A stretch of DNA of 44,728 bases from Pirellulales bacterium (GCA_035533075.1 DATLUO010000272.1:1-44728); one strand, 5' to 3'; positions 1 to 44,728 are shown, counted from the first letter of the stretch. Numbers and translations: made by a program. Notes: a model not told the origin generated them from the sequence alone.

Positions 1-34
1 CCCCCCCCCCACCGCGAACGCCTCACTCCGTCCG

Positions 35-1915
35 TCAAGGCACTACCGGCAGCAGCACGCGCGAGGCGAGCTTCCCGGAGCGATAGAGCCGCTGCGTCGC
101 CCGCCGGAAGTCAGCGGGCTGCGCGTGGTAGATGTCGACAAACTGCTGTGGGTTGCGGTCGACGAGCGGAAACCAGGTGCTTTGCACCTGCAACATCAGG
201 CGGTGCCCGCTGCGGAATGTGTGATAGGCGTCCTGCAGCGTGAAGGCGACGAGCGTAGGCTCGCCCGGTGCAAACGCTTCAGGCCGCTCGAGGCTGTTGC
301 GGAATCTCCCCCGCATCACATCTCCGCGAACGAGCTGCTGATAGCCGCCCATGCGGACGCCCGCCGGGTTGGGATTCGGATCGGGGTAGTCGTCGGGATA
401 GACGTCGACCAGCTTCACGATCCAGTCGCTGTCGGTGCCGCTGGTCGATACGTGCAGCTCTGCCCGGAGCGGGCCGGCGATCATCACGTCCTCCTCCAAC
501 ACGTCCGTCTGATAGACCAGCACGTCGGGCCGCCGCGCGGCAAACCGCTGGTCGGCAATCATATACTCGGCAGCCATGCCGATCGTGATCTGGTCGATGA
601 ACGGCACCGGCCGGTCGGGGTCGCTCGGGTATTCGTCGTAGGCCGGGCCGTTCTCTTCCGGCGGCCCGAACGACAGCCTTCCGCCGGCGCAAAAATAAAG
701 CGGCTTCGGTTGCGTCGCCGCCGGAGGCCAACGCTCGTGCTTGCGCCATCGGTTCGTGCCGGTCTCGAACACCCAGGCTTCCGGTGGCTTGAAATCCCCC
801 TTGCCTTTCAGGTGAAACTCGAAGAACGGCAACTCGATCTTCTCGCGGTAAAACCCCGACACCTTCGAGTTGAACGCAACGTCGCCCAGCTTGGAGCCGT
901 CGTCGCCGTTCCAACCGCCGTGCCGCCAGGGTCCCATCACCAGCATGTTGGCGGCGTCGGGGCTGCTTCGCTCGACCTGCTTGTACGTCTCCAGCGCTCC
1001 GAACAGGTTCTCGGCGTCGAACCAGCCGCCCACGGTCATCACGGCCGGGCGGATGTTCTTCAAGTGCGGACGCAGGTTGCGGGCCTTCCAAAAGTCGTCG
1101 TAGACGCCGTGTTGCATGGCCTCGTTCCAGAACGCCACCTGATCTTCGAAATACTTGGCGTTCGCGTCGGCCAGCGTGCCAAGTCGCAGGAAGAAGTCGT
1201 AGCCGTCGGGCGTGTCGTGCTCGAACCGCGACCGTTGCTTCTTGATCGGCTCTGGCCGCGGGCGGCCGAAGTTCGACATGAAGTTGAACAGGTGCGTCAG
1301 AAACAGGGCGCCGTTGTGGTGCCAGTCGTCGCCGACGAACCAATCGGTGACGGGTGCTTGCGGCGAGGCGGCCCGCAGTGCCGGATGGGCGTCGATCATG
1401 CCGGCCGCCGTGTAAAAGCCTGGATAAGAAATGCCCCACATGCCGACTTTGCCGTTGTGGTTCGGAACGTGCCGGGTCAACCATTCGATGGTGTCCCAGG
1501 TATCGCTGCTTTCGTCGATGTCGGCCGGTCCGTTCTTTTCCGGCAGGCAGGGCCGCATGTTGACGAACTCCCCTTCCGACATCCACCGTCCGCGCACGTC
1601 TTGATAGGCGAAGATGTAGCCTTCCTTGCCGAACAGCGGCGACGGGCCGAGGTCGCCTTTGTATTGGTCGGCGCCGTAGGGACCGCTGCTGTAGGGCGTC
1701 CGCATGAGCAGAATGGGCCAGGCTTGCGTGTCGTCCTTCGGCACGTAGACGGCGGTAAACAGCCGCTTGCCGTCGCGCATCGGGATGCGGTATTCATATT
1801 TCGTGTAGTTCGCTTTGACGTGCTCCGGCCCTTGTGCGGCGGCGACGCCGGCCGATGCGATCGGCAACAAAAGCAGCGGGAAAACAAACGCGGGCAGTCG
1901 AACTCTCAGGGGCAT
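35..1915 (-). CDS. Secreted CocE/NonD-type serine hydrolase (X-Pro dipeptidyl-peptidase S15 family)
   Basis: This 626-aa protein starts with a Sec-type signal peptide (residues 1 to about 28, ending near AAAQG), so it is probably exported. An alpha/beta-hydrolase domain follows, with the nucleophile elbow GMWGISYPG (Ser about 163), a candidate acid in GGWFDAE, and a candidate histidine in MGPWRHGGW about 30 residues later. That spacing resembles cocaine esterase CocE. The C-terminal third is beta-rich (DSDWIVKLVDVYPD, GHRLMLQVQS), matching the PepX_C jelly-roll domain of the family. Members hydrolyse esters, amides or acyl-prolyl bonds; the substrate cannot be told from sequence. The ATG at 1915 gives a full signal peptide. 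The gene stands alone upstream, with a 410-nt repeat-filled gap before the rhomboid gene. Family assignment is firm; specificity is unknown. Confidence 0.92.
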   Translation of the reverse strand: MPLRVRLPAFVFPLLLLPIASAGVAAAQGPEHVKANYTKYEYRIPMRDGKRLFTAVYVPKDDTQAWPILLMRTPYSSGPYGADQYKGDLGPSPLFGKEGYIFAYQDVRGRWMSEGEFVNMRPCLPEKNGPADIDESSDTWDTIEWLTRHVPNHNGKVGMWGISYPGFYTAAGMIDAHPALRAASPQAPVTDWFVGDDWHHNGALFLTHLFNFMSNFGRPRPEPIKKQRSRFEHDTPDGYDFFLRLGTLADANAKYFEDQVAFWNEAMQHGVYDDFWKARNLRPHLKNIRPAVMTVGGWFDAENLFGALETYKQVERSSPDAANMLVMGPWRHGGWNGDDGSKLGDVAFNSKVSGFYREKIELPFFEFHLKGKGDFKPPEAWVFETGTNRWRKHERWPPAATQPKPLYFCAGGRLSFGPPEENGPAYDEYPSDPDRPVPFIDQITIGMAAEYMIADQRFAARRPDVLVYQTDVLEEDVMIAGPLRAELHVSTSGTDSDWIVKLVDVYPDDYPDPNPNPAGVRMGGYQQLVRGDVMRGRFRNSLERPEAFAPGEPTLVAFTLQDAYHTFRSGHRLMLQVQSTWFPLVDRNPQQFVDIYHAQPADFRRATQRLYRSGKLASRVLLPVVP

Positions 1916-2021
1916 CGAGGAAGTCTCCGGTTAGTCCAAAGGTGTGCGTCTCGCCGGTTCGTCGGCAGTGGACATCTATTATTCACTGCCCGGCCGTGGA
2001 TTGCACGGGGCCCGTCGCCGT

Positions 2022-2291
2022 CGTTGTTCTACACTTCTCGCGCGTCAGCCGCGTAGCGGCGAGATAGTATAGCCGTGGGCGCAAGCCCACGGGACCAATG
2101 GGGTAGGTCAGATAAGCCGCGTAGCGGCGACAGAGGTAGGTAGCGCACCACGCGCTCTGTCGCCGCTACGCGGCTGCGCGGACCGTTCGCGTTCCTCTTC
2201 CGAGGGCTTGCGCCCACGGCTAAACTCCACCGTCCCTACGGGACTGGGGAACGCAACGGCCGCGCCGGGGCCTCGGACTTGTGTAGAACAA
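2022..2291. repeat. Nested palindromic intergenic element with 12-bp inverted ends
   Basis: The 410-nt gap 1916-2325 has no convincing gene. It is bounded by a 12-bp inverted repeat, GTTGTTCTACAC at 2022-2033 and its complement at 2280-2291. Inside are a perfect 21-bp inverted repeat (arms 2115-2135 and 2155-2175), an 8-bp stem with a GCAA tetraloop (arms 2073-2080 and 2085-2092), and a partial direct copy of the 21-bp arm at about 2046-2062. No transposase is present. It could be a MITE-like element or a cluster of REP-type palindromes. It lies in the 5' region of the downstream minus-strand hydrolase gene. Confidence 0.6.
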
Positions 2292-2325
2292 CAAGGCCCG
2301 TCGCCCCAGCGGATCGCGGTGTCGT

Positions 2326-3489
2326 TCACCAATCTTCGCACGCCAGTTCCGGTGGGGCCAGCTCGCGCAGCCTGGTTGCCTCGTCGAGCAGCTTTTTTCG
2401 CACCGGTTCTAGGGAGGCGGGCAGGCTTCCCTCGGGCAGCTTCGCCAACACCCGCAGCGCTTGGGCCGGGCGACGCTCGTTGCGCACCAAGACCTGCCCC
2501 AGCTTGAGACGCACGCGGGCGGCGTCGGGAAAGTGCGCCAGGTGGCTCACCATCAACTCGATCGACTCCGGCCAGGCCTCGGTCTCGAGCAGCTTCGCGA
2601 TGAGCTGGCGCGAATCGGGCTCCGGGAGCTGCCAACCTTCGATCGTCGGCGACATCTTCTTGTTCAACGCGTAAGCGCCGCGGGCGTGCCCTTCGCCGAG
2701 CAGCCTTTGAATTTCAGCCAGCGCAGCGGCCCGCTTCGCGCCGGCTTGTTGGCCCGCGGTGCGCGCGTCGGCCTTGGTTTTGGACTTTCGCTTTTTGCGT
2801 TTCTTGACCTTTTCTCCCTCTCGGCCGGCGAACACGGCATAAAGGTCCCAGCCTTCACAATCGACCCGGTCCGACTTGAGCAACCAAGTGGCGGCGACGA
2901 AGCCGAGTGCCGCGCCGGAAAGGTGCAAAACGCTCGGTCCCCAGCCGAAACCGTCCAAAGCGGCGGTGGCGATCTCGATGCCGAGATAGATCGCGGCCAT
3001 CGCCAAAATCGAAATCTCGAAGCTGATCGGCCTGAACCCGACGATCAAAATGCAGCTCAAATCGTTGCGCGGCGCCCAGACCATGGCCATTGCCAGCAGG
3101 CCGTAGATGGCGGCCGAGGCACCGAGCGATCCGCCACCGTCGGCGCCGAGCATGCAGAGTTGTTCCAGCGCCGACTGGACGACGCCGATTCCCAGGTAAA
3201 CCGCAGTGAACCGCCACCAGCCGAGTTTGCCCTCGACCACCAGCCCGAAGGCCCACAGAAACACCATATTGCCCAGCAGATGGAAGAATCCCGCGTGCAG
3301 GAAACTGGAAGTGAGCCATTGGAGCGGGTGCAGCCCGTCGCCGTAGGCCAGCATCCACGGTTCGACCTGTTCCTCAGGCACACCGCTGGCCCAGAGTGTC
3401 ATGAACACGACGGTGTTGATCACGATCAGTCCGCCGGTGGCCCAAGGCGGATGATAAATCGGCGCGTCGGTATTCCAGGGAATGAGCAC
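2326..3489 (-). CDS. Rhomboid-family intramembrane serine protease with C-terminal helical extension
   Basis: Several membrane segments in the first 205 residues carry the rhomboid signature. HAGFFHLLGNMVFLWAFG supplies the HxxxN motif of TM2 (about H70 and N74). LGASAAIYGL carries the candidate nucleophile S125, and VLHLSGAALGF carries the candidate H189. The usual GxSG is GASA here, so the position after Ser differs from most active enzymes. After the membrane domain come a lysine-rich stretch (KKRKKRKSKTK) and about 150 residues of helical, TPR-like sequence. The GTG start at 3489 gives 387 aa. The reading frame is open further upstream, but that sequence is low in hydrophobicity and would run into the peptidase gene at 3569. 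Rhomboids cleave transmembrane substrates; the tail may recruit partners (inference). Confidence 0.85.
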   Translation of the reverse strand: MLIPWNTDAPIYHPPWATGGLIVINTVVFMTLWASGVPEEQVEPWMLAYGDGLHPLQWLTSSFLHAGFFHLLGNMVFLWAFGLVVEGKLGWWRFTAVYLGIGVVQSALEQLCMLGADGGGSLGASAAIYGLLAMAMVWAPRNDLSCILIVGFRPISFEISILAMAAIYLGIEIATAALDGFGWGPSVLHLSGAALGFVAATWLLKSDRVDCEGWDLYAVFAGREGEKVKKRKKRKSKTKADARTAGQQAGAKRAAALAEIQRLLGEGHARGAYALNKKMSPTIEGWQLPEPDSRQLIAKLLETEAWPESIELMVSHLAHFPDAARVRLKLGQVLVRNERRPAQALRVLAKLPEGSLPASLEPVRKKLLDEATRLRELAPPELACEDW

Positions 3490-3568
3490 GCGGGGATTCT
3501 TGCAGCGTGAGTGCCAAAGGGACGGGTTCCATCTGCCTCGACATAATACTAATTGGCGCGGCGGGCGG

Positions 3569-4339
3569 TCACAACGGGCGGCCCCAGGGCCAACTCGCCG
3601 GATCCTGCCGGTAGAAGTCGCGCAGGATGGCGTACAGTTCGGGGTGGCGTTCTCGCAGCACGACCGGCCGCTCAAAAAAACATTCGGTGGCCACCGCGAA
3701 GAACTCCGCCCGGCTCGACGCGCCGTATTCATTCAAGAGCGTGGCGCGTCCCTGGCGTGACGCCCGCACCAGCCGGTGGTATTCTTTTTCGACGACCCGC
3801 TCCCATTGCCTTTCCTGCCCGTGCTCCAAAGGGGGCGTGCCGTCCATGCCGCCGTCGAGATCGTCGAGGTGATGGGCAAATTCGTGAAACACCAGGTTCC
3901 CGCCCTCTTCGTCGGCCAGACCTTGTGTGTTTTTCCAGGAGAGTACGATCGGCCCTCGATGCCAGGCTTCGCCATAGACCGGGTAGCCGTTGTGGACCAG
4001 GCCGTCTCGGTCGCCGGGCGGGTGGAGGTAGGTGTCGGGGTAGATCAGCACCGACTGGATCTGATCGTAGTGATATTCATAGTCGATGCCGAGCACGAGC
4101 AAGCAGGCCTGGGCGGCGATCGTCACTTTCATCTCATCATCGACGACGAGACCGCCGCACCCCAGCCAGTTTTTCTCCGCCACGAACACTTGGACTCGTT
4201 GCCGCAGTTTCGCTTGTTCCGGCGGCGTCAGCAGCCGGTACTGAACCACGTTGCGGTTCAGGTGCGCAAGCCAGTCCGCGGGAAACGGGCTGGCAAGAAT
4301 CCGCTTGCGGCGGCGGCGTTTGAGCCAAGAGAAGATCAT
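3569..4339 (-). CDS. mtfA: MtfA-type zinc-dependent peptidase (M90 family)
   Basis: This 256-aa protein matches the length of E. coli MtfA. The metallopeptidase motif HEFAHHLDDLDG lies at about residues 152-163, where H152, E153 and H156 would form the zinc site. The surrounding NTQGLADEEGGNLVFHEFAH stretch and the N-terminal LTPPEQAKLRQRVQVF helix are typical. In E. coli MtfA binds the repressor Mlc and has aminopeptidase activity; the planctomycete target is unknown. I chose the ATG at 4339 (MIFSWLKRRRRKR), which resembles the family N-terminus. An in-frame ATG at 4384 would add 15 atypical residues. Upstream, 4340-4587 (248 nt) holds no gene I can support. Confidence 0.88.
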   Translation of the reverse strand: MIFSWLKRRRRKRILASPFPADWLAHLNRNVVQYRLLTPPEQAKLRQRVQVFVAEKNWLGCGGLVVDDEMKVTIAAQACLLVLGIDYEYHYDQIQSVLIYPDTYLHPPGDRDGLVHNGYPVYGEAWHRGPIVLSWKNTQGLADEEGGNLVFHEFAHHLDDLDGGMDGTPPLEHGQERQWERVVEKEYHRLVRASRQGRATLLNEYGASSRAEFFAVATECFFERPVVLRERHPELYAILRDFYRQDPASWPWGRPL

Positions 4340-4587
4340 CGAGGCGTCCTTCGCGTATGCGAGCTCGCCTCGCGCGGATAGCACGTGGCAACGTGTAACA
4401 GATCGCCGTCCTGCCGCTCACTTCTGCGCCACATGGCCGAAACTTAGCGGATCGCGAGGATCGATTGCGGGGATCACCGTCTGGAAACGGCCGGCATCGC
4501 ATAGAGAGATGTTCGCGACATCAACCGGCGGACTGTTGGCCGACGGCGGCAGCACACGCGATTCGTCACGCCGAGCACTGCAAATTG

Positions 4588-5511
4588 TCAAGGCCCAACG
4601 AGGAATGATGAACCACCTTTCTCCGCCGCGGGGTTGAGCACGACCTCCTGCACGGCGTCCTCCTGCACGGCGTCGCGACCATCCGGCGCGTGCCGCGCCG
4701 CCTCACCGCGGTAATAGTCGGTTTGCAAACGGAGAGTGGGACCGGGGCTGAACAGTCGGCTCTCGCTCAACCCCCATTTCCAGAGGCGATAGGCGATACT
4801 CGTCTTCAACACGCCCAGACCATACACCACCGAGCGGCGGAAGCTGATCGAGCTGGCTTCGGTAAAATACTTGGTCGGGCAACTCACTTCGCCCACGTTC
4901 AAGCCGAAGGCGATGGCTTGCGTCAGCATCTGATTATCGAACACGAAGTCATCGGAGTTCGCCAGCAGGGGCAACGTCGTCAGCGCCTTGCGCGAAAAGG
5001 CCCGGTAACCGGTGTGGTACTCCGAGAGCTTGGCTCCCAGCAGGATATTTTGAAACAGGGTCAGCAGGCGGTTGAAGACGTACTTGTAGAGCGGCATTCC
5101 GCCGCGCAGCGCCGTGCCGCCGAGCACGCGCGAACCAAGCACGACGTCGTAGATGCCGGAGGCCACCATGCCCGACATCGCCGAAATCAGCCGCGGATCA
5201 TACTGGTAATCGGGGTGCAGCATCACGACGATATCGGCCCCCAGGGCCAGTGCTTCGCGATAGCAGGTCTTTTGATTGGCGCCATAGCCGAGGTTCCGCT
5301 GATGGACGAAGACGTGCATTCCCAGGTCGCGTGCCAACTGGCTGGTTTCGTCGGTGCTGGCGTCGTCGACCAGCACCAGCTCGTCTACGATGTCGAGCGG
5401 AATATCGGCGTAGGTCTGCTTGAGCGTTCTGGCGGCCTTGTAGGCCGGCAGCACGACAATGATTTTTTTCTGGTGCAGCATCAGTTCCGAAACGGCGAAT
5501 TCGTTGGTCAA
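4588..5511 (-). CDS. Family 2 glycosyltransferase (DPM1/DPG-synthase-like)
   Basis: This 307-aa protein has a GT-A fold. The opening strand is [16 protein letters not shown], followed by the nucleotide-binding [12 protein letters not shown], and [15 protein letters not shown] supplies the metal-binding region (HPDYQ in place of a strict DxD). [13 protein letters not shown] is typical of the polyprenol-phosphate sugar transferase/DPG synthase group. No strong membrane segment follows the catalytic domain, so it is probably cytosolic or peripheral. Likely role: transfer of a sugar from a nucleotide sugar to a lipid or glycan acceptor; the acceptor is unknown. The ATG at 5511 is used; an in-frame ATG ten codons later (MLHQKK) is also possible. 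It is divergent from the oxidoreductase gene across a 236-nt gap. Confidence 0.88.
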
Positions 5512-5747
5512 AACCCAGAGCCGGTTTAATTATGATCGAGCGCCAGCGACGCTGCCAAGGGCACTAACCCAATCCTGACCCAAATCCGTTCGCCACGGCA
5601 AGACCGGCACCGACAAATCCGTTAATGCCGTCGCCCTTTGCCGATGCGGTGAAACCCGTCGCATTTGCCCGACCCATCTGTTATCTTGATACTCGCGGCG
5701 CGCGTGCCGCCCCCGCCTGACAATTTGTCCTGCCAAGGAGCCTTTTC

Positions 5748-7064
5748 ATGTCGTCTTCGCCCTCCACGAACCATCAAGCCAAGGCCGCCAACGCCGTCCC
5801 TTCGCGTCGCGATTTTCTCAAGCAGTCGAGTGCCGCCGTGGTCGGCGGGGCGCTGGCCGGAACGCTCAGCGTTGCCCGCAGCGCGCATGGCGGCGTCGAC
5901 GATACGCTCAAGGTTGGCCTGATCGGCTGCGGCAACCGGGGCACCGGGGCGGCCAAGAACGCGCTGTTGGCCGATAAGAACGTCAAGCTCACCGCCCTGG
6001 GCGACACCTTCGCCGACCGCATCGCCTATAGCCTCGACGCGCTGAAGAAGGAAGTGCCGGAAGATAAAATCGCCGTTGCCGACGACCATTGCTTCGTCGG
6101 CTTCGACGCCTATCAGAAGGTGCTCGACAGCGGCGTCGATGTGGTGCTGCTCTGCACGCCGCCCCACTTTCGCCCGGCCCACTTCAAGGCCGCCGTGGCG
6201 GCCGGCAAGCACATCTTCGCCGAGAAGCCCGTAGCCGTCGACGCGCCCGGCGTGCGCAGCGTGCTGGCCACGGCCGAAGAAGCCCGCAAGAAAGGGCTGT
6301 CGGTCGTGTCGGGCCTCTGCTGGCGCTATCACCAGCCCAAGCGCGAGGTGATCGGGCGGATTCACGACGGCGCCATCGGCGACGTGGTGGCGATGCAGGT
6401 CAACTACAACACCGGCGGCCTGTGGGTCAAGCCCCGGCAACCAAACTGGAGCGACATGGAATGGCAGATCCGGAACTGGCTCTACTTCACCTGGCTGTCG
6501 GGCGACCACAACGTCGAGCAGCACATTCACAGCCTCGACAAGGCGGCCTGGGTGATGAAAGACGAGCCGCCGGTCAAAGCCACCGGGCTGGGCGGCCGGC
6601 AGGTGCGCACGCAGCCGGAGTACGGCAACATCTTCGATCATCACGCGGTGGTTTATGAATATGCCAACGGCGTCAAGCTGTTCGCCTTCTGCCGGCAGCA
6701 AGACCATTGCAGCAGCGACGTGAACGACTACATCCTGGGCAGCAAGGGCAAGGTCGACGTGATGGCCCACAACATCACGGGCGAAACGCCTTGGCGTTAT
6801 CGCGGGCCGCAGCCCAACATGTATCAGGTCGAGCACGACGAACTGTTTGCCAGCATCCGCTCCGGCCAGCCGCTCGACAACAGCCTCTACATGGCCCGCA
6901 GCACGATGCTGGCCATCCTGGGCCGCATGGCGACCTACACCGGGCAAACGATCACTTGGGAGCAGGCGATGAACTCGCAAGAAGACCTGACGCCGCCGGC
7001 CTACGATTGGACCTCGCTGCCGGTGGCCTCGGTCGCCTTGCCCGGCGTGACGAAGTTCGTTTAG
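5748..7064 (+). CDS. Tat-exported Gfo/Idh/MocA-family oxidoreductase
   Basis: This 438-aa protein starts with a twin-arginine signal (SRRDFLKQSS, then a hydrophobic stretch ending near ARSAHG), so it should be exported folded with its cofactor. The Rossmann domain begins LKVGLIGCGNRGTG, and the family motif EKPVAVD follows within HIFAEKPVAVDAPGV. The C-terminal domain contains WLSGDHNVEQHIHSLDKAAW, a typical substrate-pocket region. Relatives oxidise or reduce sugars and inositols with NAD(P). Planctomycetes carry many secreted paralogs, often beside sulfatases as here. The Shine-Dalgarno AAGGAG lies a few bases upstream of the ATG. A role in sulfated-polysaccharide breakdown with the sulfatase is inferred from position only. 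Confidence 0.93.
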   Translation: MSSSPSTNHQAKAANAVPSRRDFLKQSSAAVVGGALAGTLSVARSAHGGVDDTLKVGLIGCGNRGTGAAKNALLADKNVKLTALGDTFADRIAYSLDALKKEVPEDKIAVADDHCFVGFDAYQKVLDSGVDVVLLCTPPHFRPAHFKAAVAAGKHIFAEKPVAVDAPGVRSVLATAEEARKKGLSVVSGLCWRYHQPKREVIGRIHDGAIGDVVAMQVNYNTGGLWVKPRQPNWSDMEWQIRNWLYFTWLSGDHNVEQHIHSLDKAAWVMKDEPPVKATGLGGRQVRTQPEYGNIFDHHAVVYEYANGVKLFAFCRQQDHCSSDVNDYILGSKGKVDVMAHNITGETPWRYRGPQPNMYQVEHDELFASIRSGQPLDNSLYMARSTMLAILGRMATYTGQTITWEQAMNSQEDLTPPAYDWTSLPVASVALPGVTKFV

Positions 7065-7130
7065 CCGCCATGCTGGCCAGGCCGTGTCGGGCGCCGTGGA
7101 AGTTGCCGGAAAGTACGAGTGCTTGAACGG

Positions 7131-7157
7131 GACGGCCTGGGAAGACCATCCTCCGCA
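7131..7157 (+). repeat. Half copy of a dispersed inverted-repeat family
   Basis: This 27-nt segment in the gap before the sulfatase matches 25 of 27 bases with the right arm of the perfect inverted repeat at 17028-17090 (compare 17066-17092). It lies just upstream of the sulfatase start. No matching second arm is present here, so it is a solo half-element. Confidence 0.6.
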
Positions 7158-7168
7158 TCCGACATGCT

Positions 7169-8674
7169 ATGAAACATTCCCTTCGCACGCTGGCCGTTCT
7201 GCTCCTGTTGTCGCCGCTGCTCCGCGCCGCCGATGCCGTTCCAGCGCGGCCGAACATCCTCATCATCTTCCCCGACCAAATGCGGGCCAGCGCCATGGCC
7301 TGCGACGGCAACGCGGACGTCAAGACGCCCAACATCGACCGGCTGGCCGCCGAAGGGGTCCGTTTCCATCGCACCTATGCCAACGTTCCGGTCTGTTGCC
7401 CGGCACGCGCGACGCTGCTCACCGGAACCTATCCGCACGTCAACGGCATGTTGGCGAACGACCTGCGGCTACGGGAAGACCAGGTCACCTTGGCCGAAAT
7501 CCTGCGCGGCGCCGGCTATCGCACCGGCTTCGTCGGCAAGTGGCACTTGGACGGCGGCCCGCGCGATCCGGGCTTCGTGCCGCCGGGGCCGCGCCGCCAG
7601 GGTTTCGAGTTTTGGGCGGCCTATGAATGCCATCACCGGCACTTTCGCCCCACCTATTTCCGCGACACGCCCGAACCAATCACCGTGCAAAAGTTCGAGC
7701 CGGAAGCGTCGTGCGACTTCGCCGTCGAGTTCCTCCGTTCGCAGCCAAAGGACCAGCCGTTCTTTCTGACCGTGCAGATGGGCCCGCCGCACGATCCTTA
7801 CGGCGCGCCGGAGGAATACATGCGACAGTACCTGCCGGAACGGATCACGCCGCCCGAAAATTGGCGGCCGGGGAGCGAAGCCAGCAGGCCGCCGCCCCAA
7901 AACCGTCCGCTCGGCGCTGCGTTCGTGCCCTATGTGCCGGCGGGCGGACGCGAGGAAATCGCGGCCTATTACGCGGCGGTGACGGCGGTCGACGACCAGG
8001 TCGGCCGGCTGCTGCGAACGCTCCGCGAGCAGGGGATGGACGACAACACGATCGTACTCTTCACCTCCGACCACGGCGACATGCTCGGCTCGCACGGGTT
8101 GCGGCGGAAGCGGAAGCCCTACGACGAATCGGCCCGAATTCCCGGCATCGTCCGCTGGCCGGCCCGCATCGGCCAGGGCCGCGTGGTCGAGACGCTGTTC
8201 AGCCACGTCGACATGGCCCCCACGTTGCTGGCTCTGGCGGGGGCCGACGTGCCGCCGAACATGCAGGGGACGGACCTGTCGCGCGTGGCCCTGGGTGAAA
8301 CGACCGATGGCCCCCAGGCGGTGCTCTTGCAGATGTTCGTGCCCTTCAACCCGGACCAGGTGAGCAGGCCCTGGCGCGGCATCGTCACCGCCGATGACAC
8401 CTACGCACGCTTCGAGGACGAGGCGTGGGTGCTGTTCGACCGTCAACACGATCCCTCCGAGCTGCACAATCTTGTCGGCGACGAGGCCCACGCGGAGTTG
8501 CAGCGCACGCTCGATCGGCAGCTTGCCGCGTTGATGAAGAAGCAGGGCGACTCGTGGAGTTTCAATTCCTCCGAGCTTGTGGAAGAAGGCGGCCGGCTTT
8601 ACCGTCACGCGACCTTTTACACGATCGACGAATACCGTGCCTGGGCCAAGGCCCGGCGGGATGCCGCGAAGTGA
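7169..8674 (+). CDS. Secreted Cys-type sulfatase (arylsulfatase A family)
   Basis: This 501-aa sulfatase starts with a signal peptide (hydrophobic LAVLLLLSPLLRAADA). The mature region begins RPNILIIFPDQMR, the usual metal-binding start. The formylglycine signature is C76-x-P78-x-R80 within VPVCCPARATLLTG, so activation would need a formylglycine-generating enzyme encoded elsewhere. VGKWHLDG, MGPPHDPYG and LFTSDHGDMLGSHG complete the active site (His and Asp-His calcium ligands). It removes sulfate esters, probably from polysaccharides; the substrate is unknown. The PQQ/EF-hand gene follows 59 nt downstream on the same strand and the oxidoreductase lies 104 nt upstream, so a three-gene unit is plausible. 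Confidence 0.95.
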   Translation: MKHSLRTLAVLLLLSPLLRAADAVPARPNILIIFPDQMRASAMACDGNADVKTPNIDRLAAEGVRFHRTYANVPVCCPARATLLTGTYPHVNGMLANDLRLREDQVTLAEILRGAGYRTGFVGKWHLDGGPRDPGFVPPGPRRQGFEFWAAYECHHRHFRPTYFRDTPEPITVQKFEPEASCDFAVEFLRSQPKDQPFFLTVQMGPPHDPYGAPEEYMRQYLPERITPPENWRPGSEASRPPPQNRPLGAAFVPYVPAGGREEIAAYYAAVTAVDDQVGRLLRTLREQGMDDNTIVLFTSDHGDMLGSHGLRRKRKPYDESARIPGIVRWPARIGQGRVVETLFSHVDMAPTLLALAGADVPPNMQGTDLSRVALGETTDGPQAVLLQMFVPFNPDQVSRPWRGIVTADDTYARFEDEAWVLFDRQHDPSELHNLVGDEAHAELQRTLDRQLAALMKKQGDSWSFNSSELVEEGGRLYRHATFYTIDEYRAWAKARRDAAK

Positions 8675-8733
8675 ACGTACACTTGCCTGCCAATTTACAA
8701 TCGTCTCTGAAACTTACCTTCGGAATAAGCACC

Positions 8734-10170
8734 ATGACCCATCGCTTTGCTCGCTTTTCATCGGCCCTGTTTACCGTGCTCGCGCTGGCCGCCCCGGGCC
8801 AGGCGGCGCCGGCGGACGACTCCTTTTTCCGGCGCGATGGCGGCGCCGCCGAGGACGGGCAAAAGCTGCCTGGCCGGCTCGATGAAAGCACCCAGAAATG
8901 GCGCACGCCGCTGGCTTCCGGGCACTCCACGCCGTGCGTCTACGGCGATGCGATCTATGTCACCACGTTCGACGACGGCAAGCTCGCCACTGTGGCCCTC
9001 GACCGCGGCACAGGCCGGACGCGGTGGAAGCAAACGGCCCCCGCCACGCGCATCGAAACGTATCACGCCACCAGCAGCCCCGCCGCAGCCACGCCGGCCT
9101 GCGACGGCCAGCGGCTGTACGTGTTCTTCGGCAGCTACGGCCTGCTGTGCTACGACCTGGAAGGCAAGCTCGTCTGGTCGCGCGAGCTGGGTCCGTTTCA
9201 GGACGAGTTCGGCGCGGCCAGCTCGCCGATTCTCCTCGACGACAAGCTGATCGTCAGCGCCGACCACGATGTTGATAGTTTCATCATGGCCGTCGATCGC
9301 CGCACGGGCAAGACGCTCTGGAAGACGGACCGGCCGGACTTCACACGCAGCTATTCCACGCCCGTGGTGGTCACGGTCGACGGCCGCAAGCAGATCGTGG
9401 TGGCCGGCGCGTTGCAGCTTGTGGCCTACGACGCCGACGACGGCGAAAAACTATGGTGGGTACACGGGCTGGCCCGCATCGTCAATCCCACCCCCGCTCA
9501 GGACCGCGGCCTGCTTTACGTGGCCACGTGGTCGCCGGGCGGCGACACCGATGCCCGCGTGGCGATGGATCCCTGGCCCACCGCCGTCAAGAAATTCGAC
9601 GCCGACGGCGACGGCAAGCTCACTCAGGAAGAGGTCAACGATCCCGAAGTGCTCGACCGCTTTTTCCGCATCGATCTCGACCAAAACAAGAAACTCGACG
9701 AAGCCGAATGGACGAAGTACGCCCGCGTGTTTGAGTTGGCGCAGAACACCTTGTTGGCCATCCGGCCGGGCGGTTCGGGAGATGTGACCGATCAGGCGAT
9801 CGTCTGGGAATATCGCAAGGGATTGCCTTATGTTCCCAGCCCGCTGGTTTATCGCGGCGTGCTGTACCTGGTGAAGAACGGCGGCATTCTGACCTGTCTC
9901 GACGCGGCCAGCGGGCGGCTGCTCAAGCAGCTCCGTTTGCCGTCGAACGAAGGCTACTATGCTTCGCCCGTGGCCGGCGACGGCAAGGTCTATATCGCCA
10001 GCGAGCCGGGCGTGGTGACGGTGGTCAACACCGGCTCGGCCACGAGCACGCTGTCGTCGCACGACTTCGGCGAACGCACGATGGCCACGCCCGTGATCGC
10101 CGGCGGCGACGTGTATCTTCGCACTGAGAAGGCGCTCTATTGCTTCGCACGCGACACACGCAGTCGTTGA
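8734..10170 (+). CDS. Secreted PQQ-like beta-propeller protein with an embedded EF-hand pair
   Basis: This 478-aa protein begins with a signal peptide (MTHRFARFSSALFTVLALAA). Repeated propeller blades follow, for example VYGDAIYVTTFDDGKLATVA, LYVFFGSYGLLCYDLEGKLV, LYLVKNGGILTCLDAASGRL and VYIASEPGVVTVVNTGS. At about residues 288-330 two EF-hand loops are inserted: DADGDGKLTQEE and DLDQNKKLDEAEW. The second lacks the central glycine. The ATG at 8734 follows a plain AT-rich leader; the frame is open back to 8425, but that stretch overlaps the sulfatase gene. Beta-propellers of this type are often scaffolds in planctomycetes; no enzymatic motif is visible. The gene is convergent with the next minus-strand operon. 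Confidence 0.88.
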   Translation: MTHRFARFSSALFTVLALAAPGQAAPADDSFFRRDGGAAEDGQKLPGRLDESTQKWRTPLASGHSTPCVYGDAIYVTTFDDGKLATVALDRGTGRTRWKQTAPATRIETYHATSSPAAATPACDGQRLYVFFGSYGLLCYDLEGKLVWSRELGPFQDEFGAASSPILLDDKLIVSADHDVDSFIMAVDRRTGKTLWKTDRPDFTRSYSTPVVVTVDGRKQIVVAGALQLVAYDADDGEKLWWVHGLARIVNPTPAQDRGLLYVATWSPGGDTDARVAMDPWPTAVKKFDADGDGKLTQEEVNDPEVLDRFFRIDLDQNKKLDEAEWTKYARVFELAQNTLLAIRPGGSGDVTDQAIVWEYRKGLPYVPSPLVYRGVLYLVKNGGILTCLDAASGRLLKQLRLPSNEGYYASPVAGDGKVYIASEPGVVTVVNTGSATSTLSSHDFGERTMATPVIAGGDVYLRTEKALYCFARDTRSR

Positions 10171-10256
10171 CTCGTAGGTTGGGACCAGCGAACGCAAGCG
10201 ACACGCGTGTCGCGTCTGATGCGATTTCCCCAAGGCGGGACCGAGGCTAGGCCCAC

Positions 10257-10304
10257 GCGCGCAGAACAAAAGCGACACGCGCGTGTCGCTTTTGTTCTGC
10301 GCGC
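10257..10304. terminator. Perfect 48-nt palindrome between convergent genes; probable bidirectional terminator
   Basis: Bases 10257-10280 and 10281-10304 are exact reverse complements with no loop, giving 24-bp arms. The palindrome lies between convergent genes ending at 10170 and 10416. A shorter palindrome with the same core, GCGACACGCGTGTCGC, is at 10198-10213. No run of T follows either arm, so a classic intrinsic terminator is not proven. It may also be a repeat element. Confidence 0.55.
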
Positions 10305-10415
10305 CGTGTCCATGTGGCAAGCAACCCGTCCATCCGTTTCGCCGTAAGGCTCTGATATAAATGGAGTTGCGGAGAGCGAACTCCGACGCGTCGTCTTCGG
10401 GCGGCGCGGGTCCGC

Positions 10416-12473
10416 TCACGGAGGGGGCAACTCCGACGCCGACTGCATCACCATGCCGTCGTCGGTCACGACCGTCTGGCTGATGCTTACGCCCAGCATG
10501 CCGCTGAGCTCGTCGTCGCTGGGCAAGATCGCCTTGATCTTGTCGAGCAGGGCCTTGCGATCGCCTGGCACGGACGATTTCAACGAGAACTGCAGGCTGG
10601 GGCCGACGTGAGCCAGCGGCGCGGCACCGACATTGGTTAGCAGCAGCGATTCGATCAGCGATTCAATGGCCCGGCGTGTCACTTTGGCGTTGGCGCCGGC
10701 GTCAGTCAGCTCGTAAAGCAGGCACGGCTGGGGTGCGACCAACGCCCGGCCGCGCTCGACCAGACCGTTGCTGCGCATCGCTTTGTCGCCTACCGGCGGC
10801 GTGACCAGCACCGAGAGCAGAGACTCGCTCACCTCCGGGCCAACGCCGACCGCCAGGTAGCCGTTGCCGATAAAGATGCCCACCTGATTGTCGCCCCGCT
10901 CGATGCGGCAACCGCTGAAGCCCTGCTCCTCGACCATCTTCAGCCCGCCGGCCGCCCCGCCCTTTGCGAAACGGGCGGCGACTTGCAGCAATTGCTTCCA
11001 GATTTGCTCGTTGTCGATCTTGCACACCAGACCCATCCGCTGCACCACTTCGGGTGCCGCCGGCTTGGCGTCGTCGTCGTTTTTAGCCGGCTCTTTGAAG
11101 CGCGGCGCGAAGCTGACGGCGGCAAACTGCTCGCCCAGCGACGACAACAAGGTCGGCAGGTCGATCTGCAAAAACGTCTTGGCAGCGGTCTCGATCTGGT
11201 CGAACGATTGTCGGCCGGCGTCGCCCGACTGGGCGACGGCCAGTTCCTTGAGGCGGCTGTAGGCCTTGCCCAGCTCGAAGCTGAATTGTTGATAGCTGAT
11301 GGCGCTGGCCGGCACCCAGGCCGGGGGCTCGGGCGCCAAGGGCGGCTGATCGACCAGCGCCGGCAAGCCGGTCCGCGGAGCGGGCAGCGAGAGAAACAGG
11401 CCCTCACGCAGCGCCCCGCCGTCGAGGGTCGCGCGCAGGGCCAGCGGTCCCACTCCGCCGGCGCCGAGCAGCTCGAGCATCTGCTTGACCTTGGCGGGGT
11501 CGTCGGCCAAGTCGGCCAATTTCATGAGCGGCCTGGGATCGCCGAGCAATTCGACGAGCGGCACGCCGCCCGGCAGGGCCGCTTCGAGGCCGGGCGTTTC
11601 CAGCAGCCGGCGCGGGCCTTCGATCGGAGAACCGTCGTGCGCCGAAAGGAACCGGCCGAAGACCTGGGTCGCTTCTTCCAGTCCGGTCAGCGCGTCCCAA
11701 TCGATCGCCTCGCGCTCGGAGTCGTTTTTCTTCTTCGTCTCGCCGCTCGACTGCGGCACGGTGCTGGCCCACAACAGGCGTCCGCCCAGCCGCGCCACGA
11801 ATACGTGAATGCGATCGATGTCGACCTGCTTCGCGTTGTTCAGACGCTCCTGGAATTTGTCGGCGTCTTGCTGAAGCTGCGCCTCCGAGGCTTCGCCGTC
11901 GTCGACTTCGGGAAGCTGGGGCGTGACCTCGTCGCGAATCGGAATCTCAATGTGCATCACGTCGCGGCCGGCCAACTCCAGGTCTTTGCGTTTCGGCGCA
12001 TCGGCCGTCCCGTCGGCCAGCTCGGCCAAGAGCGTTTGCACGGCGGTCAGCAGCCGTTGCGAGAGATCTTCGCCCGGTTCCAACCAGCCGAGCAGCACCA
12101 CCACAGGAGCGCGGCCTTTGCGCGGCTCCAAGGTGAGGGCCACTCCCGCGTCGTTGTGGAACAGGCTTTGCCAATCTTCGGGCTTGAGATCGAAACGGCC
12201 CAGTCCTTTACGAAGCTCGTCCCAGTCTTGCGCGATCTGTTCGCGGACAAGTTCGAGCACCCGCTCGATGCGGTCGTGGCTGAGAAGCACGGCGCCCAGC
12301 TTGGTTTGCGACCGCAGGGCGTCGATAAACGCCTGGCCGTTGGGAAGCCGCAGCATGAGAGTGGTTTCTTCCGGCAGCGCGGTCCACGACGCCGGCAGCT
12401 CGTCGGCCGCCGGACAGATGCTTGCCAAGGCCAGGCAAAAGGTCAGGGCCAGCGGTAGAGCAGTTGTTTTCAC
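10416..12473 (-). CDS. Large secreted protein of unknown function (DUF3352-like)
   Basis: This 685-aa protein has a clear signal peptide (ALTFCLALASICPAADE). The mature start, LPASWTALPEETTLMLRLPN, followed by repeated segments on phospholipid-free, soluble alpha/beta pattern, resembles bacterial DUF3352-type proteins; the match is from memory and weak. No catalytic motif is visible. An acidic, charged segment (SSGETKKKNDSEREAIDWD) lies near residue 250. The start is GTG at 12473, overlapping the TGA stop of the upstream protease gene as GTGA, so the two genes are probably translationally coupled. Export of both suggests work in the same compartment. Function is unknown. Confidence 0.85.
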   Translation of the reverse strand: MKTTALPLALTFCLALASICPAADELPASWTALPEETTLMLRLPNGQAFIDALRSQTKLGAVLLSHDRIERVLELVREQIAQDWDELRKGLGRFDLKPEDWQSLFHNDAGVALTLEPRKGRAPVVVLLGWLEPGEDLSQRLLTAVQTLLAELADGTADAPKRKDLELAGRDVMHIEIPIRDEVTPQLPEVDDGEASEAQLQQDADKFQERLNNAKQVDIDRIHVFVARLGGRLLWASTVPQSSGETKKKNDSEREAIDWDALTGLEEATQVFGRFLSAHDGSPIEGPRRLLETPGLEAALPGGVPLVELLGDPRPLMKLADLADDPAKVKQMLELLGAGGVGPLALRATLDGGALREGLFLSLPAPRTGLPALVDQPPLAPEPPAWVPASAISYQQFSFELGKAYSRLKELAVAQSGDAGRQSFDQIETAAKTFLQIDLPTLLSSLGEQFAAVSFAPRFKEPAKNDDDAKPAAPEVVQRMGLVCKIDNEQIWKQLLQVAARFAKGGAAGGLKMVEEQGFSGCRIERGDNQVGIFIGNGYLAVGVGPEVSESLLSVLVTPPVGDKAMRSNGLVERGRALVAPQPCLLYELTDAGANAKVTRRAIESLIESLLLTNVGAAPLAHVGPSLQFSLKSSVPGDRKALLDKIKAILPSDDELSGMLGVSISQTVVTDDGMVMQSASELPPP

Positions 12474-13489
12474 GAAGCTTTATCCTTCGGTTCGGGTTTG
12501 GCGGCGGTGGCGGGCGTTTGACCCGGTTGCGGTTCGGCCGGCTCGCCCTCGCCGGGTGCCCGATATGGCGGGGCGAGATACGTCGCACCGTTCAGCGGCT
12601 GGGCCGCATCATAAAGATAGCTCTCGCGGTGCAGCAGGAAGTCGACCAGCTCGTTGGCGGGAATGCCGAACGCCAGCCCGTCAAACGACGTGGCGCCGGC
12701 GCACACGATGCCCACCACCTCGCCGCGCGCGTTGAAGAGCGGGCCACCGCTGTTGCCGGGGTTGATCGAGGCGTCGGTCTGGATCAGCCGCAGGTGGCCG
12801 ATGGTCCGCGTGGCGGAGCTGACAATGCCTTGCGTCACCGAGCGCTCCAGGCCCAGCGGATTGCCGATGGCGAACACCAGGTCGCCCACGCGCAGATCGT
12901 CGGAGTTGTTGATGACGACCGGGTCGGGCAATGCGCCGTTAAGCTCCGTCGCGTCAAGCTGCAGCAAGGCGATGTCGCGCAGCGGCTGCAGCGCCAGGAT
13001 GCGGGCCTTTTTCAGCTCGTGCTTTTCATAACCCTGCTCCGTGCGGCGGAACAGCGTCACCTGCACCTTGTTCTGGCCCTCGACGACGTGGTAGTTGGTG
13101 ATCAGGTGCCCGGTCTTGCTGATTAAGAAGCCGCTGCCCGTGCCGGCGGCGGTCTTCACCACCACCACGGCGTCGCCGTAGCGTCGGACGAGTTCGGGTA
13201 CGTCGGCCGGATCAAGCCGTCCAGTGTGAAAGATGCCATGGTCGCGGCGGGCCTCGTTTTTGCCGGCGGCCTCTTCTCGGCTGACGTCGAGCACGCGATT
13301 CTTGGGGATATTGAGCACGTCGAAGCCGAGATCGAGCACGACGCCGTCGTTGCTCTCTCGCAGCAGCGTGGCCGTCACCTTGGCGCCGCCCGCGAGCGTG
13401 ACCGTCACCTGGTCGCCCGCCTGAGCTGTACCGGCACAAAGGGCTGACAAAAGGGCGCTGCAAACAACGGCAAGTGAGAAGCGCTTCAC
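12470..13489 (-). CDS. Secreted trypsin-like serine protease (HtrA/DegP catalytic domain, no PDZ)
   Basis: With the GTG start at 13489 the protein is 339 aa and begins with a signal peptide (KRFSLAVVCSALLSALCAGTAQA). A short beta domain (residues 25-75) precedes the protease domain. The catalytic triad is visible: H134 in ITNYHVVEGQ, D172 in RDIALLQLDA and S247 in INPGNSGGPLFNARGEVVG. FGIPANELVDFLL ends the domain. No PDZ domain follows; the tail is proline-rich and ends near KDKAS. It resembles periplasmic quality-control proteases. The frame stays open upstream, but that stretch consists of a half palindromic element and heptamer repeats. The stop overlaps the next gene's start by 4 nt. Confidence 0.9.
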   Translation of the reverse strand: MKRFSLAVVCSALLSALCAGTAQAGDQVTVTLAGGAKVTATLLRESNDGVVLDLGFDVLNIPKNRVLDVSREEAAGKNEARRDHGIFHTGRLDPADVPELVRRYGDAVVVVKTAAGTGSGFLISKTGHLITNYHVVEGQNKVQVTLFRRTEQGYEKHELKKARILALQPLRDIALLQLDATELNGALPDPVVINNSDDLRVGDLVFAIGNPLGLERSVTQGIVSSATRTIGHLRLIQTDASINPGNSGGPLFNARGEVVGIVCAGATSFDGLAFGIPANELVDFLLHRESYLYDAAQPLNGATYLAPPYRAPGEGEPAEPQPGQTPATAAKPEPKDKAS

Positions 13490-13506
13490 ACATGACACCG
13501 GATAAC

Positions 13507-13545
13507 GGTGGGCCGGCGCTCGCAAGCTCGCTGGTCCCACCCTAC
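13507..13545. repeat. Half copy of the 100-bp palindromic element
   Basis: These 39 bases are identical to the right arm of the perfect palindrome at 30731-30830 (compare 30792-30830). The left arm is missing. The copy lies 17 bases upstream of the protease GTG start and stays in frame with it, so it sits next to a signal-peptide coding region like the two full copies. Confidence 0.8.
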
Positions 13546-13566
13546 GCCGGGCCCCGAACGCCCAAA

Positions 13567-13598
13567 GCCTGATGCCTGACGCCTGACGCCTGATGCCT
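13567..13598. repeat. Heptamer tandem repeat (GCCTGAC/GCCTGAT)
   Basis: About four and a half copies of a 7-bp unit alternating GCCTGAT and GCCTGAC lie between the VCBS gene and the protease gene. The reverse-complement unit (GTCAGGC) forms a second array at 15896-15932, so the same unit flanks the VCBS gene on both sides in inverted orientation. Confidence 0.75.
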
Positions 13599-13608
13599 AC
13601 CTCACCCA

Positions 13609-15780
13609 TCATTTCACCTCCCGTGCCATATAAAAGAGCAAGCGATCGTGACACAGCAAAGCCGCGTCTTGATGGCCGTCGCCGTCGGCGTTCAACCCGA
13701 CGATCATGCGCGGCTCTGAAACCAGATTATGCTGCGTGCCACCGTAGGGATACGTCTGATCCTCGAACACCGGCCACGACAGCCGCGGCTCGAGCTTCGC
13801 GTCGGTCCGCCCGAGCACCGTAAGTTGGTGCCGGCGGTCGTCGCAAAGCACGACTTCGTCGATGCCGTCGCCGGTCAAATCCGTGATCATGATGCGATGG
13901 ATGGTCGCTTCCTTCACCCCGCTGGGACGGCCGACGCGGCTGTCGAGACTTTCGATCAGCTTCAATTCCCACGGCCGCCCCCGCGACAGCCGCACCAGGC
14001 GGTCTTGATCGACCAGCATCAGGCCCAGCAGCGGATCATCGATCGCGTTGGCGCCGCCGGGCAAACGCACGCTGTCCGTTTCGCGAAAAATGCCGGACTC
14101 GTCCGGTTTCAGCTTGTGCAAGAAGGTGCCGCCTTGTTCCATCGCCCAGGCCTGGCCGTCGGCCGTCGGCAGAAAGGCCGCGATGCGCTGCCCGGCCGAA
14201 AGCATGATCTGGTCCGAGGGCTGTAAGTCGTCGTCGAGCCATTGCCACACGCCGTCCGTGAGCCGTGCGGCCCGCAATGTCTGATTCATTTCGACCAGCC
14301 GGAACTCGTTCAGGTCGGCCTTGGCCAAATTGGCCGGTTCCGAGACGGTGGTCTTGCCGTCGGTCAGCCGGACGAGCTTCGCAGCTTTGGCGAAAGCGTC
14401 CTGCACGAGCACCAGGTTTCCGCCCAGCCAGACGACCTTCTCGACTTTAGCGCCTACGGCTGCGAAACGGGTCTTGGCCGCCTCGGCGTCGCCGGGCTTC
14501 CAAACATAGAGGTCGAGATCGGGCCCGACGCGCTGCGCCCACCACGCCGTCTTGCCCACACGGTCGAGGGCCAAGATGCGGCGGTCCTTCACGTCGGCCG
14601 ATTGGGGCAGCAGCTTGGGATAGGTCAGCCGGTTCGCTTCCCAGTGGCTCTCGTAGAGGTCGGCGGCGTCTTTGACCCAGATCAAGAGGGTTCCGGGCTT
14701 GGCCGCCGGCGCCTCCAGGCCGCGAATGTTTCCGATGGTCGGAAAGCTCTGCTCGGCCAGCCAGCCTTCGCTCCCCAGCGGCTGCACCCGCAGCCGAGGC
14801 CGCAACGGATCGACGGCCACCAGGGCCGGCGCTCCGGCCAGCGACAAGCTGCACCAGGCGACCGTTCCGCCACCGGGCATCGGCACCGCCTCATGCCGGG
14901 CGATGTCCTTTTCTTCGCCGCGGGCCAGAACGTATCGCCGCAAAAGACCGTGCTGCGAACCGCCCAAGACCAGCAACTCGGCAGGCTGGCCGGGCAAGGA
15001 AAGCACGTCGAACCCATGCACCGTCTGATCGAAAATCGCCTGGGCCGGCAGCAGCTTCCCCTCATGGCACTCGTACCAACGCAACGTTTGCCGGGCCAAT
15101 TGAGACCATTCCACCAGGTCGAGATCGCCGTCGCCGTCCAGGTCGGCCAGTTTCCACCCCTGCCGGCCTTGGCTTTCCCGCGGACTCAGCCACGCGGCGC
15201 GGCTGCCCGCAGTGAGCGTCAATACCTGGATCCCCTGTTCGCAACTTATCAGCAACTCCGGCTTGCCATCGAGCCGCGTGCGCACCAAGAGGCCGTTCTT
15301 GGCCACCGGCGAACCGGGCAACAGGTCCCAGGAACCCGCCTTCTTCCACTCGTCGGCGGCGGCCAGCCGGTAGGCCACGATCTTGTTCGACGGGCTGGTA
15401 AGGATCACCAGTTCCGGTTTCTGGTCGCCGTCGAGATCGTGGGCGACCGCGTCCCAGGGCAACTCTTCGAGGACGAGCTCCGATTTTTTCCAGTCGGGCG
15501 CCAGCGGCAGCTCGTTGGGGCTGTCGTCGATGGCGGCAGGCGGCGCCTCTTTCTCACGCTCGCCCGGCGGCAGCCAGCGGAACAAGTCGAGCCGCGAATC
15601 GCGTGTGTTCACGACGATCAACTCCTCGCGTCCTTCGCCGTCGAGATCGGCCGCCAGCATACGGGTCGGACTGCCGTCTTGAGCGGCGACCCGCATGGCC
15701 TGCCAACCACGCATCGACTCGTCGCCGGCCGCCGTCGCCGCCAGCAGCACCACCCACGCACCCGACAACATCCACCGCAC
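13609..15780 (-). CDS. Secreted VCBS/FG-GAP repeat protein
   Basis: The protein is about 723 aa. FG-GAP/VCBS calcium-binding motifs recur: MLAADLDGEGREEL, VAHDLDGDQKPELVI, LADLDGDGDLDLVEW, ITDLTGDGIDEVVL and LNADGDGHQDAALL. This pattern predicts a beta-propeller. The N-terminus (MLSGAWVVLLAATAAGD) is a signal peptide. I chose GTG at 15780, a few bases after a GGAGAGG Shine-Dalgarno; ATG at 15771 and GTG at 15783 are alternatives. It is the first gene of a minus-strand set with the protease and the 685-aa secreted protein, with a 119-nt repeat-filled gap before the protease. Such proteins often bind ligands or surfaces; the role here is unknown. Confidence 0.85.
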   Translation of the reverse strand: MRWMLSGAWVVLLAATAAGDESMRGWQAMRVAAQDGSPTRMLAADLDGEGREELIVVNTRDSRLDLFRWLPPGEREKEAPPAAIDDSPNELPLAPDWKKSELVLEELPWDAVAHDLDGDQKPELVILTSPSNKIVAYRLAAADEWKKAGSWDLLPGSPVAKNGLLVRTRLDGKPELLISCEQGIQVLTLTAGSRAAWLSPRESQGRQGWKLADLDGDGDLDLVEWSQLARQTLRWYECHEGKLLPAQAIFDQTVHGFDVLSLPGQPAELLVLGGSQHGLLRRYVLARGEEKDIARHEAVPMPGGGTVAWCSLSLAGAPALVAVDPLRPRLRVQPLGSEGWLAEQSFPTIGNIRGLEAPAAKPGTLLIWVKDAADLYESHWEANRLTYPKLLPQSADVKDRRILALDRVGKTAWWAQRVGPDLDLYVWKPGDAEAAKTRFAAVGAKVEKVVWLGGNLVLVQDAFAKAAKLVRLTDGKTTVSEPANLAKADLNEFRLVEMNQTLRAARLTDGVWQWLDDDLQPSDQIMLSAGQRIAAFLPTADGQAWAMEQGGTFLHKLKPDESGIFRETDSVRLPGGANAIDDPLLGLMLVDQDRLVRLSRGRPWELKLIESLDSRVGRPSGVKEATIHRIMITDLTGDGIDEVVLCDDRRHQLTVLGRTDAKLEPRLSWPVFEDQTYPYGGTQHNLVSEPRMIVGLNADGDGHQDAALLCHDRLLFYMAREVK

Positions 15781-15895
15781 CACAGGCCTCTCCGTAAAAA
15801 ACGAGCCGAAGTCGTAGGTCACCCCTGGTCGCTGCGACAAAACGCGGAAATCCACTTATCAATATATCTTGCCCAGAAGGAGTTGTCAGGCGGGA

Positions 15896-15932
15896 AAACA
15901 GGCGTCAGGCGTCAGGCGTCAGGCGTCAGGCT
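15896..15932. repeat. Heptamer tandem repeat (GTCAGGC)
   Basis: About five copies of GTCAGGC lie in the 388-nt gap between the VCBS gene start and the end of queC. The unit is the reverse complement of the one at 13567-13598. The rest of the gap holds two palindromic elements (15945-16101 and 16137-16172) and no gene I can support. Confidence 0.75.
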
Positions 15933-15944
15933 GCTTATCCTGGC

Positions 15945-16101
15945 GGTGGCTGGGGCAGAGGCTGGCCACGTAACGGTCGAGAATGCTCAAAACCGCCGCG
16001 GCCAGCCGATGCCCCGGTAGCGCCACCACCGGGGCATCGCTTGGCCGGCGGCGCGTCTTGTGGGGCGAACTCGGTCTCGGCCAAGCTCTGCCCCAGCCAC
16101 C
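15945..16101. repeat. MITE-like 157-bp element with 23-bp inverted ends
   Basis: Segment 15945-15967 and the complement of 16079-16101 match at 21 of 23 bases. A perfect 12-bp inverted repeat (arms 16007-16018 and 16028-16039) lies inside. Small open frames cross the element but none has a convincing start or composition. No transposase is nearby. Confidence 0.6.
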
Positions 16102-16136
16102 GGGATTTCTCACCGTCGCCCGCGTGAAGCATGGGC

Positions 16137-16172
16137 GTAAGGTGGGGCCGGCGCTCGCAAGCCCCACCCTAC
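16137..16172. repeat. Short variant of the palindromic element overlapping the queC stop
   Basis: This 36-nt hairpin has 11-bp arms with one mismatch and shares the core GCCGGCGCTCGCAAG with the 100-bp element. The TAG stop of queC (complement of 16169-16171) lies inside its right arm. Confidence 0.65.
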
Positions 16173-16870
16173 GTGCGGCAGTCGCCCGTTTGATACGCAA
16201 TCGGGTCCGGCACCCCCACGGCGGCGAAACCGTTCAATCGCAGCAAACAGGCATCGCACGATCCACAGGCGGCGCCGCTCTCCGGGTCGGGGGCGTAGCA
16301 CGACGACGTGAGGCTGTAATCAACACCCAACTCCAGGCCGGTGCGGATGATTTCCGCCTTGGTCAACTGAACGAGCGGCGCATGGATGCGAAAATGCCGC
16401 GTACCCTCGACGCCGGCCTTGGTCGCCAGATTGGCCAATTGCTCGAAGGCCGCGATGTATTCCGGGCGGCAATCGGGATAGCCGCTGTAGTCGATGGCGT
16501 TGATGCCAATAAAGATGTCGTCGGCCGGCAGCACCTCGGCCCACGCCAGGGCCAGCGACAGAAAGACCGTGTTGCGGGCGGGAACATAGGTAATCGGAAT
16601 GCCCGTGGACATTTCTTCGAGGCTGCGCTGCTTCGGCACGGGCAAGTCGCTGGTCAGCGACGATCCGCCGAACTGGCTCAGGTCGATGTCGACGATACGG
16701 TGTTCGCGGACGCCCGCCGCGCAGGCCACCTTCGTGGCCGAAGCGATTTCGACGGCGTGCCGCTGCCCGTACCGAAAGGAAATGGCGTATGCCTCAAACC
16801 CTTGGCTTTGCGCCACGGCCAAGGTGGTCGCCGAATCGAGCCCTCCGCTGAGCAGCACCACGGCTTTCAT
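16169..16870 (-). CDS. queC: 7-cyano-7-deazaguanine synthase QueC
   Basis: This 233-aa protein has the ATP-pyrophosphatase P-loop [11 protein letters not shown] at residues 6-16. The C-terminal zinc site uses the cysteines in CYAPDP and [29 protein letters not shown] and [19 protein letters not shown] are characteristic of QueC. It converts 7-carboxy-7-deazaguanine to preQ0 with ATP and ammonia, in queuosine biosynthesis or deazapurine DNA modification. The ATG at 16870 gives the standard [10 protein letters not shown] start; an upstream ATG at 16906 would add an atypical leader. No queD, queE or queF is present here, so the rest of the pathway must lie elsewhere. The stop codon lies in a repeat element. 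Confidence 0.96.
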
Positions 16871-17027
16871 AAAAACGGTCAGAACGAGTTGCCGGTTGTT
16901 GCCCACGGACGATTGGATGATAAACTAGACGTTTCGTCTGTGGTTCGCGACGGGCGGGGCGTGTCGCCAAGATACCGAGCACCGGGAGCCGGGTCAAATT
17001 AACAACGCACCTTGGGCGGAGAAGAGC

Positions 17028-17090
17028 CGGAGGATGGCCTTCCTAGGCCGTCCAGCAGCAAAGGTGACGGCCTAGGAAGGCCATCCTCCG
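17028..17090. repeat. Perfect 25-bp inverted repeat in a divergent intergenic region
   Basis: Arms 17028-17052 and 17066-17090 are exact complements around a 13-nt loop. The element lies in the 273-nt gap between queC and the VWA gene, ending 53 bases before the VWA start. A 27-nt near copy of the right arm lies at 7131-7157, so this is a dispersed family. It could affect transcription of the plus-strand operon. Confidence 0.75.
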
Positions 17091-17143
17091 CAAACGTTTA
17101 GCCTAGGTTCGCTGTAATGTGAAACAGAACTGACCTTGTTCCT

Positions 17144-19342
17144 ATGGCCGACTACCGCTCACTGGCGCTGTTCTGGACAGGCTGGTCGGTCGTGTTGTCG
17201 ATCTTGGTCACTGCCGTCGTGGCCGCGCTCGGCTTCGTCGCCTGGAGGCGCAGCGGATACCGCCGGGCCATCGGCGTTCTGGAAATCTTCCGTCTGGCGA
17301 TCGTCGTCGCCATTGCCGTCCTGCTCAATCAGCCCGAATGGGTCGAGCAGTTTCGCCCGGACCAAAAGCCGACGCTGGCCGTGCTGTGGGACGCCTCGCG
17401 CAGCATGCAGACGCGCGATGTGCTCGACCGCCGCCAGCCAAGCATGCCGCCGCGCACCCGTGCCGAGGCCGTCGCCCCACTGGCCGATCCCGCAGCCTGG
17501 CAAGCCGTCGGTGAAAAGTTGCAGGTTGTCAGCCAGCCGTTTGCCGAACCGCGCGAAGGCCACGGCACCGACATCAACGTGGCGCTCGCCCAAGCGATGG
17601 AGAAGTACGGCACGCTGCGGGGCATCGTGCTGGCCAGCGACGGCGATTGGAACGAAGGCCGCCCGCCGGTGGAAGCGGCCGGCCGGCTGCGATTGAAGAA
17701 CATTCCGGTTTATGCCGTGGCGGCCGGCAGCCCGTCGCGTCTGCCGGATGTCGAGTTGGTCAGCCTCGATCTGCCGACCTTCGGCGTGGTGGGCAAGTCG
17801 GTCCGCATCGCCTTCTCGATCGACAGTTGGCTGCCGCGCGAGCACGTGGCCAGCGTGCAGCTCGAAACGTCGTCGGGCGAGAAGCTCATCAAGGAAGTCC
17901 GCATCGCCGCGATGGGCCGCACCAACGATTGGATCGCCTGGAAGCCGGAACTGGCCGGCGATTATCGCCTGACGCTCAGCGTGCCAGTGCATCGCGACGA
18001 ATTGCTCAAAGACAACAACAGCCAATCGGCCCCCATCGCCATTCGCAACGAGCGGCTGCGCGTGTTGCTGGTCGAGTCGTATCCGCGCTGGGAATACCGC
18101 TATTTGCGGAACGCCATGTCGCGCGATCCGGGCGTGGAGCTTTCGTGCCTGCTGTTCCATCCCGGCCTGAGCAAGGTCGGCGGCGGCAACAAGGATTACA
18201 TCGCCCATTTCCCCGACCGGCTGGAAGAGCTGGCGACCTTCGACGTGGTGTTCTTGGGCGACGTGGGCCTGGGCGACGGGCAACTTACGAGTGAGCAATG
18301 CCGGCTGCTGAAAGGGCTGGTCGGGCAGCAGGCCAGCGGGCTGGTGTTCATGCCGGGCTGGCAGGGGAGGCAAAACTCGCTCTTGGAGACCGAGCTGAGC
18401 GACCTTTATCCGGTGGTGCTCGACGCCGCTCAGCCCAACGGCTGGGGTTCGAGGTCGGCCGATCATTTCGAGCTGACCGAGGCGGGCCGCCGCAGCCTGC
18501 TGACCAAGCTGGCCGACACGCAGGACGAAAACTCGGCGGTCTGGGAAGACTTGCCGGGCTTTCCGTGGTACGCGGCGGTTGTGCGGGCCAAGGCTTCGGC
18601 CGAGGTGCTGTGCGTCCACAAATCGGCCACCAATGAATATGGCCGGATTCCGCTGTTGGTGACGCGGACCTACGGCACGGGCAAGGTGCTGTTCATGGGC
18701 ACCGACGGCGCCTGGCGCTGGCGAAAGGGCGTGGAAGACAAATACCACTACCGTTTTTGGGGGCAAGTGGTACGATGGATGGCATATCAACGGAACATGG
18801 CGAAGGGCAAGACCGTGCGGCTCTACTTTCAGCCAGATCAGCCTTCGGTGCGGAGCACCATCACGTTGCACGCCAACGTGATGACGTCCGCCGGCGAGCC
18901 CGTCGAAGACGACGACGTGACGGCCAAGGTCACATCGCCCTCGGGCACGGTCGATTCCCTGCGATTCACGCACGAGGGCGACGAGTGGGGACTCTTCTCC
19001 ACTCAATACACGCCGGCCGAGGCCGGCGAGCACCGCATTTCGCTGGCCGGCAAGCGTTCGGGCGCCTCGCTCGACTCGACCTTTTTCGTGCAAGGCGCGG
19101 CGATTGAGCGCGTCGGCCATCCCGCGCGGCCGGAGGTGTTGGAAGAGATTGCCCGCGTCACGGGCGGCAAGGTGGTGCAACCCGGCGAGCTTGATACCGT
19201 GCTGCGTTCGCTCGCTGCGTTGGAGGAGCCATCGCCCGAAGTGCGGCGTCTCCAGCTTTGGAGCCATCCGGTGTTGGCGTCGATCCTCGTGGGGCTGATG
19301 AGTGTGTTTTGGGTGTGTCGAAAAGTGGTGGGGCTGGTTTGA
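17144..19342 (+). CDS. Membrane-anchored VWA / glutamine-amidotransferase-like protein
   Basis: This 732-aa protein has two N-terminal membrane segments (VVLSILVTAVVAALGFVAW, then IFRLAIVVAIAVLLNQ) and a C-terminal one (HPVLASILVGLMSVFWV). A von Willebrand A-like domain begins TLAVLWDASRSMQTRD, a variant of the DxSxS metal site; GIVLASDGDWNEG follows. A class I glutamine-amidotransferase-like region begins RVLLVESYPRWEYRYLRNAM and includes FDVVFLGDVGLGDGQLT. A beta-sandwich segment precedes the last helix. Similar proteins in planctomycetes and Bacteroidetes accompany BatA/MoxR genes; none of those lie in this window. It is the first gene of the long plus-strand block and is probably a cell-envelope scaffold. 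The function is unknown. Confidence 0.87.
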   Translation: MADYRSLALFWTGWSVVLSILVTAVVAALGFVAWRRSGYRRAIGVLEIFRLAIVVAIAVLLNQPEWVEQFRPDQKPTLAVLWDASRSMQTRDVLDRRQPSMPPRTRAEAVAPLADPAAWQAVGEKLQVVSQPFAEPREGHGTDINVALAQAMEKYGTLRGIVLASDGDWNEGRPPVEAAGRLRLKNIPVYAVAAGSPSRLPDVELVSLDLPTFGVVGKSVRIAFSIDSWLPREHVASVQLETSSGEKLIKEVRIAAMGRTNDWIAWKPELAGDYRLTLSVPVHRDELLKDNNSQSAPIAIRNERLRVLLVESYPRWEYRYLRNAMSRDPGVELSCLLFHPGLSKVGGGNKDYIAHFPDRLEELATFDVVFLGDVGLGDGQLTSEQCRLLKGLVGQQASGLVFMPGWQGRQNSLLETELSDLYPVVLDAAQPNGWGSRSADHFELTEAGRRSLLTKLADTQDENSAVWEDLPGFPWYAAVVRAKASAEVLCVHKSATNEYGRIPLLVTRTYGTGKVLFMGTDGAWRWRKGVEDKYHYRFWGQVVRWMAYQRNMAKGKTVRLYFQPDQPSVRSTITLHANVMTSAGEPVEDDDVTAKVTSPSGTVDSLRFTHEGDEWGLFSTQYTPAEAGEHRISLAGKRSGASLDSTFFVQGAAIERVGHPARPEVLEEIARVTGGKVVQPGELDTVLRSLAALEEPSPEVRRLQLWSHPVLASILVGLMSVFWVCRKVVGLV

Positions 19343-19363
19343 CCCGAGAGACGTAGGTGGACC

Positions 19364-19624
19364 TTGCCGATAATCAGCCGGTTCTTTGGCATCGCCATCC
19401 GTATGTATTACGATGATCACCCGCCGCCCCACTTTCACGCCTATTATGGCGAACAGCATGTCGTGGTGGAGATCGAAACGCTCGCTTTGCCAGAGGGGCA
19501 TTTGTCTCGCCGTATTATCGGCATGGTGCTCGAATGGGCTGCCGACCATCGCGACGAACTGATGGAGAATTGGAGCCTAGCTGACCTTCACCTTCCCCTG
19601 AACCCAATCGACCCCTTGGAATGA
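19364..19624 (+). CDS. DUF4160 domain protein
   Basis: This 86-aa protein is nearly all DUF4160: the start PIISRFFGIAIRMYYDD and the conserved HPPPHFHAYYGEQ motif are diagnostic. The start codon is TTG at 19364, about 5 bases after a GTAGGTGG Shine-Dalgarno; the family usually begins MPTIS, which fits. It begins 21 nt after the VWA gene stop and is followed 3 nt later by a DUF2442 gene. DUF4160 and DUF2442 genes are often adjacent (from memory). Their biochemical role is not established; a toxin-antitoxin-like role has no direct support here. It interrupts the cell-envelope gene block. Confidence 0.9.
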   Translation: MPIISRFFGIAIRMYYDDHPPPHFHAYYGEQHVVVEIETLALPEGHLSRRIIGMVLEWAADHRDELMENWSLADLHLPLNPIDPLE

Positions 19625-19627
19625 GAG

Positions 19628-19873
19628 ATGTACCGAATTGCTGACGTGAAAACCCTGCCGGGCTACCAGTTGCAAGTCCGATTCGAAGACGGCACGCACG
19701 GAACCGTTTCGTTAGCGGAGCGGCTGTTCGGGCCGATGTTCGAACCGTTGCGCGATTTGTCGTTCTTCGAGCAGGTCTTCATTGATGAATTCGGCGCGAT
19801 ATGCTGGCCCAATGGCGCCGATTTGGCGCCTGACGCTATCTACAAGGATCTAACCGTGAACGCGAACGAATAA
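19628..19873 (+). CDS. DUF2442 domain protein
   Basis: This 81-aa protein matches DUF2442: LPGYQLQVRFEDGTHGTVSL at the start, and FIDEFGAICWPNGADLAPDAIY near the end. It is small and soluble with no signal peptide. The ATG at 19628 comes 3 nt after the DUF4160 stop (GAATGAGAGATG), so the two are almost certainly co-translated. Members are thought to adopt a small beta-rich fold; no reaction is known. The pair lies between the VWA gene and the DUF4175-like gene, which elsewhere in the operon are tightly packed, so the insert looks acquired (inference). Confidence 0.9.
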   Translation: MYRIADVKTLPGYQLQVRFEDGTHGTVSLAERLFGPMFEPLRDLSFFEQVFIDEFGAICWPNGADLAPDAIYKDLTVNANE

Positions 19874-19902
19874 TCGCCGCCACTCCTCTCTTCTGGATAA
19901 AT

Positions 19903-20343
19903 ATGATGACGACCGACGCAGAGGAACTCGTCAACGGCCTGCCGCTCCCGTCGGCCTTGGTCGAAGCAATCCAAACTGGACGATGGGTGGCTCCTTTACT
20001 CCACAAGCTTGAAGCGGTTTTTCCGCTGGCAGCCGATGAGGGCGAGCCGATTTGTCACCCGGCGTTCTTCGATTTGGACGGGATGCAACGGGAAAACGAC
20101 GGCTGGAGCGAAGAGACGCTGCCGTCGTATTTGGGCGAAAAGGATGACAAAGTTCAGCCTGGCGATATCGACCCTAGTCAATCCATCGTCATCGCCGACC
20201 TTGGGCCCGATCGGCTTGTTGCGCTGGACTATCGCGTATCGGACGAGAATCCGCGTGTCGTTTATCTTACCGGCAACCAACAGCCCCGGTGGGTCGAGGC
20301 TGCTCCGAACGTCGAGAGTTTAATGCGCCTCTTGGGGCTATGA
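19903..20343 (+). CDS. Possible SMI1/KNR4-like (SUKH) protein
   Basis: This 146-aa soluble protein ends IVIADLGPDRLVALDYR, then PRVVYLTGNQQPRWVEAAPN and VESLMRLLGL. The order (a strand with ADLG, a strand with LALDY, then a helix ending LxxLL) resembles SUKH proteins, a fold common among immunity proteins. The N-terminal half (LPLPSALVEAIQTGRW) is less typical. The start ATGATG at 19903 has only a weak Shine-Dalgarno. It follows the DUF2442 gene by 29 nt. No toxin partner is recognisable here. A solitary SUKH-like protein could be an immunity protein or simply a ligand-binding protein. The family assignment is tentative; the gene itself looks real. Confidence 0.6.
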   Translation: MMTTDAEELVNGLPLPSALVEAIQTGRWVAPLLHKLEAVFPLAADEGEPICHPAFFDLDGMQRENDGWSEETLPSYLGEKDDKVQPGDIDPSQSIVIADLGPDRLVALDYRVSDENPRVVYLTGNQQPRWVEAAPNVESLMRLLGL

Positions 20344-20393
20344 ATAGGCCGTGCATGGGAAATGGAGTACCGAACCCGCAACTGAGGTGAAGC

Positions 20394-20579
20394 ATGCCTG
20401 GAAACAACGATGGTTTTCGTGTTCTCAAGGAGTTCAAGTGCCAAGCGGTTGCCGACCCTGCGTTGATGGGGCTGGCGCCGGCAACTGCCGTACATGGAAC
20501 GAACGAGGGCGTTCGCCTGTTGCCAGAGATCGTGGTCACCGCAGAACGTCCAGAAGATCAAGAGCCACCAAGCAATTAG
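20394..20579 (+). CDS. Possible 61-aa protein of unknown function
   Basis: A short open frame begins with ATG at 20394, four bases after a strong Shine-Dalgarno (GAGGTG). The product starts MPGNNDGFRVLKEFKCQAVA and ends VVTAERPEDQEPPSN. It has no signal peptide, membrane segment or known motif. It fills the gap between the SUKH-like gene and a heptamer array. Support rests on the ribosome site and position only, so it could be spurious. Confidence 0.35.
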   Translation: MPGNNDGFRVLKEFKCQAVADPALMGLAPATAVHGTNEGVRLLPEIVVTAERPEDQEPPSN

Positions 20580-20580
20580 C

Positions 20581-20614
20581 CCAATCCAGAATCCAAAATC
20601 GAAAATCCAAAGTT
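20581..20614. repeat. Heptamer tandem repeat (AAAATCC-like)
   Basis: About five degenerate copies of a 7-bp unit (CCAATCC, AGAATCC, AAAATCG, AAAATCC, AAAGTTC) end about 11 bases before the DUF4175-like start. The unit is the reverse complement of the GATTTTG array at 35660-35694. Confidence 0.65.
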
Positions 20615-20624
20615 CGAGCCTCCC

Positions 20625-23327
20625 ATGTCCATCACACACGTCCACAACGGTCCCCAGCTTCCTGAAACTCTGCGGGTGCAGCTTCTCGATTTCCGTCGCC
20701 GCGTGTGGTCGATCAAGACCGCCGAAGCGCTGGCTATGGCCGGTTTTGGTTTGCTGATAATGTACCTGGCGGTGTTTGTCGGCGATCGCTTTGCCGATAC
20801 GCCGGCTTGGGTGCGAGCGGTCATGCTCATGGCGGCCTTGGCCGTGTCGGGCATCGTGCCTCTGTATGCCTATCGCTGGATCTGGCGACGTCGACAGCTT
20901 CCGCAGTTGGCACGGTTGTTGAGCCGCAAGCATCCCGACATCGGCGATCAACTGCTGGGCATCATCGAGCTGGTGGAAGACAAGGACGAACAGGTGCGCT
21001 CACGGGCATTGTGCGAAGCGGCCATCGTGCAGGTCGCCCAACAGGCGTCGGGCCACGACTTCCGCCATGCCGTGCCCAAGCCGCGGCATCGCCAGTGGAG
21101 TTGGGCCTTGGCGGCGCCGGCAATGTTGGCACTCTTGGCCGCGGCCATCGCACCCGCGGCGGCCGGCAACGCCTGGCTGCGGTTCCTGGTCCCCTGGCGA
21201 AATACTCCGCGTTACACGTTCGCGGCCGTCGCAGCGGTGCCCGATCGAATGGTCGTACCGCACGGCGAGCCGTTCACCTTCGCTGTGAAACTGGCCGAGC
21301 AATCGCGCTGGCGTCCGGACGAGGCGACGGCCCGCTACGGCGAACAATCGCCGATTGCGGCGTCGCTGGCGGAGGGCGGCTACCGCTTCGATGTGCCGGC
21401 GCAGATCGACGGCGCCTGGCTGACGCTGCGCGTGGGCGACGCTTCACATCGCGTGCGCGTCGAGCCGACGTTGCGGCCTGAGTTGACGATGGTCGAAGCC
21501 CGCGTGAAGTTGCCCGATTATTTAGGCCGGCCCGGAGCGATCAAAAAAGACGTTCGCGGCGGAACGTTGTCGGTGGTGAAAGACAGCACCGTCGGCGTGA
21601 TCGCCACGGCGAACCGCGAGTTGGCCGGTGCGACAGCAACCAGTACACTAGCCCGAAGCGCAAGCGAGGCGGTCGACACCTCGCTGGCGCTTCGGGTTGG
21701 TGTGGACAGATTCTCGTTCGCGGCGCCTGAAATGGGCCTCAGCGAATCGCAGCAAGTCGAGCTACGCTGGCAAGACCACGACGGCCTGACCGGCCTGGCG
21801 CCGTTCGTGCTTTCGATCGAGGCCCGCGACGACGATCCGCCCACGGTCGCCTGTCAGAACCTGCCGCGGCTGAAGGTAGTGCTCGACAGCGAGCAGTTGA
21901 GCTTTGTGGCCATGGCGCAGGATGACTTCGGCGTGAAGCAAGTCGGCATCGAGTGGCGCGGCTTGCCCGACGAAGACCGGCCGGGACGGACGCCCGCCGA
22001 GGGCGAGCGCGTATTGTCCGCCGGCGGTCCCGACCGCGAGCTGCTGGAAGCGGCCGGCGTGTTCTGCGCCAAGGCGCTGGGCATCGAGCCGCAGGCGATC
22101 GAGCTGCGGGTATATGTGGAAGACTATTTGCCGGGCCGCGAGCGGGTCTATTCGCCCCCCTACACGCTATTTGTGCTGAACGCCGAGCAGCACGCCGCCT
22201 GGCTGGCGGAGCAGCTCGACCGCTGGCACCATCACTCGCTCGAAGTCCGCGACCGCGAGTTGCAGCTCTACGAGGCCAACAAGGAGCTGCGTGACTTGCC
22301 GGCCGGCGAACTCGACCAGCCCGAAACTCGTAAGCGCATCGAGCGGCAGGCCTCGGCCGAACGGGCCAACGGCGCCCGGCTTTCGCGGCTGGTCTCGGCG
22401 GGCGAAGACCTGGTGAGCCAGGCCGCCAAGAACCCCGATTTCGGCGTGGGCCATCTGGAAAAGTGGGCCGAGATGCTGCAGATACTCAAAGACATTTCGG
22501 CCAACCGCATGCCTTCGGTGGCCGAACTGCTGGCCGACGCTTCGGCCGCGCCGGCGGAGAGCAAGCCTTCCGGCGAGAAGCAGTCGTCCGCTCCGCAGGT
22601 CGGCCGGAACCGCGACCCAGGCACGAAGCCTGGTGGTGAAGGCAAGAAAGACGAGCCGCCCAAGCCGCCGGTTCCTTCCATCGTCGACCGTGAAAGCTCG
22701 CAGCAACCCAAAGACAAGGACGACAATGAGGAGTCGCCGCCGCCAGGCGGCGGTTCGCCTAAGTTCACGCTGCCGGTGACCACGTTGGCGGCGGGCAAAT
22801 CGAAGGGCGGCTCCTGCCCGGCTGCGAAAAAAGTCGACGAGGCGGTGCGGCAGCAGGAGGACTTGCTGGCCGAGTTCGCCAAGGTGGCCGACGAGCTGAA
22901 CCGCATTCTGGCGAATCTCGAAGGAAGCACCTTCCTCAAGCGGCTGAAGGCGGCGTCGCGCAAGGAGCTGGGAGTGGCCGAGGATCTGACGCAGCGGATC
23001 ACGGGCGACTTCGGCGTGCCGGCGAACCGGGCCTCGGAGCAGGCCCGCGAGCTGTTGCCCAAGATCGGCGAAAGCCAGGTCAAGCTGGCCGACAACGTGG
23101 GCACGATCATGGACGACATGAAAGCCTACTATGAGCGGCGGCGGATGACGAAGTTCAAGAACGTGCTCGACGAGATGGAAAAGGTCGAAGTCGTGGGCCG
23201 GCTGCGGCAGGTGAGCGACGACCTGCCGCGCGAGTCGGGCCTGTCCATCGCCCAGTGCGAGTTCTGGTCCGACACGCTCGACCGCTGGGCGGAGGACCTG
23301 GTCGATCCCGCGTCGGGCGGCACGTGA
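20625..23327 (+). CDS. DUF4175-like membrane protein, N-terminal 900 aa up to an in-frame UGA
   Basis: Two N-terminal membrane segments (AMAGFGLLIMYLAVFVGDRF and VMLMAALAVSGIVPLYAY) precede a positively charged stretch and LARLLSRKHPDIGDQLLGII. A third hydrophobic segment (ALAAPAMLALLAAAIAPAA) follows. Beta-sandwich repeats come next (PDRMVVPHGEPFTFAVKL, VEARVKLPDYLGRPGA), then a coiled-coil-rich region, a proline/lysine linker (residues about 640-715) and another helical domain. The overall plan resembles DUF4175 proteins. A UGA at 23325-23327 ends this frame, but the same frame continues open to 23939 with related helical sequence. The natural product may therefore be about 1,104 positions long by readthrough, or the gene may be broken. 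A palindromic element lies in frame at 21650-21698. Confidence 0.82.
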   Translation: MSITHVHNGPQLPETLRVQLLDFRRRVWSIKTAEALAMAGFGLLIMYLAVFVGDRFADTPAWVRAVMLMAALAVSGIVPLYAYRWIWRRRQLPQLARLLSRKHPDIGDQLLGIIELVEDKDEQVRSRALCEAAIVQVAQQASGHDFRHAVPKPRHRQWSWALAAPAMLALLAAAIAPAAAGNAWLRFLVPWRNTPRYTFAAVAAVPDRMVVPHGEPFTFAVKLAEQSRWRPDEATARYGEQSPIAASLAEGGYRFDVPAQIDGAWLTLRVGDASHRVRVEPTLRPELTMVEARVKLPDYLGRPGAIKKDVRGGTLSVVKDSTVGVIATANRELAGATATSTLARSASEAVDTSLALRVGVDRFSFAAPEMGLSESQQVELRWQDHDGLTGLAPFVLSIEARDDDPPTVACQNLPRLKVVLDSEQLSFVAMAQDDFGVKQVGIEWRGLPDEDRPGRTPAEGERVLSAGGPDRELLEAAGVFCAKALGIEPQAIELRVYVEDYLPGRERVYSPPYTLFVLNAEQHAAWLAEQLDRWHHHSLEVRDRELQLYEANKELRDLPAGELDQPETRKRIERQASAERANGARLSRLVSAGEDLVSQAAKNPDFGVGHLEKWAEMLQILKDISANRMPSVAELLADASAAPAESKPSGEKQSSAPQVGRNRDPGTKPGGEGKKDEPPKPPVPSIVDRESSQQPKDKDDNEESPPPGGGSPKFTLPVTTLAAGKSKGGSCPAAKKVDEAVRQQEDLLAEFAKVADELNRILANLEGSTFLKRLKAASRKELGVAEDLTQRITGDFGVPANRASEQARELLPKIGESQVKLADNVGTIMDDMKAYYERRRMTKFKNVLDEMEKVEVVGRLRQVSDDLPRESGLSIAQCEFWSDTLDRWAEDLVDPASGGT
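21650..21698. repeat. Palindromic element inside the DUF4175-like coding region
   Basis: Arms 21650-21669 and 21679-21698 match at 18 of 20 bases around a 9-nt loop. The arm core CCCGAAGCGC is translated in frame to peptide LARSASEAVDTSLALRVG. Unlike flanking text, it lies between two beta-sandwich segments, so it looks like a tolerated in-frame insertion. Confidence 0.65.
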
Positions 23328-23329
23328 CC

Positions 23330-23360
23330 GGGCGGCAAATCGGCCGGCAGTTTGCCGCCC
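23330..23360 (+). other. Stem-loop two bases downstream of an in-frame UGA
   Basis: GGGCGGCAAA at 23330-23339 pairs exactly with TTTGCCGCCC at 23351-23360 around an 11-nt loop. It begins 2 nt after the UGA (23325-23327). No T-run follows, so it is not an intrinsic terminator. Its position would suit a readthrough-stimulating or SECIS-like structure, but no SECIS consensus is claimed. Confidence 0.7.
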
Positions 23361-23939
23361 TCGGTCGTGTTGGAAGTGATGCAGATTCTGGAAGCCGAAA
23401 TCGCCCTGCGTGAAGAGACCCGCGTGTCCGAGCAGTCGCGGCCCGCGATGGCCGCCGACAAGTACGCCGCCGACGCCGAAAAGCTCGCCGCCACGCAACG
23501 GGAGTTGCGCGGGCGCGTCGACGCCGCCGTGAAGCGGATCGGCGAGTTGCCCGACGCCGCCGGCAATTTTGGCGGAGAGATGGGATTGTTGCAGATGGTC
23601 AGCGGCGTGATGGGGGAAGCCGCGGAGATTCTCAAGCGGCCCGACACCGGCCCGCCGGCCATTGCGGCCGAGACGGAGGTGATCGAGTTGCTGTTGCGGG
23701 CCAAGCGGTGCAACCCGAAGTCGGGCGGCGGCGGCGGCGGCACGCCCGGCGGCGGCGGCGCGGAAGATCCGGCCCAGCAACCGGCCTTGGCGCTGTTGGG
23801 CAGCGGCGCCAACGAAAAGGCGCGCCCCGACGAGCGCGACGTGCCGCAGGCCGTCGGCCAGACCGACCGCACCTTGCCTGAAGAGTTCCGCGCGGGTCTG
23901 GACGAGTATTTCAATCGTTTGGAGAGATCTCGAGAATAA
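23352..23939 (+). CDS. C-terminal continuation of the DUF4175-like protein after the UGA
   Basis: This stretch is in the same frame as 20625-23327; codons resume directly after the UGA as PGGKSAGSLPPSVVLEVMQ, with 203 aa before the TAA at 23937-23939. The sequence is helical (EIALREETRVSEQ, KYAADAEKLAATQRELRG), followed by a glycine-rich linker (GGGGGGTPGGGG) and a charged helical end (LPEEFRAGLDEYFNRLERS). The first candidate start is TTG at 23352, which lies inside the stem-loop and lacks a Shine-Dalgarno, so independent translation is unlikely. Interrupted gene, readthrough product, selenoprotein or sequencing error are all open. Confidence 0.72.
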   Translation: MPPSVVLEVMQILEAEIALREETRVSEQSRPAMAADKYAADAEKLAATQRELRGRVDAAVKRIGELPDAAGNFGGEMGLLQMVSGVMGEAAEILKRPDTGPPAIAAETEVIELLLRAKRCNPKSGGGGGGTPGGGGAEDPAQQPALALLGSGANEKARPDERDVPQAVGQTDRTLPEEFRAGLDEYFNRLERSRE

Positions 23940-23950
23940 GGCGCCCGTTT

Positions 23951-24021
23951 TGGAGTGCGGCGATTCATCGCCGCTTTCCGCCGCGGTGGAGCGACCCTTC
24001 GCGATAAATCACCGCACTCCA
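23951..24021. repeat. 71-bp element with 15-bp inverted ends
   Basis: TGGAGTGCGGCGATT at 23951-23965 and the complement of 24007-24021 match at 14 of 15 bases. A short hairpin (GCGGCGAT/ATCGCCGC) lies inside the left part at 23957-23974. It fills most of the 134-nt gap before the first paralog. Confidence 0.7.
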
Positions 24022-24073
24022 CGGAGCGCGTCGCAGAATCAACATCAATCAGGCATCCAGAAGGGAATGCACG

Positions 24074-25762
24074 ATGCTAAAAAGCCGACTCTTTCGTGGT
24101 GAGAAGCCGCAAGGCCGGCGCAGCGACATGATCGGCAGACACGCGGCGTGCCTGACTGTGTTTCTGGCCCTCTTGGCGCCCGCAGGCGGCGTCGAAGCGC
24201 AATCGCCCGGTAGCGCGCCGCAAGGCGATTCCGGCGTCATCGACGACAACGATCTCGGCCAAGTCAATATAGGCTTGATTGCCAACCTGCCGGCCAGCGA
24301 GAGGATGCAGCCCGAGCCCTTGCGCAACGTGCTGTCCCGAGAAGGCGAGTTCATGGCCAAAGTCGGCGAGCTGTCGTCTGAAGAGGTCGAATCGTTGCTG
24401 GGCGAAGGTGAAAAGGCCCTGATACTCCACGGAGGCCGTCTTGCCGACGGTGAAATGAGGTTCGCCGGAACTCGCGGCGTGATCGCCTTCGACGGCCGTT
24501 CCATGACGTTCAAGGAGCCGCCCAACCGGAACGCGCGTCGTGTCTTGGCGGTCGTATTGAAGCGCATCTCGCCCAGGGCGCGGGAAAGATTTGACGCCGA
24601 GAGTGAGCGGCTCGAAGCGCGCCGAAGGCATGCGGCCGCTGTTGTACAGGTCGCCGAGTTGGATGAGGCCCTGTTCCTGTCGAGCGAACAGCGGGAGAAA
24701 CTGCGCGAGATTCTTTCCGCGGGACGCGGGGTTCCGTGGTGGCCGATGAACGAGTCGGCGGTCCATTTCCGACTGCCACAGAAAAGCCTGATCGCCGCGG
24801 GCGGCCTGGGGTGCTTCGTCGTTCCCGAGGCGGAATTGTCGACCGTCTCGCGGCTCTGGCAGTTGGCGTGCTACGGAAAACTGCGCCATCCGATGCAAGA
24901 AGAGGTCGTCATCGAACAACTCGTTCGTCGGCCGGCGGCGGATGCGCCGGCCCTACGGCCAGGTATGTGGCCGGTGGTGGCCGTAGGCGCGAAACTGCGT
25001 GCGCGGCGGGAGGCCGTCGACGAACATGGCGTCAGGCATCGACCAGATTTGCGACAGCGGCTCGAAACCCACTTATCGAGGTTGGTCGAAGACGTGGCGC
25101 TAAGCTGCGGTCTGACGGAGAGTGAGCGCGGCAAGCTTTTGTTGGCCGGCAAGCTCGACATCCTCGCCCTTCGCGAGCGCGCGCCGCGGGAGGAATTGCC
25201 CGAAGGGGAAATGGTATTTCAGACGGTGGCCCGGGTGCCCGCCACAGGCCCGCGCTTGCCGCCGGCGATTTTCGACGACGCGGGTTCGGCTTTTCAAAAG
25301 GAGTTCGAACACCGGCTCTCGGACCAGCAGAAAGGGCGGCTGGCCACCGCGTGGCGCGAGCGGCGCGACTTTCAGCGACAGGCCTTGGCAGAAGCGGTAG
25401 TGGTCGGTTTCGAGCGTTCGGCCGCGCTCACTTCGGCGCAGTGCGAGAAGCTGTCGTCGGCGCTCAACGAGGCGCTGGCCACCGGTGACGAGGACACGGC
25501 GCGGCTGACACCAGCCGGTCGGGCCGCCGCGAGCGACTGGCAACTCAAGTGCCTGCATCGCATCGCGCAACTCCCCGCCGAGACGCTGCAACCCTTGTTC
25601 TTCGACTCTCAATGGCCCGCCGCTGGGCGGCAACAAGGGCGGTTAGCCGAAGCGGCGCGACGGATAGAAGCCCAGGCGGGGGCGGGCGCCAAGATACGGG
25701 TCGCGGATACCCAGGGGAACGTAATAGAATTCGACGCCCTTCAAATCGACGAGAACCAATGA
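24074..25762 (+). CDS. Paralog 1 of a five-gene family: secreted LTxxQ-like helical protein
   Basis: This 562-aa protein has a signal peptide (ACLTVFLALLAPAGGVEAQ), preceded by about 18 basic residues; ATG at 24128 is a shorter alternative start. The family blocks are visible in order: LDEALFLSSEQREKL (about 197), CGLTESERGKLLLAGKLDI (about 346), FERSAALTSAQCEKL (about 444) and QLPAETLQPLFFDSQW (about 498). Each block has the pattern of a helix ending in LTxxQ or a variant. A linker near residues 285-325 is variable and contains a 9-bp inverted repeat in DNA (24952-24960 and 24979-24987). The stop overlaps the next start by ATGA. The family is uncharacterised; LTxxQ helices recall Spy/CpxP chaperones, but this is only a resemblance. 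Confidence 0.83.
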   Translation: MLKSRLFRGEKPQGRRSDMIGRHAACLTVFLALLAPAGGVEAQSPGSAPQGDSGVIDDNDLGQVNIGLIANLPASERMQPEPLRNVLSREGEFMAKVGELSSEEVESLLGEGEKALILHGGRLADGEMRFAGTRGVIAFDGRSMTFKEPPNRNARRVLAVVLKRISPRARERFDAESERLEARRRHAAAVVQVAELDEALFLSSEQREKLREILSAGRGVPWWPMNESAVHFRLPQKSLIAAGGLGCFVVPEAELSTVSRLWQLACYGKLRHPMQEEVVIEQLVRRPAADAPALRPGMWPVVAVGAKLRARREAVDEHGVRHRPDLRQRLETHLSRLVEDVALSCGLTESERGKLLLAGKLDILALRERAPREELPEGEMVFQTVARVPATGPRLPPAIFDDAGSAFQKEFEHRLSDQQKGRLATAWRERRDFQRQALAEAVVVGFERSAALTSAQCEKLSSALNEALATGDEDTARLTPAGRAAASDWQLKCLHRIAQLPAETLQPLFFDSQWPAAGRQQGRLAEAARRIEAQAGAGAKIRVADTQGNVIEFDALQIDENQ

Positions 25763-27534
25763 GTCGCGCTGCGTGCTCTTCAACGTCGGAGGCGATCTCG
25801 CTTGCGGGCGCCACCCGCGCCTTTAGGGCATCGGCGTTCTTATCGGCGCTCGCCGCTAAAAAGGCAGGACGATCTCTAAATGCAAAGCTCGTGGCAAACC
25901 GACCACTCTTGATCGTTGCGGCATGGCTCGCCGCAGCTTTATTCCATGTTTCAGTGGCTCAGGCCCACGTCGCGCCCCGCGCGGTGCGAATTCCGGTGGA
26001 ACGGTCCGATGAGGCGTTGGCCGCGCAGCTCAAGGGCTATATCGATCCGTTGCGGGAGGCCCTGCCGTTGGAGTTGCGATTCGTGAAAAACGTCGGCCAG
26101 ATCAGCGACGAGGAAATCGCGGAGTTGCGGGCCACGGCCGAGGAGGAGATTGAAATCATCTCGCGGCAAACGGCCGCGGTGCTGCGGGACTACTGGAAAG
26201 GCAATCGACGCCAGAAGGTGGTGGCCGTCGATGGCAAGCGTATGATCGTTCCGGCGAACCTGGACCAGTGGATCGTCGAAGCGCCCGGCGCGGTGACGCA
26301 TCAGATCGTGGCCGCGGCACTTAAGGCGAAATGGCCCGAAGCTTTGGACAAGTTAGACGCCGAGCGCGAGCGGCTCAATGGGCGGAGAAAACGGGCCGCG
26401 GTTCTGGCCGAGGTTGCTCTACTCGACGAAGCGTTGCTTTTGTCCGGCCAGCAGCGCAACGATCTCTGCCAGCGGCTCGAGGCGATCGGAGCGGACGCGT
26501 TACGTCGTCCGGCAATCGTAGCACCGCTCATCGACCCGGCGGTCCAACGACTTCATACATCGCTGGCCGCTTGGCAACTCGATACCTTTGCGACCTCCGA
26601 AGCCGCGTTGGCGGCGGCCTTGCGTCCGCCCCAGTTGGCGGTTTTGCAAGAGCTTGAACAGCCACGGCAGCAGGAAATGGTCCTTGTTCAGCAAGCGGCG
26701 CCGCAGCGCGCCCGCGTGGCCCCGCCCGCGCCGGCAGTTGCGCCGCTCGATGCGAACCGGCCGCGGCGAATCGCCATCGACCAGCAAGCGGCGCGCGAGC
26801 TCGCGGTCGCGCAGCAGGAGGCGATGGGCCGACTGCAAGTTGTGCAGCGCCGCGTGGTGCGGCGCGGCCCATCGACCAATGACCTGCAAGCAAAATTGAT
26901 CCGTTACGTCGAGCGCCTGGTGGACGACATCGACGCCGCCTGTGAGCTGACGGAATCGCAGCGCGAAAAGTTCCTGCTGGCCGGCAAACTCGATATCGAG
27001 CGCTGGCGCGAGGAGTCGGCGCGAACCGGCGAAAAGCTCGCGCCCGGCGAGCCGGTGGTGGCGCGGCAGGTGCGAGTTGTAGGCGCCGGCCCGTCTCCGC
27101 AAATTGCGATCTTTCACGCGGCGGCGTCGTATTTCCAACGGGCGTGCCGCACTCGCTTGGACGGCGAACAGAGGGAGAAGCTAGCCGCTGCCCGGCGCGC
27201 GCGGCGCGAGTTCCAGCGGCGCTCGTTGGTCGAGTCCGCCGTGGCCGGCTTCGAGCGCGCGGCCGCGCTTACCCCGCAGCAATGCGAGCAACTGTCGTCG
27301 ACGATCGAGGCCGCGTTGGCGGAGAGCGATCTGGACGCCGACGATTGGCGCGTGCAAACCGTCAGTGCGATCGCCCAGTTGCCAGCCGAGAAGCTGGCGA
27401 TGATTTTCGACGATGTCCAGCAGGCCGCCGCATCACGGCATCAAGTGCAAATCGCCGAGGCACTGCGGCAGTTCGAAGCTCGAACGGCGAACGCCGCCGC
27501 TCCGGCGGTGATTATCGGCGGCGGGGTTTTCTAG
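25759..27534 (+). CDS. Paralog 2 of the secreted LTxxQ-like family
   Basis: With the ATG at 25759 (ATGA overlap with paralog 1) the protein is 591 aa. A longer upstream frame overlaps paralog 1 and is rejected. The hydrophobic stretch RPLLIVAAWLAAALFHVSVA (about residues 48-67) is the export signal, preceded by a long basic, serine/alanine-rich leader. The shared blocks are LDEALLLSGQQRNDL (about 220), CELTESQREKFLLAGKLDI (about 396), FERAAALTPQQCEQL (about 497) and QLPAEKLAMIFDDVQQ (about 539). A proline/alanine-rich linker (VAPPAPAVAPL) divides the domains. No catalytic motif is visible. Paralog 3 follows after 38 nt. Confidence 0.83.
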   Translation: MSRAACSSTSEAISLAGATRAFRASAFLSALAAKKAGRSLNAKLVANRPLLIVAAWLAAALFHVSVAQAHVAPRAVRIPVERSDEALAAQLKGYIDPLREALPLELRFVKNVGQISDEEIAELRATAEEEIEIISRQTAAVLRDYWKGNRRQKVVAVDGKRMIVPANLDQWIVEAPGAVTHQIVAAALKAKWPEALDKLDAERERLNGRRKRAAVLAEVALLDEALLLSGQQRNDLCQRLEAIGADALRRPAIVAPLIDPAVQRLHTSLAAWQLDTFATSEAALAAALRPPQLAVLQELEQPRQQEMVLVQQAAPQRARVAPPAPAVAPLDANRPRRIAIDQQAARELAVAQQEAMGRLQVVQRRVVRRGPSTNDLQAKLIRYVERLVDDIDAACELTESQREKFLLAGKLDIERWREESARTGEKLAPGEPVVARQVRVVGAGPSPQIAIFHAAASYFQRACRTRLDGEQREKLAAARRARREFQRRSLVESAVAGFERAAALTPQQCEQLSSTIEAALAESDLDADDWRVQTVSAIAQLPAEKLAMIFDDVQQAAASRHQVQIAEALRQFEARTANAAAPAVIIGGGVF

Positions 27535-27572
27535 GTGCCGAAACTATGCGCTCGAATCGAAAATAAACTGGG

Positions 27573-28952
27573 ATGAGATTGATCGTGCTCGCTTCCACCT
27601 TCTTAATCCTGCTCGGCGCAGTGGCTTTCGCCGAGCCACGTGCCGGCGACGAATTCGGCGAGCGCGTCAGAGATGTCTTGGTTCGCGAGATGTGGTTCAT
27701 GGCCACCGTCGCAGAGCTCTCGCCACAGGAAACCGAGGCGCTGACCCTGGAAGCTCAACGAGCGCTCGATCGCTGGGGCGCCCGTATTGAGAGCACCTCC
27801 CTGGGCGCATCGTTGCGGCGCGAATTGACGCCCCTGCTCAAGAGCATCTCGCGCCAGGGGTGGGAGAAGTACGACGCCGAGCGCGAACGGCTCGAGGAAC
27901 GGCGCGCGCATGCGACGATCGTGGCGCAAGTGGCCGAGTACGACGAAGCGCTGCTCTTCACAAGCGAGCAGCGCGACAAGCTCTGCGCAGAACTGGCCGA
28001 AGCGGCCCGCGGAATCGGCTGGCAGACCCGAGTGACCGGGCCGCCGCTCATTCCGGCGCGCCGATTTCCGCCGGAGATATCCGCCGGCGGACTGGGGCGC
28101 TTCGAGCCGGCGGAGTCCAGGTTGGCCGTCGTTCTTACGCCGGGCCAGCTTGCGGCGTACAAGCAGTTTAGCCATGCGATCGGCCAGCAAATCATCGTGG
28201 CGGCGCCGGGTGCCCAGCAGGCCGCAGCGGCCGTTCGTCCTAAGTTTGACGACCAGCACCCGCGGCTGAAGCTACTCTTGGAGCGGTTCGTCGATGCCGC
28301 CGACGCCGTCTGCAACTTGGATGACTTGCAACGTCAAAAGCTGCTGATCGCAGGCCAAATCGACATCGACCAATTGCGGGAGCGGTACGGCGCGATCGAA
28401 TCGCAGGAGGGCGACGATCCCATCCGGTGCGTCGCGAGACTTGGCGCTCTGACGGATGCCGCGCGCACCATGTTCGACGACCCCGCTTCGAAGTTCCCGC
28501 GGACGCTTCGCTCACGGCTGACCGACGAACAAAAAGCAAAGCTCGCGGTCGCCGAGCGCGAGCGACACGCCTTCCGCTGCCAGGCGCTTGTGCAAGCGGT
28601 AGTCGTCGGCTTCGAGCGGTCGGCGGCCCTGACGTCGGCGCAATGCGCAGAGTTAGAGCGCACGTTCGACGAAGCCGTTGCCGACTGCCCTATGTCGCCG
28701 CAGTGGCAGATCCCATGGCTGCGAACGATGACCGGCCTGCCGCATGAGAAGCTGCGCCCGATCTTGGCCGATCAGCAATGGCCGGCCTTCGAGCGTCAGT
28801 TGGCACAACTCAAGGAAGTCGCAAGACGGCTCGAAGAGGAGTTTGAGAAGAAGGTAGGCGCGCTCCGCGGCGTGAAAATCATGGCGGTTGACAAGGATGG
28901 AAAGGCCGTAGCGGAACTGCGGGCCGACGAGATAAGGCTGAATTTGGACTGA
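27573..28952 (+). CDS. Paralog 3 of the secreted LTxxQ-like family (shortest)
   Basis: This 459-aa protein is the minimal family member: a signal peptide (RLIVLASTFLILLGAVAFA) followed directly by the shared domain. Family blocks are YDEALLFTSEQRDKL (about 122), CNLDDLQRQKLLIAGQIDI (about 248), FERSAALTSAQCAEL (about 346) and GLPHEKLRPILADQQW (about 387). The helix before them, VREMWFMATVAELSPQETE, matches EGEFMAKVGELSSEE in paralog 1 and DVEFMSTIGELTSAQRE in paralog 4. The stop is 2 nt before the ATG of paralog 4. Its compactness makes it the best reference for the family domain boundaries. Confidence 0.84.
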   Translation: MRLIVLASTFLILLGAVAFAEPRAGDEFGERVRDVLVREMWFMATVAELSPQETEALTLEAQRALDRWGARIESTSLGASLRRELTPLLKSISRQGWEKYDAERERLEERRAHATIVAQVAEYDEALLFTSEQRDKLCAELAEAARGIGWQTRVTGPPLIPARRFPPEISAGGLGRFEPAESRLAVVLTPGQLAAYKQFSHAIGQQIIVAAPGAQQAAAAVRPKFDDQHPRLKLLLERFVDAADAVCNLDDLQRQKLLIAGQIDIDQLRERYGAIESQEGDDPIRCVARLGALTDAARTMFDDPASKFPRTLRSRLTDEQKAKLAVAERERHAFRCQALVQAVVVGFERSAALTSAQCAELERTFDEAVADCPMSPQWQIPWLRTMTGLPHEKLRPILADQQWPAFERQLAQLKEVARRLEEEFEKKVGALRGVKIMAVDKDGKAVAELRADEIRLNLD

Positions 28953-28954
28953 CC

Positions 28955-30694
28955 ATGCGAATTGCGTTTCGATTGTTGCTCTGCGTCGCGCTGTCATCGC
29001 CGGCACTGCAGTCGGACCGCGCATCGGCACAGGATAAAGAGCCTTTCGGTCCGTCACAAAACAAGTTTGTCGGCATCGGAATCCAGTCGAAACGAGAGCA
29101 CGGCGCCCTTGTGGTCATGACCGTGCTGCCATTCAGCCCCGCTCAGCGGGCCGGCTTGCGGCCGGGCGACCGGATTACGGCGGTTGAAGGCCGTTCCGTC
29201 GCTGAACGTTCCACGGACCAGACCGCCAAAGCTTTCCAAGGCAAAGAAGGCTCGTTCGTCAGCGTGACCGCCGTCACCGCCGGCCAACAACCGCGGCAAG
29301 TGCGAATCCGGCGCGAGCTCATCGAGGCACGGAGATTCCATTCGCCGGCGGCGGCACAGGCGCACATCATGGCCGCCGCCCGGCGGCAAGAGGCATTGAT
29401 GGCCCGGGTGCAGGGGCCTTTGCGCGAGGCGCTCCGGCGAGACGTCGAGTTTATGTCGACCATCGGCGAACTCACCTCCGCGCAACGTGAATCGTTGCGC
29501 GCGGACGCCGAGAAAGCGATCGAGCGCCTCGTCGCTCGGGTCTCCGTGGAGCGCGAGGGCGGCGTTCGCCGCTTCATCGTCGATGTCAACGGTCAAAGGG
29601 AACTGCGCGCCGAGTACGTCGATACGACGGAGCAAGTCGCCCGACAACTACTGACGCCGCTGCTGAAGACCATCTCGCCGGATGCATCGGAAAAGGTCGA
29701 CGCCGAATGCGGCCGAGTGCGGCAGCGGAGCAAGCAGGCCGAGGTTTTGGCCCAAATCGCCGCCTTCGACGAAGCATTGCTGCTGACGCGCGAACAGCGG
29801 GAAATGCTTGTCAGCCTGCTTGGCGCGCGCTGGACCGACGTGTGGCGGGGGCACCTCACCGACCGCACGGCAACGGATCCCATCTCGCTCTGCCGGTCCG
29901 CCGTCGGCGCGATGGACTTGTTCACGATTCCCGACGTCGAATTAAAGGCGATCTTGACCTCTAGCCAAGTGGCGACCTTCAAGCTGGTGCAACTGCCAAC
30001 CAGAGAGGTGTCGGTGTTCGTCCAGGACGGGCAGCAGCCGGCGGCACGCCGCTTCGTGCGCCGCGGGCTGCCCCTCGAAGAGGAACGCCTGCGGCTCAAA
30101 TTGCTGCTCGAGAGGTTGGTCGATGACGCCGCGGCGCACGGCGGCCTGGGCGAAGAGCAAAAGCAAAAGCTGCTCACGGCGGGCAAGCTCGACCTCGATG
30201 CGTACTTCAAGCGGCAGGCGGCGCTGGAGGAAAAACCGGCGGACGGACGGGCAGTCATTGTGCCGCACGAACAAATTGCGGGCGTGAAGGCGCGATTGCC
30301 GACGATCTTCGCCGACGCCGACTCGACGTTCCAGCGGATATTTCAGAAACGCCTGTCGTCGGAACAACGAGCAAAGATCGCCGAGGCCGACCGCGAGCGC
30401 GGCCGTTTCCACCGGCAGGCGGTACTGGGCGTTTTGATAGTCGCGTTGGCCGAGCGCGCCTTGTTGACCGACAATCAGGCCGGGCGACTGCAGACGCGGC
30501 TTGCCGATTCGCTCCCGGAATCAGACAATGCCCAAGACCTCGCCGGCTGGCGGCAGGCGACATTGAAAAAACTCCGCCAGTTGCGGCCGGAGGCGATCGG
30601 GCCGCTGTTGGACGATTGGCAACGGCCCGCGGCGAGGGAATACTTGACGGAGCTGGCCGATTCGGCGTTGATCGACATCGAAGGTGCGCCATGA
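28955..30694 (+). CDS. Paralog 4: secreted PDZ domain fused to the LTxxQ-like domain
   Basis: This 579-aa protein starts with a signal peptide (RIAFRLLLCVALSSPALQS). A PDZ domain occupies about residues 32-115: VGIGIQSKREHGALVVMTVL, then the ligand-groove helix region SPAQRAGLRPGDRITAVEGR. The family domain follows: DVEFMSTIGELTSAQRESL (about 165), FDEALLLTREQREML (about 270), GLGEEQKQKLLTAGKLDL (about 396) and QLRPEAIGPLLDDWQR (about 543). PDZ domains bind C-terminal peptides, so this member may tether or select a partner. No protease domain is present. The stop overlaps paralog 5's ATG as ATGA. Confidence 0.86.
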   Translation: MRIAFRLLLCVALSSPALQSDRASAQDKEPFGPSQNKFVGIGIQSKREHGALVVMTVLPFSPAQRAGLRPGDRITAVEGRSVAERSTDQTAKAFQGKEGSFVSVTAVTAGQQPRQVRIRRELIEARRFHSPAAAQAHIMAAARRQEALMARVQGPLREALRRDVEFMSTIGELTSAQRESLRADAEKAIERLVARVSVEREGGVRRFIVDVNGQRELRAEYVDTTEQVARQLLTPLLKTISPDASEKVDAECGRVRQRSKQAEVLAQIAAFDEALLLTREQREMLVSLLGARWTDVWRGHLTDRTATDPISLCRSAVGAMDLFTIPDVELKAILTSSQVATFKLVQLPTREVSVFVQDGQQPAARRFVRRGLPLEEERLRLKLLLERLVDDAAAHGGLGEEQKQKLLTAGKLDLDAYFKRQAALEEKPADGRAVIVPHEQIAGVKARLPTIFADADSTFQRIFQKRLSSEQRAKIAEADRERGRFHRQAVLGVLIVALAERALLTDNQAGRLQTRLADSLPESDNAQDLAGWRQATLKKLRQLRPEAIGPLLDDWQRPAAREYLTELADSALIDIEGAP

Positions 30695-33600
30695 AGCAAC
30701 TGATTTGTAACCGACTTCCGCTTTTTGACCGTAGGGTGGGACCAGCGAGCTTGCGAGCGCCGGCCCACCATCGGCGCGACGCCGAAACAATGGTGGGCCG
30801 GCGCTCGCAAGCTCGCTGGTCCCACCCTACGTCCCTCGCGAAGGCAGTCCGAAGCACAATCGCAACGCTCGTTGCCTTTGCGCTCGCCTCTTGCCTGGCG
30901 GCGGCCGACCCACCCAGGTCGTTCGATCAAGCTGCAGTCCTCAAACGGGCCGCGGTCGCGTTCAAGGCGGCCGATCATGATGGCGACAACAAGGTTACAC
31001 GCGATGAGTTTCTCGCTTCCTACCGCCAAGTCGATCGCGATGAGCGAATCAGGTTGTTTAATGAATTCGATTTCGAAGGTGACGGCGTCTTTGAATTCGA
31101 TTTCGAAGCCGACGGCACGTTGGACCGCAATGAATTCCTGAAGCTTGTCTCGCCCACGGACGAGCGGCCGGCGATTCCTGACCCGATGGCGGAGTTGGAG
31201 CAGGCCGCCTTGGCGAAGTGGCAGGCAGAACTCGCCGTCGCTGACCGCGACGGCGACGGAGCTTTGGCCCGCGATGAATGGCCAGGCAAGCGAATCGCCG
31301 CACAAGTTCCGGCTGTGGCCGAAGTCACCTTCGAGCAATGGGACCGAAATCACGATGCCAAAGTCGACGTCGCCGACGCGAAGTGGCTGTTGGAGGTCGC
31401 CTATGGACTGACCCAGTTGGATGGCCGCGCCGTTCGCACGCCGACAGGCCGAGTCTTTAGCTGGTACTTTTTCCGCAGTTTGGACAGCAACCACGATGGA
31501 ACGCTGTCGCGCAATGAATTCGTCGATCGATTGTTCTTCGAAAAGGAAAAGAACGCGATTCTGTTCGACAAGCTCGACGCAGATGGCGACCGGCAGCTCA
31601 CCGCCGAGGAAACGCGGAAGTTTCTCTGGCACGATACTCTTTCCAACTTTTTCACATTTGACCGAAACCTCGACGGATTTCTGACGACGGATGAATTCAT
31701 CGCCATCGGCTGGGGCAAGAATCTCGGTCTGCGAAGCGTGCGCGCGTTCGATGGCGACGGCGACGGACGAGTCTCGTTCTCGGAGTTTCGGCACACGACG
31801 TTTGCCAACCAGGCTTCCGATTGGCTGCGGCCGCGGCGAGACGCGGACGAAGATGGCCGTTTGTCTTGGAAGGAATTCTACATTGAAATGCCCCCGCTTC
31901 TACTCGCGCAGAGCCGCTATTTTTTCGACCATTTCGATCTCGATCGCGATGGTTTTCTGTCGGCGGCGGAATTCGATTTCGAAGCGGACTTTGCCAAAGC
32001 GGACGCCGACCACAATGGACAGTTGACTCTAGACGAATTCCTCGCAACGTACGCCGAGGCCGACCGCGGCGAAGGCGCGCGGCGGTTCTTGGTGTTCGAT
32101 TTCGACGGCAACCGCAAGTTGGACGGAGACGAATACCACAGCTTCTCCGCGCCCGTCGACGAGCGGGGCAACGTGCCGGATCCGATGGCCGAATTCGCCG
32201 ACGCCGCCCTGGCCAAATGGGAAGCGATCGCCGTCGCGGCCGACCGCAATCGCGACCTTGCCTTGTCCACGGCCGAATGGCCGGCGAAACAAATCGCGAC
32301 GGAGATTCCCGACTTGGCGGACGTGCCGTTCGTGCTCTGGGACCGTGGTGATGACGGCAAAGTCGACCGCGCCGACGCGCGATGGCTGGTTGACGTGGCC
32401 TATGGCCTGGCGCAGCTCGACGGCCGGCCGTTGCGGACGACAACCGGCCGGATGTTCGCCTGGTATTTCTTTCGCCGTCACGACGCCGACCGCAACGACC
32501 GGCTGGCACGCAACGAATTCATGGCGGGCTACCACCCCGCCAACGTCAACACCGCCGAGCTGTTCGAGAAGCTCGACGTCGACGGCGACGCGCAGTTAAC
32601 GCAGCGGGAGACCTGGTCGGTGTTTTGTCACGACACCATTGCCGCCTTTCTCGACTATGACCGAAACCGCGACGGCTATCTGACCGCCGACGAAGTTCGG
32701 GCCATTGGCTGGGGAGGATACCTGGCCCGCCGCACTGTGCCGGTGTTTGACGACGACCGCGACGGCAAGCTTTCGTTCCGCGAATTCCGCCTGACGAACT
32801 TCGCCAACCAGGCTTCCGACTGGTGGCAGCTCAAAGACCTGGACCACGACGGCCGAATCGCCTGGCACGAGTTCTATCGAGAGAAGCCGCCGCTTTTAAT
32901 CGCCCAAAGCCGCTTCTATTTCGGCCGCTACGATCGCAACCACGACGGCTTCCTCTCAGCCCTGGAGTTTCCCAGCGAAGCCGATCCGGCGCACGGGCAG
33001 GTTCTGGCCAATGCCGATATGCTCGAGCGCGTGCTTCCCCTGGAAGTGCAATTCGCAAAACGTATCTGCCGGTTGACGAACGACGATGCGGCCGTGCTCG
33101 AACGAGACGGCTATTCCGCCATTGAGCGGCTGGTGGAACAATCGCCCAGGGCGGCCCGAAAGAATCAAACGAGTCTCCCCGGGGCTGGCACCGCGGGCCC
33201 CTACTCCGTGGCCATGCCGGCCAGGACGGGCACTGATCTCGCGATCGTGCGGTCGCCGCATCTGCTGCTGCGCCGGGAGCTGGTGGAGTCGATGCGCGGA
33301 CGGTTGAAAAAAGGCGGCGACACGCTCAACGGCTTTCGCGTGGCGGCAGAAGACTGCCAAACACTCGACAGCGAGCGCGTGCGGGCCGAGAAGCGCCGCC
33401 GCCAGGCCGCGATTCTGGCCCACGTCGCCGTGCTCGATGAGGCGTTGTTGTTGTCGGCGAGGCAGCGAAAGGATCTGTGCGACCTGCTCGGCCAAGACGC
33501 CGCCGACGCCTGGTGGCGCCCGATCAATTCGGGCACGATCATCGACCCCACGGTCGAATGGTTTTTCGCTTCGGCTTCCGGTGGGGGCTTCTACGGGCTG

Positions 33601-34515
33601 TTTGTGCCCGATGTCGAGTTAAAAAAGAGACTGACCTCGCGGCAGTTGGCGGCGCTCACGGAGCTCCAGCGGCCGTATGAGCAGGAGATCGTCATCGTCC
33701 AGCAGGCGGCGCCCAAACCGGGCGGCGCGGCCGTGCCCGCGGCAGTGGGAAGGGTGGCGGGTGGCGCCGTCGTACCGCGCGCGGCGGCAGCGCCGGGGCT
33801 CATCGCAGGTGGACAAGTGGCGGCGCCGCGTGCGGTCAGGCGCATCGTGCGTCGCGGGCCGACGGTCGAAGAGCAACAGCGGCGGTTGGCGCAATACGTC
33901 GAACAACGATTGGACGACATCGAGGCGGCTTGCGGCCTGAGCAAGCCTCAGCGCGACAAGTTGTCGCTGGCCGCCAGGCTCGACGTGGCGCGCTGGCGAG
34001 ATCAATCGTCCGCGCCCGATGAGAAGTTGAACGACGGCGAAGAGTTGGTTGTGCGAAAGCAGCAAGTCCGGGGCGGCGCTGCGCCGTTGCCGTTAGCGAT
34101 CTTAAGCGATGAAAACTCCTATTTTCGAAAATCGCTGCAAACCCGGCTGACCGACGAGCAGAAGCACATGCTGGCCGAGGCCAACGGCCAACGGCGCGAG
34201 TTCCAGCGTCAGGCGGTAGTCGTCGCCGTCGTCGCAGGCTTCGAGCGGGCGGCCTCGCTGGACTCGGCGCAGTGCGATGGGCTGGCCACGCTGTTGAACG
34301 ATTCGCTCTCCGACGCTGAGGCCGGCGGCACCGCCGAATTTGTCCGGCGCGTCGCGCAGTTGCCGTTCGCGCGTTTGCAGGCGATTTTCTTGGACATTCA
34401 GCTTCCCGCCTTCCAACAGCACTACGGCGAATTGTCCGGCGCGCTGCGGCAGTTCGAAGTGCAACAAGGCAACCAGGTTTTCCGCGCGGCCGCTGGGGCG
34501 GGGCCCGGGTTTTGA
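30691..34515 (+). CDS. Paralog 5: secreted protein with 20 EF-hand-like loops and the LTxxQ-like domain
   Basis: This 1,274-aa protein begins at ATG 30691, overlapping the previous stop. Residues about 14-47 are encoded by an in-frame 100-bp palindrome; the hydrophobic export segment (TIATLVAFALASCLAAADPP) follows. Residues about 85-770 hold two tandem blocks of ten EF-hand-like loops, e.g. DHDGDNKVTRDEF, DADGDRQLTAEET and DRNLDGFLTTDEF in block 1, and DADHNGQLTLDEF, DVDGDAQLTQRET and DRNRDGYLTADEV in block 2. The blocks match loop for loop. The C-terminal 500 residues carry the family domain: LDEALLLSARQRKDL (about 914), CGLSKPQRDKLSLAARLDV (about 1082), FERAASLDSAQCDGL (about 1182) and QLPFARLQAIFLDIQL (about 1222). 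Calcium-binding is likely; function is unknown. Confidence 0.86.
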   Translation: MKQLICNRLPLFDRRVGPASLRAPAHHRRDAETMVGRRSQARWSHPTSLAKAVRSTIATLVAFALASCLAAADPPRSFDQAAVLKRAAVAFKAADHDGDNKVTRDEFLASYRQVDRDERIRLFNEFDFEGDGVFEFDFEADGTLDRNEFLKLVSPTDERPAIPDPMAELEQAALAKWQAELAVADRDGDGALARDEWPGKRIAAQVPAVAEVTFEQWDRNHDAKVDVADAKWLLEVAYGLTQLDGRAVRTPTGRVFSWYFFRSLDSNHDGTLSRNEFVDRLFFEKEKNAILFDKLDADGDRQLTAEETRKFLWHDTLSNFFTFDRNLDGFLTTDEFIAIGWGKNLGLRSVRAFDGDGDGRVSFSEFRHTTFANQASDWLRPRRDADEDGRLSWKEFYIEMPPLLLAQSRYFFDHFDLDRDGFLSAAEFDFEADFAKADADHNGQLTLDEFLATYAEADRGEGARRFLVFDFDGNRKLDGDEYHSFSAPVDERGNVPDPMAEFADAALAKWEAIAVAADRNRDLALSTAEWPAKQIATEIPDLADVPFVLWDRGDDGKVDRADARWLVDVAYGLAQLDGRPLRTTTGRMFAWYFFRRHDADRNDRLARNEFMAGYHPANVNTAELFEKLDVDGDAQLTQRETWSVFCHDTIAAFLDYDRNRDGYLTADEVRAIGWGGYLARRTVPVFDDDRDGKLSFREFRLTNFANQASDWWQLKDLDHDGRIAWHEFYREKPPLLIAQSRFYFGRYDRNHDGFLSALEFPSEADPAHGQVLANADMLERVLPLEVQFAKRICRLTNDDAAVLERDGYSAIERLVEQSPRAARKNQTSLPGAGTAGPYSVAMPARTGTDLAIVRSPHLLLRRELVESMRGRLKKGGDTLNGFRVAAEDCQTLDSERVRAEKRRRQAAILAHVAVLDEALLLSARQRKDLCDLLGQDAADAWWRPINSGTIIDPTVEWFFASASGGGFYGLFVPDVELKKRLTSRQLAALTELQRPYEQEIVIVQQAAPKPGGAAVPAAVGRVAGGAVVPRAAAAPGLIAGGQVAAPRAVRRIVRRGPTVEEQQRRLAQYVEQRLDDIEAACGLSKPQRDKLSLAARLDVARWRDQSSAPDEKLNDGEELVVRKQQVRGGAAPLPLAILSDENSYFRKSLQTRLTDEQKHMLAEANGQRREFQRQAVVVAVVAGFERAASLDSAQCDGLATLLNDSLSDAEAGGTAEFVRRVAQLPFARLQAIFLDIQLPAFQQHYGELSGALRQFEVQQGNQVFRAAAGAGPGF
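30731..30830. repeat. 100-bp palindromic element, full copy, in frame within a signal-peptide coding region
   Basis: Arms 30731-30771 and 30790-30830 are perfect 41-bp complements around an 18-nt loop. The element lies 40 bases after the paralog 5 ATG and is translated to residues ending ARWSHPT, immediately before the signal-peptide core. A second full copy, a half copy and a short variant lie at 35715, 13507 and 16137. An ATG inside the element (30790) could serve as an alternative start. Confidence 0.92.
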
Positions 34516-34522
34516 GTGTACC

Positions 34523-35656
34523 ATGAAACAAGCGATTTACACCCTGCGTGCGCTTTTTGGTGTCTCGATGTTCCACGCCGTGTCACGAAGCATACCGTCA
34601 ACAATTGCCCTGGCGGCCCTCACCGGCGTCGCACAGGCGCAACTGCCCGAATTGCGGCACGGCGGCGCGGTGCCGCACGAGGTGCGCGAGATCTACGACC
34701 ACGGCTTGCAGTATCTGGCCGCCAGCCAGGAAGCGGGCGGCGCCTGGACCCGCGGCAATATGCAGGGCCCGGCCATCACCGGCCTTTGCCTGATGACCTT
34801 CTTGGCCTCCGGCGAAGATCCGAACTTTGGGCCGTATAGCGCGCAGGTGCGCGCGGCGCTGCGCAGCATCATTGGCGCACAAGACACCGTCAGCGGCTGC
34901 ATCGGGTCGGGCAATATGTACGAGCACGGTTTCGCCATGCTGGCCCTGGCCGAAGCCTATGGCGCGGTGGACGATCACAATATGTGGAGCGCTTCGCCGG
35001 CCGGACGCGCGGTTTCGGTCTCGCGCGCCGCCGGCGCTGCCGCCAACCGCACGGTCGGGCAAGCGCTGGAACTGGCCGTGCGCTGTGCCCTGGCGTCGCA
35101 AAAGCAGAACCAATTGGGCGGCTGGCGCTATTCGCCCAACGCCCAGGACGCCGATACGTCGGTCAGCGGCGCCGTGCTGGTGGGACTGCTGGCCGCGCGC
35201 AACGCCGGCATCGAGGTGCCCGATCAGGCCATCGACCGGGCCTTGGCCTACTACCGGCAATCGACCGGGCCGGACGGCAGCGTGGGCTATGCGGGCGGAA
35301 TGGCCGGCGGACCGGGCGATTCGCTGGCCCGCTCCTCCATCGCCACGCTCGTCTACGCCGTCGCCCGGCGCAAAGACCTGAAGGAATACAAGGCCACCAT
35401 CGACTATCTCAAGCACGAGCGCGGCCAGGGGCGCAACCATAACGACGAATACACGTTTTATTACCAGGCCCAGGCGCTGTATCAGGGCGACCCCGACGCC
35501 TGGGAAAAATGGAACAAGGCCCAGATCCGCCGGCTGAAGCAATCGCAGCAGGCCGACGGCAGCTTTGCCTCGCAGTTCGGGCCGGCCTACGGCACGTCGA
35601 TGTCGCTGTTGGTGCTGGCCGTCAACTACCGCTTTTTGCCGATTTATGAACGATAG
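34523..35656 (+). CDS. Secreted alpha/alpha-toroid (prenyltransferase/squalene-oxidase repeat) protein
   Basis: This 377-aa protein has an export signal (SIPSTIALAALTGVAQAQ). Toroid repeats follow: GLQYLAASQEAGGAWTRGN, ALELAVRCALASQKQNQLGG, AIDRALAYYRQSTGPDGSVG, each with a helix ending in a glycine/tryptophan-rich QxxGGW-like turn. YQADGSFASQFGP-like sequence (SQQADGSFASQFGPAYGTS) closes the fold. The catalytic residues of true prenyltransferases or cyclases are not seen, and members of this type in planctomycetes are usually annotated only by fold. The ATG at 34523 is 8 nt after the paralog 5 stop; ATG at 34568 is an alternative. The stop overlaps the next gene by 11 nt, so co-translation is likely. 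Confidence 0.87.
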   Translation: MKQAIYTLRALFGVSMFHAVSRSIPSTIALAALTGVAQAQLPELRHGGAVPHEVREIYDHGLQYLAASQEAGGAWTRGNMQGPAITGLCLMTFLASGEDPNFGPYSAQVRAALRSIIGAQDTVSGCIGSGNMYEHGFAMLALAEAYGAVDDHNMWSASPAGRAVSVSRAAGAAANRTVGQALELAVRCALASQKQNQLGGWRYSPNAQDADTSVSGAVLVGLLAARNAGIEVPDQAIDRALAYYRQSTGPDGSVGYAGGMAGGPGDSLARSSIATLVYAVARRKDLKEYKATIDYLKHERGQGRNHNDEYTFYYQAQALYQGDPDAWEKWNKAQIRRLKQSQQADGSFASQFGPAYGTSMSLLVLAVNYRFLPIYER

Positions 35657-38597
35657 AGCGATTTTGGATTTTCGATTTTGGATTTTGGATTGCCGCGGCG
35701 CGTTTGCTGAAGCCGTAGGGTGGAAAAAGCGAGCTTGCGAGCGCCGGCCCACCAACGGCACGACGTCGCAACAATGGTGGGCCGGCGCTCGCAAGCTCGC
35801 TGGTCCCACCCTACTGCTGGCTCTGCTTTGCTCGCCCGCGGTCGCACAGCGCAACCGCGCCGACATCGGCGTGATCAACGATGTTTCGCCCGGTTCGCGC
35901 GGAGTGCAACAAGCGGCGCCCGCCGTCGAGCCCACCCCGCCCGCCGATGCGCCGGTGGCCTATCTGCAAGACGACGATTGGATGACGGGCACGCCGGCCG
36001 CCGGCGAGCACTCCGACCGGTTCGGCTGGCAATCGCCGGGCTTCACACAGCCGTTCGAGCTCGACCTGCACGCTTTGCAACGGGTGCGGTTTCCGGTCGC
36101 GTCGGCCCCGGCCTGGCGCGATCACGACTACCGGCTGGAGCTGGCCGGCGGCGACGTGCTGTTTGGCGAGCTGCTCGCCGTGAGCGACGAAAACCTGCGG
36201 TTTCGTTCGTCGGTGGCCGGAGAGCTGCGCGTCAAGCGTCCCGCCGTGCGCTGCCTGGAACGTTGCAAGGCCAACGCGCTGGTCTATATCGGCCCCAACG
36301 GCCTGGCCGAATGGCAAACGCCCGGCCCCGACGATGCCTGGCGCGAAGATGAAGGGCACCTGCTGACCGAGAAAGACGCCGCCTCGCTCTACAGCCCCAT
36401 CGGCCTGCCGGCGCGGGCGCTGGTCGAGTTCGAGTTGTCGTCGCTGTTTCCGCCCGTGTTCAGGCTGGCGCTCGGCGTGGGCGGCGATGCGGCCAGCCGG
36501 CGGAAGGGCTTTCGGTTGGAAGTGGTCGATCTCGACGTGATCGCCGTCTATGAGACCGGCAACGACATCGACGTGGCCCGCGTGATGACGCTGGCGCCCG
36601 GCCCGGAACGCGACCGCGTGCATTTGCGTGTGCTGCTCGACCAGCAGGAGCAGCGGGCCGAGGTTTTTTCGGCCGAGGGGCTGCCGCTGGCAACCGTACA
36701 CATCGATGCCGACGCTCCCAAGGTTTCGCCGGGCATCCTGCTGGAGCACAAGCGGGGTGGCCTGCGGTTCGAGCGGCTCCGCGTCTGGGAGTGGAGCGGC
36801 TCGTTGCCGCAACCGGTGGCGGCCAATCGCCCGCAGTTGCACCGCGTCGACGGGCCGGTCATCAACGGTAAGCTGAGCGGCTACGACGGTCAAAAGCGGC
36901 AGTTCAGCATGAAAACCGAACAGGGCGACGTCGCCTGTCCGGAAGAGCAGGTGGCCAGGATTTGCTTCGGCGAGCCGGCGGCCCCGCCCGACCGCCCGAT
37001 GCGGGTGTCGTGCGCCGACGGCACGCAGTTGAGCGGCTGGTTCGCTGGCGTGGACGGCCAGCGGCTTTCGCTCGATTGCCTTTCGATCGATACGCCCGCG
37101 CTCGATTCGAGCAGTTTGCCGCTGGCCGCCGTGGCGAGCATCGCGTTCAACTATCAACTCGACGCGCAAGACAAGGTTGTCCCCGCTGCCAAAAGCAGCC
37201 TGATGGTGCTGCGTCTCGACACGGCCCGGCTGCACGGCTGGCTGGCGCCGGCCAAGGCGGGCACCGGTCACAGCGGCATCGCCTGGCGGCCGGCGGCGAG
37301 CGCCGGCGCCAGCCCTTTGCGCGAAGGCATTCCCGGACGCGTGACCGGCGTCACCGCCACGCGGCGAATGAGCCGCTCCGAGGACGCCACGGTCCGTTAC
37401 GATAGGCTCTATCTGATGACGGGCGACACGTTCAGGTGTCGTGTCACCGGCATCGACGATCGGGGCGTGGCCTGCCACACGGCGTCGGCCGAGAAGCAAA
37501 TCGCCCATGACAGAATCAAAGCGATCGATCTCTCGGAACTATCGGGCCGTTCGGGCACGGGAAGGCCGACATTCGAAGAGTTCGCCCGGCAGGCCGTCGC
37601 GGACCAAGAGCGGGGGCCGCTCACGCGCCAGCGGGAAAAGCTGGAACGGCTGTTGACGTTGCCGCGGCTCAATCGCGACGATCCGCCCACGCACATTCTG
37701 TGTGCCACCAGCGGCGACTACCTGCGCGGCCGGCTGTTGAACATGGCCGGCGACGTCGTCCACTTCGCGGTGGGCCAAAACGAGCGCGAGTTCCCTCGCG
37801 AGCTTATTGCCGCGATCGTCTGGCTGCACCCCGATCCGCCCACGGCCGATGCCCGGGCGGCCGAGACTCCCAGCCTGGTTCACGCGGTCTGCAGCGACGG
37901 CACGCGGATGACTTTTACGGTCAGCGAGACCGACGACCGAGTGATCGCCGGCACGAGCGACGTGCTGGGCGAGTGTCGCTTGCCGCTCGACCGCCTAAGC
38001 GAGTTGCTCCTGGGCGAGCGGGTGCGTCAGGCCACGAGCAAGGTGGGCTATCACGGTTGGACGTTGACGCCGGCGCCGGACCCCAAGGCGTTTCAGGAGG
38101 GCGGCGAGCTGCCCGCCGGCACGGGCCGAGACTCTTCGCTCGTCGGCCAACCGGCGCCCGACTTCGAGTTGGACCTGCTCGACGGCTCGAAGTTCCGCCT
38201 TTCCGAGCACAAGGGCCGCACGGTCGTGCTCGATTTCTGGGCCTCGTGGTGCGCTCCCTGCGTGCAAAGCCTGCCGAAGCTGTCGCGCAGGGTCGCCGAA
38301 TCGAAAGCGGCCGATGTGAAGCTGGTGGCGGTGAACCTGCAACAATCGGCCGACGACGTGAAGGCCTCGCTGAAGCGGATGCAGCTCGACATCGTCGCGG
38401 CGCTCGACCGCGACGGCGCGGTCGCCGCGCGGTATGGAGCGACGGTGATTCCCTATACGGTGATCATCGCCCCCGACGGCAACGTGGCCCGCGTGTTCAT
38501 CGGCGCCGGCCCGGAGAACGAGAAAGGGATCGAAGCGGCTCTGGAAGAAGCGCATGCTGCTAAGGAGGCGGCACAGCCCAGCAAGGAAGGCAATTGA
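35646..38597 (+). CDS. Exported multidomain protein: Sm-like repeats, lectin-like domain and a TlpA-type thioredoxin
   Basis: This 983-aa protein starts at ATG 35646, overlapping the previous stop. The first 57 codons consist of a heptamer array and a 100-bp palindrome; the signal core LLLALLCSPAVAQ follows. About six short beta repeats (HDYRLELAGGDVLFGELLAV near 160, PVINGKLSGYDGQKRQFSM near 404, MRVSCADGTQLSGWFAGVDG near 452, and others near 594, 682 and 744) resemble SH3/Sm barrels. A concanavalin-like region lies at about 215-390. The C-terminus is a redoxin: GQPAPDFELDLLDGSKF, WCAPC (about 867-871) and cis-proline VIPYT, typical of TlpA/ResA. It may perform thiol-disulfide exchange in the cell envelope, perhaps for the five paralogs (inference). 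Confidence 0.85.
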   Translation: MNDRAILDFRFWILDCRGAFAEAVGWKKRACERRPTNGTTSQQWWAGARKLAGPTLLLALLCSPAVAQRNRADIGVINDVSPGSRGVQQAAPAVEPTPPADAPVAYLQDDDWMTGTPAAGEHSDRFGWQSPGFTQPFELDLHALQRVRFPVASAPAWRDHDYRLELAGGDVLFGELLAVSDENLRFRSSVAGELRVKRPAVRCLERCKANALVYIGPNGLAEWQTPGPDDAWREDEGHLLTEKDAASLYSPIGLPARALVEFELSSLFPPVFRLALGVGGDAASRRKGFRLEVVDLDVIAVYETGNDIDVARVMTLAPGPERDRVHLRVLLDQQEQRAEVFSAEGLPLATVHIDADAPKVSPGILLEHKRGGLRFERLRVWEWSGSLPQPVAANRPQLHRVDGPVINGKLSGYDGQKRQFSMKTEQGDVACPEEQVARICFGEPAAPPDRPMRVSCADGTQLSGWFAGVDGQRLSLDCLSIDTPALDSSSLPLAAVASIAFNYQLDAQDKVVPAAKSSLMVLRLDTARLHGWLAPAKAGTGHSGIAWRPAASAGASPLREGIPGRVTGVTATRRMSRSEDATVRYDRLYLMTGDTFRCRVTGIDDRGVACHTASAEKQIAHDRIKAIDLSELSGRSGTGRPTFEEFARQAVADQERGPLTRQREKLERLLTLPRLNRDDPPTHILCATSGDYLRGRLLNMAGDVVHFAVGQNEREFPRELIAAIVWLHPDPPTADARAAETPSLVHAVCSDGTRMTFTVSETDDRVIAGTSDVLGECRLPLDRLSELLLGERVRQATSKVGYHGWTLTPAPDPKAFQEGGELPAGTGRDSSLVGQPAPDFELDLLDGSKFRLSEHKGRTVVLDFWASWCAPCVQSLPKLSRRVAESKAADVKLVAVNLQQSADDVKASLKRMQLDIVAALDRDGAVAARYGATVIPYTVIIAPDGNVARVFIGAGPENEKGIEAALEEAHAAKEAAQPSKEGN
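35660..35694. repeat. Heptamer tandem repeat (GATTTTG) inside coding sequence
   Basis: Five copies of a 7-bp unit (GATTTTG, GATTTTC, GATTTTG, GATTTTG, GATTGCC) lie just after the start of the redoxin gene and encode ILDFRFWILDC. The complementary unit forms the array at 20581-20614. Confidence 0.75.
35715..35814. repeat. 100-bp palindromic element, second full copy, in frame in another signal-peptide region
   Basis: Arms 35715-35754 and 35775-35814 pair with three mismatches near the left end. The right arm is identical to 30791-30830. The copy has the same total length as the one at 30731 and again precedes the hydrophobic signal core, but it is read in a different frame (WAGARKLAGPT). Confidence 0.9.
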
Positions 38598-38614
38598 GCA
38601 TGCGGCAGCCACGC

Positions 38615-38860
38615 TTAGTTCAATCCGGCTTGTGCGACGTCGTCAATGAATTCCAGCCAAACGATGTGCGAGAGCGAAATGGCAATGCGTCGTCTTGCAA
38701 GCGGAACAACGTGCCCTGGCGACTCGATCCACAGTATCGACCTGCCCAGCATCGTGAACTCCGGGGATCCGATGTCAACGACCATGCCCGTCGAAAGGTG
38801 CAACCTGAACGGTTGAAACATTCGCGCTTCGAGCAAATCCCTCAACTGATTTGGCCGCAT
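38615..38860 (-). CDS. Small uncharacterised protein (81 aa), related to the neighbouring 86-aa protein
   Basis: The product begins MRPNQLRDLLEARMFQPFRL, then HLSTGMVVDIGSPEF, and ends with HIVWLEFIDDVA. The pattern (a helix, PFRLHLSTG, a beta pair and a final strand) recurs in the upstream neighbour, LYHEFEETPFRPRRVHLTDG. I recall such short planctomycete proteins, but know no function. There is no signal peptide or membrane segment. It starts 16 nt after the stop of the 86-aa gene, so both are probably co-transcribed. Its 3' end lies 18 bases from the convergent redoxin gene. The ATG at 38860 has no clear Shine-Dalgarno, consistent with coupling. Confidence 0.72.
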   Translation of the reverse strand: MRPNQLRDLLEARMFQPFRLHLSTGMVVDIGSPEFTMLGRSILWIESPGHVVPLARRRIAISLSHIVWLEFIDDVAQAGLN

Positions 38861-38876
38861 TATTACAAGCTTGCAA

Positions 38877-39137
38877 CTAGGTTAACCCGGTCTGCTGCGG
38901 GGACAGTATCTCGAAACGGGTAATCATATTGAGCGGGACCGTGACAAGAGTTTCGCAAATGCCGAGCGGCTCGTCGTCGGCCTGGATTCCAATATCCAAA
39001 TAGTCTTCTCCCACAATGACGTGTCGCCGTGACACAATGTCGATTGATTCGCCGTCCGTCAGATGGACCCGGCGCGGTCGAAACGGCGTCTCTTCGAACT
39101 CGTGGTAAAGTGCCAGTGGATCAATCGGTTGATTCAT
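38877..39137 (-). CDS. Small uncharacterised protein (86 aa)
   Basis: The ATG at 39137 follows a GGGAGAG Shine-Dalgarno at 5-nt spacing, which decides the start; the frame is open upstream to 39209, but that stretch lacks such a site. The product has PFRPRRVHLTDGESIDIVSR, a beta-rich middle (GEDYLDIGIQADDEP) and a terminal strand (PLNMITRFEILS). It shares the helix-PFRxxxHLTDG plan with the 81-aa protein downstream. No catalytic motif or signal peptide is visible. Function is unknown. Confidence 0.75.
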   Translation of the reverse strand: MNQPIDPLALYHEFEETPFRPRRVHLTDGESIDIVSRRHVIVGEDYLDIGIQADDEPLGICETLVTVPLNMITRFEILSPQQTGLT

Positions 39138-39338
39138 CGTCTCTCCCTGCAGTGCCGTGGTACATTGCCGCATTGGCATGGCGCATTGCGAGCGCGGCCG
39201 CCGATGCACAGTGCATCACGAAATGATAACACGGCGGCGGAACCGTTGCGAAGCCCTGGCCAACCAGCCTTTCCCAACTCCGCCCGGCTTGTTACGCTCA
39301 ACGTTTCTCCAGCCGCCGAACCACGTGCAGAGGCCTTC

Positions 39339-39815
39339 ATGTCGCAATTCGACAGCCAGCTCCAACGACGGATCATGGGCCATTTCGCCACGGGCGTCAC
39401 GGTGGTCACCACCCGCCGCGGCGAAGAACTGTTTTGGATGACCGCCAATGCCGTGGCCTCGCTTTCGCTTCACCCGCCGCTGGTGCTGGTGGCGGTCGAC
39501 AAGCGCGCCCAGATGCACGAGCACCTGCTGGCCAGCCGGTTTTTTGCCGTCAATATCTTGCGCGAAGACCAGGAAGCCTTGTCGCGACGGTTCGCCATGC
39601 GCGGCCCCAAGGAGTGGTCGGACCTGAAGCTCTCGACCGCGGTGACGGGGGCGCCGGTCCTCGACGACGCGTTGGCCTGGGTCGATTGCAAGCTGGCCGA
39701 ATCCCTGCCCGGCGGCGACCATCACATCTTCACCGGCGAGATCGTGGCGGGCGACGCCCGCGAAGGGCGGCCGCTCCTCTACTATCAAGGCAATTACGCC
39801 CGGCTGGCCGAGTGA
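39339..39815 (+). CDS. Flavin reductase family protein (FMN-binding split barrel)
   Basis: This 158-aa protein starts QLQRRIMGHFATGVTVVTTR, the hallmark of the flavin reductase domain. WMTANAVASLSLHPPLVLVA supplies the FMN-binding strands, and FFAVNILREDQEALSRRFA and GGDHHIFTGEIVAGDAREG complete the fold. Members reduce FMN or FAD with NAD(P)H, often supplying reduced flavin to a monooxygenase. No monooxygenase partner lies nearby. The ATG at 39339 gives a canonical start; a longer upstream frame (from 39063) overlaps an antisense gene and is rejected. The last 22 bases overlap the small antisense gene at 39794-39994. Confidence 0.94.
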   Translation: MSQFDSQLQRRIMGHFATGVTVVTTRRGEELFWMTANAVASLSLHPPLVLVAVDKRAQMHEHLLASRFFAVNILREDQEALSRRFAMRGPKEWSDLKLSTAVTGAPVLDDALAWVDCKLAESLPGGDHHIFTGEIVAGDAREGRPLLYYQGNYARLAE

Positions 39816-39994
39816 TCCGGCGACCAAACGTCGCCCGGCCCGTCTTCCACGACGATCGGCGGAAACTCTTCCGCACGCTCGATCGTCTCCGGATAGCGGT
39901 CCATCAGCTCGCTCAGCGCTTCGCCCAGCCGGCACAGGCCGGGCGACACGTGTTGCACCTTCTTGATCGGACCACTTCGTTCAACGGCAATCAT
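39794..39994 (-). CDS. Small protein (66 aa) convergent with and overlapping the flavin reductase gene
   Basis: The ATG at 39994 has a GAGGAGAG Shine-Dalgarno about 6-7 bases upstream. The product (MIAVERSGPIKKVQHVSPGL, ending SPDHSASRA) is helical and charged, with no signal peptide or known domain. It overlaps the 3' end of the flavin reductase gene by 22 nt on the opposite strand. Bases 39995-40184 upstream contain no other gene. The ribosome site is the main support; the function is unknown. Confidence 0.5.
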   Translation of the reverse strand: MIAVERSGPIKKVQHVSPGLCRLGEALSELMDRYPETIERAEEFPPIVVEDGPGDVWSPDHSASRA

Positions 39995-40184
39995 CGCTTG
40001 CTCTCCTCAACGGGACATCTGCACACTGCACATGTAAGTGTACTCAAGTCTGTACGAACGTCAATGGCCCGCGGTTCGGATGTTCGATGTTCGGACAAAC
40101 CGGGCCAATCGTTCTTGCCCGCTCCCGGCGACGGTGGTACAGTCCGCCGCCGCAAATCACCCCGCGCCGACTGGGAGGTCGTGG

Positions 40185-41787
40185 TTGCTCTTCAAATGGC
40201 CGATCCGCAAAAAGCTCTTCCTCTGCCTTGGTCTCCTGCTGGTCATGGTGGGAACCTTGGGCTGGGGGGGGATCTACGGGCTTTACGCCTATCGCAGTTT
40301 AGTGCGCAGTTTGGGCCGGCGCGTGCCCGAACTGCCGTTGGCGAATATTCTCAGCCAGCGCGTGGGCGATCTGCGGGTGGCCCTGAGCGACGACGCGCCG
40401 CTCGTCCACCAGGCGCAGACCGAGGGACAACGGGCGGTTTTTGAGATGCACGAGCCGCTGCTGCGCTATGCCCGGCAAGAGTTCGAGGCGGGCCTGGAGA
40501 ACGTCAAGATTTGCCTGAGCCAATACCGGCAGCAGCTTAACGACAACCCGGACCCGTCGGGCCAGATCGGCGACAGCCGGCAGGAATGGGAGAGCGTGCG
40601 GCAAATCGAGGTGCTCATCGAGCGGATGGACGCGACCATTCACGATCAGAACTGGCTGATCGACCAGCCGAAACGCGGCGCGCTGACCCACGACTTGGAG
40701 CAACTGCAGCTTCTGGCCGCCCGGCTTCCCACACACCTTTACAGCCGGATCAGCGAGTCGACGATCGAGGCCAAACGACAATACCGGAGGCTCTTGACCT
40801 TGACCTGGGCCACCAGTGGCGCGGCGGCCGTGCTGCTGGGACTCTTCGTTCACCTGTTTTACCACTGGGTCTTTCGACCGCTGCGGATTCTGATCAACGG
40901 TTCTCGCAAGGTGGCCCGCGGCCAATTCAACTACCGCATCCGCCTGCAAACGCACGACGAGATGTCGGAGCTGGCCGCCGCCATGAACGACATGACCGCG
41001 CGGTTTCAGGCCATCCGCGACGATCTCGACTGCCAGGTGAAGCAGCGGACCAAGCAAGTCGTGCGCAGCGAGCAGCTTGCCAGCGTCGGCTTTCTGGCCG
41101 CCGGCGTGGCCCATGAAATCAACAACCCCCTGGCCTCGATCGCCATGTGCGCCGAGTCGCTCGAAGGGCGAATGGCGGGTCTTGCCGAGCTCGCCGAGGG
41201 CGAACAAGAGGTGGTCCGCAAATACCTGCGGATGATCCAGACCGAAGCCTTCCGCTGCAAGGGGATCACCGAGCGGCTGCTCGACTTTTCCCGCATGGGC
41301 GAAGTCAAGCGGCTGCCGACCGAGTTGGGCGAGCTGGTGCAAGGCGTGATCGAAATGGTCCGCCACGTCGGCAAGTATCACGATGCGCACGTCGAGTTCG
41401 CGTCGGACGGTCCGGTCGTCGTCTCGGCCAATCCGCAGGAGGTCAAGCAGGTCGTGCTGAACCTGCTGGCCAACGCGCTCGACAGCCTCGATGCGGAAGG
41501 GACCGTCAGGGTGACGCTCGACCGCCGCGGCGGCGAGGCCGAGTTGGTCTTTGCCGACGACGGCTGCGGCATGACGCCGGAGGTCATGGAACACCTGTTC
41601 GAACCATTTTTCACGCGCCGCCGCGGCGGGCAGGGCACGGGGCTGGGCTTGTCGATCGTCTATCGCATCGTGGCCGACCACGAAGGGACGATCGACGCGC
41701 ATAGCGACGGGCCGAATCGCGGAACGACGTTCCGCGTGCGCCTGCCGCTGGCGTCCGCGGCCGGCCACTTACCGAAGGAGAAGAGCC

Positions 41788-41807
<20 letters not shown>
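40185..41807 (+). CDS. Membrane sensor histidine kinase (HAMP, HisKA, HATPase_c)
   Basis: I chose TTG at 40185, about 5 bases after GGGAGGT; this gives 540 aa starting with the basic leader and membrane segment (KWPIRKKLFLCLGLLLVMVG). A longer open frame upstream has no Shine-Dalgarno. A periplasmic sensor (about residues 40-205) and TM2 (LTWATSGAAAVLLGLFVHLF) precede HAMP. The H-box is GVAHEINNPLASI with H310. The N-box is NPQEVKQVVLNLLANALDSL, G1 is DDGCGM near 459, and G2 is GTGLGLSIVYRI near 484. It probably phosphorylates the sigma-54 regulator encoded directly downstream. The sensed signal is unknown. Confidence 0.92.
41776..41783 (+). promoter_or_regulatory. Shine-Dalgarno of the response regulator, pointing to a non-canonical ATC start
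   Basis: AGGAGAAG sits 4-5 bases before ATC at 41788 and inside the 3' end of the kinase gene. No ATG, GTG or TTG occurs in this frame between 41701 and 41844. Confidence 0.55.
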
Positions 41808-43170
<1,363 letters not shown>

Positions 43171-43173
43171 GAG

Positions 43174-43288
43174 AGGGTTCAGGGTTCAGGGTTCAGGGTT
43201 CAGGGTTCAGGGTTCAGGGTCTTGGGTCTTGGGAAAGGCGGCATCCCTCATCCCTCATCCCTCATCCCTCATCTGAACCCTGAACCCT
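43174..43288. repeat. Heptamer arrays (GGGTTCA, CATCCCT) with an inverted tail
   Basis: About six to seven copies of GGGTTCA lie at 43174-43219, four to five copies of CATCCCT at about 43242-43270, and two TGAACCC copies (the complement of the first unit) at about 43274-43288. The whole could form a long hairpin. It fills the gap between the regulator and the next gene. Confidence 0.8.
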
Positions 43289-43310
43289 CCCCGACGCCTG
43301 ACACCCACTG

Positions 43311-44231
43311 ATGCAAGAAATGGTTACGCACTCACTACTCGCCGCTCCCCTGTCGCCTTGGGCAACGCTGCCCAAGGCGGCGCGGCTGCTGCTCGTCGCG
43401 ACGAAGCACGATGCGGCCGAATGGTTGCGTGGACTGTTTGAGTCAGACCGGGCCATGGCCGTGACCATCGACGTAGCGATCGGCGCGGCGGCCGGCCTGG
43501 CGACGTTGAGGAGCCAGGCCTACGACGCGGTACTCGTGCGACATGTGCCCGACGACTTGGATGCCATCCAGTTCATCGAAGCCCATCGTGCTCAGGCCGC
43601 CGACGACCCGCTGGTGGTGCTCGGCGACTGTCCCGAGCACAGCTTCGCGCCGCACTGTTACGAGGTGGGAGCCGACGGCTATCTGCCGATTCGAACGGCC
43701 AGCCCGCGGCAATTGATCTGGGTTATCGGAAGGGCAATCGAGTGGCGTCGCCTGCTGCGTGAGAATCGCCGCCTGGCGGAACGCGATCGACAACGGCTTA
43801 AGCTGGAACATCGCGAAGCCGAACGCCTGCTCGCGCAGCAACGGACCTTTGTCGGCGATCTGCACGACATCCCCGCGCACGCCGACGCGACCGCGGCCTT
43901 CGACCTCGCACCGGCGGCCGATGGCCCACTGGAACTTCCCAGTGCCTTGGTCGATCGCTACCGCGAGCTGTTGCGGGCTTATGTCATCATGGGGTCGGGC
44001 AACCTGGCGGCGGAAACGGCGGCCTTGGTCGACGCCTTGCACGCGCGTGGTCTGCCTGCGCCGCGCGTGATGCAGTTCCACGTCTGCGCACTGGAAGAAA
44101 CGCTGCGCGGGCTGGGAGGCCGCAGCTCGCGTCACGTGATGGCCCGCGCCGACCTGCTCGTGCTGGAGGTGATGGTGCAGCTTGCCGAACGCTTCCGCAA
44201 ACAGGCGTCGCTCGCGGTATCGCGGTCCTAG
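43311..44231 (+). CDS. Protein with a degenerate receiver domain, coiled coil and C-terminal helical domain
   Basis: This 306-aa soluble protein follows the response regulator by 140 nt. The first 150 residues follow receiver order: ARLLLVATKHDAAEWLRGLF, YDAVLVRHVPDDLDAIQFIE, DPLVVLGDCPE and CYEVGADGYLPIRTASPRQL. The acidic pair is absent, and the usual acceptor aspartate in the LVxD strand is arginine (LVRHVPDD), so it should not be phosphorylated normally. A coiled coil follows (RENRRLAERDRQRLKLEHRE), then a helical domain (residues about 200-300). It may sense or scaffold with the upstream two-component system. The ATG at 43311 is used; ATG at 43320 is also possible. Confidence 0.75.
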   Translation: MQEMVTHSLLAAPLSPWATLPKAARLLLVATKHDAAEWLRGLFESDRAMAVTIDVAIGAAAGLATLRSQAYDAVLVRHVPDDLDAIQFIEAHRAQAADDPLVVLGDCPEHSFAPHCYEVGADGYLPIRTASPRQLIWVIGRAIEWRRLLRENRRLAERDRQRLKLEHREAERLLAQQRTFVGDLHDIPAHADATAAFDLAPAADGPLELPSALVDRYRELLRAYVIMGSGNLAAETAALVDALHARGLPAPRVMQFHVCALEETLRGLGGRSSRHVMARADLLVLEVMVQLAERFRKQASLAVSRS

Positions 44232-44367
44232 CGCCACCGGTCTCGCTTCGCCGAGCCAGGCTTCGAACAAAAGCCAACGAGCTGGACGGGGCCGGCAAAT
44301 CCTGAGTCGGCTTTGAACAAAATAGCGGCGATCGCGCGAAAAGTTCGCTTGAAGCCGGCTGCGGCCC

Positions 44368-44728
44368 ATGCTCAACTTCCTTGTGCGCCCTGGTCATGGC
44401 CGCCCTGCTATACTGAATCGGAGGAAAACGTGGCGAATAAGGCTTCTGTTTGCTGAGCGCACGCCACTCGGCTATCGAGCGGCGCTCACCCGCGACCGGT
44501 GGCGGGAGATTATCCGCTTCAAACATCCGGCCTTGGCTGGCCACGAAGCGGCGGTTCGCGACTGCTTGCGAGATCCCGATCTCGTTCGCGAAAGCGCCCA
44601 GGATCCTGACGTGCATTTGTTCTATCGACGAACTGGGCGCAACTATCTTTGTGTGGTAACGGCGGGGCAGGAAACGGCGGACCGATTCGTGGTCACCGCC
44701 TATTTCACGAAGAATATCAAACAAGGAA
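44368..44728 (+). CDS. Partial gene at the right edge: uncharacterised small protein, start uncertain
   Basis: An open frame from ATG 44368 runs off the window. The convincing part begins LLFAERTPLGYRAALTRDRW, then EIIRFKHPALAGHEAAVRDC, YRRTGRNYLCVVTAGQE and FVVTAYFTKNIKQG. I recall this pattern from short uncharacterised proteins in cyanobacteria and planctomycetes but cannot name the family. A GGAGGA at 44420-44425 precedes GTG at 44430, but that frame stops at 44454; the real frame has only ATA (44437) and CTG (44446) near the site. Either the start is upstream (44368 or GTG 44383), or a 1-base indel lies near 44450. Bases 44232-44367 hold nothing I can support. Confidence 0.6.
   Translation, partial: MLNFLVRPGHGRPAILNRRKTWRIRLLFAERTPLGYRAALTRDRWREIIRFKHPALAGHEAAVRDCLRDPDLVRESAQDPDVHLFYRRTGRNYLCVVTAGQETADRFVVTAYFTKNIKQG

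Follow-up and report, generated by a model that had tools for sequence, protein, structure and literature searches.

The Bacteroides aerotolerance (Bat) operons, which run MoxR-DUF58-BatA/BatB and onward, are among the known systems closest to the locus described here, and the function of such Bat/VWA operons has so far been resistant to genetics. In Leptospira biflexa, a bat deletion gave no oxidative-stress phenotype (PMC3557215). Selenoproteins, which also enter this account, are already known from planctomycetes (PMC4807772).

In a 44,728-nucleotide stretch of DNA from a Pirellulales bacterium (GCA_035533075.1, DATLUO010000272.1:1-44728), the whole of which we call the window, we saw that positions 24074-34515 of the + strand hold five same-strand ORFs (P1-P5) that encode secreted paralogs in tandem, with N termini that look signal-peptide-like by eye. 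The original prediction had proposed five adjacent homologous genes sharing conserved blocks, with junctions that overlap or nearly touch, and both points held: P1/P2 and P4/P5 each overlap by 4 nt (ATGA), P2/P3 are 38 nt apart and P3/P4 are 2 nt apart. P1 starts 134 nt past the upstream gene SelX, and the probable start of the downstream gene TC lies 7 nt past P5. P1 (24074..25762, +) is a secreted fusion of two modules, N and C (described below), without an extra domain (N half 24296-25012, C half 25013-25759; ATG 24128 is another possible start). P2 (25759..27534, +) is a further secreted N-C fusion (N half 26026-26844, C half 26845-27531) whose start we placed at ATG 25759, overlapping the P1 stop, with GTG 25891 as the other possibility; a GTG start at 25549 called by the ORF tool was rejected because it made the ORF too long. 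P3 (27573..28952, +) is a minimal N-C fusion (N half 27642-28226, C half 28227-28949), and none of P1-P3 has an additional Pfam domain. P4 (28955..30694, +) adds an N-terminal PDZ domain at residues ~35-126 (PDZ_6, 48.7 bits against a cut-off of 27, E-value 6e-13), closest to the Ctp-type PDZ of S41 proteins. P5 (30691..34515, +) adds a region of ~730 residues with EF-hands (Pfam EF-hand_1, 154 bits, E-value 6e-47, over the cut-off), and a 102-bp palindromic dispersed repeat (30730..30831, +) forms an in-frame insertion near its 5' end. The predicted distribution of extra domains, with three genes lacking one, one carrying PDZ and one carrying EF-hands, was therefore correct, but the predicted 20 EF-hand loops were not, as we counted 11 canonical loops with a strict DxDxDG-type pattern and 14 with a relaxed one. 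Promoter and terminator scans gave no excess over shuffled sequence.

P1-P5 have in common a domain of ~460 residues, and every pair aligns over 350-500 residues with BlastP E-values of 1e-30 to 1e-72 and 30-38% identity. With 44 invariant columns among the 537 of their alignment, the similarity is far above chance and the five are genuine homologs. Conservation extends past the four blocks originally listed, and includes a fifth, LRxxLxxExxFxxxVxxLS, at the start of the shared domain. This genome (99% complete) holds no further copies of the family, making the array its sole occurrence there. No Pfam, NCBIfam or PDB relative of the shared domain scored over the cut-off; weak sequence matches in these databases, such as to PutA_N, DIM, NDC80 and interaptin, were below cut-offs and incoherent and were set aside. 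An AlphaFold2 model of P3 built with 114 homologs (pLDDT 84.8, pTM 0.84) has two similar all-helical modules. Foldseek and VIA-align searches with this model listed no Spy-like match, and the best Z (7.2) was within noise for helical models; PDB searches by sequence and fold gave no credible relative, the fold searches only helical-bundle noise, and the missing match does not imply a new fold. Since no known fold was matched, a scaffold role could not be read from any homolog.

The two modules in the P3 model have counterparts in other genomes. A profile of the five proteins searched against 57 relatives found matches in 13 genomes, where two separate, adjacent ORFs usually divided the profile between them, one matching its N-terminal third and the other its C-terminal half. 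These relatives have secreted genes N (~300 residues) and C (~280 residues), and the very next gene is 56-62% identical to the window TC. The N and C profiles are themselves mutually homologous (hhalign probability 98.8%, E-value 9e-17). Because the two halves of each P protein match separate, adjacent and mutually homologous genes in relatives, each P protein is an N-C fusion that joins two homologous, all-helical secreted modules. Fused N-C ORFs were also present at three other loci (L180, L198 and L211), from which contact between N and C can be inferred by the gene-fusion argument. In a genome search with the C profile, matches were found in 34 of 146 order genomes and 14 of 392 phylum genomes, the latter search scoring few candidates per genome and so giving a lower bound; at the limited sensitivity of the search, most members of the order were without an N/C match.

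Scanning named genomes for TC identified 80 loci, mainly in Planctomycetota with a few in Verrucomicrobiota, and N/C genes lay upstream of TC in 77 of them; the other three were contigs beginning at TC. Additional N or C copies are common among these loci: 53 had two modules and 21 had three to eight, eight being the maximum. The window array, with 10 modules, is the largest seen. As in the relatives, homologous secreted helical modules of two kinds lie between SelX and TC in the window, which differs in that N and C are fused in every gene. P1-P5 group together as a single clade in the N-half tree (SH-aLRT 99) and in the C-half tree (SH-aLRT 100), indicating that a single fusion came first and was amplified in place afterwards, in agreement with the original proposal of tandem duplication followed by gain of N-terminal modules. 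PDZ and EF-hand regions were seen on the window copies only; an STN-like domain was found on N in two MAGs, with Pfam E-values (6e-5 and 9e-4) below the cut-off.

The gene order around the modules is (DUF58-BatA-)VWA2-SelX-N-C-TC-TlpA. In relatives, DUF58, a BatA-domain protein and a second large gene, VWA2, precede SelX, and the gene after TC encodes a long protein with a thioredoxin/redoxin domain at its end; genes for DUF58 and a BatA N-terminal domain are in the same cluster at three relatives (L095, L098 and L199). This conserved company of BatA/DUF58/VWA and thioredoxin-domain proteins supports the cell-envelope setting that had been suggested for the array. The window contains VWA2, an inserted SUKH gene, SelX, P1-P5, TC and the TlpA-like gene. 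VWA2 (17144..19342, +) is homologous to the gene between BatA and SelX in relatives and 57% identical to the L199 copy; we named it by position, its own Pfam matches being weak. TC (34523..35656, +) is a terpenoid-cyclase/prenyltransferase-like (alpha-toroid-like) repeat protein, and the TlpA-like protein (35565..38597, +, given as ORF limits) has a C-terminal thioredoxin/redoxin domain. No BatA or DUF58 homologs were found in the window, where VWA2 alone adjoins and the array has neither gene beside it. To our knowledge, SelX, N, C, TC and the TlpA-like protein have not been described as parts of Bat operons.

SelX (20625..23939, +), conserved in its position immediately before the N/C genes, is predicted to be a membrane protein of ~1104 residues if an in-frame UGA (23325..23327, +) is read as selenocysteine. 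Such a codon could be an ordinary stop, separating two genes or arising by nonsense mutation, in which case the product would be ~900 residues long, and UGA does end other genes of the window in the normal way, e.g., P1. We consider this reading very improbable on several grounds. Across 93 homologous loci, the codon was UGA in 25 (the window and 24 others), Cys in 59 (TGC in 36, TGT in 23) and Gly, Ser, Asn or Glu in nine, and it was never UAA or UAG. One UGA carrier is the complete genome of the cultured planctomycete K23_9. The flanks are conserved as LVDPASGGT-U-PGGKSxGSLPPS, and the SelX tree requires at least eight switches between U and C. SelB scored over its curated cut-off in 23 of 24 UGA genomes versus 14 of 46 others (Fisher 1e-7, with duplicates removed and kinship uncorrected), and the single UGA genome without SelB had a tRNA-Sec at 77 bits. 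Taking as clear only tRNA-Sec matches over 60 bits, as tRNA-Ser-sized cross-matches reached ~42-53 bits, 19 of the 24 UGA genomes had one. The window genome itself has SelA (558 bits), SelB (371), SelD (284) and tRNA-Sec (62). A SECIS-like hairpin lies at and after the UGA (23326..23366, +), with a conserved apical part, CGGCA-GUU-UGCCG, at 23345-23357. This apical hairpin (GGCAGUUUGCC) was found in 23 of 24 UGA genes versus none of 56 Cys genes, and since the protein motif SLPP is common to both sets, it is the synonymous sites that are fixed in the UGA genes. Pairs in the apical helix are 100% kept, one position showing a compensatory change, and the z of the hairpin is -3.2 in the window and weaker in the other sequences. 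No Pfam or NCBIfam model matched SelX, and in an AlphaFold2 model of its C-terminal region (pLDDT 69.7, fair) the Sec/Cys position is in a low-confidence loop between helices. Going by these comparative data, SelX is very likely a genuine, previously uncatalogued selenoprotein family, the computational case being strong and short of proof.

The N and C modules have conserved cysteines of their own, one per module in equivalent positions of these homologous families, against a background of ~0.6-0.7% Cys overall. The residue lies just ahead of the first LTxxQ-like motif and is present in 98 of 117 N modules and 96 of 161 C modules. In multi-copy arrays a single C copy frequently retains it, many extra C copies being without. 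P5 is the sole window copy with both (C793 and C1081); P1-P3 have the C-half Cys and P4 has neither. From this and its place next to TC, we infer that P5 may be the canonical or core copy. The absence of the N-half Cys from four of the five window copies, together with the many C copies without Cys, means that a redox role cannot be general. Nor did loss of the SelX Cys covary with the cysteine status of N/C (p = 1): in the genomes of one family (f7), SelX is without Cys or Sec, yet the N/C cysteines are kept, so that covariation does not support direct pairing of SelX with N/C. UGA genomes had a weak excess of N/C cysteines (p = 0.004 and 0.05, kinship uncorrected), and no size difference was seen between the arrays of UGA genomes and those of Cys genomes (p = 0.15). 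We can only tentatively suggest, at somewhat less than even odds, that SelX is an uncatalogued selenoprotein of a Bat-like operon that is also a physical partner of N/C in a Sec/Cys-dependent redox relay with the TlpA-like protein.

For P1-P5 themselves we lean, with modest confidence, to their being five copies of a fusion between the ancient proteins N and C that act as periplasmic adaptors in a redox-linked envelope machine of Bat-like type, found in planctomycetes and Verrucomicrobiota. N and C would bind each other, in most planctomycetes as separate periplasmic subunits and here pre-assembled via fusion. P1-P4 would serve as repeated structural or adaptor units in an envelope assembly whose anchors would be the VWA and SelX membrane proteins, with P5 as the core copy and TC also part of the complex. 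The PDZ domain of P4 may bind peptide termini and the EF-hands of P5 may bind Ca2+, while SelX, through Sec or Cys, and the TlpA-like protein could handle disulfide or selenenyl chemistry on the complex. The five proteins may form one physical assembly, to which the PDZ and EF-hand regions would add specificity. Alternatively, they may be functionally independent secreted proteins, adjacent merely through tandem duplication. The copies are only 30-45% identical and have differing N-terminal modules, and tandem arrays of variable size are common, all of which would fit independence; against it, the junctions overlap or touch, and the N/C pair holds its position between SelX and TC across both Planctomycetota and Verrucomicrobiota, which argues for a shared process. 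We regard independence as rather unlikely.

Less probable again, in our estimate a slim chance, is that P1-P5 are periplasmic chaperones or stress sensors of the Spy/CpxP/ZraP type, a kinship raised in the original prediction because of the recurring L[TS]xxQ-like helices. As secreted proteins that are all-helical in the P3 model, they would suit such a role, and a HisKA/HAMP kinase and sigma-54 response regulator encoded downstream (40038-43170) could be seen as a ZraSR-like partner. However, hhalign against E. coli Spy/CpxP/ZraP gave probabilities of 2.1% and 2.8% over 16-22 columns, none of P1-P5 matched the LTXXQ Pfam family, and the contig was absent from a permissive genome scan with PF07813. 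In addition, the N and C modules are larger, and the few relatives we inspected have different genes past the TlpA-like one, with the kinase/regulator pair not recognized there by eye. With 2-3% for this comparison versus 98.8% between N and C by the same method, we rejected the kinship at the sequence level.

What had been an orphan five-gene array becomes part of a defined, testable system, a conserved envelope operon of planctomycetes and Verrucomicrobiota to which the helical families N and C, both undescribed, belong. What the array represents is an unusual form of a conserved, uncharacterized operon component, fused and amplified to the maximum, and SelX is the more surprising find. The locus documents fusion plus amplification, as well as a probable selenoprotein gene that is split when UGA is read as stop, and it offers an entry point to Bat/VWA operon function and to planctomycete envelope biology. 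Set beside known systems, P1-P5 are like Spy/CpxP/ZraP in being secreted and helical with LTxxQ-like motifs, but they have two modules of ~200-270 residues rather than forming one protein of ~140-170 residues, and their gene context is another. SelX differs from the catalogued selenoprotein families in matching no NCBIfam or Pfam model, and the portions of a 2026 prokaryotic selenoprotein catalogue that we searched (PMC13188914) mention no planctomycetes and no membrane protein of this kind; it resembles those families by the usual criteria, in that UGA alternates with Cys, a SECIS-like hairpin is present and there is linkage to the Sec machinery. The likeness to Bat operons lies in the relatives of the window operon, which carry DUF58 and a protein with a BatA N-terminal domain, then VWA2, upstream of SelX-N-C-TC, whereas the window holds the VWA2-SelX-P1..P5-TC-TlpA part only.

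Directly upstream of P1, the first of the five tandem secreted paralogs, lies SelX (window 20625-23939), a gene split by an in-frame UGA at 23325-23327. Across 93 homologous loci the UGA position is alternatively occupied by Cys or by a few other sense codons, and in SelX a SECIS-like hairpin comes after the in-frame UGA; we consider SelX a candidate new selenoprotein family. In the SelX homologs of family f7 (L110, L112, L116, L117, L119, L120, and L122) the Cys/Sec is lost to G, E, or N in a glycine-rich loop. Several of these same loci carry the terpenoid-cyclase-like TC gene upstream, not downstream, of the N-C module pair.

A SUKH-1 (SMI1/KNR4) family gene (window 19903-20343) is inserted between VWA2 and SelX, and it is absent from the operon in those relatives looked at. 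Downstream of the operon is a histidine kinase and sigma-54 response regulator pair (window 40038-43170), with none recognised at the corresponding place in the relatives looked at.

The EF-hand region of P5 (window 30871-33060) appears by eye as two long related halves; since similar stretches, DPMAE... and TxTGRxFxWYFF, repeat ~330 residues apart, its sequence is suggestive of an internal duplication. A dispersed, near-perfect palindromic repeat of ~102 bp (CGTAGGGTGGGACCAGCGAGCTTGCGAGCGCCGGCCCACC...) occurs at window 30730-30831 and 35713-35814, and partially at 13504-13546, with about 40 sites in the genome among scored candidates (697 first-look candidates). P5 and the TlpA-like gene each hold one copy in frame, close to the 5' end, which apparently lengthens the coding region.

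In two relatives an STN-like domain (secretin/TonB short N-terminal; Pfam match below cut-off) stands ahead of the N gene (L175:223-1998 and L169:6990-8648), and downstream of the TlpA-like gene in L182 (9538-12546) a partial C-module is in frame with DUF1559 (SBP_bac_10) and DUF4350-like regions. As a rule, the conserved Cys is retained in one or two copies of a tandem C array (L191, L200, L148, L149, and L151), with V, Y, F, or A in its place in the extra copies, a pattern suggestive of a core copy accompanied by divergent accessory copies.
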